DNA of 64,000 nucleotides. Source: Artocarpus heterophyllus. Its lineage: Eukaryota > Streptophyta > Magnoliopsida > Rosales > Moraceae. A model generated the notes under the pieces. It worked only from the letters and a program-made list of their open reading frames with translations. It was not told the DNA's origin and ran no database searches. The DNA lies in the NCBI GenBank assembly GCA_025403435.1, contig CM046342.1, positions 18,561,596 through 18,625,595 on the forward strand, read 5' to 3'. The position numbers were made by a program, and so were the translations under genes. Position 1 is the first letter of the stretch; each line of letters begins with the position of its first letter. Of this stretch, positions 1 to 64,000 are shown piece by piece.

Positions 1-61
1 GTTTTGGACAATACTCTAATATAAATTTTTTAAAATTTCACTGCGTACTATTTTTTCAACA
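1..61 (+). repeat. 5' LTR of Copia copy A, 3' terminus only
   Basis: It ends in TTTTTTCAACA directly before the primer binding site and matches the last bases of the 3' LTR at about 7576-7636. Confidence 0.85.
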
Positions 62-80
62 ATTAGTATCAGAGCCATGG
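62..80 (+). other. Primer binding site, initiator Met tRNA (copy A)
   Basis: ATTAGTATCAGAGCCATGG abuts the LTR. It is the usual TTGGTATCAGAGC primer site with one G-to-A change, so priming was probably already impaired. Confidence 0.85.
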
Positions 81-1648
81 TTTTTACATAAATTTACGAG
101 TTTGTGATCATGTTATATGTATAAATTATATGATCTTGATCTCTCCTATGCTTGAATTTAATTTTATAGAGAGTTGACACTATAGGGTTTCTATATAATT
201 TTATGTTGTCATGGATTATATAGTGAATGTTTATTAATTAATTATGGTTGATTAAATTATTAATTAATTAATTTATTTATTTATACTGGTTATGGTTCCT
301 TAAAGGTTAGAATGTGTATCTAGGTTTTTCATATAATTAGATGGTGGATTATCATCTCTGTCTATGAATTATTATTTAATTTTAAATTTGTAAGAATTTT
401 GTAATCAAATAATCATTCAAAGAAGACAGATCTAGAAGATAGATGATGGCACTCCCAGGTATTTCCTGAGTCTCTAATTTTATATTTTTGAATTGTTGAA
501 AATAAAATTGATTAATTGCATTAAAAATTGTATTTTTTGGAAAGGGTGATTTTTGCTCGGTCGACATGCCGAACTCTCTAGTTCGACAGGCTGATGGTCG
601 CAATCGGTAGGCCGGATGTAAGGTTCGGTAGGTCATCAGCGAGGTAGAAATCAGGTGGCTCTGGCGACAGGCTGACCTTCTAGTTCGACAGGTCGATCTG
701 TGAAGACCGGCAGGCCAATCACCCAGATTGGCTTGCCGGCAGACAGTTGGAAATTTTTTCAGAAAAGGTGCAGTTTTTGGTGCAATTTTATTTTTATTTT
801 TGAGACAATTCTGAGAAACATTAAATTTAGATATGACCGAAAATATGGAGTATTTGATTTATATGAGATTAAAGACTTGAAGATGGGTATTACATGAAGA
901 ATGATACAGCTTAAGGATTCGAGGATGAAAAATCGATAATATGTTCGATTATTCTCTTGTAATCTTTATTTTTTATTCTCTAGAGTGAAACCATAATATT
1001 ACGGTTATTATTATTTTGCTTGTAGCTTTGCTTGATTGCTTTGTTTGTTTGCATTATAATATAATTTCCCATGTATATTGATAACATGTCATATAGAATA
1101 GGGAGTGCCACTCATATTAAAATTGTTCATGCGTGTTCTTAAAATAAAACCTTGGTCCATAGGAAGAACATAGTGGTCCCGACCCCTAGGAAGGGATTTC
1201 TATCATGTACCAGATTGGATCTCCAAAAGGATAAGGTATTTTAGCATCATTTATGGTTGCAGACCCCTAGGTGGTGATTATAAATCGTGGATAAAATATT
1301 GAAACGATGGTTATACACTCATGTTAATTTTATTATTAACCTCCCCTAGGAGCTCTATTAATAAAATTAATGGCAAAAAAAATGATTATTAATATATGTT
1401 GGATCATACGGGTCTTGTATGACATATATTAATCAGGAGAGGATCCATGTTCCTAATTGAGTTTGGCATGACTCCCCTAGGAGCTTGTTGAATTTTGAGT
1501 TAGGAATTGTTGTTATAAGGTTGTGATATTTTCAAGGTTTTGAAACATAAACACATTTGTATGTTTTTTACATAATTGTGTTATCTTACTAAATTATTAT
1601 GATATGTTTGCTTATGTTTGGTATATGATTCTTTATTGTAGATTAAAA
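81..1648 (+). other. Untranslated leader of Copia copy A
   Basis: About 1.6 kb with no credible coding sequence. It holds two structured parts: a cluster of near-palindromic TCGGCxxGCCGA-like motifs at about 556-745, and four exact CCCCTAGG motifs at 1183, 1264, 1343 and 1474. Several of these lie between inverted AT-rich arms. The same two blocks occur in the leaders of copies B and C. Confidence 0.7.
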
Positions 1649-4600
1649 ATGTCTAAAAACGCTTTATCTTTGATACTTGACAAAAACCAATTAACTGGAG
1701 AGAATTATAATGATTGGAAACAGAACCTGGATATCGTCCTCTCTTTTGAGAAACTAAAATTTGTGCTGACAAGCCCTTGTCCTCCCAAGCCTATGGGAGA
1801 TTCCACCAATGAGCAATTCCAAGCGTACGATCGCTGGAAAGATGCAAACGATCAAGCCCGCTGCTATGTCATGGCAAGCATGAATAACGTGCTGCAGGCT
1901 TAACATAAGGATTATGAGACTACAAAGCAGATCTTGGATAATCTTGAAGACATGTTTGGAGGCTAAGCCCTAACAAAGTGGCAAGAGGCTCTTTGAAAAC
2001 TTCTTAATGGTAAGCAGAGGCCAGGGACATCTGTAAAGGAGCACATGATGTTAGTCATAGGTTATCTCACTGAGGCACAAACCAATGGAGCCGACATCGA
2101 TGCTGAAACTCAGATGACTATGGTCTTTGAGGCTCTGTCAAAGGAATTTATTCTATTTAAAGCTACTTTCAATTTGAGCAATAGGCAGGATATGACCTTC
2201 ACATAATTAATAAAACAGTTACAGGAGTTCAAACTACTGATCAGGGAGTCTCCTGCGGGTGGAGAGGCCAATTTGGTAGCTGCTTCCAGTTCCAATTCCA
2301 ACTCAGGGAATGGAAAGAAACAATGGGCCAAGAATGGGAAGTCTTCTGTTCCTGCCAACAACAAGAGCAAGAAGAAGAAGAAGAAGAACCCAAAGAAGCT
2401 TAAGTGCTTCTTCTGCAGGAAGGTCAAACACATAAAGAAGCATTGCAAGGACTTCCTTTCCAAAGGAGGTAGGTGTGATCTTTTGTATTTAGAAACTTGT
2501 TTGGTTGAGGAATCCAGTGGCATTTGGGTCATAGATTTCGGTGCAACTAATCATGTTTGTGTTTCTCTACAGGGGTTTAAAGAAACAAGAAGTTTGCTAC
2601 ATGAAGACTTCACGCTTCGGGTGGGTGATGGATCCTCAGTCTTAGCGGAAGTAGTGGGAGACGTCCATCTTTATTTTGATAATTATAGGAATTTGATTTT
2701 GCGAGATTGTTTTTATGTTCCTAAATTTAAAAGGAATTTAATTTCTGTAGTTTGTTTATTTAAAGACTCCTATTTGGTTTCTTTTAATAATAAAGTGGTG
2801 ATTCGTAAAAACAAATCTTTTATCTGCTCTAGATGGATGCAAAATAATCTATATTTTATCAAACCTAAGATGGACTTATTGCTTGATGCTGAGATGAATG
2901 ATAATAACTCTAAAAAACTTAAAACTTCTCAGTCTAATAAGACTTATCTTTAGCATTTACGCCTTGGTCATATTAACCTGAATAGGATTCAAAGGTTGAT
3001 AAATGATGGACCTTTAAGTCAATTAAAGGTAAAATCTATACCTCAATATGAATCTTGTTTGGAGGGTAAAATGACCAAAAGACCATTCAGGTCTAAGGGC
3101 GATAGGGCCAAAGGAGTTCTAGAACTTGTGCATAGTGATGTTTGTGGACCGATGAACATCCAAGCACGAGGAAGGTATAAGTACTTTGTACTTTTATTGA
3201 CGATTACTCAAGGTATGGATATGTGTACCTGATGCACCATAAAAGCAAAACTTTTGACAAGTTCAAGGAGTTTCGGGCTGAAGTGAAAAAACAATTAGGT
3301 AGAGCCATAAAGGTACTTCGATCCGATCGAGGTAGAGAATACATTTCTGATAAGTTCTTGGGACACTTATTAGAGAATGGGATTTTATCCCATTTGACTA
3401 TGCCAGGTACTCCGCAGCAAAATGGCATAGTGAAAAGAAGGAATAGGACTTAATTAGACATGGTAAGGTCCATGATGAGTTATTCATCATTGCCTTTATC
3501 CTTTTGGGGATATGCACTACAAACCGCATGTTATCTTTTAAACAATGTACCTTCAAAATCAGTCCCTAAAACTCCTCACGAGTTGTGGATGGGTAGGAAG
3601 ACATCCTTAAACCATATTCGCATATGGGGATGTCCAGTTCATGTCCTGTTTAAGGATGCAAATAAGTTAGAAGCACGTTTGAAAGTTTGCGTGTTTGTAG
3701 GATATCCAAAAGGGACTAAAGGGGGCTATTTCTATAACCCAAAGGAATATAAAGTCATTGTTTCAACTAATGCAACTTTCCTTGAGGAGAGTTACATAGA
3801 CGACATTAAACCTCGAAGCAAAGTGGTGTTTGAGGAGTTAAGGAGTGAAGCAGAGGTTCCAAATGAAACCATTCCGATCAATGTAGAAAAACCAAATGAA
3901 CCTGAACAACAACCTAAGGGGCTTCGGCGTAGTGGGAGGGTCAGGCATCAACCCAAAAGGTATATGTTCAATGGGGAGGCCTTCTTGGCTAAATCAGATG
4001 AATATGATAGGGATTCTTATACTAACGCAGAGACTATAGAGGATATTGATTCGAAACTCTAGACAGAGGCCATGAACATAGAGATGAAGTCTATGGAGAC
4101 TAATCAGGTCTGGGAACTTATGGATCTTCCTGAAGGGGTAAAACCCATAGGGTATAAGTGGATCTACAAGAGGAAAAAAGGAGTGGATGGAAAGGTCGAA
4201 ACCTTTAAGGCTAGACTGGTAGTTAAGGGTTATATGTAAAAGGAAGGAATCGATTATAAGGAAACCTTTTCGTCTATAGCCATACTTAAGTCCATCTGGA
4301 TTCTCTTGTCCATAACTACCACTCTCGACTATGAGATTTGGCAGATGAATGTCAAGACGGCTTTTCTAAATGGTTATCTTGATGAGTCCATTTACATGGA
4401 GTAACCAGATGGGTTCAAGGCCAAGGGTCAAGAAGGTAAGGTTTGTAAGCTGCTAAAGTTAATTTATAGACTTAAGCAGGCTTTCCGTTCTTGGAACATA
4501 AGATTTGATTAGGTGATCAAGACTTCTGGGTTCTCACAAAATGTGGATGAGCCATGTGTTTACAAACACATTAAGGATAGGATGGTGGTCTTTCTACTGC

Positions 4601-5591
4601 TCTATGTAAATGATATTCTGCTAATTGGCAATGATATTGGGGCGTTGTCATCTGTCAAATTATGGTTGACCAAACAGTTTGACATGAAGGACTTAGGTGA
4701 GGCTAATTTTGTTCTAGGTATCTAGATCTTTTAGGATAGGAAGAACAAAATGATAGCTTTGTCACAAGCCAGCTACATAGATAAAATTCTCAGAAGGTTT
4801 GCAATGCAGGATTCCAAGAAAGGTGAGAAGCCATCTAGGTCTGGAATTACTCTTTTGAAGAAAGACTCTCTAAAGTCTGAGGTAGAAAGAGAATACATGA
4901 AGAAGGTGCCTTATGCTTTGGCAGTGAGTAGTTTCATGTATGCCATGCTTTGCACACGATTGGATATTTGTTATGTAGTCGGGATTGTAAGTCGATTTCA
5001 GGCGGATCTAGGACCAAACCATTGGGTTGCAGTAAAGCATATTTTCAAGTACCTGAGAAGGGCTGAAGGGTATATGCTTGTATATTTGGGTGAGGACTTG
5101 TTTCCTCTAGGATATACTGACTTAGATTTTCAATCCTGTTTGGATTCTAGGAAATCGACTTCGGGTTTTGTGTTTACACTGAGCGGTGGTGCCATCAGTT
5201 GGAGAAGTGTGAAGCAAGATTGCACTTCAGATCAACGATAGAGGTCGAGTATGTGACAGCTAGTGATGCTTCGAAAAAAGCAGTGTGGCTCCACAAGTTC
5301 CTTGACGATCTTGTGGTAGTTCCTAATATGGATAAGTTGGTATCACTGTACAGTGATAACAGTGCGGCGGTAGCTAATGCTAAGGAACCAAGATTTCACA
5401 AGAAGAGTAAGCATATTGATCGAAAGTATCATGTGATAAAGGACTTCGTTGAGGGCGGGCATGTCACGGTGTGTAAAATCCCGTCAGAGGATAATTTAGC
5501 TGATCCATTTATGAAGACACTTACTGGGAGAGTCTTCGAGAGGCATATGGAAGCTATGGGGATGCGAGATTTGTCATATTTACTCACTTAG
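1649..5591 (+). pseudogene. Copia gag-pol polyprotein, copy A, decayed
   Basis: The reading frame starts at the ATG at 1649 (protein begins MSKNALSLILDKNQLTGEN). Gag spans about 1649-2460 and ends in a zinc knuckle near 2407-2450, where the usual Gly residues are Lys. The protease active site reads DFG rather than DSG near 2530. Integrase, reverse transcriptase and RNase H follow to the stop at 5589-5591. The RT box at 4603-4614 reads YVND rather than YVDD. At least eight in-frame stops are present, for example at 1901, 4060, 4237, 4402 and 4510; most look like CAG/CAA or TGG turned into TAG/TAA. The copy cannot encode working enzymes. Confidence 0.92.
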
Positions 5592-5605
5592 TGCAAGTGG
5601 GAGAT

Positions 5606-7636
5606 TGTTAGACATGTATGCCCTAAGGAGTAAAAATGTAATATGTTTTTGGAGACATTTTTATCAATAAAGAATTTATTCATTATTAATATACCAAATC
5701 TTGTCCTCTTTACGTTTATATTTGTTGAATGTATGTTAAGCAAACAGAAGTCTGAAACTGTCGGTCTAAACCTTTAAGAATTGGGCATATGATGGACAGA
5801 TTATGCGAAAGACACAATTCTTAAGGTGATGGTCTAAATCATAAGATCCGCAATCGAGGGAATAAAGTTAGGCGCTTTATTCATATAAAGATTGTTAGGT
5901 TGTCTATATCCCTATTGGGAGATGGTTTGTCTTGACCATTGGAGGTGGACTCCATGAATAGAAACATTGGCACGTTGTCATAGGTGACGATGTGTTGGAT
6001 CGGGACATAAAATGAATTGATTTAGATTAATAATTCTATCTCTGCAAATCGATTCACTTTAGACAATCATTTGTATTGTATCTTAATCCTAAGATGAATA
6101 GTGAGCTCGTTGTGTTGACTTGTGTCTTTTGATGTACCAAAGGGTGACACCCATATCTTAATAGTGGTATACATGCCGGTACGTTAGAGGCATGACTCTT
6201 GATAGTGTAGACCTGTTATTCATAGATATAGAATCCATAGCTCCTCTTTAGGAGTAGTGATATCTTCTTTTATGAGTTATCCTATAATTGAAAAACTGGA
6301 GCGCTCAATCATTTGGATACATAGGTGTAACTGATTGGTATACTATCTTTGGATGGTAAGTTTTTCGATGGTGAGATAATGAAACGTAAGATAAAAATAA
6401 TCGGGAAGGTAAGACAGAACTTGTCCTTAAGCTGGTTATGGATAATCCTATGGCGATATGATACACTATGATATGTCATGAAGACTTAGCTATACAGACT
6501 TTGTTATTCTATATAGTTCGAGAGTGTAGCTCCAAGCTTTTAGTGGAGTAGCGTTGGAGTTGATAATTATGAAATGTATATTTGAGATATTGGGTTTCAT
6601 GATTATCGGGTGCTTGAACTAATAAGGTTCATTTGGTCCCCTTTACTAGCTCACAACATCTTGTAACAATACGGTGTGCTTTTTCAATAATTGGTGACTT
6701 AGGTCAGATTTATTAGATTGGTTGAAATTCGAAAGAATCAAATAATTTATGTCTGTTTATCGGTTGAATTAATTTTGTCACAAAATTAATTCAAGATAAA
6801 CTTGTTGAATTATTGGGATCGGATAATTCTTGTCTGTTTATCAGTTGATTTAATTTTGAATAAATTAAATCAAGATAAACTTGTAGAATTTTTAGGAATT
6901 CATTTATTTTCCTAGAGATTATCTAGATTATGTTGTTTTAATTAGATAACTTCTCTATTAGGTTATTTGAATTAAAACTGAGACTTTATCCTATAGAATC
7001 TCGGGTGGAAAATAAAAGATTCGCTGAGATTTTTTTGTTGACAATTCGGCATGCCGATCCTTAAGTTTGGCCTGCCGATGGGGCAAGTTCGGCCTGCCTA
7101 TTAAACAGATTAGCCTACCTATGCGCGAAAAAAAAAATCTTGCATTTCCAAGCAGATTTCATCAGATATTGATCCAAATTTGATTTTAATTTGAATTTTT
7201 GAGACCTTATCTAATAAGAAATTACCCTAGATCCAACCTCTATAAATAAGGAGTGTCTCATAAGTTATTTAGATCAATTGAGAGATTAAGAATGATACTT
7301 TACTGATGAGAATCTGAAACCTCCCTAAGAGTTCTTGTTCACAAATCACAAACACTAGCTTTGGTTCTCTCAATTGGTTAGAAGGAGAGTCACCTGGAGG
7401 AAGAGCTGCACGTGTGAGCCCATACTCACTTCGATCGTGGATAGAGAATAGCAAAGAAGGCCAGTTGGTTGAGATCATTATGGAACGTAACTTCTCTTTA
7501 CTGATTGTAGGAGCTTTTCGGCACACAAAGGTTAGTACGATCCGGTTAATTTATGCATATAGCATATCAGACTTGTGTTTTGGAAAATACTCTGATGTAA
7601 ATTTTTAAAATTCCACTACATACTATTTTTCCAACA
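5606..7636 (+). repeat. 3' LTR of Copia copy A
   Basis: A 2031-bp LTR from TGTTAGACATG to TTTTTCCAACA, aligning along its length with the LTRs of copies B and C. TATAAATAAG at 7241-7250 is the likely promoter TATA box, leaving roughly 1.6 kb of U3 and about 370 bp of R-U5. A cluster of TCGGCATGCCGA-like motifs lies at about 7044-7124, just upstream of the TATA box. Confidence 0.92.
7241..7250 (+). promoter_or_regulatory. LTR TATA box (Copia copy A)
   Basis: TATAAATAAG sits where copies at 36731 and 44621 have TATAAATAGG. The sequence about 30 bases downstream is well conserved among LTRs, as expected for a transcription start region. Confidence 0.6.
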
Positions 7637-8306
7637 ACTATTTCATTCTAAATGAGATTGGACCGTACTTATAATATTTAATTAAAGATTCGAAACTTTA
7701 ATTAATTATCACGGACTATTTAGATTATTATCTATAAATTTTATCCCTAAGCATATAACATCTATATGCTAAATTTATAGCCATATAAACAATCATGGAA
7801 TTTTCTTAATCTTCATAAATGTATTCATAATACATATAAGCAACCAAAATAATCATAAATGTCACTTCATTTATTTGTTAACAATATGTATAATGTCATA
7901 GTTTTTAGGGCATCAAACCCAGCAGTTACAACGTCATTGCTATCACTAGCGTTATAACAAATTTCTACATCATCTTCACAAGATTTGCCATTTTTAGAAC
8001 TAGGGCTTTAGTTTCTTCATGAAGCAATTTTTTTGGTGTTGATCGAAAACGTTGAAGCAAAACAGTCATGCAATCACTCCAACACGCAAATGGCCACATC
8101 TGGTCCTCGCATTAAAACAAATCAAGTGCCTGACCCTCCAAGAATTCTGGTGCAAACATCTCTTTTTCTTGTTCAAAGAATCAATTTTTCAAGAAATGCC
8201 CGTCAAATGTTGCAATCCATGCCTCTAGGTGTTCTCTTGAAAAAATCAGCATCTTGGTATACCAACGCATGGCTCCATGTTCTAGGAAAGATGCTCTAAT
8301 ACCAAT
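7637..8306 (-). other. Old retroelement remnant with minus-strand primer-site-like motif
   Basis: At 8290-8306 the minus strand reads AATTGGTATTAGAGCATC, which resembles an initiator-Met-tRNA primer site. Downstream of it on the minus strand (8285 to about 7910) is gag-like text such as LEAWIATFDGHFLKN, broken by stops. The stretch 7637-7900 is AT-rich and I see nothing else in it. Assignment to a superfamily is not possible by eye. Confidence 0.4.
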
Positions 8307-9339
8307 TAATAAGAACCCTAACTAGATTAAGATTCTTAGTAGTTACGACATAAAAAGAGTGAAGAAAATCTCTATTGAATCAATGAACTTTCAAGAATTG
8401 TACAAAGATGACAGATAATTTGAAAGAACTGTTCACTCTCCCAATCTCAACTTAGTTGAAGCAATCCCACAATTTGCCTACCTATCTCACTACTTTACCA
8501 TCTATTTATATTCCCTTGTTCCCACTAATTACCTTAATACTCTTTACAGAAACAGCCAATCATCTAACAACTTTATAACAGTCTCATACTTTAACATTCA
8601 AGCTAACTGACTACTAACTGTTAACCAAGACCTACCGAGAATAGCTTTTGTTTCTAGCCTTGAAGTGTCCTCCATCACCAATCTTTGACATTGTTGAAAG
8701 TTTGTTTCTTCCTTTCTCCAATCAGTGTGCTTAGACTAAAATACTTCTTATGGCTCATAGAGCTGAGAAAGCCAAGAATGAGAGTAAACTCTTGTCATCA
8801 TTCTCAACATTGGAGTTGTGTAACAGATATTATCATAATTTAATATTTTAACCAAAGGCATGTTCATATTGGTATCAGATTTTTTCAAAACGTTGCATCC
8901 ATCCATGTTTGCACAACAAAAAATAAGGCTATCATCCGGCGAAAAAAAAGTTTATTATTAAGTTGTGTGTGTCTACTCTTGCACAAGTACTACACGTTGG
9001 CTTGAGAAAGCCGATGCACTGGTTTTTAAGAAGACTTTCAGATTAGCAGAAGGAGCAGAAAATGAACTGGGTGAAGCTCAGTTTGTTACTGAGCAAAGAC
9101 AAACTATCCCATTTATACGCTAGCTGAGTTCGAACCATGATCAATCAGAGTCAGCATCATAAAAATGATCCTACACAATACAAGTCTAAGCTAGAATACA
9201 CCAGAACAGCTATATATATCGGTTTTTTTCCTCAACAACATGAAGGAAATGAAACCCTTACCCTGTTTCTTGTTATTGGTGTCATAATAAGCAAAGCCTT
9301 GTGCCTAAATACATTGCATGTATGCCTTATTTTCCAAAA
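8307..9339. other. Intergenic, AT-rich, possible LTR remnant
   Basis: No gene is recognised. A second primer-site-like string, TTGGTATCAGATT, occurs on the plus strand at about 8874, pointing away from the minus-strand one at 8290-8306. The roughly 560 bp between them could be a decayed LTR, but no terminal TG...CA was identified. Confidence 0.3.
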
Positions 9340-11614
9340 TGTAACTTATAGTCCAATCAAAATATGTTAAATAGAAGCCCTTGAAATTTCCCTGTTTGAT
9401 AGAAATCGTCTACAGAATTCAAGTTCCATAGGCCATCATACAACTCTCTTCATATATCTTCCTCAATGGATGCTATTTGCCCTGCATGCTAGTGCTAAAA
9501 TTAGCTATATTATTCCATAAGCTCAGTCATAAATGAAGCCTCAATACTTTTACAAGTGAGTAAATCAAACACCAAAGCGTTTCAATTCTTAGAAGATCAG
9601 ACTAGATTTGCTCGAAAGAAAGTTACTAGTTCTCCAAGTATGTCTTTGACAAGTTCACACCATAGGTATTGTCCAGAATCACAAGAAGAAAACCGTACGA
9701 GAAGTAGAAAATGAATATTCTCGGTACTCGGCTTTCCATGAAGAGAGTGGTGGTGTATCAGAGTCCCTCCATGTAGCCAAGACACTAATATACCTATCAC
9801 CATTTATTGCATCTGCCGCAGCAAAAGATTCAAGCTCAGCAATTTCTGCTGGTGTCAGATTCACGGATAAGGCACCAATATTCTGCTTAAAATTCTCAAT
9901 TTTTTGTGGTTCCGGGAGTGGGACAAACATCATCTCCTTGGTGATGAACCCAGGCCAACGCTAGCTGTGCAGGAGTGCATGCTTTTCTCGCTGCCATTTC
10001 ACTGACCCGCACAAATACTGTTTTATTATGCTCAAGGTTGTCACCTTGAAACCTGGGCAGTTGCACGTTCTATTTCTCTTACAGCAGTAAATTTTCTCAA
10101 CAATCAACATGTTCCTATCTAAGCTTACTGCTTTGCAAGTGGAAAGGTCTCTCAGACGCAGTCGTAAGAAATTGAGGGAACTTGCAATTAATAGTCATTT
10201 AGCTTTGTGGAGTGATGACAAAGTGAGGAAGTTCAGTTGGCTCAATGGAATAACAAATTTCAATCAACAAGCCATTACAGTGCAAAACAAATGACAATCT
10301 GATGTTCTGCTCATAGCAAATACAATGAAAACTAAGGTATTTGAAGGGAATTAATCTTTTATTTATGCCCCGAAACATAGAGGTGAATACAATTTTCCCA
10401 TGGCATTTAAAACATCCCCAAACTAGTTGTCAATCTATAAAATCGTCCCATTAAAGTCCTTCCTTCAAGACAATAAAAAATGAATGAAAAAGGACATGAT
10501 AATTACGTGACGTAACTTTAAATGCTCATATTAAAGTACCACATGACTATCACCTAACTATTTTTCATCCGTTTTCTTGAAAGAAAAACTTCAATAAGAC
10601 AATTTTATAAATCAAGGACTACTTACGAGACATTTTAAATGTTAAGGGATGAAAATGGGATATGTACCTACATGGGAATTAATTATGCCAATTAGTTAGC
10701 GTGGCATTTGTTTGAAGGAATGACAACAAATAAAGGGAACATTATGACAGCATCGAGACAGCATCTAACGAGTCTTGTAATGTTTACTGTGTATTTAAAA
10801 ACCACTCGTAGATATGTGTAAAAATTTCAGCATTCGCAAAACACACATGATAAAATCCTTTTTTGTTTGTTATTTTTTAATTTATTGTTTGTTTAACAAG
10901 ATCATCCTTAAGCATAGTACTTCATTGAAAATGAACAAACCTTACGGAAGTCATTATCAGGCAGACTTTCTACAAGCTTAGAGGCCCAGCGGACAGAAAA
11001 CCTTGTCCTAGAGGGCTGCATGCAACAATACCAATACCTAGTTCCCTCATAAATTATGCAAATATCAATGCCGAGTCATTACCAATCACATAGGTGCTGG
11101 TATTATATAAAAAATTACCAATCGTTATTTTCCATCGAGTCGCACCTGCAGGAAGGAATGGTTTCTTCCTCGACATCTCTTGTCCACAAGGACCACTCCA
11201 ACTGCTCAGCTGTCGTCGGATGAACGGCATGTGCTCTTCTTATTGATGAAGCCGAGGCCTCGGACAAACCAATGTAACTTTATTTTACCCTCTTCAACCA
11301 GCTTCTTCAGCTCCACCACCTTTAAAGGACACCAGATGAAATTAGGAAATTTCATGCCTAGAAAATTTGAATTGTAAAGAAAATATGTTCAACATTTTTT
11401 TTCCCTTAAAAATACACAATAAGAGGACATAATAGCTACAAGGTGGTTCAAAAGCAAAATCCCATTACAAGCTATGTAATTTCACTTTTGAGATGCACAA
11501 TTTACGGTTCACGGAGGAAAGCTTCCTTTTAAATGCTGGCAAAGTGCAAGCCACCTTTAAACATTTGTCCAAAATTCATGGAAGTTCAGAATGTGCTATA
11601 ACTTGGTCTCCAGA
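9340..11614. repeat. Segmental duplicate of the aldo-keto reductase 3' half
   Basis: This block is similar to about 14785-16972, including the 3' flank (for example ACAAGTGAGTAAATCAAACA at about 9553 and twice at about 14986-15078), exons 3-5 and part of intron 2 (TTTGTCCAAAATTCAT at about 11567 and 16922). Similarity stops before exon 2, so the duplicate lacks the first two exons. Confidence 0.75.
9727..11319 (-). pseudogene. Aldo-keto reductase pseudogene, exons 3-5 only
   Basis: Three blocks match exons 3, 4 and 5 of the intact gene at 15210-17492: 11146-11319, 10941-11045 and about 9727-10062. Each carries a disabling change. The exon 3 equivalent has one extra T, giving 174 nt instead of 173. 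The exon 4 equivalent has two extra bases in the region coding GPKLLE, giving 105 nt instead of 103. The exon 5 equivalent has one extra A in the run before IENF (about 9900), an altered acceptor, and a lost stop after SSWKAE. Exons 1 and 2, with the Asp, Tyr, Lys and His of the active site, are absent. It is a dead partial duplicate. Confidence 0.88.
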
Positions 11615-12100
11615 ATGTCAATCAATCAGTTACGTACTTAGTTATAATCATCACATGCCACTATAAAAATTTTCTCCATGAAGTAAGAGAGATTAGACAA
11701 ATAGAAAAATTTTCTGATTGTAAAATGGGTAATAAGTATAACTTTATGTCCTTATTTGAGCGTATAATACACAGAATATTAATAGGGGTTTTGCAGCCGG
11801 TGCATTCTAAATTGAGTTCTCGACCATTTTTGTTTGTGGCAAGAGTTTTTATCATTTTGTTACTATATATTTTCGGAAAACATTTGTATGTTAACTGATC
11901 TTTGTTGTTAATTATTTTAAAGTTTAATTTCATAAATTTCTCCAAACTATGCATTAATAAAACATGCCAAAGTGTTCCTTAATTTATAAAAAAAAAACAC
12001 TCAAAATAACCCTTCCGTCTAATTCCTTCAGAAGCTTAACGGTTTTACTGACATACAATTAAAGATTAAGAAATGTATTAGAATTTTGATTAAATTTATA
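11320..12100. other. Intergenic, AT-rich
   Basis: Up to about 11614 this is the leftover of aldo-keto reductase intron 2. Beyond that there is no recognisable gene, RNA or repeat. Confidence 0.5.
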
Positions 12101-12700
12101 AAAGTAGTTGACTGTAACACATAATAAAAAATCATTTCATTTCAAATTTTTTGAGAACTATTTTCTCTATTATTTTTTCTCGCCATCCCTCCTCTCTCAC
12201 TCTCTCTGTCTCCTTTCTCTCTCTACTGTAAGTCCCAAGCAAAAAAAAAAAAAAACCCAGCGGAAACAAAGAACCCACTTCCCCGGCGAACCCCGCCGCG
12301 CCCTCTCCGAGCCGCCATCCCCCCACGCCCGACCCCCCTTCCCTCGCCCTGACCCCGTGACGGCCACTCCCACGGCCGCCACCGACCCACTCCCGCTGCG
12401 GAGGGGGCTGCCCCCCTCTCTCTCTCTCTATTCAAAATCTCTATTCTAGTCTGCTCTTCGCGTATATATTTGATATACAAGATCTTTTTTATTTTCTGGT
12501 GGAAATGGCCGAGAGTGAGGGCAAGACCATAATCAATAATAATGGTGGTGAAGGGACGTTTGAAGGATTGGAGAAGGACGTGGTAAAAGCGGGTAATAGC
12601 AAGAATCTAAGAAGAAGAACAATATTGGATGTACTGTTTGGCTTCTTCTTTTTTTTTTTTTTTTTTCTTTTTTTTGGGGTAACGTTTGTTTATTGAAAGA
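12100..12700 (+). other. GC- and CT-rich island with possible orphan first exon
   Basis: CT-rich tracts at 12190-12228 and 12415-12440 flank a GC-rich segment (12280-12410), followed by an ATG at 12505 opening a short acidic reading frame (AESEGKTIINNNGGEGTFEG) that runs to about 12640 and then into a T-tract. This resembles a 5' untranslated region plus first exon, but nothing downstream continues it. I do not recognise the protein. It may be a fragment captured or left by rearrangement, or chance. Confidence 0.25.
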
Positions 12701-12764
12701 GAAGACAGAAGAGGAGACTGAAAATAGAATCTCAAAAAAAGTTAAATTAAATGTTTTTTTATTA

Positions 12765-13140
12765 ATTGGTTAAATTGTTTTTAGTAGTCTTTTATTTTTT
12801 TAAAAAAATAAATATTTGGTCTCTAACTTTTTGTTTTTGATTTATCGGTCCTCGATCTTTAATTTTAGTTATTGATAGACTAATTTAATAGTTAAACAGT
12901 TAATTTTAGATGAAAAATATGACAAATTGATCTTTAAATTTATCAAAAAGTTGATAAATTGGTCTTTAAAGTTATTAAAAATGTGACAAATTAGTCCTCA
13001 AAATTAACGGTTTTATTTTTAAATTAGTCACTGAATAACTAAAATAAAAGGTTGAGGACTAATAAATCAAAAATAAAAAATTAAAAACTAAAATCATACT
13101 TTTATAAAAAATTGAGGACTAACGTAGTAATTTGCCCTTA
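12765..13140. mobile_element. Fold-back element (MITE-like)
   Basis: The two halves are imperfect inverted copies of each other. The left has GTTTTTGATTTATCGGTCCTC (12832 on) and the right has the complement of TTTTTGATTTATTAGTCCTC (about 13052-13073), with similarity running outward to both ends. There is no coding. Exact ends and target duplication are not clear. Confidence 0.5.
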
Positions 13141-13738
13141 TTAATTTTTCTATTTAATTACTTTTGTATGTTTAATCAGATTTATAATACATTTTTAAAT
13201 GTACGCCACACCCACAAACCCGTTAAGCTTATAAACGAAATTAGATGGATGGAACATATTGAGTGGTTATTTATAAATTATGGGGCATTTTGACTTACAA
13301 TTTTAAGAGATAAAGTAAAATAAGGTACATAATTATGGTGGTATTTATAAAATTAATCCTTATTTTAATTATTTTACGATGTAGGCATTTTCAAAAAAAA
13401 AAAAATGATTACAATGCATGCAAGTGTGACCCCATATCAGAAATTGTAATAAAAAGGACGTTTTTGCAAAACTAGTTATAAGTAAATAGGAGAGTATTTA
13501 GCAATTAAGTTAAAACTTAAAGTTGAAACTTAAAACGTGCATAGCTTTAATAAATTTTTACTTTATATTATAGTAATTAAAATTTGATATTTAAATTTGG
13601 TTCCTAAACACTTTGATTTTATATATAGCTAGCAGTTTATAGTACAAAGACATAAGAGTTTATTATCGTTATATCAAATGGAAAAATATAACCAAAACCA
13701 TGTCCACAAGTTCACTGATTTATGCATTATCTACCAAA
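13141..13738. other. Intergenic, AT-rich
   Basis: No gene, RNA or clear repeat seen. Confidence 0.5.
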
Positions 13739-13747
13739 ATGAAATTT

Positions 13748-14773
13748 TGGTTAATTAAAAAAAATGTACCTCTTAGTTTTATTTATTTTACGATTTATCA
13801 TTTTATTTTAAAAAACTACAAAGGTGTCATTTAGATTTTAACAAACTGTTTCAATTTCGTCCCTCTACCAATTATAAACAAGAAAAAAAAAGAGGCAAAA
13901 TTAAAATTTTGACCTAAATGTCCTCTCATAAATAATATTAATTAATAATATCAATTAGAAATAAAAACTAAACTTTTTAAATCAAAAAATTGGAATTCTT
14001 CTTTCTTCTTCCTTCTTCCTCCTTTGGCTGCAACATCTAGTATGGATTCCAGTGAGGCTGCGATGTCGGAGGAACTTGATGGGGGAGGGTTGCGGTGTGG
14101 GGAGGGTTGTTGGGGGTGAGAGGGCAATGGCAAAAATAGGACGGGCGTTGTTGTAATCCCATGCCATCGCGTGCTTCATCAGAGATCCAAATAGAACTAG
14201 TGGTCATTGGGATTTGCTGGTCAAGGGTCAATGAGGGTTGGGGTTGGGGCGTCACTGGCGGGAGTTTTAGGTTCATCCACAATGGTGTCGGGGTTCTCTT
14301 GTGGTGGGTTCGTCGGCGATAGGGTAGGGTGGGGTGGGGTGGTCGCTGGGTTTACCGGCAAGAGATGGGTCGTTGGATGGCAGGGCTGTGGGTCGCCATA
14401 GTCTGGCTGGGTGGCGCCGTGATCAACCGATGGATGAAGGTGGCACGTTGATGGGGTTAGAGGGACTAGGGTGGGAGGTGGGAGGTGGGAGGTGGGAGGT
14501 GGGAGGCGGGAGGGGGTGGTGTTGGTTTCCCGCGTCAAGAAAAAAAAGAAAAAAGTTCTTGAATTTTTAAAGGAAAAAACTTTTTTATTTTTAAATTGAG
14601 TTGAATTACCCAAACACAACCTTGCACTTAAGGCTATTATTGTCCTTTTAATTGCTCAAGAATGGAATTGAAAAAAAAGTTTCAAACCTAAATAACACCT
14701 TTATAGTTCCTAAAATAAAAGGATAAATTAGAAAATAAATAAAACTAGGAGGTTTACTTTCGTAATTAACCCA
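13748..14773. mobile_element. Candidate Pack-MULE: long inverted ends around a GC-rich core
   Basis: The outer about 130 bp at each end form an imperfect inverted repeat: left TGGTTAATTA...CTCTTAGTTTTATTTATTTT, right the complement of TGGGTTAATTA...CTCCTAGTTTTATTTATTTT. Flanking 9-mers ATGAAATTT (13739-13747) and ATAAAATTT (14774-14782) match at 8 of 9 positions, the target duplication length of Mutator-like elements. The interior (about 14040-14525) is strongly GC-rich, unlike its surroundings, which is what captured gene sequence in a Pack-MULE looks like. No transposase is present and the core matches nothing I recognise. Confidence 0.5.
14473..14515 (+). repeat. Short tandem array of GGGAGGT
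   Basis: A 7-base unit GGGAGGT is repeated about five to six times within the GC-rich core of the candidate Pack-MULE. The G-runs could form a quadruplex. Confidence 0.8.
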
Positions 14774-14944
14774 ATAAAATTTATAGTCTAATCAGTAACA
14801 TATTAAATATAAGCACTTTAAATTTCCTCATCTGATAGGAACCCATCCAGAGAATAAAAGTCGCAAAAGCCATCATGCAATTGTCTATGTAAATCTTCGT
14901 CAACAGATGCAATTAGACGCATGCAAATATAAGCTCATATATTA

Positions 14945-15093
14945 TTTATATTAGAAAAGAGCAGAACGTGAAGTTGAAACTTTTACAAGTGAGTAAATCA
15001 AACACCGTAGCATTTCAATATATATTAGAAAAGAGCAGAACGTGAAGAAACTTTTACAAGTGAGTAAATCAAACACCATAGCATTTCAATCCG
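14945..15093. repeat. Tandem duplication in the aldo-keto reductase 3' flank
   Basis: A segment beginning TATTAGAAAAGAGCAGAACG and ending GTAGCATTTCAAT is repeated in direct tandem, about 70-75 bp per unit. The second unit has a small deletion (GTGAAGAAACTT for GTGAAGTTGAAACTT). Only one copy exists in the pseudogene flank, so the duplication followed the gene duplication or was specific to this copy. Confidence 0.75.
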
Positions 15094-15209
15094 CAGAATA
15101 CCTCACTTAGGAGAAAATTACTTAATTCTCTAAAAATATATTTTGGCTAGTTCACAAGTGTCATGATGCTCAGGGAGAAAACAGGACGAGACATGGAGAA
15201 ATCATGACT

Positions 15210-17492
15210 TCACTCGGCTTTCCATGAAGATAGAGGTGGAGTATCAGAGTCCCTCCAAGTAAATGAGGTATCGCCATACCTGTCACCTTTTACGGCATCT
15301 GCTGAAGCCAAAGATTCGAGCTCAGCCATTTCTTCCAGTGTCAGTTTCACCGATAGAGCCCCAATATTCTGGTTAAAATTCTCAATTTTGGTGGTTCCGG
15401 GGATGGGACAGACATCATCTCCTTGGTGATGAACCCAGGCCAAAGCTAGCTGCGCAGGAGTGCATCCTTTTCTGGCTGCTAATTCATTGATCCGCTCAAA
15501 TACTGTTTTGTTATGCTCAAGGTTTTCGCCTTGAAACCTGGGCAAATGCTGCAATAAGAAGTAAGCATGTTCTGTCACCCTTCCGCGCAGCACTAAATTT
15601 TCTCAACAATCATCATGTTCCAACCGAAGTTCAATTTCTTCAGCATCGCGAGATATGAAGAGGCCTCGGATGTGGTTGTAAGGAAGGTAATTTTCAATGA
15701 ATAATCAATTAGCTTTATGGTTGATGACAAAGAGAGGAACTTCAATTTGATCAATAGTAACATAGGATTACAGAGTTCAATCAACCAGCCATTACAGTGC
15801 AATTAAACAACAATTTGATGTTCTGCTCGTAGCAAATGCAATAAAAACTGAGGTTATGTATTTTGAAGATTAACCGAATCAGTCAGTTGCATCTGCTTTA
15901 ATAAACTAGAATATCTTGGAGACTAGAAGTCCGCAACAAAAACAAGACCATAAATTTTGAAGGAAAGGCATGCCAGCTACAAAGAGACAATATGTTGGCA
16001 TTTGATACGTAGAAATATAAAAGTTTCAGCAAGCACAAAAGTATTGATTAGGCAACAAAGTTGTTTGAAATGCACACAAGATAAAAACTTAAGTATAGTA
16101 ATTCTTGGGAAATGAACAAACCTTACGAAAGTCGTTATCAGACAAAGTTTCTAGAAGCTTAGGCCCAGAAGACAAGAAACCTCGTCCTAGAGGACTGTAT
16201 GCAACAATACCAATCCCAAGTTCCCTAATAAATCAAGAACATAGCGTCATTAACAAGTGCATAATTGATAAACTTAGAAACTACCGATTTGCAACGAGCC
16301 TGACCTGCATGTAGGGATAAGTTCTTCTTCAACATCTCTTTCCCACAAGGACCATTCCAACTGCACAGCTGTTATTGGATGGACAGCATGAGCTCTTCTT
16401 ATTGTTGAAGCAGATGCCTCAGACAAACCAATGTACTTTATTTTACCCTCTTCAACCAGCTTCTTCAGCTCCGCCACCTTGGACAGCAGATGATATTAGG
16501 AAATTTCAACCATAACTATAAGCTTTCCCAAGATATTACCAAAAAAAAAAAAAAAAAACCCTCGCACTAGCGTTATCGGACCAAGATTGAAGAAATAGAA
16601 TCGGGAGTGAAATACACTAACATAGAGGAATAGAACTTAAGGAGAGAAAACAGAGAGATCTGAAGACAAAACGTGGACTTAAGAGGAAAAAAAAAATCTA
16701 AAACTCAATATTTATTCATGATCCACAGCTTAATTGAAATAACAATCACTAAAATATTCATAAAGAAAATAAAGATGACAAGAAGAAGATAAACTTAAAT
16801 AAATCTCAAGTAATCCAATAGATAAACATAAACTTAAAATTAGAATAAACATTTTAGTTAACTAAATTTTTATCTCCATCAACAAGCAATGTCTTTGGAT
16901 GCTTAATTTTAAATGCTAATATTTGTCCAAAATTCATTAAAACCTAAACAGTGCTAAATGCGTGGTTTCTATAAACAACAAAAAACAAAAAACAGAGACG
17001 ATACCGTGACTTCGATTGGGACGCGAGTGTCGACCCGATGCTGGTAATAGAGATCGATGCAATCGACATCGAGTCTTTTCAAGCTCGCCTCGCAAGCGGC
17101 TCTCACGTACGCCGGATCGCCGTGAATCTCTCTCTTTCCGTCGGCATAGCTGATTCCGAACTTACTCGCCAACTCCACTTTCTCCCTCACGCCTCCTTTC
17201 AGCGCCTGGGGGAAAAACATCAGCACCAAAAATTGCAAAACCAAGAGAGAGAAAATAAGAGAGAGAAGGTGTGATTGACCTTTCCGAGGAGGATTTCGTT
17301 GGTGAAGGGTCCGTAGATGTCGGAGGTGTCGAGGAAGGTGATGCCGGAGTCGACGGCGTGGTGGATGAGCTTTATCATCTCCGATTCGGGCTTCGGTGGG
17401 CCGTAGAAGGCCGACATGCCCATGCAGCCCAGGCCCTGAGCAGATACCTCCAGGCCCTGAGACCCCAGCTTGATCCTTTTCACCGTCGCCAT
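15210..17492 (-). CDS. Aldo-keto reductase, PCNT115/perakine-reductase-like, five exons, apparently intact
   Basis: Exons on the minus strand: 17280-17492, 17005-17205, 16305-16477, 16122-16224 and 15210-15548. All introns are GT-AG, and the joined frame encodes 342 residues, the normal family length. The start [20 protein letters not shown] is the family's usual N-terminus. Active-site residues are visible: Asp55 and Tyr60 in LDTSDIYGP, Lys86 in ELASKFG, His127 in YYQHRVD. The C-terminus ends in [11 protein letters not shown] as in plant relatives. These are cytosolic NADPH-dependent carbonyl reductases acting on aldehydes and ketones; some act in alkaloid metabolism or stress detoxification. 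The substrate cannot be told from sequence. The upstream region carries a 44-bp tandem repeat with TGACG/ACGTCA motifs. A decayed partial copy lies 4-5 kb away in the same orientation. Confidence 0.93.
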
Positions 17493-17572
17493 ATGTTTTC
17501 TGATCTGAGGTGAAGTCTTTCTTCTTTTATTTGGTTTCTGTTGGTGAGGCCTGCGAGCGAGGAGTCAAGTTG

Positions 17573-17584
17573 TTATAAATAGCA
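17573..17584 (-). promoter_or_regulatory. Possible TATA box of the aldo-keto reductase gene
   Basis: On the minus strand GCTATTTATAAC lies about 80-90 bases before the start codon at 17492, a plausible TATA position for a short 5' untranslated region. Confidence 0.4.
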
Positions 17585-17696
17585 AGTAGTGCTTTTCTGG
17601 TTTTATTATTATTAAAACTAACAAGTGTCGGAAGTTCGTGGTAACAAACGCCGGCCGTTTGTTTGGGGTAGTAGGTAGCACCTAGGAAATGGCAAG

Positions 17697-17784
17697 GTCA
17701 GCTGATTCCAAAGTAACGCTGGCGTAGGGGCCTACGTCATGTCAGCTGATTCCAAAGTGACGCTGGCGTAAGGGCCTACGTCAT
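17697..17784. promoter_or_regulatory. Two tandem 44-bp units with TGACG-type motifs upstream of the aldo-keto reductase
   Basis: Units 17697-17740 and 17741-17784 differ at only a few positions. Each contains TACGTCA (17733-17739 and 17777-17783), whose complement TGACGTA is the core bound by TGA-type bZIP factors. The second unit also has GTGACGC at 17758. Each includes an inverted repeat around CGTAGG..CCTACG. They lie 205-292 bases upstream of the start codon. Paired TGACG motifs (as-1-like) are known to drive salicylate-, auxin- and xenobiotic-responsive detoxification genes. Confidence 0.6.
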
Positions 17785-18721
17785 TTGTCCCTCTGTTTTT
17801 TTTATTTTATGAAACTTTTCATAAAAGAGATATATATATATATTTTTTTTATAAATACGAGGAATGTTTAAAAATGTTGCAAGTCAAACATAAAATAAAA
17901 TGATAGTAAAACATTATTTTTTAAACTATGACATGAATAAATATAATTTTTAAAAATATTATATAATATATAATTTTTTATTGTTATTTTTTAAGCTATA
18001 AATATTAATAATTTTTAAATTTTAAAGTCTGTTTTAATTTATTCTCTAGACTTTAAAAATCATCATTTTGCTCTTTAAAATTTAAAAATCGTCATTTTAG
18101 AGACAAAGTAATAATTTTTAAAGTTTAAAGATAAAGTAAGAAGTTTTAAAAATTTAATAGATAAACTAGTGATATTTAAAATTTAGAAAGTAAAGTAAGA
18201 AAGACCCTAAAGTTTAAGAGTCATTGATCTTACAAATTTTTTTATCAAGTAAGAAGCACACTCTTCGCACTTGTATTTTATATATTGTTTAAAGATATAT
18301 TAATAAGAAAATATTTAATAATCAAACTGAGAAAAAAAAAGTTGAAATAAAAAAATAAGAAGAAAACTTGAAGGTTGACACAATAAAATAATATGTTAGA
18401 TGATGTAAAGATTATACAATGTGGATAAATTAAAATAAAAAAGAGTATTTTGATGATACAAATAAAAATAAATTAATAAAAAATTTTGAAAGTATATAAC
18501 ATATTAGAAGAAAACAACCAAAAAATACAAAAATGAAAAAAATAGAAGGAACAAAATGCAAGGACAAAGAAAGGCGAAGAAAAACACAAGATTAAAAAAA
18601 ATTAGAAAAAGAAAAAGATGAAATGTCACATGTTAACTACATTGAAAAAACTTCTTAAAACTTGTTTCTGATTTAAAGCACGTCACCGTTTTACTTCTTA
18701 TATGAAAAACACACTAATTTA
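17785..18721. other. Intergenic, very AT-rich
   Basis: Low-complexity A/T text with short purine-rich stretches. No gene or element ends were identified. Confidence 0.5.
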
Positions 18722-19040
18722 TGATATAGGAAGATTATAGTTATACTAGTTATTCTATTATATTTGCACTATCGTTTTTATTAGCTTATTTACTTAGCTT
18801 TCTTTATTCTATGTGGTGTATGTTTTAGTTGCTATTTTTACTATCGTTTTGTAAGAGAGCTATAAAGACCCCAACTAATTGTAGTGGGACTAGAATATTA
18901 ACATTGAATACAAATTTTGATTGTTTTCTCTCCTAGTTAGGGGTTTTCTCCTTTTAGGGGCTTTTTTTTAGGTGGATTTTCAAATCCTCTGTCCGAGTTA
19001 GACCGGTAAAATTTTTTTTTTACCCAATTCCGCTGTGTCA
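18722..19040 (+). repeat. Short LTR, plus orientation (left arm of inverted pair)
   Basis: About 319 bp from TGATATAGGAAGATTATAG to CCAATTCCGCTGTGTCA. It is the inverted counterpart of 19045-19366. Confidence 0.7.
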
Positions 19041-19044
19041 TTAA

Positions 19045-19366
19045 TGATGCAGTAGAATTGGGAAAGATAGTATTTTACAGGCTTAACCTGGAAGGAAGAT
19101 TCGAAGATTTACATAAAGAAAAGCCCCTCAAAGGGGAAAACCCCTAACTAGAAGAGAAAACAAAAAGTTTGTATTCAATGTCAATATTCTAGTCTTATTA
19201 GTTAAGGAGGGTAGTTATAGCTCTTTTACAAAACAATTTTAGAAATATTAACTAAAACATATGACATATAGAACAAATAAAGCTATGTACATAAGCTAAT
19301 ATAAACGATAGTGCAAATATAATAAAATAACTAGTATAGCTATAATCTTCCTACATCAGTTCACCC
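19045..19366 (-). repeat. Short LTR, minus orientation (right arm of inverted pair)
   Basis: Read on the minus strand it runs TGATGTAGGAAGATTATAG to CCAATTCTACTGCATCA (322 bp) and is preceded at its 5' side by a purine-rich tract (AGATGGGGTGAAC). It is therefore the 3' LTR of the Gypsy remnant at 19367-19868. Only TTAA separates it from the plus-strand LTR on its left. Confidence 0.7.
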
Positions 19367-19868
19367 CATCTATTAAAAGAACTCAACCTCGAATTTGGTA
19401 AAAGCACGTGCCAATGGACTCGTAGCAAGTATCACAACGATTGAAAACTAGGGAATGAAAGAAGCTTTAAAGAGAAGACTACCGTTTCGGCTTATGGAAA
19501 TGGTAGACCTCAACGGAGTGGCTCCGTTGAATCACATCCCAAACCCATAACAGAACCAAAGAAATGGTCCACCGAAATTCCCAAGATCAATTGCAAGTAT
19601 GCCAACAATTTGATCAACAAAAATAGTGGCTTTACCTTCAAATCTTCAAGAACAATGCAGTCAATTTTGGCTTTTTAAGTTGTGTTCCATTTGGTCTAAT
19701 CTCTTCAACAACTTGACTTGTTGGCTCACTTTGAATTTCGTCAACTAATTCAAGACCAATTTCATTACCCAAAATTTTAATTTTAACCTCACTCAAAGGA
19801 TCTACATCCTCTTCTTGAACAATAATTCTGCATTTAGAAAATTTGTCTTCCAATGTATCTATAGACGG
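19367..19868 (-). pseudogene. 3' end of a Ty3/Gypsy element, truncated
   Basis: Minus-strand text leads into the purine tract and 3' LTR at 19366. It includes an open stretch from 19880 to 19638 (SIDTLEDKFSKCRIIVQEED...), likely beyond the integrase core, followed by stops and a typical pre-polypurine segment (CAAATTCGAGGTTGAGTTC). It is cut off at 19868/19869 by the end of the Tat-type element. Confidence 0.5.
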
Positions 19869-20751
19869 TGAAATCCACAATCTATTTGTTGGTGGGGTTA
19901 ATGGTAGCTTATTGTTGCATCAGTAAGCTTTATGTATAAGCAAAAAACTAAGTGAAAAAGGTAAATAAGAAAATCAAATTTTAGGGTGGTTCACTCTCAA
20001 TGTGAGGGCTACGTCCACTATAGAGGCAGGGTTTTCACTATTCATATAACAAATTACTAGTAGTTGAATGGTTATATGTTTGTGTTGAATGACACCACAC
20101 CCTATTTAAAGAGTTAGCTCACCCTAGGCGAGCAACGTGATCTGATTTGGTCTTGACACTTGAATGTCAAATGTATTCCACAAATCTTGAATGTGGACGT
20201 GTTTTCAAAGATTGATTCATATCCACCCAATGTCATTCATTTGAATTTGAATTAGACTATCCGATACATGTCATCTCGATAAAGATAACATGAATTTGAA
20301 TAAGATCCTCTATGATATGACCTGAATAAACAAGATCTCTAGTTATCTTTGGTAGATTTGAAGTAACTGTATAGAGTTTATCGGCTTTACAATATACAGC
20401 CTACATGAAATACATAGACTACTTAGAAGGTGACATAAACCACGTGGCATTTACTTATAGATGACATGTATCATGTAGCCTTATGGTAGATGACTTGTAC
20501 CGTGCAAGCTTCGAAAAGGTGAGGTGACAAGAACCTTGCAGGCTCCTACTATACTAGATGCCATGGAGTATTTGGACCTCTTACAAAGCTTATTGATTCC
20601 TCTCATTGCAAGGGACTCAAAACATGTTGCCTCCTTTCTTAGTAAACATCATGAATCTTGTTACCAGCTATAGTAACTATTACATGCTCGACCCAACCAG
20701 CACATGTACGGCAAAGATCAAAGATCAACAAACGTGATTTTGACCCCAACA
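19869..20751 (-). repeat. 3' LTR of the Tat-type element
   Basis: Minus-strand ends are TGTTGGGGTCAAAATC and GGATTTCA. It aligns along its length with 63138-64000. A purine-rich tract on the minus strand (CTCAGGGGTAGGGGTAAAC, 20752-20770) lies just before it. Confidence 0.85.
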
Positions 20752-22208
20752 GTTTACCCCTACCCCTGAGTTGATTATATTGACGATCGTTCAAGTTAGG
20801 AGTAGTTTTCAATCAAAATGATTCGTCTTTAAATTTGAGCCGTCAATGACAAATACGTGTTCTTAGCCTTTAAATCATATATGGTGATGAAGCTTCTCCG
20901 AAACACTGCATATTAACTGACTTGAAACGGTTCCAATTCATGGATTTGACAATGACTATAACACCTTAAAAACTTTGCCTCTTCATCTATTCTAACGCCT
21001 CGAACTATAGGACACGACATTTACCTCAACACCTCTAAGAGGGTGTTTGATGGTGGTGGAAACTATTTAGTTTTCACCACAATTTTAGTTATAAACAGTG
21101 TAAATCTCTCACATGCTATAGTAATAATAAAAAAAATATACTACAGTATAAAATTCTCACATGCTACAGTAAAAATAGTTCTCATAAGTTTCTATCACTT
21201 TTTTAAACATCCTATAGCTCTTGGAGCAGACTAAAATAATGATGCGTCCAATCACTTGGACCCATGCCTAGCACATGGAGTCCCAAGCACGTGTTCCCAT
21301 GCCTTCCACTTTCCAACGATCGCACGAAAAGTACAGAAAATATATATACTATAATAAGCGTCACGTAACAAAAGAGGAATAAAGAACCGCCGGAAAGCTT
21401 TTCTTTTTTTATATAGGAAGTCAAATGCTCTTCAGAAGTAGGCAATATTCCGGTGAACAAAAATTTGTGGGCTGCATTCAAAGAATGCTTTTTCCCTTCT
21501 TTTTTTGCCTTATCGAGTTCTAACGTCCCATTTTGAAATTCAATTGATTTTTTTGTAAGCCAACTTTCAAGTTGAACACAGCTGCCAATGAGAGAAGAGA
21601 GAAAGCTCCCCTACCGTCTGATTAAACACAAAGGAACCATTGATGTGTCTATGAAGAAAAGGTTTTCACTCCAAAAATCCAATTCGCTTTACTCTTCCTC
21701 TCTTGAGATTTACTTCTACTTTCTTTGGATTCAAAGCTTCAATCTCAAAGCTCTATGTCACACGCCATTCACATCTTATCGTCAAAGTTAATCTTCCATC
21801 TGCCACTTTTATTTAAAGCCTGCTTGTTTTTTTTTATTGAGCTTTTAACATGTCCATGGTTTTTTGAAAAGGAGCTCCATACCAAAAACTGAGGCCTTCA
21901 TACTTTAATTTTAGAAAAATACCTTATGAATATTTCTCTGAAATTCGGGAAGAGAATGTCAAAAATCCTTTTTCTTGGAAAAGATAAAGCATTTTTTGTT
22001 TCTTGAATATGGCTGGCCTTGTGCATTTGTTGGTCACCACTTACTGATTTGGGTTTCTGAGTTCTGTGTCATGAATCTGGGTCTGTCCTTCTCGTCAAAC
22101 AATGAACAAGTCGTGAGCTTTAGAGAAAAACTTGCATCCTGGCATGTGTCACACCTTAGATTGTCTTGAATTAGTATCGTTGTTTTTGAAGTCTTTGGCA
22201 CCAATGAG
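20752..22208. other. Non-coding 3' region of the Tat-type element
   Basis: No convincing coding. At about 21039-21222 there is a possible small hAT-like insertion: AGGGTGTTTGATGG at the left and the inverse of AGGATGTTTAAAA at the right. No target duplication could be confirmed. Confidence 0.4.
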
Positions 22209-24260
22209 TTGATAGTGGAACATGGCTTAGACAAATATGGTCCCGTAGCCGTCAACATTTCTTTGGCTGCAAAAGCCATTTTTTGTATCAAAGTTATGGA
22301 ATTTGATGCATTTAATGTGGAGGAAGGAAGCAATAGTTTTGGTTCTGGTGATGTTAGATTCGTTGGGAGCTCGCTGCCTATTTGTGTGGTTGACTTCTTC
22401 AGAAGTAATCTGAGTGTGATTTCGATTCGTAATTCGGATGTCAAGACTCCTTTTGAAGAAGTCACTGTTGCCTACACATCTAAATTTTTGGGCAGCGACA
22501 GATTTAAGAATGATTTTAATTTGGCATCTTCATTTTCTAGCAAAGATTTGGAGAGATTTCGTCCCTATAGGATCGCCAATGGTATCTAGATTAGGCTACC
22601 ATCATCAAATGAACAAGCCAATACTCCAAGCGAAGGTTGGGTATTCTTATGATGTCAGAAAAGAGGAAGTCGAGTTCTCTCTAGAGGATTTCCTTCATTG
22701 CTATTGCCCCTTAGGAAGACTATCGATGACCCCACTTGCTATTTTTTTTTAACCTTCCAGCCCGTTGAGAAACGACTTATAGAGCTTCCTTTTGCTGCCG
22801 ACCGTGGATGGAAGATTCGGTACCTTTTTGTTAGAGGAAATTTGGAGTTCTTGTCAAACGAGCCTTTGAGTTCAATCTGCACCCTGGCGGTTTGGGCTCG
22901 CCCTGGTGAGCATTCCGACATCTTTTTTTAAAGCTTTTTGAATGTTGCTAATCTCTTACATTTTCCTCATTCGTTTTTCTTGCATAGTATGAGCTCAACA
23001 ACGCTCCAAGGGGTGATCTGGCTTCGATTGATCGGGTCCGCAAGCTTCTTCAATCCGGTGTATGGAGCGCAACCGATTTCCTTGACGAGTCGGTCCTTGT
23101 TGGTTCCACACTTTGGAGACACGCGATTGTTGTTACTTTAGGTATTTCTATATCATTGCCTTTGTATTTTGATTGGTCATATGCGACTCATTGTGCCTTA
23201 CATGTGCTTTACGGACCGTCAAAACTTATCACTCCTATTCCTGAGTGTGATGCTCGCTTTGCAGCCTCAATTATGAAGAATGTAAAAGTGACGATGTCCA
23301 TGGATGAAATTAAAGCTCGGGCAAAGAAAAGAGCTACTAAAAAAAAGCAAGGGAAGTAAGGCAAGTACAAGCTCTCAATTGGCTAGCAAGGAGTTTGATG
23401 GCACATTCCCTCCTCTTCCCCACTACCCCTATTTGAAATCCAAGGCAACCTTGTATTTTTGAAGAAAAGAAAAGCTATGGCTGGAAAAGCATTGTCTCCA
23501 TGTCTGGGATTTGTAGTCGACCTCCCCAAGTCGACATCGCTCCAAGAGGATATGGAGTTAGCCGCACTTGTTGGAGCGAAGCTTTTTCTTGAAAGGGATG
23601 AAGAAATCATCAAATCGAAAGGCCCCAAGAGAGTGATAGAGGGCTTTTCCACCAAGGCGATTCAAGTAAAGGCATCAACTCTATCATTAGCACTCTTGAC
23701 TTTAACACTTGGTCTATGAGCTCGTCAATCCTTTTCTATTTGTTTTGTTAAATCTTTACAGCTTCTACAAGAAGGGTTCACCATGGAAAAATTTTACCAA
23801 GAAGCATGTGAAGAGCTCAAGAATCTCAAGCTTGAGCTAGCTGAAAAAAAGGGCACGCTGCTCCTTGGAGATTGAAAACCTGAAGCTCAAGAAAGCTAAA
23901 GACAAACTTGAGAAGGACGTCTCCATTGGAAAGATCAAGCTAGATCAGGCAATAACTCAACCAGAGGAGGCAGAGTCGAAGGTGGCGACCTTTGAAGAGG
24001 AAGCCAGCGATAGTTGGTCTACTGGATACATAGGGGCTCGATATTAACTTTTCAAAGGCTTCAAGGCAAAGAAGACTGACGAGTGGCCAATCGACCAAGA
24101 GATCACTTATTATGAAGCAAACACTAATATCATGGGAGAAGATGAGGCCCTTATAACCGGGGAGTGAGTTGATGTCAATGAGTCGGCCTTTACAAAACCA
24201 ACCAAGGTAGACGAATTTGCTAGGGATGGACTTGACGGTTTTGATGGAGGTGATGCTTAA
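22209..24260 (+). pseudogene. Antisense multi-exon gene of the Tat-type element, decayed
   Basis: It lies between pol and the 3' LTR, opposite in strand to gag-pol. Protein-like blocks run in order but in changing frames: 22209-22589, 22570-22752, 22700-22925, 22988-23359, 23459-23719 and 23760-24260. One intron is plausible: after VWARPG comes GTGAGC (22904), with acceptor CATAG before YELNNAPRGD (22988). Another acceptor TTTACAG is at about 23761. The last block is Lys/Glu-rich and coiled-coil-like (about 23790-24050). Frame breaks at about 22590, 23860 and 24167 make it non-functional here. Tat-group elements are known to carry such antisense ORFs; a relation to the plant 'gypsy-type transposon' domain is possible but untested. 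Confidence 0.6.
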
Positions 24261-24503
24261 GGCTCCTTGCCAAGGTTCCCAAACTTGTTTTTGGTTCCAA
24301 GCTTGGAATTTTGACAGATTAATTTGGAATGAATACCTTTTTAATGGTACCTTTGCTCTTGTCTAGGCATGCTAGGATTCATGTATGATGAAAAACTTCT
24401 TAGTGTGGGGACATCTTGCCTTTGTACCAAGTAGGTTCAAATTTGGTAGAAAAAAAAAGCATTCCCATGTAGAAAGCTATACATTTGGTCTAGGCTCAGA
24501 GTC

Positions 24504-24508
24504 TTATT
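24504..24508. other. Target-site duplication of Copia copy C, left
   Basis: TTATT directly before TGTTAGACATG; the partner TTATT is at 54006-54010 directly after CCAACA. Confidence 0.9.
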
Positions 24509-24868
24509 TGTTAGACATGTATGTTCTAAGGAGTAAAAATGTAATAAGTTTTTGGAGACATTTTTATCAATAAAGAATTTATTCATTATTTATATACCAA
24601 ATCTTGTCCTCTTTACGTTCATATTTGTTAAATGTATGTTAACCAAACATTAGTCTGAGACTATCGGTCTAAACCTTAAGAATTGGGCATATGATAGATG
24701 GATTATGCGGGAGACACGATTCTTAAGGTGATGGTCTAAATCATACGATCCGCAATCGAGGGAATAAAGTTGGGCGTTTTATTCATGCAAAGATTGTTAT
24801 GTTGTCTATATCCCTTTTGGGAGATGGTTTGTCTTGACCATCGGATGAGGACTCCGTGAATAGAAACA
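24509..24868 (+). repeat. 5' LTR of copy C, first part
   Basis: Begins TGTTAGACATGTATG and matches the first 360 bases of the other LTRs. It breaks after GAATAGAAACA, where copy B entered. Confidence 0.9.
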
Positions 24869-25792
24869 TGTTGGAAACACAGTGCGCAGCGGAATTTTAA
24901 AAATTTTTCATCAAAGTAATTTCCAAAACACAACTTTGACATGCTACATGTATAAATTAGACTGATCTTACTAACCTTTCTGTGTGAAGAACCTCCGCAA
25001 CCTGTGTAGAGAAGTAATGTTCTAGAAAACCCTCAACCAACTGGTCTTTTTTGCTAGTTTCTATCCACAACCGGAGTGAGTATGGGCTCACACGTACAGC
25101 TCTTCCACCGGTGACTCTCCTTCCAACCAATAGAGAGAACCCAAAGCTAGTGTTCGTGATTTGTGAACAAAAGCTCTCAGGGAGTGTTTAGATGCTCACT
25201 AGAAGAGTATCACTCTTAATCTCTTAATTGATCTCTATTGATCTGAGTAAATCATGAGACTTACTCCCTTTTTATAGCTATTGGTCTAGGGGTCAGTCCT
25301 GATCAGATTAGGACTCCGTGAATAGAAACATGTTGGAAACACAATGCGCAGCGGAATTTTAAAAATTTTTCATCAAAGTAATTTCCAAAACACAAGTTTG
25401 ACATGCTACATGTATAAATTAGACTGATCTTACTAACCTTTCTGTGTGAAGAACCTCCGTAACCTGTGTAGAGAAGTAATGTTCTAGAAAACCCTCAACC
25501 AACTGGTCTTTTTTGCTATTTTCTATCCACAACCGGAGTGAGTGTGAGCTCACACGTACAGCTCTTCAACCGGTGACTCTCCTTCCAACCAATAGAGAGA
25601 ACCCAAACCTAGTGTTCGTGATTTGTGAACAAAAGCTCTCAGGGAGTGTTTAGATGCTCACTAGAAGAGTATCACTCTTAATCTCTTAATTGATCTCTAT
25701 TGATCTGAGTAAATCATGAGACTTACTCCCTTTTTATAGCTATTGGTCTAGGGGTCAGTCCTGATCGGATGAGGACTCCGTGAATAGAAACA
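24869..25792. repeat. Two extra tandem copies of the copy B / copy C junction, 462 bp each
   Basis: Units 24869-25330 and 25331-25792 each consist of about 440 bases of copy B's LTR terminus (from TGTTGGAAACACA) followed by about 20 bases of the target LTR (GGACTCCGTGAATAGAAACA). A third, genuine junction starts at 25793. The breakpoints lie where copy B's ATTAGG and the target's ATGAGG resemble each other. Confidence 0.88.
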
Positions 25793-27836
25793 TGTTGGAA
25801 ACACAGTGCGCAGCGGAATTTTAAAAATTTTTCATCAAAGTAATTTCCAAAACACAAGTTTGACATGCTACATGTATAAATTAGACTGATCTTACTAACC
25901 TTTCTGTGTGAAGAACCTCCGCAACCTGTGTAGAGAAGTAATGTTCTAGAAAACCCTCAACCAACTGGTCTTTTTTGCTATTTTCTATCCACAACCGGAG
26001 TGAGTGTGGGCTCACACGTACAGCTCTTCCACCGGTGACTCTCCTTCCAACCAATAGAGAGAACCCAAAGCTAGTGTTCGTGATTTGTGAACAAAAGCTC
26101 TCAGGGAGTGTTTAGATGCTCACTAGAAGAGTATCACTCTTAATCTCTTAATTGATCTCTATTGATCTGAGTAAATCATGAGACTTACTCCCTTTTTATA
26201 GCTATTGGTCCAGGGGTCAGTCCTGATCAGATTAGGTCTCAAAAACTCGAGACAGAATCAAAATCGGATCAATATCTGATAAGATTCGCGTGAAAACGTG
26301 TAATCTTATCGCTCGCTGATCGGCAGGGCAAACATCCTGATCGGTAGGCCGAACAGGCTCCATCGGTAGGCCGAACTCGTCATTCGGCAGGCCAAACTCC
26401 CGAGAAAAAATCTCCGCGAATCTTTCATTTTTCACCCGAGATTCTAAAGGATAAAGTCTCAGTTTTGATTCAAATAACCCAATAGAGAAGATATCTGATC
26501 AAAACAAACTTTATCAAGATAATCTTTAAGAAAATAAGTCAATTCACAATAATTCTACAAGTTTATCTTGATCTAATTTATCTAAAATTAAATCAACCAA
26601 TAAACAGACAAGAATAATCCGATCCTAATAATTCAACAAGTTTAGCTTAAATTAATTTTATTACAAAATTAATTCAACTGATAAATAGACATGAATTATT
26701 TGATTCTTACAAATTTTAAACCAATCTGATAAATCCGACATAAGTCACCAATTATTGAAAAAACACGCCGTGTCGTTACAGGATTTTGTGAGCTAGCAAA
26801 GGGGACCAAAATGGACCTACAAAGTTCAAGCTCATGATAATTATGAAACCCAATATCCTAGATATACATTTCACAATTATCAACTCCAGCGCTACTCCAC
26901 TAAAAGCCTAGAGCTGCACTATCGAACTTTATAGAATTCCGAAGCTCGTACAGTTAAGTCTCCATGACATATCATAGTGTATCATATCCCTATATGATAA
27001 TCCATAATCAGCTTAAGGACAAGTTCTGTCTTACCTTCTTGATTAATTTTATCTTACGTTCCATTGTCCCACCATTAGAAAACTAACCATCCAAAGATAG
27101 TATACCATTCGGTTACACCTATGTATCCAAATGGTTGAGCGCTCTAGTTTTCCAATTACAGGACAACGCATATAAGAGGATATCATTACTCCTAAAGAGG
27201 AGCTATGGATTCCATATCTATAAATAACAAGTCTACGCCATCAAGAGTCATGCCTCCAACGTACCAGCATGCATACCACTATTGAGATGTGGGAGTCATC
27301 CATTGGCACATCAAAAGACACAAGTCGAGACAACGAGCCCATTATTCATCTCAGGATTAAGATATAATACAAATAATTGTCTAAAGTGAATCGATTTGCC
27401 AAGACAGAATTATTAATCCAAATCAATTCACTTTATGTCCTGATCCAACACATCATCACCTATGACAACGTGCCAATGTTTCTATTTATGGAGTCCAACT
27501 CCGATGGTTAAGACAAACCATCTCCCAAAAGGGATATAGACAACATAACAACCTTTACATGAATAAAGCGCCCAACTTTATTCCCTCGATTGTGGATCAT
27601 ATGTTTTAGACCGTCACCTTAAGAATCGTGTCTTCCGTATAATCATCCCATCATATGCCCAATTCTTTAAGGTTTAGACCGATAGTCTCAGAGTACTGTT
27701 TGCTTATCATACATTCAACAAATATGAACGTAAAGAGGACAAGATTTGGTATATATAAATTAATAAATTCTTTATTGATAAAAATGTCTTCAAAAACATA
27801 TTATATTTTTACTCCTTAGGGTATACATGTCTAACA
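25793..27836 (-). repeat. 3' LTR of copy B
   Basis: 2044 bp. On the minus strand it starts TGTTAGACATGTATACCC and ends GTTTCCAACA. A TCGGCAGGCCGA-type cluster lies at about 26318-26396. Confidence 0.9.
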
Positions 27837-27850
27837 ATCTCCCACTTGCA

Positions 27851-30800
27851 CTAAGTGAGTAAATACAACAAATTTCGCATCCCCATAGCTTCCACATGCC
27901 TCTTGAAGACTCTCCCAGTAAGTGTCTTCATAAATGGATCAGCTAAATTGTCCTCTGACGCGATCTTGCACACCGTGACATGACCGCCCTCAACGAAGTC
28001 CTTTATCACATGATACTTCCGATCAATATGCTTATTCTTCTTCTGAAATCTTGGTTCCTTAGCATTAGCTACCACCGCACTGTTATCACAGTACAGTGAT
28101 ACCGCTTTATCCATACTAGGAACTACCTCAAGATCCTCAAGGAACTTACGGAGCCACACTGCTTCTTTCGAAGCATCACTAGCCGCCACATACTCGGCCT
28201 CCATCGTTGAATCCAAAGTGCAATATTGCTTCGCACTTCTCCAACTGATGGCACTGCCGCCCAGAGTAAACACAAACCCCGAAGTCGATTTCCTAGAATC
28301 CAGACAGGATTGAAAATCCGAGTCAGTGTATCCTAGAGGAGTTAAGTCCTCACCCGAATACACAAGCATATACCCTCGAGTCCTTCTCAGGTACTTGAAA
28401 ATATGCTTTACCGCAACCCAATGGTTCGGTCCTGGATCTGCCTAAAATCGACTTACAATCCCAATCGCATAGCTAATATCCGGTCGTGTGCAAAGCATGG
28501 CATACATGAGACTACCCACTACCGAAGCATAAGGCACCTTCTTCATGTATTCTCTTTCTTCATAAGACTTTGGAGAGTCTTTCTTAGAAAGAGTAATACC
28601 AGACCTAGATGGTTGCCCACCTTTCTTGGAATCCTGCATTGTAAACCTCCTGAGAATTTTATCTATGTAGCTGGCTTGTGACAAAGCTATCATTTTGTTC
28701 TTCCTATCTCGAAAAATCTGGATACCGAGAACAAAATTAGCCTCACCCAAGTCCTTCATGTCAAACTGCTTGGTCAACCATAATTTGACCACAACGTCAT
28801 TGTCAATTAGCAGAATGTCATCTACATAGAGCAATAGAAAAACCACATTCCCATCCTTAATGTGTTTGTAAACACATGGTTCATCCACATTTTGTGAGAA
28901 CCCATAAGTCTTGGTCACTTGATCAAATCTTATGTTCCAAGAACGGGATGCCTGCTTAAGTCCATAAATTGACTTTAGTAGCTTACAAACCTTACCCTCT
29001 TGACCTGCGACCTTGAACCCGTCTGGTTGTACCATATAAATGGACTCATCAAGATAGCCCTTTAGAAAAGCCGTCTTGACATCCATCTGCCAAATCTCGT
29101 AGTCGAGAGCGGCAGCTATGGACAAGAGAATCCGGATGGACTTAAGAATGGCTACAGGCGAAAGGGTTTCCTCATAATTGATTCCTTCCTTTTGTGTATA
29201 ACCCTTAGCTACTAGTCTAGCCTTAAAGGTTTCGACCTTTCCATCCACTCCCCTTTTCCTCTTGTAGATCCACTCACACCCTATGGGTTTTACCCCTTCG
29301 GGAAGATCCACAAGCTCCCAGACCCGATTAGTCTCCATAGACTTCATCTCTATGTTCATGGCCTCTATCCAGAGTCTTGAATCAACATCCTCCATAGCTT
29401 CTGCGTAAGTATAAGGATCCCTATCATGTTCATCCGGTTCAGCCAAGAAGACCTCCCCATTGAACATATACCTCTCAGGCTGACGCCCGATCCTCCCACT
29501 ACGCCGAAGCCCCTGAGGTTGCTGTTCAGGTTTGTTTGGTTTTTCTACATCGATCGGAATGGTTTCGTTCGAAACCTCTGAAGTGAACGGATCACCCCTT
29601 AACTCCTCAAGCACCACTTTGCTTTGAGGTTTAAAGTTGTCCATGTAACTCTCCTCAAGAAAAGTTGCATTAGTTGAAACCACGACTTTATTTTCCTTTG
29701 GGTTATAAAAATAACCTCCTTTAGTCCCTTTTGGATATCCTACAAACACGCAAACTTCCGAACGCGCTTCCAACTTATTCATATCCTTAAACAGGACATG
29801 AGCCGGATATCCCCATATGCGAATATGGTTTAAGGATGTCTTCCTTCTTGTCCACAACTCATGAGGAGTTTTAGGGACCGATTTTGAAGGCACATTGTTC
29901 AAAAGATAACATGCAGTTTGTAGTGCATATCCCCAAAAGGATAAAGGCAATGATGAATAACTCATCATGGACCTAATCATGTCCAACAAAGTCCTATTTC
30001 TTCTCTCCGCTACGTCATTCTACTGCGGAGTGCCCGACGCAGTTAAATGGGATAAAATCCCATTTTCTAACAAGTGTCCTAAGAACTCATCAGAAAGGTA
30101 TTCCCCACCTCGATTGGATCGACGTGCCTTTATGGGTCTACCCAATTGCTTTTTCACTTCAGCCCGCAACTCCCTGAACTTGTCAAAAGTTTCGCTTTTG
30201 TGGTGTATTAGGTACACATACCTATATCTTGAGTAATCATCAATAAAAGTGACGAAGTACTCATACCCTCCTCGTGCCCGGATGTTCATCGGTCCGCAAA
30301 CATCACTATGCACAAGTTCTAAAACCCCTTCGGCCCTATTGCCCTTAGACCCGTATGGTCTTTTGGTCATTTTACCCTCCAAACAAGATTCACATTGTGG
30401 TATAGATTCCACCTTTAAGTGACTTAAAGGTCCATCCCTTACCAACCTTTGAATCCTATTCAAGTTAATATGACTAAGGCGCAAATGCCAAAGATAAGTT
30501 GTATTTGAGTGAGAAGTTTTAAGTCTTTTAGAGTCATTATCATTTATCTCAACATTAAGCAATAAGTCCATCTTAGGTTTGATAAAATATAGATTATTTT
30601 GCATCCATCCAGAACAGATAAAAGATTTGTTTTTACGAATCACCACTTTTTCATTAAAAGATACCACGTAGGAGTCTTTAAATAAAGAAGATACAGAAAT
30701 TAAATTCTTTTTAAATTTAGGAACATAAAAACAATCCCGCAAAATTAAATTCCTATAATTATCAAAGTAAAGATGGACATCTCCCACTGCTTCCGCCGAG

Positions 30801-31792
30801 ACCAAGGATCCATCGCCCATCCGAAGCGTTAAGTCTTCACACAGCAGACTTCTCGTTTCTTTGAATCCCTGTAGAGAAACACAAACATGATTAGTTGCAC
30901 CGGAATATATGACCCAGATGTCACTAGATTCCTCAACCAAACAAGTTTCTAAATACAGAAGATCACACCTACCTCCTTTGGAAAGGAAGTCCTTGCAATG
31001 CTTCTTAATATGCCCGACCTTTCCACAGAAGAAGCACTTAAGCTTCTTTGGGTTCTTCTTCTTCTTCTTCTTGCTTTTGGTAGCAGCAGGAATAGAAGAC
31101 TTCTCGTTCTTGGTCCGTTGCTTCTTTGCATTCCCTGAGTTAGGATTGGAACCAGAAGCAGCTACCATGTTGGCCTCACCACCCGCAGGAGACTCCCTGA
31201 TCAGCAGTTCAAACTCCTGTAACTGTTTCATCAGTTCTGTCAATGTCATATCCCGTCTATTGCTCAAATTAAAAGTAGCTCTAAACGGAATGAATTCCTT
31301 AGACAGGGTCTCAAAGACCATAGTCATCTGAGTTTCAGCATCGATGTCGGCTCCATTGGTTTGAGCCTCAGCGAGGTAACCCATGACCAACATCATGTGC
31401 TCCTTTACAGATGTCCCCGGTCTCTATCTACAGTTTAAGAGTTTTCGAAGCGCCCCTTGCCTCTTTGTTATGGCATGGCCTCTAAACATATCCTCAAGAT
31501 TATCCAAGATCTACTTCGCAGTCTTATAATCCTGATGTTGAGCCTACAGCACATTGTTCATGCTGGCCATAACATAGCAGCGGGCCTGATCATTAGCATC
31601 TTTCCAACAATCGTACACTTGGAATTGCTCATTAGATGAGTCTCCCATAGGCTCGGGAGGACAAGGGGTTGTCAGTACATATTTCAATTTCTCAAAGGAC
31701 AGGACAATATCCAGGTTTTGTTTCCAATCGTTATAATTCTCACCGGTTAATTGGTTTTTGTCAAGTATCGAAGATAAAGCTTTTTTAGACAT
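27851..31792 (-). pseudogene. Copia gag-pol polyprotein, copy B, nearly intact
   Basis: Start codon at 31790-31792, stop at 27851-27853. Open stretches are 31544-31792, 30020-31396, 28442-29989 and 27851-28369. The breaks I see are single nonsense changes: TAG at 31544-31546, 31511-31513, 31424-31426, about 30017 and 28442-28444, each explainable as CAG/CAA to TAG. Zinc knuckle CFFCGKVGHIKKHC (30992-31039) is intact. The protease triad is changed from DSG to YSG. Integrase zinc and catalytic regions lie at about 29900-30480. The RT box YVDD (28817-28828) is intact, and RNase H fills 27900-28360. The frame is otherwise continuous, so this is the youngest-looking of the three copies. Confidence 0.93.
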
Positions 31793-33417
31793 TTTCAATC
31801 TACAATAAAGAATCATATACCAAACATAAGCAAACAAATAATAATAGTTTAGTAAGATAACACAATCATGTAAAATCATACAAATGTATTTATGTGTCAA
31901 AACCTTGAAAATATCACAATCTTACAACGATAATTCCCAACTCAGAATTCAACAAGCTCCTAGGGGAGTCATGCCAAATTCAATCAGGAACACAGATCCC
32001 CTCCTGATTAATATATGCCATCCAGGACCCGTATGATCCAGGATATATTAATAATCGTTTCTTTGGCCATTAATTTTATTAACAGAGCTCCTAGGGGAGG
32101 TTAATAATAAAATTAACGTGAGTGTATAACCATCGTTTTAATATTTTATCCATGATTTATAATCACCACCTAGGGGTGTGCAACCATAAATCATACTAAA
32201 ATATCTTATCCTTTCAGAGATCCAATCTGGTACATGATAGAAATCCCTTCCTAGGGGTCGGGACCATCATGTTCTGCCTATGGACCAACGATGGAGGCCT
32301 TAGGTTCTCTCTTCGAAAACCTTCTCCCACTCAATCTTTTGAAGTCAAGGTTTTATTTTAAAATTATGCATGAAAAATTTTAATATGAGCGGCACTCCCT
32401 ATTCTATATGACATGTTATCAGTATACATGGCAAATCATATTATAATGTAGACAAGCAAAGCAATTATGCAAAGCTACAAGCAAAATAATAATAACCGTA
32501 ATATTATGGTTCCACCCTAGAGAATAGAAAACTAAGATTACAAGAGAATAATCGAGACATTTATTGATTCTTCATCCTTGAATCCTCAAGCTGTATCATT
32601 CTTCATGCAATTCCCTTTTTCAAGTCTTCAATCCCGTATGAATCAAACACATCATATTTCCGGTCATATCCAATTTTAATGTTTCTCAAAATCGTCTTAA
32701 AAATAAAATTAAAACTACACTGCAAAAATTGCACCTTTTCTAGAAATTTTCCAACTCTTGGTGACCGATCTGGGTGATCGGCCTGCCGGTCATGCTTCAT
32801 CGGCCTGCCGATCTCTAAGATCGGCCTACCGACCCATGAAAGTTTGTCCTATCGGTAGAGCACCCCAATTTCTGCCCCACTGTCGGCTTGCCGAACCACA
32901 CGTCCGGCCTGCCAATCTGTGATGTCTGGCATGCCGACCGAGCAGAAATCCCATATTCCAGAAAATATAATTTTAATGCAATTCATCAATTTTATTTTCA
33001 ACAATTCAAAAACATAAATTAGAGACTCAGGAAATACCGGGGGGGCCATCATCATTCTTCTAGATCCGTCTTCTCCAAATAATTATTTACTTACAAAATT
33101 TTACAAATTTAAAATAAATAATAATTCCTAGACGAAGATGATAGTCCGCCATCTAATTACATGAAAAACCTAGATACATATTCTAACCTCTAAGGAACCA
33201 TAACCTGTATTAATTAATTAATAAATAATTAAACAATGATTTAATCAACCATAATTAATTAATAAACATTCACCACATAATCCATGACAACATATATATT
33301 ATATAGAAACCTAGAGTGCCATCTCTCTATAAAATTCAATTCAAGCATAGGAGAGATTAAGATCACAAAATTTATGCATATAACATGATCACAAACTTGT
33401 AAATTTATGTAAAAAAT
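31793..33417 (-). other. Untranslated leader of copy B
   Basis: Contains the four CCCCTAGG motifs (plus-strand CCTAGGGG at 31959, 32090, 32169 and 32250) and the TCGGCxxGCCGA cluster at about 32766-32942. No coding seen. Confidence 0.75.
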
Positions 33418-33433
33418 ATGGCTCTGATACCAA
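33418..33433 (-). other. Primer binding site, initiator Met tRNA (copy B)
   Basis: Minus-strand TTGGTATCAGAGCCAT next to the LTR end; the complete consensus is retained. Confidence 0.85.
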
Positions 33434-33434
33434 T

Positions 33435-35456
33435 TGATTGAAACACGGTGCGCAACGGAATTTTAAAAATTTTTCATCAAAGTAATTTCGAAAACACAAG
33501 TTTGACATGCTACATGTATAAATTAGACTGATCTTACTAACCTTCTGTGTGAAGAACCTCCGCAGCATGTGTAGAGAAGTAACGTTCCAAAAGAGCCTCA
33601 ACCAACTGGTCTTCTTTGCTATTCTCTATCCACAACTGGAGTGAGTGTGGGCTCACACGTACAGCTCTTCCATCGGTGACTCTCCTTCCAACCAATAGAG
33701 AGAACCCAAAGCTAGTGTTCATGATTTGTGAACAAAAGCTCTCAGGGAGTTTTCAGATGCTCACTAGAAGAGTATCACTCTTAATCTCTTAATTGATCTC
33801 TATTGATATGAGTAAATCATGAGACTTACTCCCTTTTTATAGCTATTGGTTCAGGGGTCAGTCCTTATCAGATTAGGTCTCAAAAACTCGAAAAAGAATC
33901 AAATTCGGATCAATATCTGATAAGATCCACGTGAAAATGCGTAATCTTATCGCTCGCTGATCAGCAGGCCGAACAGGCTCCATCGACAGGCCAAACTCGT
34001 CATTCAGCAGGCCAAACTCCCGAGAAAAAATCTCTGTGAATCTTTTATTTTTCACCCGAGATTCTAAAGGATAAAGTCTCAGTTTTGATTCAAATAACCC
34101 AATAGAGAAGATATCTGATCAAAACAAACTTTATCAAGATAATCTCTAAGAAAATAAGTCAATTCACAATAATTTTACAAGTTTATCTTGATCTAATTTA
34201 TCCAAAATTAAATCAACCGATAAACAGACAAGAATTATCCGATCCTAATAATTCAATAAGTTTATCTTAAATTAATTTTATTACAAAATTAATTCAACCG
34301 ATAAACAGACATGAATTATTTGATTCTTACAAATTTTAAACCAATATGATAAATCCGACATAAGTCACCAATTATTGGAAAAACACGCCGTGTCGTTACA
34401 GGATTTTGTGAGCTAGCAAAGGGGACCAAAATAGACCTACAAAGTTCAAGCTCATGATAATTATGAAACCCAATATCCCAGATATACATTTCACAATTAT
34501 CAACTCCAGCGCTACTCCACTAAAAGCCTGGAGCTGCACTCTCAAACTTTATAGAATTACGAAGCTCGTACAGCTAAGTCTCCATGACATATCATAGTGT
34601 ATCGTATCCCCATATGATACTCCATAATCAGCTTAAGGACAAGTTCTGTCTTACCTTCCTGATTAATTTTATCTTACGTTCCATTGTCTCACCATTAAAA
34701 AACTTACCATCCAAAGATAGTATACCATTCGGTTACACCTATGTATCCAAATGGTTGAGCACTCCAGTTTTCCAATTACAGGACAACGCATATAAGAGGA
34801 TATCATTACTCCTAAAGAGTAGCTATGGATTCCATATCTATGAATAACAAGTCTACGCCATCAAGAGTCATGCCTCCAACGTACCGGCATGCATACCAAT
34901 ATTGAGATGTGGGAGTCACCCATTGGCACATCAAAAGACACAAGTCGAGACAACGGGCCCATTATTCATCTCGGGATTAAGATATAATACAAATGATTGT
35001 CTAAAGTGAATTGATTTGCTAAGACAGAATTATTAATCCAAATCAATTCACTTTATGTCCCAATCCAACACATCATCACCTATGACAACGTGCCAATGTT
35101 TCTGTTCATGGAGTCCAACTCCGATGGTCAAGACAAACCATCTCCCAAAAGGGATATAGACAACATAACAATCTTTACATGAATAAAGAGCCCAACTTTA
35201 TTCCCTCGATTGCGGATCATATGTTTTAGATCGTCACCTTAAGAATCGTGTCTTTTACATAATCATCCCATCATATGCCCAATTCTTTAAGGTTTAGACC
35301 GATAGTCTTAGACTACTGTTTGCTTATCATACATTCAACAAATATGAACGTAAAGAGGGCAAGATTTGGTATATATAAATTAATAAATTCTTTATTGATA
35401 AAAATATCTCGAAAAACATATTACATTTTTACTCCTTAGGGCATACATGCCTAACA
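33435..35456 (-). repeat. 5' LTR of copy B
   Basis: 2022 bp. On the minus strand it starts TGTTAGGCATGTATGCCC and ends GTTTCAATCA, so the terminal motif is slightly altered from CCAACA. It includes a shortened TCGGC-type cluster at about 33958-34014. Confidence 0.9.
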
Positions 35457-35461
35457 AAACA

Positions 35462-37133
35462 TTGACACGTTGTCATAAGTGACGATGTGTTGGATCAGGA
35501 CATAAAGTGAATTAATTTGGATTACTAATTTTGTCTCGGCAAATCGATTCACTTTAGACAATCATTTGTGTTGTATCTTAATCCTGAGATGAATAGTGGG
35601 CCCGTTGTCTTGACTTGTGTCTTTTGATGTACCAAAGGGTGACACCTACATCTTAATAGTGGTATGCATGCCGGTATATTAGAGGCATAACTCTTGATAG
35701 CGTAGACCTATTATTCATAGATATGAAATCCATAGCTCCTCTTTAGGAGTAATGATATCCTCTTATATGCGTTATCCTGTAATTGAAAAACTGGAGCACT
35801 CAATAATTTGGATACATAGGTGTAACCGAATGGTGTACTGTCTTTGGATGGTAAGTTTTCTAATGGTGAGATAATAGAACGTAAGATAAAAATAATCGGG
35901 AAGGTAAGATAGAACTTGTCCTTAAGCCGATTATGGATTATCATATGGGGATACGATACACTATGATATGTCATGGAGACTTAGCTATACGAGCTTCATA
36001 ATTCTATGTAGTTCGGGAGTGCAGCTCCAAGCTTTTAGTGGAGTAGCGTTGGAGTTGATAATTATGAAATATATATCTATGATATTGAGTTTCATAATTA
36101 TCGGGAGCTTGAACTATAGGTCCATTTGGTCCCCTTTGATAGCTCACAACATCCTGTAACGACACGGCGTGCTTTTTCAATAATTGGTGACTTGTGTTAG
36201 ATTTATCAAATTGGTTAAAATTTGGAAGAATTAAATAATTCATGTCTGTTTATCAATTGAGTTAATTTTGTAAGAAATTAATTCAAGATAAACTTATTGA
36301 ATTATTGGGATCGGATAATTCCTGTCTGTTTATCGGTTGATTTAATTTTGGATAAATGAGATCAAGATAAACTTGTAGAATTATTGAAAATTGATTTATT
36401 TTCTTAGAGATTATCTAGATAAAGTTTCTTTGATCAGATAACTTCTCTATTGGGTTATTTGAATTAAAATCGAGACTTTATCCTATAGAATCTCGGGTAG
36501 AAAATAAAAGATTCGTGAGATTTTTTATTAAACAGTTCGGCCTGTAGATGGACGTGTTTGGCCTACCGATGGGACCTATTCGGCCTACCGATCAAGTAGT
36601 TTGGCCTACCGATCAGCGAAAGATAAGATCACGCATATCCACGTGAATCTTATCAGATATTGATCTGAATTTGATTCTGATATGAATTTTGAGACCTAAT
36701 TTGATGAGGACTGACCCTAGGACCAACCTCTATAAATAGGGAGTGATTCTCACAAGTTACTCAGATCAATTGAGAGATTAAGAGTGATGCTCTGCTAAGT
36801 GAGAATCTTAAAAACTCCCTGAGTGCTTTTTGTTCACAAATCACGAACACTTGCTTTGGGTTCTCTCGATTGGTTGGAAGGAGAGTCACTGGTGTAAGAG
36901 CTGTACGTGTGAGCCCACACTCACTCCGGTCATGGATAGAGAATAGCAAAAAAGACCAGTTGGTTGAGGCTCTTCTGGAATGTTATTTCTCTTCACAGAT
37001 TACGAGAGGTTCTTCAACATAAAAAGGTTAGTAAGATCTGGTTAATTTATGCATATAGCATGTCAAACTTGTGTTTTGAAAATTACTCTGATGAAAAAAT
37101 TTTAAAATTCTGCTGCACACTATTTTTCCAACA
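35462..37133 (+). repeat. 5' LTR of copy C, second part
   Basis: Continues the LTR begun at 24509 after the copy B insertion and ends TATTTTTCCAACA. TATA box TATAAATAGG at 36731-36740. TCGGC-type cluster at about 36533-36616. Confidence 0.9.
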
Positions 37134-38804
37134 ATTGGTATCAGAGATCATGGTTTTTACATAAATTTACGAGTTTGTGATCATGTTATATGCATAAATT
37201 TTGTGATCTTATTCTCTCCTATGCTTGAATTGAATTTTATAGAGAGTTGGCACTCTAGGTTTTTATAAATTATATATGTTGTCATAGATTATGTGGTAAA
37301 TGTTTATTAATTAATTATGGTTGATTAAATCATTGTTTAATTATTTATTTATTAATTAATTTGTACCGGTTATGGTTCCTTAGCGGTTAGAATGTGTATC
37401 TAAGTTTTTCATGTAATTAGATGATGGACTATCATCTTCGTCTAGGAATTATTATTTATTTTAAATTTGTAAAAATTTTGTAATTAAATATTTATTCAGA
37501 GAAGACGAATCTAGAAGATTGTTGATGATGCTCCCAGGTATTCACTGAGTCTTTAATTTTTTTTTTTTGAATTGTTGAAAATAAAATTGATAAATTGCTT
37601 TAAAATTGTATTTTCTGGAATGGAGATTTCTGCTCGGTCGGCATGCCGAACATCACAGTTCGACAGGCCGATGGTCACAGATCGGCAGGCTGGACGTGTG
37701 GTTCGATAGGTCAGTGGGATAGAAATTAGCTGGCTCTGCCAGCAGGCCGAACTTTCATGGGTCGGTAGGCCGATCTGTAAGCCGATGGAACATGACCGAC
37801 AGGCCGATCACCCAAATTGGCCTGCCAACCGAGAGCTGGAAAATTTCCAAAAAAGGTGTAGCTTTTTCAATGCAGTTTTAATTTTATTTTTGGGACAATT
37901 CTGAGAAACATTAAAATTGGATATGATCGAAAATAAGAAGTATTTGATTCATACGGGATTGAAGACTTGAAGATGGGAATTACATAAAGAAGGATACAGC
38001 TTGAGGATTCGAGGATGAAGAATCGATAATATGTCTCGATTATTCTCTTGTAATCTTAGTATTCTATTCTCTAGGGTGGAGCCATAATATTACAGTTATT
38101 ATTATTATTTTGCTTGTAGCTTTGCTTAATTGCTTTGCTTGTCTGCATTATAATATGATTTGCCATGTATATTGATAACATGTCTTATAGAATAGGGAGT
38201 GCCGCTCATATTAAAAATTGTTCGTGCATATTCTTTAAATAAAACCTTGATTTCAAAAGATTGAGTGGGAAAAGGTTTTTGAAGAGAGGACCTAAGGCCT
38301 CCATCATTGGTCCATAGGCAGAACATAGTGGTCCTGACCCCTAGGAAGGGATTTCTATCATGTACCAGATTGGATCTTTGAGAGGATAAGGTATTTTAGC
38401 ATGATTTATGGTTGCACACCCCTAGGTGGTGATTATTAATCATGGATAAAATATTAAAACGATGGTTATACACTCACGTTAATTTTATTATTAACCTCCC
38501 CTAGGAGCTCTGTTAATAAAATTAATGGCCAAAGAAACGATTATTAATATATGCTGGATCATACGGGTCTTGGATGACATATATTAATTAAGAGGGGATC
38601 CGTGTTCTTGATTGAATTTGGTATGACTCCCCTAGGAGCTTGTCGAATTCTGAGTTGGGAATTATCGTTGTAAAGTTGTGATATTTTCAAGGTTTTGACA
38701 CATAAACACATTTGTATAATTTTTTACATGATTGTGTTAGCTTACTAAATTATTATTATATGTTTGCTTATTTTTGATATATGATTCTTTATTGTAGATT
38801 AAAA
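37134..38804 (+). other. Primer site and untranslated leader of copy C
   Basis: Begins ATTGGTATCAGAGATCATGG (primer site). It carries a TCGGC-type cluster at 37634-37834, including a perfect 12-bp palindrome TCGGCATGCCGA at 37638-37649. CCCCTAGG occurs at 38338, 38419, 38498 and 38629. Clear stems: CATGATT/AATCATG (38400/38438), TTAATTTTATTA/TAATAAAATTAA (38479/38514) and ATTAATATATG/CATATATTAAT (38543/38578). Confidence 0.8.
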
Positions 38805-41800
38805 ATGTCTAAAAACACTTTATCATCGATACTTGACAAAAATCAATTAACCGGTGAGAACTATAACGATTGGAAATGGAATCTGGATATCGTCCTGTCC
38901 TTTGAGAAACTGAAATATGTACTAACAACCCCTTGTCCTCCTGAGCCTACGAGAGACTCAAGTAATGAGCAATTCCAAGCATATGATCACTGGAAAGATG
39001 CTAATGATCAGGCCCGCTGCTATGTTATGGCTAGCATGAACAACGTGCTACAGGCTCAACATTAGGATTATGAGACTGCGAAGTAGATCTTGGATAATCT
39101 TGAGGATATGCTTGTAGGCCAAGCCATAACAAAGCGGCAAGGGGCGCTTCGAAAACTCTTAAACTATAGACAAAGGCCGGGGACATCTGTAAAGGAGTAC
39201 ATGATATTGGTCATGGGTTACCTCGTCGAGGCTCAAACTAATGGAGCTGACATCGATACTGAAACTCAGATGACTATGGTCTTTGAGACTCTGTCTAAGG
39301 AATTTATTCCATTTAGAGCTATATTTAATTTAAGCAATAGATGGAATATGACCTTAACAGAACTGATGAAACAGTTACAGGAGTTTGAACTGCTGATCAG
39401 GGAGTCTCCTGTAGGTGGTGAGGCCAACATGGTAGCTGCTTCTGGTTCCAATTCTAACTCTGGGAATGGAAAGAAGCAACAGGCTAAAAACGAAAAGTCT
39501 TCGATTCCTGCTACTACCAAGAGCAAGAAGAAGAAGAAGAAGAACCCGAAGAAGCTTAAGTGCTTCTTCTATGGAAAAGTAGGGCATATCAAGAAGCATT
39601 GCAAGGACTTCCTTTCCAAAGGAGGTAGGTGTGATCTTCTATGTTTAGAAACTTGTTTGGTTGAGGAATCTAGTGACATCTGGGTCATGGATTCCGGTGC
39701 AACTAATCATGTTTGTGTTTCTCTACAAGGGGTTCAAAGAAACTAGAAGTCTGCTACATGAGGACTTCACGCTTCGGATGGGTGATGAATTCTTGGTCTC
39801 AGCGGAAGCAGTGGGAGATGTCCATCTTTATTTTGATAATTATAGGAATTTAATTTTGCAAGATTGTTTTTATGTTCCTAAATTTAAAAGGAATTTAATT
39901 TTTGTAGTTTGTTTATCTAAAGACTCCTACTTGGTTTCTTTTAATGATAAAGTGGTGATTCGTAAAAATAAATCTTTTATCTGTCCTGGATGGATGCAAA
40001 ATAATCTATATTTTATCAAACCTAAGATGGACTTATTGCTTAATGTTGAGATAAATGATAATAACTCTAAAAGACTCAAAACTTCTCACTCTAATAAGAC
40101 TTATCTTTGGGATTTGTGCCTTGGTCATATTAACCTGAATTGGATACAAAGGTTGCTAAGGAATGGACCTTTAAGTCACTTAAAGGTGGAATCTATACCT
40201 CAATGTGAATCTTGTTTGGAGGGTAAAATGACCAAAAGACCATTCGGATCTAAGGGAAATAGGGTCGAAGGGGTTCTAGAACTTGTGCATAGTGATATTT
40301 GTGGACCGATGAACATCCGGGCACGAGGAGGGTATGATTACTTCATCACTTTTATTGACGATTACTCAATATATGGGTATGTGTACCTGATGCACCACAA
40401 AAGCAAAACTTTTGACAAGTTCAGGGAGTTTCGGGCTGAAGTGGAAAAGCAATTGGGTAGACCCAAAAAGACACTTCGATCAGATCGAGGTGGGGAATAC
40501 CTTTCTGATGAGTTCTTGGAACACTTGCTAGAGAATTGGATTTTATCCCATTTGACTGCGCCGGGCACTCTGCAGTAGAATGGCGTAGTGGAGAGAAGAA
40601 ATAGGACTTTGTTGGACATGATTAGGTCCATGATGAGTTATTCATCATTGCCTTTATCCTTTGTCAAAATCGAAACTTTTGACAAGTTTAAGGAGTTTCG
40701 GGCTAAAGTAGAAAGCAATTGGGTAGACCCAAAAAGGCACTTCGATCAGATCGAGGTGGGGAATACCTTTCTGATGAGTTCTTGGAACACTTGTTAGAGA
40801 ATGGGATTTTATCCTATTTGATTACGCCGGGCACTCCGTAGCAGAATGGCGTAGTGGAGAGAAGAAATGGGACTTTGTTGGACATCATTAGGTCCATGAT
40901 GAGTTATTCATCATTGCCTTTATCCTTTTGGGGATATGCACTACAAACCACATGTTATCTTTTGAACAATGTGCCTTCAAAATCGGTCCCTAAAACTCCT
41001 CACGAGTTGTGGACGGGTAGGAAGACATCCTTAAACCATATTCGCATATAGAGATGTTCGGCTCATGTCCAGTTTAAGGATCCGAATAAGTTGGAAGCAC
41101 GTTCGAAAGTTTACGTGTTTATAGGATATCCAAAAGGGACTAAAGGGGGTTATTGTTATAACCCAAGGGAAAATAAAGTCATGGTTTCAACTAATGCAAC
41201 TTTCCTTGAGGAGAGTTACATGGACGACTTTAAACCTCGAAGCAAAGTGGTGCTTGAGGAGTTAAGGAGTGATCAAATCACTTCGGAGGTTCTGAATGAA
41301 ACCATTCCGATTGATGTAGAAAAACCAAACAAACCTGAACAACAACCTCAGGGGTTTTGGCGTAGTGGGAGGATCAGGCGTCAACCTGAGAGGTATATGT
41401 TCAATGGGGAGGTCTTCTTGGCTGACAGAGATCCTTATACTTACGTAGAAGCTATGGAGGATGTTGATTCAAAACTCTGGACAGAGGCCATGAACATTGA
41501 GGTGAAGTCTATGCAAACTAATCAGGTCTGGGAGCTTGTGGATCTTTCCGAAGGGGTAAAACCCATAGGGTGTAAGTGGATCTACAAGAGGAAAAGAGGA
41601 ATGGATGGAAAGTTCAAAACCTTTAAGGCTAGACTGGTAGCTAAGGGTTACACGTAAAAGGAAGGAATCGATTATGAGGAAACCTTTTCGCCTGTAGCCA
41701 TGCTTAAGTCCATCCGGATTCTCTTATCCATAGTTGCTGCTCTCGACTAGGCAGATGGATGTCAAGATGGCTTTTTTGAATGGCTATCTTGATGAGTCCA

Positions 41801-43002
41801 TTTATATGGAACAACCAGCCAGGTTCAAGGTCACAGATCAAGAGGGTAAGGTTTGTAAGCTGCTAAAGTCAATTTATGGACTTAAGCAGGCTTCTCGTTC
41901 TTGGAACATAAGATTTGATTAGGTGATCAAGACTTATGGGTTCTCACAAAATGTGGATGAACCATGTGTTTATAAACACATTAAGGATGGGAAGGTGGTT
42001 TTTCTACTGCTCTATGTAGATGACATTTTGCTAATTGGCAATGACGTTGGGGCATTGTCATCGGTCAAATTATGGTTGACCAAGCGGTTTGACATGAAGG
42101 ACTTATGAGAGGCTAATTTTGTTATCGGTATCTAGATCTTTCGGGATAGGAAGAACAAAATGATAGCTTTGTCTCAGGCCGGCTACATAGATAAAATTCT
42201 TAGGAGGTTTGCAATGCAGGATTCTAAGAAAGGTGGGTAACCATCTAGGTCTGGAATTACTCTTTCTAAGAAAGACTCTCCAAAGTCTTATGAAGAAAGA
42301 GAATACATGAAGAAGGTGCCTTATGCTTTGGCAGTGGGTAGTCTCATCTATGCCATGCTTTGCACACGACAGCATATTAGCTATGCGGTTGGGATTGTAA
42401 GTCAATTTCAGGCGGATCCAGGGCCGAACCATTGGGTTGCAATAAAGCATATTTTCAAGTACCTGAGAAGGACTCGAGGGTATATGCTTGTATATTCGGG
42501 TGAGGACCTGACTCCTCTAGGATATACTAACTTAGATTTTCAATCCTGTCTAGATTCTAGGAAATCGACTTCGGGTTTTATGTTTACTCTGGGAGGCGGT
42601 GCCATCAGTTGGAGATGTGTTAAGCAAGATTACACTTCAGATTCAATGATGGAGGCTGAGTATGTGGCGGCTAGTGATGCTGCGAAAGAAGTAGTGTGGC
42701 TCCGCAAGTTCCTTGGGGATCTTGAGGTAGTTCCTGGTATGGATAAAGTGGTATCACTGTACTATGATAACAGTGCGGCGGTAGCTAATGCTAAGGAACC
42801 AAGATTTCAAAAGAAGAGTAAGCATATTGATCGGAAGTATCATGTGATAAAGGACCTCGTTGAGGGCGGACATGTCACAGTGTGCAAGATTGTATAAGTG
42901 GATAATTTAGCTGATCCATTTACGAAGACACTTACTGAGAGAGTCTTCGAGAGGCATGTGGAAGCTATGGGGATTCGAGATTTGTTATATTTACTCACTT
43001 AG
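38805..43002 (+). pseudogene. Copia gag-pol polyprotein, copy C, broken
   Basis: Start ATG at 38805, stop at 43000-43002. The protease retains DSG (near 39690) and the RT box YVDD (42013-42024). The zinc knuckle reads CFFYGKVGHIKKHC, losing one Cys. Stops include 39063, 39084, about 40576, 41656 and 41920. The frame is shifted near 39730. A 266-bp tandem duplication in the integrase region (second unit about 40661-40926) shifts it again, and a short deletion removes the codons before 41750. It cannot make a complete polyprotein. Confidence 0.92.
40395..40926 (+). repeat. 266-bp tandem duplication within copy C integrase
   Basis: AGCAAAACTTTTGACAAGTT through CATTGCCTTTATCCTTT appears twice, with equivalent positions 266 bases apart (for example GTGGAGAGAAGAAAT at 40588 and 40854). 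The units differ by a few substitutions and a short gap, so it is not new. Confidence 0.85.
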
Positions 43003-43016
43003 TGCAAGTGGGAGAT

Positions 43017-44834
43017 TGTTAGACATGTATGCCCTAAGGAGTAAAAATATAATAAGTTTTTGGAGATATTTTTATTAATAAAGAATTTATTCATTATTTA
43101 TATACCAAATATTGTCCTCTTTATGTTCATATTTGTTGAATTTATGTTAAGCAAACAATAGTCTGAGACTGTCGGTCTAAACCTTAAGAATTGGGCATAT
43201 GATGGACGGATTATGTGGAAGACATGATTCTTAAGGTGATGGTCTAAATCATACGATCCGCAATCGAGGGAATAAAGTTGGGCGTTTTATTCATGCAAAG
43301 ATTGTTATGTTGTCTATATCTCTTTTGGGAGATGGTTTGTCTTGACCATCAGAGGAGGACTCCATGAATAGAAACATTAGCACGTTGTCATAAGTGAGAT
43401 GTGTTGGATTGGGACATAAAGGAAATTGATTTGGATTGATAATTCTGTCTTGGAAAATCGATTCGCTTTAGACAATCATTTGTGTTGTATCTTAATCTTG
43501 AGATGAATAGTGGGCCTGTTGTCTCTTTTGATGTACCAAAGGGGGACACCCACATCTTAATAGTGGTATGCATGCTCGTATATTGGAGGCATGACTCTTG
43601 ATAGCGTAAACCTATTATTCATAGATATGGAATCCATAGCTCCTCTTTAGGAGTAATGATATCCTCTTATATGCGTTATCCTGTAATTGAAAAACTGGAG
43701 CACTCAACCATTTGGATACATAGGTGTAACCGAATGGTGTACTGTCTTTAGATGGTAAGTTTTTTAATGGTGAGATAATGGAACGTAAGATAAAAATAAT
43801 AGGGAAGGGAAGGTAAGGCAAAACTTGTCCTTAAGCCGATTATGGATTATCATATGGGGATACGATACACTATGATATGTCATAGAGACTTAGCTATGCG
43901 AGCTTCGTAATTCTATGTAGTTCAAGAGTGCAGCTCCAAGCTTTTAGTGGAGTAGTGTTGGAGTTGATTATTATGAAATGTATATCTGGCATATTGAGTT
44001 TCATAATTATCGAATGCTTGAACTATATAGGTCCATTTGGTCCCCTTTGCTAGCTCACAACATCCTGTAACGACACGGCGTGCTTTTTCAATAATTGGGG
44101 ACTTGTGTCGGATTTATCAGATTGGTTAAAATTTGGAAGAATAAAATAATTCATGTCTATTTATCAGTTGAGTTAATTTTATAAGAAATTAATTCAAGAT
44201 AAACTTGTTGAATTATTGGGATCGGATAATTCTTGTCTGTTTATCGATTGATTTAATTTTGGATAAATTAGATCAAGATAAACTTGTAGAATTATTGGGA
44301 ATTGATTTATTTTCTTAGAGATTAACTAGATAAAGTTGTTTTGATCAGATAACTTCTCTATTGGATTTTTTAAATTAAAACATAGACTTTATCCTATAGA
44401 ATCTCAGGTGAAAAATAAAAGATTCGTGAGATTTTTTATTCGATAGTTCAGCTTGCCGATGGACGTGTTCGGCCTACCGATGGGACCTGTTTAGCCTGCT
44501 GATCAGCGAAAGATAAGATTACGCATATCCACTTGGATTTTATCAGATATTGATCCAAATTTGATTTTGATCCGAATTTTGAGACCTAATCTGATGAGGA
44601 CTAACCCTAGGACCAACCTCTATAAATAGGGAGTGATTCTCACAAGTTACTTAGATCAATTGAGAGATTAAGAGTGATACACTACTAAGTGAGAATCTTT
44701 AAAACTCCCTGAGAGCTTTTGTTCACAAATCACGAACACTTGTTTTGGGTTCTCTCGATTGGTCGGAAGGAGAGTCACCAGTGTAAGAGCTGTACGTGTG
44801 AGCCCACACTCACTCCAGTCGTGGATAGAGAATA
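43017..44834 (+). repeat. 3' LTR of copy C, first part
   Basis: Begins TGTTAGACATGTATGCCC after the purine tract GTGCAAGTGGGAGAT. TATA box TATAAATAGG at 44621-44630. It is interrupted after GATAGAGAATA by the LOG-bearing element and resumes at 53818. Confidence 0.9.
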
Positions 44835-46282
44835 TGTAACGCCCCTATATGGGGGTTAACAGTTTTTAATGAGATAAAATAAAAATAAATAATAAAAGTA
44901 AAACCTTAAAAATAAAATTTGCCCGGGACTTAAATGAAAACTCTCAACTCAAAAATAAAAATATAAACGACAAATAAACCACAGTTTAATGTAGCACCTT
45001 AAATTTAATAAAATAAAATGTTGTCATCATCATTTTAACCCTCAACACATTGTAATACAGTCACAGAAAGTAACAATTGATGCTTACATTATCATGAAGA
45101 ACATTCTCAACAATTGAAGCAGTCCCAATGTAATATAGTTACATCACTTCCTCAACTATATTTCTCGTAGCCACCTCACACTTAGTGAGTCCTGAAAAGA
45201 TATAAACATAAGGGAATGAGCGACACTATGCTCAGTAGAGAAAGCCATTACTCACATTTAGGTTTTTATCATTACCACATTAAAATCTGCATGGTTAGTA
45301 AGTCACATCATATTCCAGATTATGAGGTTTATTATGATCACATCTTATGGATACCGTAGTTAATCATTACCAAGTGTCATAATTACACATGTATACAAAT
45401 ATTACCAATCATCATTGTTCCTAGGTATCCATGTTAAATTGAGTATCACTCAACTCATCGAAACCCAAATGGGCGCACTTGATCACCCTATAAACATTCC
45501 AAGGGTGTTCCGGTGAGGGGACATCAAGCCCCGAGTCCTCACCAAATCGATTCCTGTACAGTGTGTTCTGGGACTTTCAACCCAAGGAAGCGTCATCGCC
45601 TTCCCCCTATTTTACCTTTTAGGGTATTCATGCCCAAGGACGTAACCGTCGCCCTCTTCATGTCTCATAATTTCTCTATATTAAATCATTATTAATAGAG
45701 TCAGTTTTCCTAACCATGCTTCTCAATTTATAACATGTGTCAATTCATTATGTTCCTCGCCGTACAATACAAGACGAGTCCATGTCATAGTTTCATATGT
45801 GATACTCATATAATATCAGTTCAACATAGATATATATATTGCGGCAAAACAATCAATTTTAATTCTATAAAAACCTCACAAAAATGAGTAATAGAATCCC
45901 TACCTTTCAAGCTTATCAACAGTCTCTTAATCCTGGAATCAATTAACGTTAGCTCCATACTCCCTTGATCTTGAACTCCAAGCAAAACAGATCCAGTTGT
46001 ATCTCGCTGTATCTACGAAGCATCCTCTGTAGTGCTCCTCGAGCGACTATGAATGGCTAGGAATGCTTCCTGGAGATCATACATTCTTGAAAACGTCATT
46101 CTGGACTCCGATACTACTGTTTGAATCGCCTCGATTCGCGTGCAGTCGGTACCGGATGATTTTCATCGGAGTGGAATTTGCTCAAACGGAGGTCAACATT
46201 GCATCCAGAGCATCGAAACGAGTCAGGAGGCGGTCTCGGATCTTCGATCGGAGGTCCGGATCACAAAATTCCAATTTAGCCT

Positions 46283-46348
46283 TTGACTGGCCGTTGACCG
46301 GCGTTGACCACCGTTGACCGGCGTTGACCGACTTTGACCGTCATTGAC
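46283..46348. promoter_or_regulatory. Seven TTGAC cores at near-10-bp spacing (3' LTR copy)
   Basis: TTGAC begins at 46283, 46294, 46304, 46314, 46324, 46334 and 46344, all but the first followed by C. TTGAC[CT] is the W-box core recognised by WRKY factors. The array is duplicated in the other LTR. Confidence 0.55.
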
Positions 46349-47146
46349 CGGCGTCAATCGGGGTCCGTTGGCAGCTGGGCTCGGGCCTACCCCCCCTAAA
46401 TCGACCCTTCTGAGTCCAATGGCGGGGTCAATTTCACCCAATTCTGCCTCTAACATAGCGGGTCGTGAAGTACAACGTTGGTAGAAATGGATGAGCTCCG
46501 ATCTTGATTCTCCGACGATGGAAACCTGAAATTGGCTGAGGGCTTTTGCTACCCATCCTCCTATGAGCATTTCCCCTCATCCAATTTGAAGAAACGTGGC
46601 TGGGAAGAGCCAAAACGGAGGCTCCCGCGGCGGTTGACGGCGGCGTTGGCCGTTCTCCGGCGAAACCGGCTCCTTCCGTGCAATTGATCGAAGGGTTTTA
46701 CTCCCCTTGATCCTCTGAACTCATTGAGAGGGGTGGTGTCAGTCACCTCCTCCGGCAAGGCGGAGTTCCACCATGGGGGGGCGGTGCACGGTGGCAATAG
46801 GCGGGCAGAGCAATCCGGCTGTTGTTGATCTGCCACCAAGGGTGGGTTTTGTTCCTCTCATCATGGTGGTCGTGTAGGAACAAGAATCACGTCGATCGGA
46901 CGTCGGACGGCGAAGATATCTCGTCAGAAAGAAATGGGTTTTGCCGCCACTTTGGGCGGCGCGTGTGGTCTCCTCCGGCGGCGTTTTGGGCGGCGCGGCA
47001 CCTCGTTGGATTCAGCTCGTCGAGAGCTTTCCATTGGTGCGGGAGGTGTCGAAAACGGATGCCGAAATCTCAAACGATCTTTGAGGAGAGAGAGAGAATT
47101 TTTTAGAGAGAGAGAGTTTCGGATTATGAGAGATTTTTTGATTTTT

Positions 47147-47158
47147 TTTATATATATA
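47147..47158 (-). promoter_or_regulatory. TATA-like box in the 3' LTR copy
   Basis: Minus-strand TATATATATAAA, 54 bases inside the LTR, with a CT-rich stretch downstream. It is the counterpart of 53747-53758. Confidence 0.45.
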
Positions 47159-47212
47159 CTAGGTAATTAATCTAATTACCTTAATACCCTTAGGAGAATA
47201 ACGGGTGTCACA

Positions 47213-47230
47213 GCTCTACCCCCCTTAAAG
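47213..47230 (-). other. Polypurine tract of the LOG-bearing element
   Basis: Minus strand CTTTAAGGGGGGTAGAGC immediately before TGTGACACCC. It gives the element's orientation. Confidence 0.8.
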
Positions 47231-48156
47231 AAATTTCGTCCTCGAAATTTCAATTCTAGTAATACTAGTAAAAATTATGATTCCAATTCCGAGTCTAAAC
47301 CGTTAATGTTGTTTATCTTCCAAATTTAAGTTATCGTATCTCCACTCGTTTACTTGCATAATAAATCTTACTCCTAAATCCCTCAATGAGAGTATTTCTG
47401 ACAAGTTTCAACTTATAACACCGTATAATAGTCTAAGAATCTGATCAGGCATACATATTGACCATATCATGATTCCAGTCCTTCATTGTCCATAGACTGT
47501 GATTTACAATCACATATAAGGAGATTGCCAGAGAAATTTTATATACTTCATCTTTAGGTTCCTTTTCCTTTTTGAGTAAGGAAAAGTCAAATATATTTGA
47601 TTTCATACCTCAACTAATAAACTAAAACATAATCATAAAACATATATCACAAACACTTCTATTCAAAACCATACATTAAACTTATTCATAGAGATATTAA
47701 ACGGAATCTCAGAGTTGCAGACAAACCCGACATATTTTTCATTAAACAGCTATCCTCATGACACAAACATTCAATCCAAATAATATACTCATATTTCATA
47801 TGGAATATCCCCATAACTGACTCTGGTACTTCCACATAATATTAACAGAATATTACACATTACAAACATAATACGGATACGTTTCGAGAGTACAAGGCAC
47901 TCCGTATACCAGCTATCCATATCATGCATGCTTAGAGGATACAAAAACATCGATAAACAAAAGATCGGACCTTAAGAAGGATGCGTTTCGAGAGCATCAA
48001 GTACTCCGTATCCAGCCATCCTGGCATTAGGCTCAATGAATCTAAAAGATTTAACAACGACGTACCACAAGAAACACAGAATACAAGGCAAACGGTTATT
48101 CGTAACACACGAAATACGGACACACATGCCTACATGCCAAAGATAAAACAAAAAGA
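47231..48156 (-). other. Non-coding 3' region downstream of the LOG ORF
   Basis: AT-rich, no ORF supported. An imperfect direct repeat about 105 bases apart (around 47878-47922 and 47982-48022) shares CGTTTCGAGAG and CTCCGTAT with a similar following CCAGC.ATCC segment. Confidence 0.5.
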
Positions 48157-48846
48157 TTACAGATGGAGATTCAAATCAATTGGCCGCTCCCAGCTTTCCC
48201 TTTCCCATTCAAGCTTGGATGTTGCAGTGTCGGATTCTGGATGTATGATTTGCATTTTATCTATCAATTCCTCAGCTGTTGAAGCAGTAACAAAGATTTG
48301 TCTCTCCGATTCTGTAGTGATGTTTTCTTCCACAGCGTAATCTAGAAATTTCAAAAGACCGTCATAAAAACCATTTACATTCAGCAGTCCTAAAGGTTTG
48401 GAATAAAAGCCCAACAATTGCCCACAAGCAACTACGAATATTTCCTCAAGAGTACCTAGACCACCAGGTAATGCTATAAAAGCATCAGAATTATAGATTA
48501 TGTCTTTAAAATTTCTAGGGATACTCCTGACTCCTTCTCCCTTACCTATGGCTTCCTTACAAAGGTTTCCTTCAAATGGAATATGAGGCCAAATTCTTAC
48601 ATCAGTAGCGTCGCTAGACCTAACTGCTAGTGCCATATTTTCCATCATTTTTATACTACCACCCCCATAGATTATGTTAATCTTCTTGCGTGCTAGGACT
48701 TGCCCTAAGTGATTTGCAGCTTCTAAATAAGCTTTATCTTTTCCAAGGCTGGAACCACAAAAGACACAGACATTCTTTATTTTCTTCGTGGACTGGGAGG
48801 TAGACATATTTGGTTTATAGAAGTGGTTGCTTAATGTCTGCTCCAC
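48157..48846 (-). CDS. LOG-family protein (cytokinin riboside monophosphate phosphoribohydrolase-like), intronless, element-borne
   Basis: A 229-residue ORF without introns, full family length. The fold's landmarks are present: VCVFCGSS at 26-33, GGGS at 61-64, DAFIALPGGLGTLEE at 121-135 and KPLGLLNVNGFYDGLLKFLD at 150-169. Plant LOG enzymes release free cytokinin bases from their riboside monophosphates. Here the motif following GGGS is KMMEN instead of the usual GLMG-like text. The position 23 residues before the motif Glu135, normally the catalytic Arg of MHxRK, is Asn112; an Arg sits one place earlier. Activity is therefore doubtful. Plant LOG genes usually have several introns, so capture through spliced RNA is likely. 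It lies in sense with the element, 603 bases downstream of the other ORF. A second possible start is Met14 (48807). Confidence 0.85.
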   Translation of the reverse strand: MEQTLSNHFYKPNMSTSQSTKKIKNVCVFCGSSLGKDKAYLEAANHLGQVLARKKINIIYGGGSIKMMENMALAVRSSDATDVRIWPHIPFEGNLCKEAIGKGEGVRSIPRNFKDIIYNSDAFIALPGGLGTLEEIFVVACGQLLGFYSKPLGLLNVNGFYDGLLKFLDYAVEENITTESERQIFVTASTAEELIDKMQIIHPESDTATSKLEWERESWERPIDLNLHL

Positions 48847-49449
48847 TTAGACTTCGGGTTCTACATGATATTTTAAAGATGAGAAATATACAAAAAGGGC
48901 TAAAGAGATAGACGAGTAGGTAATGAAAAGGTAATCCAAAGATTTAAACAAAATCTTGTGCGGATAAGAAAGTATGATAAGGTGATTGATAGTTTACAGA
49001 AAATCTGATTCACTTTTTGAAAAAGATTAGACTCTAATTGTATAACTTTTGACAATTGAGAACAATTCGACAGAAGACCCTCATGACACAACTGTAGACT
49101 TTTTGACAAATATACACCAAGTCTAGAAATTTAATATAAACGACAAATACTGTAGAACTTTTGAAATTTGAGACACAATCTTGAAATATCTGGATAAGCT
49201 TTTCAAAATTCAAACATATTACTGTACCGTATGTGACGTGTCTGATAAGATAATATATTTTATTATATATATATTTAAGAAAATCATAAATTAAATAAGA
49301 TATTAACACTTACTGTATCAATCTAATAATCACAATTATTTCAAACACAAAAGCAAATATTCTGAGTAAAAGAAAAACACAAACTGTTGAACATCAGCTA
49401 AAACTGCTTCAAATAAGTAAAGACTAAATAACCTTTATAGAGCGATGAC
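48847..49449 (-). other. Spacer between the two captured ORFs
   Basis: 603 bp, AT-rich. Short ORFs here show no recognisable features. Confidence 0.5.
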
Positions 49450-49971
49450 TTATTCCCCATCCAGTTTTCTTATGGCTTGGCAAACAGGATCTAGAAATAC
49501 CATATTCCTGAGGCGTTGTCTTTCTGTATAAAATTTAGGCCAGAGTTTAAAAATAGCTCCTTGAACATATCCACTAGGGTGACCGTGGAGAGGAGGATGG
49601 ATGCTATCCAAGTTCTCCTTTGAAAGTCCATCCCTACAAAACCTTATTTTATCCTCTCTATTCGTAGACATATAACCAGGTGAAGTACATTTATCGTTAC
49701 AATTTTGTCTTCCACATTTGTTACAAGTGACCACGATGGCACGAGCTCTTCTTTTCATTGCACTTCGACTGGTACCTGTTCCTGGTAAACCGACATCTTG
49801 ACTAAAGTCACTCGGACGGATTTTCCCCTCTATTAACATTCTCACATCACAAGGGATACCAAAACGCATAAGAATCCACAACCGAGTAATTCTAGCCTTG
49901 TATTTCTTTCTGAGAATCTTTTGGGAGAGTAATGGGAAATACTTTCTCAGGTGTTGGTACTTTGGGTCCAT
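49450..49971 (-). CDS. Basic cysteine-rich protein, 173 aa, zinc-finger-like, possibly related to carla-like virus CRPs
   Basis: First ORF of the element's interior, intact and intronless. The N-terminal 30 residues are rich in Lys/Arg. A hydrophobic-basic segment RLWILMRFGIPCDVRMLIEG is at 30-49, then an Arg-rich block KRRAR at 73-77. A Cys cluster C83-x2-C86-x4-C91-x3-C95 is followed by a PGYMS-like turn at 98-102. The order (helix with Gly-x-Pro-x-Asp-Val, basic patch, Cys cluster, Pro-Gly-x-x-Ser) resembles the small cysteine-rich nucleic-acid-binding proteins at the 3' end of carlavirus-type genomes. The Cys spacing is not identical, so this is a hypothesis. The C-terminal 70 residues match nothing I recognise. 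An alternative is a retroelement nucleocapsid-like or plant zinc-finger protein. Confidence 0.55.
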   Translation of the reverse strand: MDPKYQHLRKYFPLLSQKILRKKYKARITRLWILMRFGIPCDVRMLIEGKIRPSDFSQDVGLPGTGTSRSAMKRRARAIVVTCNKCGRQNCNDKCTSPGYMSTNREDKIRFCRDGLSKENLDSIHPPLHGHPSGYVQGAIFKLWPKFYTERQRLRNMVFLDPVCQAIRKLDGE

Positions 49972-51394
49972 GATGAGATGAAAGAAGAGTAAATAGAAAG
50001 GAAAAATTAAGATAGTAAATTGCAGAATCCTAGAATTCCTTCTTCTTTTAGAGAAAAAGAAGAATTTTTAATGAAAAAGAAGAGGATTTGCGATTTAGAG
50101 AGAAAATAACAAATTAAGAGAGAAAAAGTGAACTCGGAGAAATAAGCTCCTATGCACAGTAAACGTATATGTAAACAATAATTAAACCACTGTATATGAC
50201 ACGTATAGAGACCACGTGGGAGAGACAGTGTGAATCAAACTGATTTAAGATTTGAACTAGGCCCAAATGTTCTAAGTTGAAAATGGTCAGGTTGTTTCGG
50301 GCCTTAACACATTTAGAACGAGTTAAATAACAAACATAAAATTGAAAACCAATTCGTATGAATCTTAAACCCAATTCAAAGCCCACTATAGATAAAGTTA
50401 ACTATAAACAACAAATCTAATTTAACGACAACAAGGATCTTCCTGAATGATATTTAAAATCATTTCATAACAACACAATCTTCCAGCAACTCAAATAATT
50501 TTGTTTTAATCAAAACCTTATTGAACAATACATACACCCATATGTTATTCATAATACTTAACATCTATCAATGGATTCATCATCATTACTACCAAGGGTT
50601 TAGAATGCGACTAACCTTGAAATCAATACGATTTACGTCTTCCAACGTAGACCATATCAATGAACAAAGACACTTGATGTTACTACTTAAGAACATCTAC
50701 AATCCCCACAATTCTACTTATACAATATATAATTTCCTCATATAACGAAACCTTAGGTAACCAAAAGATTCACTGATACACTTAAATACAATGTACGTAA
50801 CAAAATATTCCAATTTTGAGATTCATGCATTCTAGACTTTACACAGTCTCAACAGACCAAAAGTCTAACATTTATCTCTCTCAAGATTCAATACCATGAT
50901 TCCCAACTTATATCATATTCCTCAAATATATAGAACTTTTAAGAAAAGACATTGATACTTATGTGCTCCATCGAATCCACACATAATCATTACTTAGGTT
51001 TGAATCAATTATGAAAAATTTGGCATATCTATGTCAAACTTTAAAATCAATAAATCAAGCCTTATATTTCTTATTGTTTTTCACGAGACAAAAGGCTCTT
51101 AAATCCTCGTATCTATACGAATTTCTCATCGTTTATACGAATTAAATATGCTTATAGATCCAAATATTATACGAATCTCTCATAAGCATTCTACTTATAA
51201 ACTCATTCCATATAATTATCATTCCCTTATAACTATTAATACTTTCCATTCTATGGCCTTTCCATGTTACATCCTTTTAGACTGTATAAATCAATGTGAA
51301 GGTTCATTTTGATGATGACAATGAAAATTCAGCTTCAAAACCATCTCAAAAATATATTTTTTAAAGTGGTGCTACACTCCCTAGGTTAACCGAA
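49972..51394 (-). other. Untranslated leader of the LOG-bearing element
   Basis: 1.4 kb between the primer site and the first ORF, AT-rich, with no supported coding. Short CT/GA-rich tracts lie just upstream of the ORF start (49980-50130). Confidence 0.55.
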
Positions 51395-51411
51395 CCTAGG
51401 CTCTGATACCA
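51395..51411 (-). other. Primer binding site of the LOG-bearing element, initiator Met tRNA
   Basis: Minus strand TGGTATCAGAGCCTAGG, 7 bases from the LTR end. It proves that 51419-53812 is the 5' LTR. Confidence 0.85.
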
Positions 51412-52868
51412 AAAATTCTGTAACGCCCCTATATGGGGGTTAACAGTTTTTAATGAGATAAAATAAAAATAAATAATAAAAGTAAAACCTTAAAAATAAA
51501 ATTTGCCCGGGACTTAAATGAAAACTCTCAACTCAAAAATAAAAATATAAACGACAAATAAACCACAGTTTAATGTAGCACCTTAAATTTAATAAAATAA
51601 AATGTTGTCATCATCATTTTAACCCTCAACACATTGTAATACAGTCACAGAAAGTAACAATTGATGCTTACATTATCATGAAGAACATTCTCAACAATTG
51701 AAGCAGTCCCAATGTAATATAGTTACATCACTTCCTCAACTATATTTCTCGTAGCCACCTCACACTTAGTGAGTCCTGAAAAGATATAAACATAAGGGAA
51801 TGAGCGACACTATGCTCAGTAGAGAAAGCCATTACTCACATTTAGGTTTTTATCATTACCACATTAAAATCTGCATGGTTAGTAAGTCACATCATATTCC
51901 AGATTATGAGGTTTATTATGATCACATCTTATGGATACCGTAGTTAATCATTACCAAGTGTCATAATTACACATGTATACAAATATTACCAATCATCATT
52001 GTTCCTAGGTATCCATGTTAAATTGAGTATCACTCAACTCATCGAAACCCAAATGGGCGCACTTGATCACCCTATAAACATTCCAAGGGTGTTCCGGTGA
52101 GGGGACATCAAGCCCCGAGTCCTCACCAAATCGATTCCTGTACAGTGTGTTCTGGGACTTTCAACCCAAGGAAGCGTCATCGCCTTCCCCCTATTTTACC
52201 TTTTAGGGTATTCATGCCCAAGGACGTAACCGTCGCCCTCTTCATGTCTCACAATTTCTCTATATTAAATCATTATTAATAGAGTCAGTTTTCCTAACCA
52301 TGCTTCTCAATTTATAACATGTGTCAATTCATTATGTTCCTCGCCGTACAATACAAGACGAGTCCATGTCATAGTTTCATATGTGATACTCATATAATAT
52401 CAGTTCAACATAGATATATATATATTGCGGCAAAACAATCAATTTTAATTCTATAAAAACCTCACAAAAATGAGTAATAGAATCCCTACCTTTCAAGCTT
52501 ATCAACAGTCTCTTAATCCTGGAATCAATTAACGTTAGCTCCATACTCCCTTGATCTTGAACTCCAAGCAAAACATATCTAGTTGTATCTCGCTGTATCT
52601 ACGAAGCATCCTCTGTAGTGCTCCTCGAGTGACTATGAATGGCTAGGAATGCTTCCTGGAGATCATACATTCTTGAAAACGTCATTCTGGACTCCGATAC
52701 TGCTATTTGAATCGCCTCGATTCGCGTGCAGTTGGTACCGGATGATTTTCATCGGAGTGAAATTTGCTCAAACGGAGGTCACCATTGCATCCAGAGCATC
52801 GAAACGAGTCAGGAGGCGGTCTCGGATCTTCGATCGGAGGTCCGGATCACAAAATTTCAATTTAGCCT

Positions 52869-52934
52869 TTGACTGGCCATTGACCGGCGTTGACCACCGT
52901 TGACCGGCGTTGACCGACTTTGACCGTCGTTGAC
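52869..52934. promoter_or_regulatory. Seven TTGAC cores at near-10-bp spacing (5' LTR copy)
   Basis: TTGAC begins at 52869, 52880, 52890, 52900, 52910, 52920 and 52930. The units are variants of TTGACCGGCG. One helical turn per site would place all cores on one face of the DNA. WRKY binding is inferred from the W-box consensus only. Confidence 0.55.
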
Positions 52935-53746
52935 CGGCGTCAATCGGGGTCCGTTGGCAGCTGGGCTCGGGCCTACCCCCCCTAAATCGACCCTTCTGAG
53001 TCCAATGGCGGGGTCAATTTCACCCAATTCTGCCTCTAACATAGCGGGTCGTGAAGTACAACGTCGGTAGAAATGGATGAGCTCCGATCTTGATTCTCCG
53101 ACGATGGAAACCTGAAATTGGCTGAGGGCTTTTACTACCCATCCTCCTATGAGCATTTCCCCTCATCCAATTTGAAGAAACGTGGCTGGGAAGAGCCAAA
53201 ACGGAGGCTCCCGCGGCGGTTGATGGCGGCGTTGGCCGTTCTCCGGCGAAACCGGCTCCTTCCGTGCAATTGATCGAAGGGTTTTACTCCCCTTGATCCT
53301 CTGAACTCATTGGGAGGGGTGGTGTCAGTCACCTCCTCCGGCAAGGCGGAGTTCCACCATGGGGGCGGCGGTGCACGGTGGCAATAGGCGGGCAGAGCAA
53401 TCCGGCGGTTGTTGAGCTGCCACCAAGGGTGGGTTTTGTTCCTCTCATCACGGTGGTCGTGTAGGAACAAGAATCACGTCGATCGGACGTCGGACGGCGA
53501 AGATATCTCGTCGGAAAGAAATGGGTTTTGCCGCCACTTTGGGCGGCGCGTGTGGTCTCCTCCGGCGGCACTTTGGGCGGCGCGGTACCTCGTTGGACTC
53601 AGCTCGTCGAGAGCTTTCCATTGGTGCGGGAGTTGTCGAAAACGGATGCTGAAATCTCAAACGATCTTTGAGGAGAGAGAGAGAATTTTTTAGAGAGAGA
53701 AAGTAGAGAGAGAGAGTTTCAAATTATGAGAGATTTTCTGATTTTT

Positions 53747-53758
53747 TTTATATATATA
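53747..53758 (-). promoter_or_regulatory. Probable TATA box of the LOG-bearing element
   Basis: Minus-strand TATATATATAAA lies 54 bases inside the 5' LTR. CTCTCTCT-rich sequence about 30-80 bases downstream fits a plant transcription start. If so, U3 is extremely short and nearly the whole LTR is transcribed. Confidence 0.5.
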
Positions 53759-53817
53759 CTAGGTAATTAATCTAATTACCTTAATACCCTTAGGAGAATA
53801 ACGGGTGTCACAGAATA

Positions 53818-54005
53818 GCAAAGAAGATCAGTTGGTTGAGGCTCTTCTAGAACGTTATTTCTCTTCACAGATTGCGGGAGGTTCTTCAGCATACAAAGGT
53901 TAGTAAGATCTGGTTAATTTATGCATATAGCATGTCAAACTTGTGTTTTGAAAATTACTCTGATGAAAAAATTTTAAAATTCCGCTGCGCACTGTTTTTC
54001 CAACA
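53818..54005 (+). repeat. 3' LTR of copy C, last part
   Basis: Resumes at GCAAAGAAGATCAG and ends TGTTTTTCCAACA, followed by the target duplication TTATT (54006-54010). Confidence 0.9.
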
Positions 54006-54547
54006 TTATTGAGCTTTATGAAAGACACTTTTGAAGTTGAGGCAATCTCCTTTAAACTTTACATGTAATTTGTCGATCTAGCAGGATGCATCTTATCCAA
54101 CCTTTGTAGTCGTAATGTTTAGTGACGTATCAAGTATCCATTGGGCTTGTTAGAGCTTATACGCATAGGCCGCCCCTTTGTGAAAAACTTAGCCCATGTT
54201 GGTTATCCCTTAAAAAAGTAATCGACAAGAGTTGAGTGGACTCTAAGAGGTAGAGGTGACTCCATAAGATAAAATCATTTTCGAGAAAAGGAGGCGACTA
54301 TGTGGTTAGTTGGATTTCGATAGCATGGTTGCCTAGTAAGGTTGTCATAACTCCTTATTGGGTCTTACCATTTGGCTCACACTTGATGTGAGCTCAATGG
54401 GTGTCCTGATTGATTGCGATAGCCACCTCATGACTACTGTGTAAGGACATGCCAAAACAGAGGACACGACTGCATTTTATATTGGCTCCTAGTCTGAGGC
54501 CTTGCCTAGACGTAGTGCCTCCAGGGGTGATCAGTCTCCGTTGTGTT
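54006..54547. other. Tat-type element segment between two insertions
   Basis: Part of the non-coding region after pol. It continues leftward to 24508 and rightward to 57149 once the insertions are removed. No gene seen. Confidence 0.6.
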
Positions 54548-56730
54548 TGTAACGCCCCCTCACGGGACGTCACAGTTACCGTCTCATAGCATGTATTATT
54601 TATGGTAAAACATAATTCTTTTATAGAATTTGAATAATCAAAGTAATATAAAAAGCTTAATTTTTTTTAAAAAAAAACAAGACTTATTAATGAAATCAAA
54701 TAGCTTCATCTAAAAATAAAAATATAGTTGCAACATTATCAAAAACATTAAACTTAATAAAATATCTTAAAACTTGCAAAATCTCATAAAATAATTAAAA
54801 AACTAAAATCTGCGAAATTGTAAATAATTGAATAAAAGTTAAATCATCATTAACACAGGATGCGTCACTCCGATATTCCGTTTCTGCCACCACGCACACA
54901 CCCACACCTAGCTCCTCCATCCTCATACCTAACTCCTGTTCCTAGCTGCAATATGAGAAACATCTAGTAAGCATAATGCTTAGTAAGTACACCTTAACTC
55001 TCACAAAACCTTGTCATCAATTAACAAAGTTTAATAAAATAAATTCATCATTAAATAAATATATTTCTTTTTAAAATATTATATATAGTAATACTTCAAA
55101 ATATCATATAGTAGGGCCCTGGCGTTGTACCGTCATCGTCATAGCACGCTAGCCACGAAAAGAGTGAGGTATCGACTCCCAAACCAACCATGACAAAGAT
55201 GAAGCGACTGCTCACCGGCCGGTCCGCTCACCAAACCCCATCATCACCATCAATCCATCAAATGTACAACGCCTTTTTAAAACATCAAAATAATAATATA
55301 GATAATACATATATATAGGTTTTCATAAAAAGTTTTTCATCAATAGAAAAATGAGGTAAAAATAACATCATCTTTCATCGTTTTCCATCAATTTCCTCAT
55401 TATTAAAAATCCTCATCTTCAAACGTCTTCATAACATATCATCAACATCAATCTTTTTAATTTTGAACAATCATATTGCAGGTGAGAGATGTACTTACCT
55501 GATCTCTAGACTTACTCAACCTTTAATGGTAGGTGTCACGACGATTCGGGTCTTCGGTGTGCTCGCTTCTTGAAGAGTTCATGCCAAACATTCATATTGA
55601 CCATAAGTCACTAAAAATACTATTAGCAACATATAAACATCTCATACTATCATTAAACATCACTTTATCACGCAATAATATCAAGAAGCACAAGATCACA
55701 ATTTATGAACCTAGGGCATAATTCCCAAAAGTAGGCAGAATGACCTTTATTCACTTAAAAATTCATAATAATTTCATCTTATCTCCAAATCAGTTAAATC
55801 CAATGGCATTAGAAACTAGACTAAAAAAAAAAAGAATTTGATATATTACATGCATATTTTGACAATAATTTGCATGAAGAAAAAGCTCTCGAAAATCAGT
55901 CTAAATTTCAGGTCCGTGTAAACTGCACAACTTTCAAGGTCAACTTCAAAAAATCATAACTGTTTAAAGAAAAACCCGATTCAAACGATTCAAAAGAAAA
56001 ATGAAAGCTTAAGATGTCTAGTATTTGGGGAAAATATAAGAAAAATATAAACACTGCAATACGAAATCAAAAATTATTAAAATACGACGGCTGTTGGGTG
56101 TTTATATGAAAAGTAGGCATAAGGAATCAAAAATTTAAATACCAATCCATAACCTAATAAAACCTCAATTAAAATAGTAAACACATAATTAACATGATGC
56201 TAATTGATAATAAAACATACCTATAAAGATCTATATAGAAAAAAATATGAAAATCCATGATGTCCTTAATCTAGGGTTTAATGAGAAGTTAATCAAAACC
56301 ACTAACATCAATTCTTTTCAATCACCAATGGACATGAAAAATATATGATAAGAGAATCTATATGATGATAATAATAATTCTAATACAAACATAATAAACA
56401 AAAACATCAAACAAACATATTAAATAATTGATACACTTATCAAGATGAATGAAATTAGAAAGATTAGAAATCTTGATAAAGCCAAAGAAAACCAAGCATA
56501 AAGCCAATCAATGAGGAAGGAATGAAGTGTGAGCCTAGGATTTTTAATAGGAGGTCTTTATATAGTTTTTATGTGGAGACTAAAACCCTAATCCTACTCT
56601 AATTCAATTTCTTTTTTTTTTTTTTTCACATGTAACACTTTTCTTTTCTTTTCACATGTAACACTTTTTTTTTCCTTTCCTATTTATGGCAATACTTTGC
56701 CGCAAGCTATAGGCCCAAGGCCTTCCATTC

Positions 56731-56779
<49 letters not shown>

Positions 56780-57143
56780 TAAGTGCACACGTGTAACTAT
56801 ATATTAATATAGTGATAAATATATTTTTACTTATAAATATTAATATATATACATATAATAAAAAAAATAATAAATCATATACTATAACAAATAAACCAAA
56901 ATTCATATTAATTTCTTCTTATCATATTTCATTTAATTAAATAAAACAAAATGCGTTATCACATCATTAATTCATAAATAATCATAATCCCTACATAATT
57001 AGCATGAACTTTTTCCTAACACATCAAACCCTTTATCGCTGTCACCTACAATATCACTAAATAGCATATTAGTAAAATATCACTGTCGTCAATTCTAACG
57101 TCAGATTTTCTATTTGCCATTAACAGAAATTTTGGGTGTTACA
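54548..57143 (-). mobile_element. Solo LTR of a Gypsy-like element
   Basis: 2596 bp from TGTAACGCCCCCTCACGGG to TTTTGGGTGTTACA, flanked by perfect duplications GTGTT (54543-54547 and 57144-57148). No primer site, interior or second LTR, so it is a recombination relic. Its ends resemble those of the LOG-bearing element (TGTAACGCCCC...GGGTGT[TC]ACA), suggesting a related family in the same orientation. A TATA-like minus-strand box (TATATAAAG) is at about 56560. Confidence 0.85.
56731..56776. repeat. AT dinucleotide microsatellite
   Basis: About 22 uninterrupted AT repeats inside the solo LTR. Confidence 0.95.
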
Positions 57144-57148
57144 GTGTT

Positions 57149-57587
57149 TGCATCAAGATATTGATCGCTTTTGCTATCCCGAGGGGTGACACGAGTTGTG
57201 CAAAGTAGTCGTGTGCCTTACAGCTTATGACTTATGGTTCTCACATGATTCACAACGCATCTAATAAGATGAGCTTAAGCCATGCAACTAGTGTCTTAGA
57301 GATCTTGAGTTTGCAACGCATGTATGGGGGGACATAGGATTTTAACCAGGAGGGACTAAACTCGTTTATAGTAACACGAGCTACCTACATACCCATAGGT
57401 AAGGATCAAGTCCGAGCATAATTTGATTATTACAACCTTATATTCTCTACATCAACTTCTAAGTAATGGTAAATAAACTCAGGACTAAAATAAAACCTAT
57501 TGAAAAAATGAAAGCAAGGCAATGCAAAATGAAAAAGAAAAAACAAACTCTTAAAGATGATGTAGTCTCGGACTACAATAGGCATCT
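57149..57587. other. Tat-type element, non-coding region just after pol
   Basis: No ORF or motif recognised. It joins 54547 when the solo LTR is removed. Confidence 0.55.
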
Positions 57588-60500
57588 TCATATGTAGTAC
57601 TTACTTAAGTGCAAAACATTCCAAGGTCGAGGTATTGGAACACCATCAAAGTATTCTAGCTTATAAATTCCAAGATTCACCACTTTAGTTACTCAATAAT
57701 GTCCTTCTTGGTTTGTCAAGCTTCCCAATCCCACATTCTTGTGTGTTCTGGAAAACTTTTCTCAACACTAGGTCAACTTGTTTGAAGTGGCAAACCTTCA
57801 CCTTTGAGTTATAGTATGTGGTAATAGCTTGCTGGTAGCAAGCCAATCGTAGCAAAGCTCTATCCCTCTTCTCCTCAAACAAGTCAAGGTTATCAGCGAG
57901 TCCTTAGTCATTTACTGATTCATTTGACTAGGCAAGCTCTATTCTAAGGTTAAGCATCCCAATCTCAACAGGAATGATAGCTTGAGTTTCATACACCAGG
58001 GAGAAAGGTGACTCTTCCGTCGCCTTCCTTGGAGTTATTTTGTAGGCCCATAGCACTCTTGGTATCTCATCTGCCTATCTCCCTTTATAGCTATCGAGCT
58101 TTTTCTTCAAATTATTTATGATTGTCTTGTTTGTCACCTCCGTTTGTTTGTTGCCTTGAGGGTACCTCAGTATAGAGTAACTAAGTGTTGTTATCCATCG
58201 ATCGTAGAACCTCTGAAATTTCTCAGCCGAAAATTGAGTTCCATTATATGTAACTATCTCCTAGGGAAGGCCAAACCTACAGATAATATTCTTATAGATG
58301 AAATTCTCAACGTTGCTCTCCTTGACTTGTGCAAACACCTCTACTTCAACCCGCTTTGAGTGGTAGTTGGTGACTGCTAAGAGAAACTTCCTTTTCTCAG
58401 AGGCAAGGGGTACTGGACCGACAATATCCATGGCATTCTTCATAAATGGGTATAGGCTACTCACTAATGAGAGCTGTTCACCCGGTTGATCGCTAACAAC
58501 TATGGCAATTTGGAGCATGATCTTCTAAGTCTACCAGCATGGTTGGCCAATAAAAACCTTGCTTGAGGGCATTTTAAATAAATGCACGCTCGCTAGAGTG
58601 ATTGCCACATTCTTCTTCATGTATCTCCCTTATGACGTAATTCACTTCCTTTGGATCAAGACAACATAAATAAGGCCTGGAGTGGGAGTGATAATACAAA
58701 TTTTTGTTGATGAGAGTAAACCAAGCCCCTTAAAGCCTTAGCATCCTGGCTTCATGCTTGTCACCCAACAGCTCTCCATGCTCGAGATACCAGATTATTG
58801 GCATCATTTATGTCAGCTACTCCTTGGGGAGTCATTTCCTCTATACATGGCCGTTCTAGATAGGCAACTAGAATCATCTGCTTTAGATAGGAATTAGTAG
58901 CCAAGCCAAGGTTGGCTAAAGCATCTGCTTACGTGTTGGGTTCCCTTAGTACCTGCTCTATAATGAACTTTCAAATTTAGTCCTTAGGCTATTAAGAACG
59001 TTTAGTTAGGCTTCTATCTTCAAGCCCTATGCTATGTACTTCCCTTGGATCTGATTTATAACCAACTGGGAATCACTCATCACCTTTAGCCTTCTTACTG
59101 CGAATCGAAGGTTAACAACCGTAGCCTCATACTCCGTTTTATTATTAAATGCCTTGAAATCAAGGCCAAAAAATTGCTTAACCACCTCCCTAGTAAGGGA
59201 CTCAAGGTAGATCTTGACACCACTACCCCTCATGTTAAAGGAGCCATTCACTTAGAGTATGCATTCATCATTTCAAGTCACTCTAGAGAAAGGCTGCAGC
59301 TTTTACGCTCATTTCAACTATGAAGTCTGCAAGTACCTATAACTTTAGGGTTGTCCTCTTCTTGAAGATTAAGTCAAACTCTTCCAACTCAATTGCCCAT
59401 TTCATGAGTCAACTCGAGACCTCCAGTCTTTGTAGGATTGTACAAAGTGGGAAAGCAATCATTACATTGATGGAATGACCTTGAAAATAAGGTCATAGCT
59501 TCCTTGCTACATCAATCAAGTTGTAGGCGAGCTTCTCGATCATCAAGTATCTAGTTTCTATGTCTAATAGGCTCTGACTCACATAGTATACTGGTTGTTG
59601 GCTATAGTGTCTTTCCTTTTTCCCTAACAAGAGCCAAGCTAATAGTCATGGTAGACACCGCAAGACATATAAGCAATGGTTCATGGTCCTTCAGTTTGTC
59701 TAAAATAGGTAGAGTTATCAGGAACCTAATTTACTCCTAGAAGGCTAGCTGCTTCACACTTCTCATCCTATTCAAATGTCTTGTTTCCTTTTAGGAGGTT
59801 GAAGAAGGGGAGACACCTATCAAATGATCTAGGAATAAATTATCTGAGTGTAGCCACTGTGCTTGCTAGATTTTGAACATCTCATTTTCTCCTTAGTGAG
59901 GGTATGTTCAAGAATACTCTTATCTATTAGAGTTTTCCTCGATCCCTCGTTTAGTGACAAGGCACCCAAGGAACTTACCCGAGCCAACTCCAAAGGAACA
60001 TTTGGTAGGGTTTAGTCACATCTGGTATCTTCGAAGCAACTAGAAGCAATCTTCTAAGCATGAGATGTGATCTTCAACACTCAATGACTTGATGACCATG
60101 TTGTCAATGTAAACTTCCATTATCTTATCGAGCAAATTTGTGAACATCTTATCGACTAGCTGTTGATATGTTGCACCTATGTCCTTCAAGCCAAATGTAA
60201 TGAACTTATAGCAATAGGTCCCTCACTCGGTAACAAAAGCTTTTTTTTTCTCGGTCTTTTGGGTGCATAAGAATCTAGCCGTAACTAGAGAAAGCATCCA
60301 AGAAAGTAAGTAACAGATGCCTAGCTGTGGCATCTAATCTATATGTAGCAAAAGGGAAGCTATTCTTTGGACATGGCTTGTTCAAGTCTTTGAAGTCGAT
60401 ATAGACTCGCCGCTTCCCATTCTTGTTCTTTATAACGACTATGTTTGCTAGCCAATTTGGGTATTGAACCTCTCTATGAACTTGCTTTAAGTAGTCACCT

Positions 60501-63106
60501 TACTTCCTCATTTATGACTTAATTTCTGTCAACTCTAAACTTCCTTCTCTTTTGGTGCATAGGTTTGTGATTCGGGTCAACTTCATGTTTATGCATGATG
60601 ATGTCTGGATCAATCCCTTGCATATTTTTATATGACCAAGCAAAGCAGTCTTTGTTAGCCTTGAGGAAATCAAAATGTCTTACCTAAATTAATGACTCCA
60701 GGTGCGATCCAATGCTAACAACTCGGTTGAGATGTTGAGGATCTATAGGGATCTCATCCAACTCTTTAACATCTAGCTCTGCTTGTTTGGTTTGTGACCC
60801 CTTCCTAATCCAGTCACTATCTATAATTACTATAAGCATTTGTATCGTAGTTTTAGGGTACTCAAGTAGCACACTCAAGCCATATCTTGATTGCCTCTAA
60901 TCTCTCATACCTCGCTTGGTAAGGAATTGGATCACTTGGTGATAGGTCGATGGTACAGCCTTTAGCGAGTGTATCCATAGTCTACCAAGGATGACATTTT
61001 AAGCAGAAGGGAAATCCATGACTAGAAAAATTGTCATCTTATTACCTCCTTCAAAGAGAAGTAGCCGTATTTTCTTGACCGTAGTGGTTAACTCGCCATT
61101 GAAGCCTACAAGTACAGTTGCCACTTTCTCAATTTTTGACTCATTTATTTCTATCTCTCTAAGAACCAATAAAAACAAAACATCTACCAAACTACCATTG
61201 CCAAGTAGTATGCGCTTCACCTAACAATTGGCTATTAGCAATAAGATGACTAAGGCATCATTGTAAGGCTAACACAACTCGATTGCCTCATAGCTATGGA
61301 AGGAAATAGTGTGGTCAACTTTGCCATCGTTAGAAGTTTTCCTACGCAATGTGCTTCTTGTCCTCTTGATGTGGTTTCAAACAAATGAACTAGCATTGCC
61401 ATTATAGATGCTTCCTCCATAAATGACACCAACTGACTTCTTCACTGCTTGTGGCCATAGTGTCTTGCTTATTGGTCTCTTATTTTGACATTTACGTCCA
61501 TCCAAGTCATAAGTCTTTCAGCCTTTATCACTAGAAATTCCTTGAGATGGTCCCTTTTTAGGAGCTTAACTGTCTCAGTCCTTAGTGCCCTATAGTTGAC
61601 AATCAGATAACCATGGTCTTAAGGAAACTTACAATACTTCGCAGCGTCCTTCATTCGGGGGAGTGGTTAACTTTTTGGGCCATTGGACATAGTCTTTACC
61701 TCGTAGATGTATGATCACTAAGTCATCAACATCGATGTTGAGTGCATACTTAAGGGGTGATAAAGGTCTTTTTTCTCTTTTTCCTCTGTGAGAGTCGTCC
61801 CAAGGTTTTTTCCTCCCGTTGGAGTCCCTCTCTTGTCAGTCTTGCCTATCATGTCGCTTGTCATGAGCTTTTTTGTCTCCAAGGCAATTGTCTCATTGGT
61901 CTTGTTTCTCCCTTTGGTAACGTTTCTCAAACTCTTCGAGTTTCATAAAGCCTTGGGCATGTGTGAGTGCCTCTATGTTGGCCTTCGTCTTATTGATTAT
62001 ATCTCCACCTGAAACTTTGAACCATAGAGGAGCCCTCTCTTGAGGGCGAAGCTAACGATAGTTTCCTCACAAGCTGTAATGTTAGATACAACCTTACTAA
62101 ATTACTTAATGTAGTCTCGAAAAGATTCATTTGGGTTTTGGATGATGGAACAAAGGTCTTCGGTTGTTTTACCTGTCTGGATATAAACCAAGTAATTCTC
62201 TAAGAACACCTTGGCCAACTCCTTAAAACTGCCAATTGAAGCCGTGGGTAGTTGACATAACCACTTCAGAGCTGAACCCTTGAGGCTTTGTGGAAATAGT
62301 TTACATATGATTGCATTTCTCACATCTTGAGAGAGGCTGGTCCCGATCATCACCTATTGATGCTGGCATACATGTTCACGGGGATTAGATAGGCCATCAA
62401 ATTTGACAAAGTTTGGCAAATGAAACTTCACAGGAAGGTTAGTCTCTATCACTTGTTGTGTAAAAAAGGATTACTTTACCCCTTCCATTAACTCATTGTA
62501 GCCTGTTAGGCAACTAAGAGCTTGTAGCATTTGCCTCCCCATTGCCTTGATGCTGTTGTTTGTGGCTTCACTTATAACGGACTTTGGATTAAAGGCTCCA
62601 GACGGAGGCGCGTGTAGTAGAGGTGGAGGCAGCGTGACATGCAACAGGAACATGAAGTGTTGATTTGTCTAGGTTGGAGTGCTAGAGATAAAAGCTGACA
62701 CTTAAGGAGTTGCTCCTTAAGAGGCTGCTCTTAGGGGGGCCATCCTTGATGTGAATGACTACATCTAATGAATAAGGCTGTATGGTGTGTAGGCGTGCTT
62801 GAAGAAAGCATTTCAGTCGTTGTAGTGGAAGGATTAGACCCTCGTGAATAGAGACATTAGGTGGTTTATTTGTGATGAAGGTAAAGGCTGTGCTTAACTG
62901 AAACCCTAGCTCCTGGTTCTTGGCAAGCAAATCAACAATTTGCTCTTCAATTGCTTCTTGCTTTTGGATCAACTCTGCGATGAGTCGATTATTCTACTGT
63001 TGATTACACTCATGCCATTCGTTGTTCCAGTATTGACTAGATTGATGTTGTCTTCATTTATTTGGTTGTCGAAGGCTAGATCAAGGACATGTGAATCATC
63101 AGCCAT
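57588..63106 (-). pseudogene. Gag-pol of the Tat-type Gypsy element, heavily decayed
   Basis: Minus strand, start MADDSHVLD at 63104-63106, last stop at about 57588. Gag core: LKGSALKWLCQLP...SFKELAKVFLENYL at about 62190-62300, with a CCHC-like remnant near 61620. Protease region near 61190 reads LLGNGSLVDVL, lacking the usual catalytic Asp. RT contains REVQYPNWLANIVVIKNKNG (about 60420-60485), and its catalytic box at 60100-60111 reads YIDN. First RNase H is near 59510-59610 (YYVSQSLLDIETRYLMIEKLA). A second RNase H-like domain is at 59027-59251 (NGSFNMRGSGVKIYLES...EYEA). Integrase is at 58261-58900, and its C-terminal part at 57685-57882 (LRLACYQQAITTYYNSKV). Many stops and frameshifts are present. 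Confidence 0.88.
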
Positions 63107-63125
63107 GGCCCCATAGTGGACGCCA
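63107..63125 (-). other. Primer binding site of the Tat-type element
   Basis: Minus strand TGGCGTCCACTATGGGGCC, a variant of the TGGCGCC-type site usual in Tat/Athila-like elements. It lies 12 bases from the LTR end. Confidence 0.6.
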
Positions 63126-63137
63126 AACTATAGATAG

Positions 63138-64000
63138 TGAAATCTAAAATCTATTTGTTAGTAGGGCTAATGGCCAATTAATCATCGTATCAACGTTTTA
63201 CAAGTAAGCAAAAAACTAAGTGTAAAACGTAAATAAGAACACTAAAATTTAGAGTGGTTTACCCTCAATATAAGGGTTACATCCACTATGGAGATAAGGT
63301 TTTCACTATTCAGATAACAAAGCACATGGAATGACAAGAAAGTGAAAGCTAGTAGCCGAATGGTTATGTTCGTGTTGAATGACGCCATACCCTATTTATA
63401 GAGTCGGCTCATCCTAAAGAAGCAGCATGATCTGATTTGATCTTGACACTTGAATTTCGAATGTACTTCCTATATCTGAATATGGACATGTTCTTCATAT
63501 TGATTCATATCCTCCTGATATCATTTATTTGAATTTGAATAAGACTATCCGATACACATCATCTCAATAAGGATGACTTGAATTTGAATAAGATCCTCCA
63601 TGATATAACCCAGATAAACAAGATCTCTATTGATCTTTGGTAGATTTGAAGTAACAGTCATATAGCATATCAGCTTCGCAATATGCAACCTACATGAAAT
63701 ACGTAGGCTACTCAAAGGTGACATAAACCACATGGCATCTACTTATAGATGACGTGTACCATGCAACCTTATGGTAGATGACATATACTATGCAAGCTCC
63801 GAAAGGGCGAGGTGATATGAGCCTTGTAGGCTCCCATATACTAGATGCCATTGAGTATTTAAGTCTTATATAAAGCCTGCTGACTCCTCTTATTGTAGGC
63901 GACTCAAAACATGTTGCCTCTTCTCTTAGTTAGCATAATAAATCTTGTTAAATGCATTTATAGTAACTGTTACATGCTTGACCTAGTCGACATGTGTACG
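63138..64000 (-). repeat. 5' LTR of the Tat-type element, truncated by window end
   Basis: Aligns with 19869-20710 base for base in order, with substitutions and small indels. About 40 bases of the LTR and the right target duplication lie beyond the window. Confidence 0.85.

Follow-up and report, generated by a model that had tools for sequence, protein, structure and literature searches.

The window, a 64,000-nucleotide stretch of Artocarpus heterophyllus DNA, contains at positions 44835-53812 an LTR retrotransposon whose sense strand is the minus strand. The element is flanked by two identical copies of the target-site duplication GAATA (44830-44834 and 53813-53817, 5/5 match) and bounded by a 3' LTR of 2378 bp on the left (44835-47212) and a 5' LTR of 2394 bp on the right (51419-53812), both read on the minus strand and with TG..CA termini. 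Alignment of the LTR pair revealed 29 differences over 2379 aligned sites, 24 of them transitions, giving a K2P distance of 0.0123; an earlier sequence-only reading had estimated 1-1.5 percent by eye. A primer binding site (sense TGGTATCAGAGCC, 51399-51411, minus strand), which we take to be of the initiator-Met tRNA type, is located 7 nt past the 5' LTR, and a polypurine tract (sense TTTAAGGGGGGTAGAGC, 47213-47229, minus strand) adjoins the 3' LTR. The perfect duplication, paired LTRs, primer site and purine tract noted in that reading are thus all present. A resemblance to Tekay/Del chromoviruses, a lineage recognised by its reverse transcriptase and chromodomain, may be seen in the primer site and in a pol-end-like reading, NFEDEISLRGVEL, ahead of the purine tract. 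Also as previously described, the interior carries two intact sense ORFs, neither of polyprotein origin: a cysteine-rich ORF of 173 aa (CRP, 49450-49971, minus strand) and a LOG-like ORF of 216 aa (48157-48807, minus strand). Apart from these, the longest interior sense frame covers only 91 codons from stop to stop; gag-pol is absent from the element, which is therefore not autonomous.

The LOG fold and family membership of the 216-aa protein are clear. It scores 78.4 bits against PF03641 (cut-off 27, Pfam E-value 7.5e-22) and 131.7 bits against TIGR00730 (cut-off 96.35), and Foldseek matched its fold to AT2G37210 (4.4e-16). The enzyme-specific equivalog model NF058542 gave 82.7 against a cut-off of 300, a threshold ill-suited to plant proteins since the motif-intact homolog P0105 also falls below it (131.8). 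The PGGxGTxxE motif is retained as PGGLGTLEE. The Arg-Lys of the LOG MHxRK motif has a substrate-binding role; the corresponding MHQRK position reads IPRNF or IPKNF in 43/43 window-family copies, and the GGGSxGLM motif is changed to GGGSIKMM. In an alignment of 120 LOG homologs, the Arg alone is kept in 108 and both Arg and Lys in 6. The window protein sits on a branch of 1.83 substitutions per site in the tree, nested inside a protein group seen in several plants, and this position disfavours a recent capture of an ordinary plant LOG. Because MHxRK and part of GGGSxGLM are lost and the branch is very long, cytokinin activation by the window-family protein appears doubtful, and so does the description of the ORF as a hormone-metabolism gene in the sequence-only reading. 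The protein is a member of a group whose C-terminus bears an LxLxL tail: this motif lies within the last 18 residues in 103 of the 120 homologs and at the very C-terminus in 42 of 43 window-family copies (DLNLHL in the window element). EAR-type LxLxL motifs recruit TOPLESS-type corepressors, and the tail, a short motif, may be read in this way.

The CRP appears, from sequence comparison, to be a relative of carlavirus nucleic-acid-binding proteins. Pfam Carla_C4 was matched by all 11 aligned CRP members at E ≤ 0.1 (best 3.5e-7) and Viral_NABP by 8 of the 11 at the same threshold (best 1.9e-7), while the window CRP taken alone is under both Pfam cut-offs (17.6 vs 23 and 13.1 vs 20.9). Like carlavirus cysteine-rich proteins, it combines a basic stretch with a cysteine cluster and a mid-protein profile match (residues 63-118 of 173, with conservation among relatives running over the whole length); unlike them, it is carried by a retrotransposon, in a copy below the Pfam cut-offs. 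The cluster, CX2CX4CX3C at residues 83-95, comprises C83, C86, C91 and C95, which relatives share without exception or in at least 90% of cases, and within the family each of these zinc-finger-like cysteines is present in 37 or all of 38 copies. The structure model of the CRP is poor (pTM 0.32), a viral fold search with it gave no match at E ≤ 0.001 (best 0.016), and no viral contig encoding a CRP or LOG relative was confirmed. With its carlavirus type and 903 homologous clusters, which hold up to 566 members and of which 120 are listed, those with a named record coming from plants, the CRP is not a private oddity of this locus. In a survey based on the homolog P0143, the 150 scored among 5298 candidates were all 52-54% identical to P0143 and are probably mostly from the window's own family; the single stop per match was taken as the natural stop since P0143 extends past it.

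Both genes were then used as queries against the same genome. The best 150 of 6109 first-look LOG candidates were all at least 96% identical, 148 of them without stops, and the best 150 of 5804 first-look CRP candidates all reached at least 98% identity, were free of stops and mostly had a single common score; being the best hits of longer candidate lists, both sets over-represent intact copies. Retroelement copies fill the matches listed, and spliced LOG genes of the host itself are not among them. So many near-identical matches rule out a lone insertion, and the occurrence of the CRP ORF, the LOG ORF and LTR sequence together in 20/20 further 10-kb loci rules out an assembly chimera. Target-site duplications were analysed in 16 elements, i.e. 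21 minus L009, L011, L023, L026 and L027, which are nested, tandem, truncated or contain a second primer site; perfect and mutually different 5-bp duplications were found in 10 of the 16. LTR K2P distances ranged from 0 to 0.017 among the elements examined. The element thus belongs to a large, young, high-copy, recently active, non-autonomous family, and further copies with the same two ORFs and differing target duplications, whose existence the sequence-only reading had proposed to check, are indeed present.

The association of the two genes extends beyond this family. Four divergent LOG loci were retrieved from this genome, and at each of them a CRP lies upstream of LOG on the same strand. 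At one of them, L054, the pair sits behind gag and protease; the CRP start is lost at one of the four and the CRP is interrupted by a stop at another, and the LxLxL tail is altered at two (L050 ends in DLNLSM and L051 in CDLSL). L049-L051 retain the Arg of the MHxRK motif together with GGGSLGLM. No LTRs were established at L053 and L054, L053 showing only a 260-bp, 82% repeat, and backbones vary between families in the genome. In records from Populus, Acer, Xanthoceras, Hibiscus and Orobanche, some LOG and CRP homologs are listed as ordinary predicted genes. There is also a hint that LOG and CRP share contigs in other sources, where LOG and CRP clusters have equal longest contigs (8723 bp for P0057/P0143 and 4511 bp for P0115/P0136), but this is no proof since equal short contigs (734 and 905 bp), too small for both genes, also occur.

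Since the copies are young, ORF intactness alone is weak evidence of function. Within the family, shared variants were compared with a neutral spectrum derived from the spacer, in 38 CRP and 43 LOG copies. CRP was extracted in 39 cases and LOG in 43, the others failing the 95% length rule or lying outside the fetched stretch, and this filter, requiring 95% aligned length and equal length, may conceal indel-bearing copies; the CRP of L039, out of register or frameshifted, was dropped from the counts. CRP variants common to at least 2 of 38 copies comprised 11 nonsynonymous and 16 synonymous changes (omega-like 0.23, p = 1.9e-4), and those common to at least 3 copies 5 and 13 (omega-like 0.13, p = 4e-5). 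For LOG, in a sample picked by LOG similarity that favours intact LOGs, CRP not being the criterion, the counts were 8 and 13 for variants common to at least 2 of 43 copies (omega-like 0.23, p = 8e-4), the signal being weaker in the class of at least 3 copies (8 and 9, omega-like 0.33, p = 0.021). Between families, for each gene the seven pairs whose dS reached about 0.8 or higher, several values being near saturation, gave dN/dS ratios of 0.13-0.25 for CRP and 0.15-0.30 for LOG. Constraint was weaker between close loci, with LOG ratios of 0.47, 0.41 and 0.48 among the window, L050 and L052, and CRP ratios of 0.42 and 0.41 for L052 against the window and against L050. Both genes are thus under purifying selection, within the family and across diverged families. 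The sequence-only reading had set a dN/dS well below 1 for LOG against a single copy with a ratio near 1; many copies and low ratios were found at both levels.

These data bear on four alternative explanations. A rather unlikely but serious one is that the CRP alone is important to the element and that the LOG-like ORF is a slowly decaying passenger, still open since the copies are young. The eroded active site, the ratios among the three closest loci, the mild depletion in the class of at least 3 copies and the bias of the LOG sample to intact copies all agree with it, but the shortage of nonsynonymous changes among variants in at least 2 copies, the low ratios of distant pairs and the near-universal LxLxL tail do not. 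It is improbable that the element transduces a working cytokinin-activating enzyme, more local cytokinin and cell division aiding its multiplication: replacement of the Arg-Lys pair in every copy, the change to GGGSIKMM and the long branch outweigh the clear LOG fold and family, the intact PGGLGTLEE and the motifs kept at L049-L051. Only slightly more remote is a host gene pair, a LOG subfamily and a host CRP, picked up repeatedly by retroelements. The ordinary gene predictions and the differing backbones would fit such a pair, but 150 listed matches are long, in one reading frame (some with stops), spread over many contigs and not exon-wise, CRP clusters reach hundreds of members, and order and strand are constant at the four divergent loci. 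Chance hitchhiking of two functionless fossils, multiplied from a single source copy in a single recent burst, is very improbable, for although the copies are young and most listed CRP matches have one score, dN/dS lies well below 1 when families are compared whose synonymous divergence approaches or exceeds 1, the pair recurs at all four divergent loci, and each of the two gene families is represented in several plants.

On this basis, we tentatively propose that a non-autonomous, high-copy LTR family has replaced gag-pol by an older two-gene host-manipulation cassette acting for the element, a reading to which we give not quite an even chance and which fits better than that of an element moving a hormone-metabolism gene. 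The cassette would predate the family, copying would be ensured in trans by a putative Ty3/gypsy partner, and both proteins would be retained because their effects on the host benefit the element. The CRP may be a suppressor of RNA silencing of the carlavirus type, a nuclear regulator or both, by analogy with CVB p12, which according to PMC7588395 activates transcription in the nucleus and suppresses silencing in the cytoplasm. The LOG-like protein would be mainly a LOG-fold scaffold that has lost cytokinin-activating activity in the window family and whose EAR-type tail could recruit TOPLESS-type corepressors. A broader reading, possible though more speculative, is that of an ancient, widespread plant mobile cassette, in which a virus-type CRP regulating silencing or transcription and an EAR-tailed LOG-derived protein hijacking TOPLESS-type corepressors, on varied LTR backbones, could allow elements that lack gag-pol to attain very high copy numbers. 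If so, the CRPs of carlaviruses and of retrotransposons would go back to one origin, perhaps through exchange.

Descriptions of plant retrotransposons mostly centre on gag-pol; accessory genes have been reported, their roles being little tested. In the window family gag-pol is missing and two accessory genes are clearly under selection; what these two do is therefore plausibly what the family needs, and the question why retrotransposons keep captured genes is thereby opened to direct testing. The tie to a class of plant-virus proteins points to a possible route for the exchange of counter-defence genes between viruses and retrotransposons.

Accessory genes acting against silencing have a precedent in VANDAL DNA transposons, which encode anti-silencing proteins and are also mentioned in PMC11728184; those are DNA transposons with unrelated proteins, and in the window element such an activity is only inferred. 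Steinbauerova et al. 2011 reportedly described two Athila-like elements with similarity to LOGL4. Such elements are defined by an Athila-type gag-pol, whereas the window element has none and L054 has gag and protease. A literature search did not find in print the pairing of LOG with a virus-type gene in LTR elements, nor the LxLxL tail. Consensus sequences of LTR retrotransposons from Citrus sinensis, C. clementina and Populus trichocarpa contain YgdH/LOG domains (PMC9289625), and the suggestion of a new kind of gene transducer in the sequence-only reading was thus anticipated. Like the window element, these consensuses carry a LOG-type ORF inside LTR elements, but they were found via a reverse transcriptase anchor, and elements without pol, such as ours, could therefore not appear in that set; the section of the paper on LOG elements mentions neither a virus-type partner ORF, nor an LxLxL tail, active-site loss or selection on LOG. 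Tekay elements of sunflower and grasses also have a conserved additional ORF, located 5', predicted to be nuclear and with a proposed silencing role (PMC11728184); as described there, it lies beside gag-pol, encodes about 400 aa, is proline-rich and has no known domain, and the likeness is one of description only. The orchid Ty3/gypsy elements described in PMC9289625 carry an AlkB RNA demethylase and likewise keep a captured host-type gene through replication, differing from the window element in the gene concerned, in their length of 25 kb and in an enzyme activity observed in vitro.

The element at 44835-53812 of the window, whose sense strand is the minus strand, is an LTR retrotransposon from contig C16 of a 985-Mb genome (G000). 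Its LTRs (2378 and 2394 bp) differ at 29 of 2379 sites (K2P 0.0123), which gives an age of about 0.95 My, assuming 6.5e-9 substitutions per site per year. A perfect GAATA target duplication is present on both sides, a primer site (TGGTATCAGAGCC) starts 7 nt past the 5' LTR, and the 3' LTR is directly adjoined by a purine tract. The interior carries two sense ORFs encoding a cysteine-rich protein (CRP, 173 aa, 49450-49971, minus strand) and a LOG-like protein (216 aa, 48157-48807, minus strand). Gag-pol was absent from this 4.2-kb interior, the longest other sense frame being 91 codons, and the element is not autonomous. The sequence-only reading had described such an element, without gag-pol and with two sense ORFs; these landmarks and the 20 further loci described below show that it is real and not an artefact. 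When the flanks (44701-44834 and 53818-54017) were joined as an empty site, they formed a single open frame (containing SWIENSKEDQLVEALLERYFSSQIAGGSSAYK) followed by a possible splice donor. Because the flanks are open in one frame across the junction, the element may have landed in a host exon. Within both LTRs (46281-46370 and 52867-52956), a 10-bp GTTGACCG-type unit is also tandemly repeated over a short stretch; we take its TTGAC cores to resemble W-boxes, and the repeat could have a bearing on LTR promoter activity.

The genome was searched with both proteins. The best 150 of 6109 first-look candidates for the LOG-like ORF were all full-length and at least 96% identical, 148 of them without a stop, and the best 150 of 5804 candidates for CRP were all at least 98% identical, none with a stop. 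Both are best-match lists, thus enriched for intact copies, so that a large family is evident but its size is not. LTR sequence, CRP and LOG ORF were present in all 20 loci of 10 kb chosen from the LOG match list (L009-L028). Sixteen elements had usable LTR pairs, including that of the window (five others were left out): ten showed perfect 5-bp duplications, no two of them alike, two retained 4 of 5 bases and in four none could be placed. The LTR K2P ranged from 0 to 0.017 across the family. The family that had been proposed is therefore borne out, and the finding is larger than the sequence-only reading had it. Positions 1-1257 of the window element's LTR were unmatched in 13/20 loci, the remainder being about 93-99% alike; the upstream half of the LTR thus differs between subfamilies, and promoter exchange between them is possible. 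At L011, L020 and L027, additional LOG copies or LTR pieces lay near the first one, suggesting tandem or nested copies.

Both genes are held by selection in the window family. In 43 LOG and 38 CRP copies (one CRP was dropped), we set the balance of nonsynonymous to synonymous variants against a neutral spectrum taken from the spacer that separates the two genes. LOG copies had been selected via LOG similarity, while CRP was not a selection criterion. CRP variants found in at least two copies numbered 11:16 (omega-like 0.23, p 1.9e-4) and those in at least three copies 5:13 (omega-like 0.13, p 4e-5); the higher ratio of singletons (31:19, omega-like 0.55) is expected if decay follows insertion. 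The corresponding LOG values were 8:13 (omega-like 0.23, p 8e-4), 8:9 (omega-like 0.33, p 0.021) and, for singletons, 20:15 (omega-like 0.49). Internal stops were absent from 36/39 CRP and 41/43 LOG copies. Gaps occupied 27 alignment columns of the spacer and were absent from the ORF sets, but copies of equal length are favoured by the extraction rule.

The same gene pair was found in more divergent settings. A genome search with P0057, a divergent LOG homolog, gave matches of which the best 150 of 5840 candidates were all 46-57% identical, long and single-frame, some with stops, and fell into several bands. In four loci taken from different bands, CRP lay upstream of LOG on the same strand in every case, with identities to the window for LOG and CRP of 63% and 74% (L049), 69% and 95% (L050), 52% and 54% (L051) and 88% and 91% (L052). 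L050 and L052 have the interior in common with the window element, and also the LTR over its first 48-71 bp; the body of the window element's LTR was not found in the fetched stretches. In L051 refetched at 10 kb (L054), gag (PF03732, 4.5e-9) and an aspartyl protease (PF13650, 2.2e-6) are encoded at 598-3195, upstream of the pair; no recognisable pol was found among the reading frames of this 10-kb stretch. This locus belongs to another family within this genome, so that at least two different retroelement settings contain the pair. Between families, dN/dS (Nei-Gojobori) was 0.13-0.25 for CRP and 0.15-0.30 for LOG, all well below 1 (seven pairs each, with dS of at least about 0.8 and in some cases close to saturation). 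Close pairs were laxer: 0.41-0.48 for LOG among the window, L050 and L052, and for CRP 0.42 (L052 and window), 0.41 (L052 and L050) and 0.18 (window and L050).

The LOG-like ORF encodes a member of the LOG family by profile, by its match to AT2G37210 (E 2e-44) and by its predicted fold (Foldseek E 4.4e-16; model pLDDT 74, with a low-confidence tail). PGGLGTLEE is retained, but MHQRK of AT2G37210 is replaced by IPRNF or IPKNF in 43/43 window-family copies. The gene had been taken for one of hormone metabolism: the family assignment stands, whereas a working enzyme is doubtful in the window family, where the enzyme role looks lost. Among the 120 best homologs, 108 kept the Arg and lost the Lys, and six kept both in the alignment (P0003, P0036, P0069, P0105, P0109 and P0112); P0002 is a double protein with HERKAEM in one repeat. 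Of the 38 rows of a tree, 32 (the window protein among them) formed one group apart from four HERKAEM proteins, with support of 94/99, just under the program's 95 mark, and long outgroup branches; the window pair's branch measured 1.83 changes per site. LxLxL occurs in the last 18 residues of 103/120 best homologs, mostly behind a basic patch, and is missing in 17, several shorter proteins among them; of the six Arg- and Lys-containing homologs, only P0036 has it. LxLxL is the form taken by EAR motifs that bind TOPLESS corepressors, and a new role might be guessed from it.

The window CRP matched Viral_NABP (E 0.0039) and Carla_C4 (E 0.097) in Pfam, both under the cut-off. Of the 11 aligned members (window CRP and ten protein-database relatives), Carla_C4 was matched by all at E <= 0.1, with 3.5e-7 as the best value, and Viral_NABP by eight (best 1.9e-7). 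At E <= 0.001 a profile search gave 903 clusters; records of Xanthoceras, Populus, Acer, Hibiscus and Orobanche are among the 120 listed, and single clusters have up to 566 members. The structure model was poor (pTM 0.32) and a viral fold search gave no match at E <= 0.001. Five of its seven best rows, however, were named plant-virus proteins, three of them labelled nucleic-acid-binding or silencing suppressor, from what we take to be carlaviruses. The profile evidence indicates that CRP is likely homologous to carlavirus cysteine-rich proteins. One such virus-encoded protein, p12 of Chrysanthemum virus B, is described in PMC7588395 as activating transcription in the nucleus and suppressing silencing in the cytoplasm.

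The window family is mobile, young and many-copy without gag-pol, and its gene pair occurs in other families. We propose that a Ty3/gypsy partner would provide in trans the proteins needed for replication; the primer site and a pol-end-like reading before the purine tract are reminiscent of Tekay/Del elements. CRP would lower silencing or alter host transcription, and the LOG-like protein, the weakest link of this mechanism, would act as a corepressor adaptor. PMC9289625 reports that consensus LTR retrotransposons from two Citrus species and, unfiltered, from Populus trichocarpa contain the YgdH domain of LOG proteins; the screen required reverse transcriptase, so elements like the window's, without gag-pol, were out of its reach. 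The suggestion of a new kind of gene transducer is not supported, since the broad kind is known. The Citrus and Populus result reportedly agrees with Steinbauerova et al. 2011. Neither a pairing of LOG with a virus-type gene nor the LxLxL tail was found in the accessible portions of the open-licence literature searched (retrotransposon, carlavirus, LONELY GUY/LOGL4, EAR, Athila and extra-ORF topics). A two-gene cassette that is under selection and includes a virus-type partner is surprising, and can be tested.

Elsewhere in the window, three related Ty1/copia-type polyprotein relics were seen by eye from reading frames (2207-5591, 27851-31423 on the minus strand and 39087-42897), with zinc knuckle, integrase-like and reverse transcriptase or RNase H-like stretches split over several frames. 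Frames at 15210-15602 and 16969-17526 (minus strand) resemble, by eye, plant aldo-keto reductase exons.
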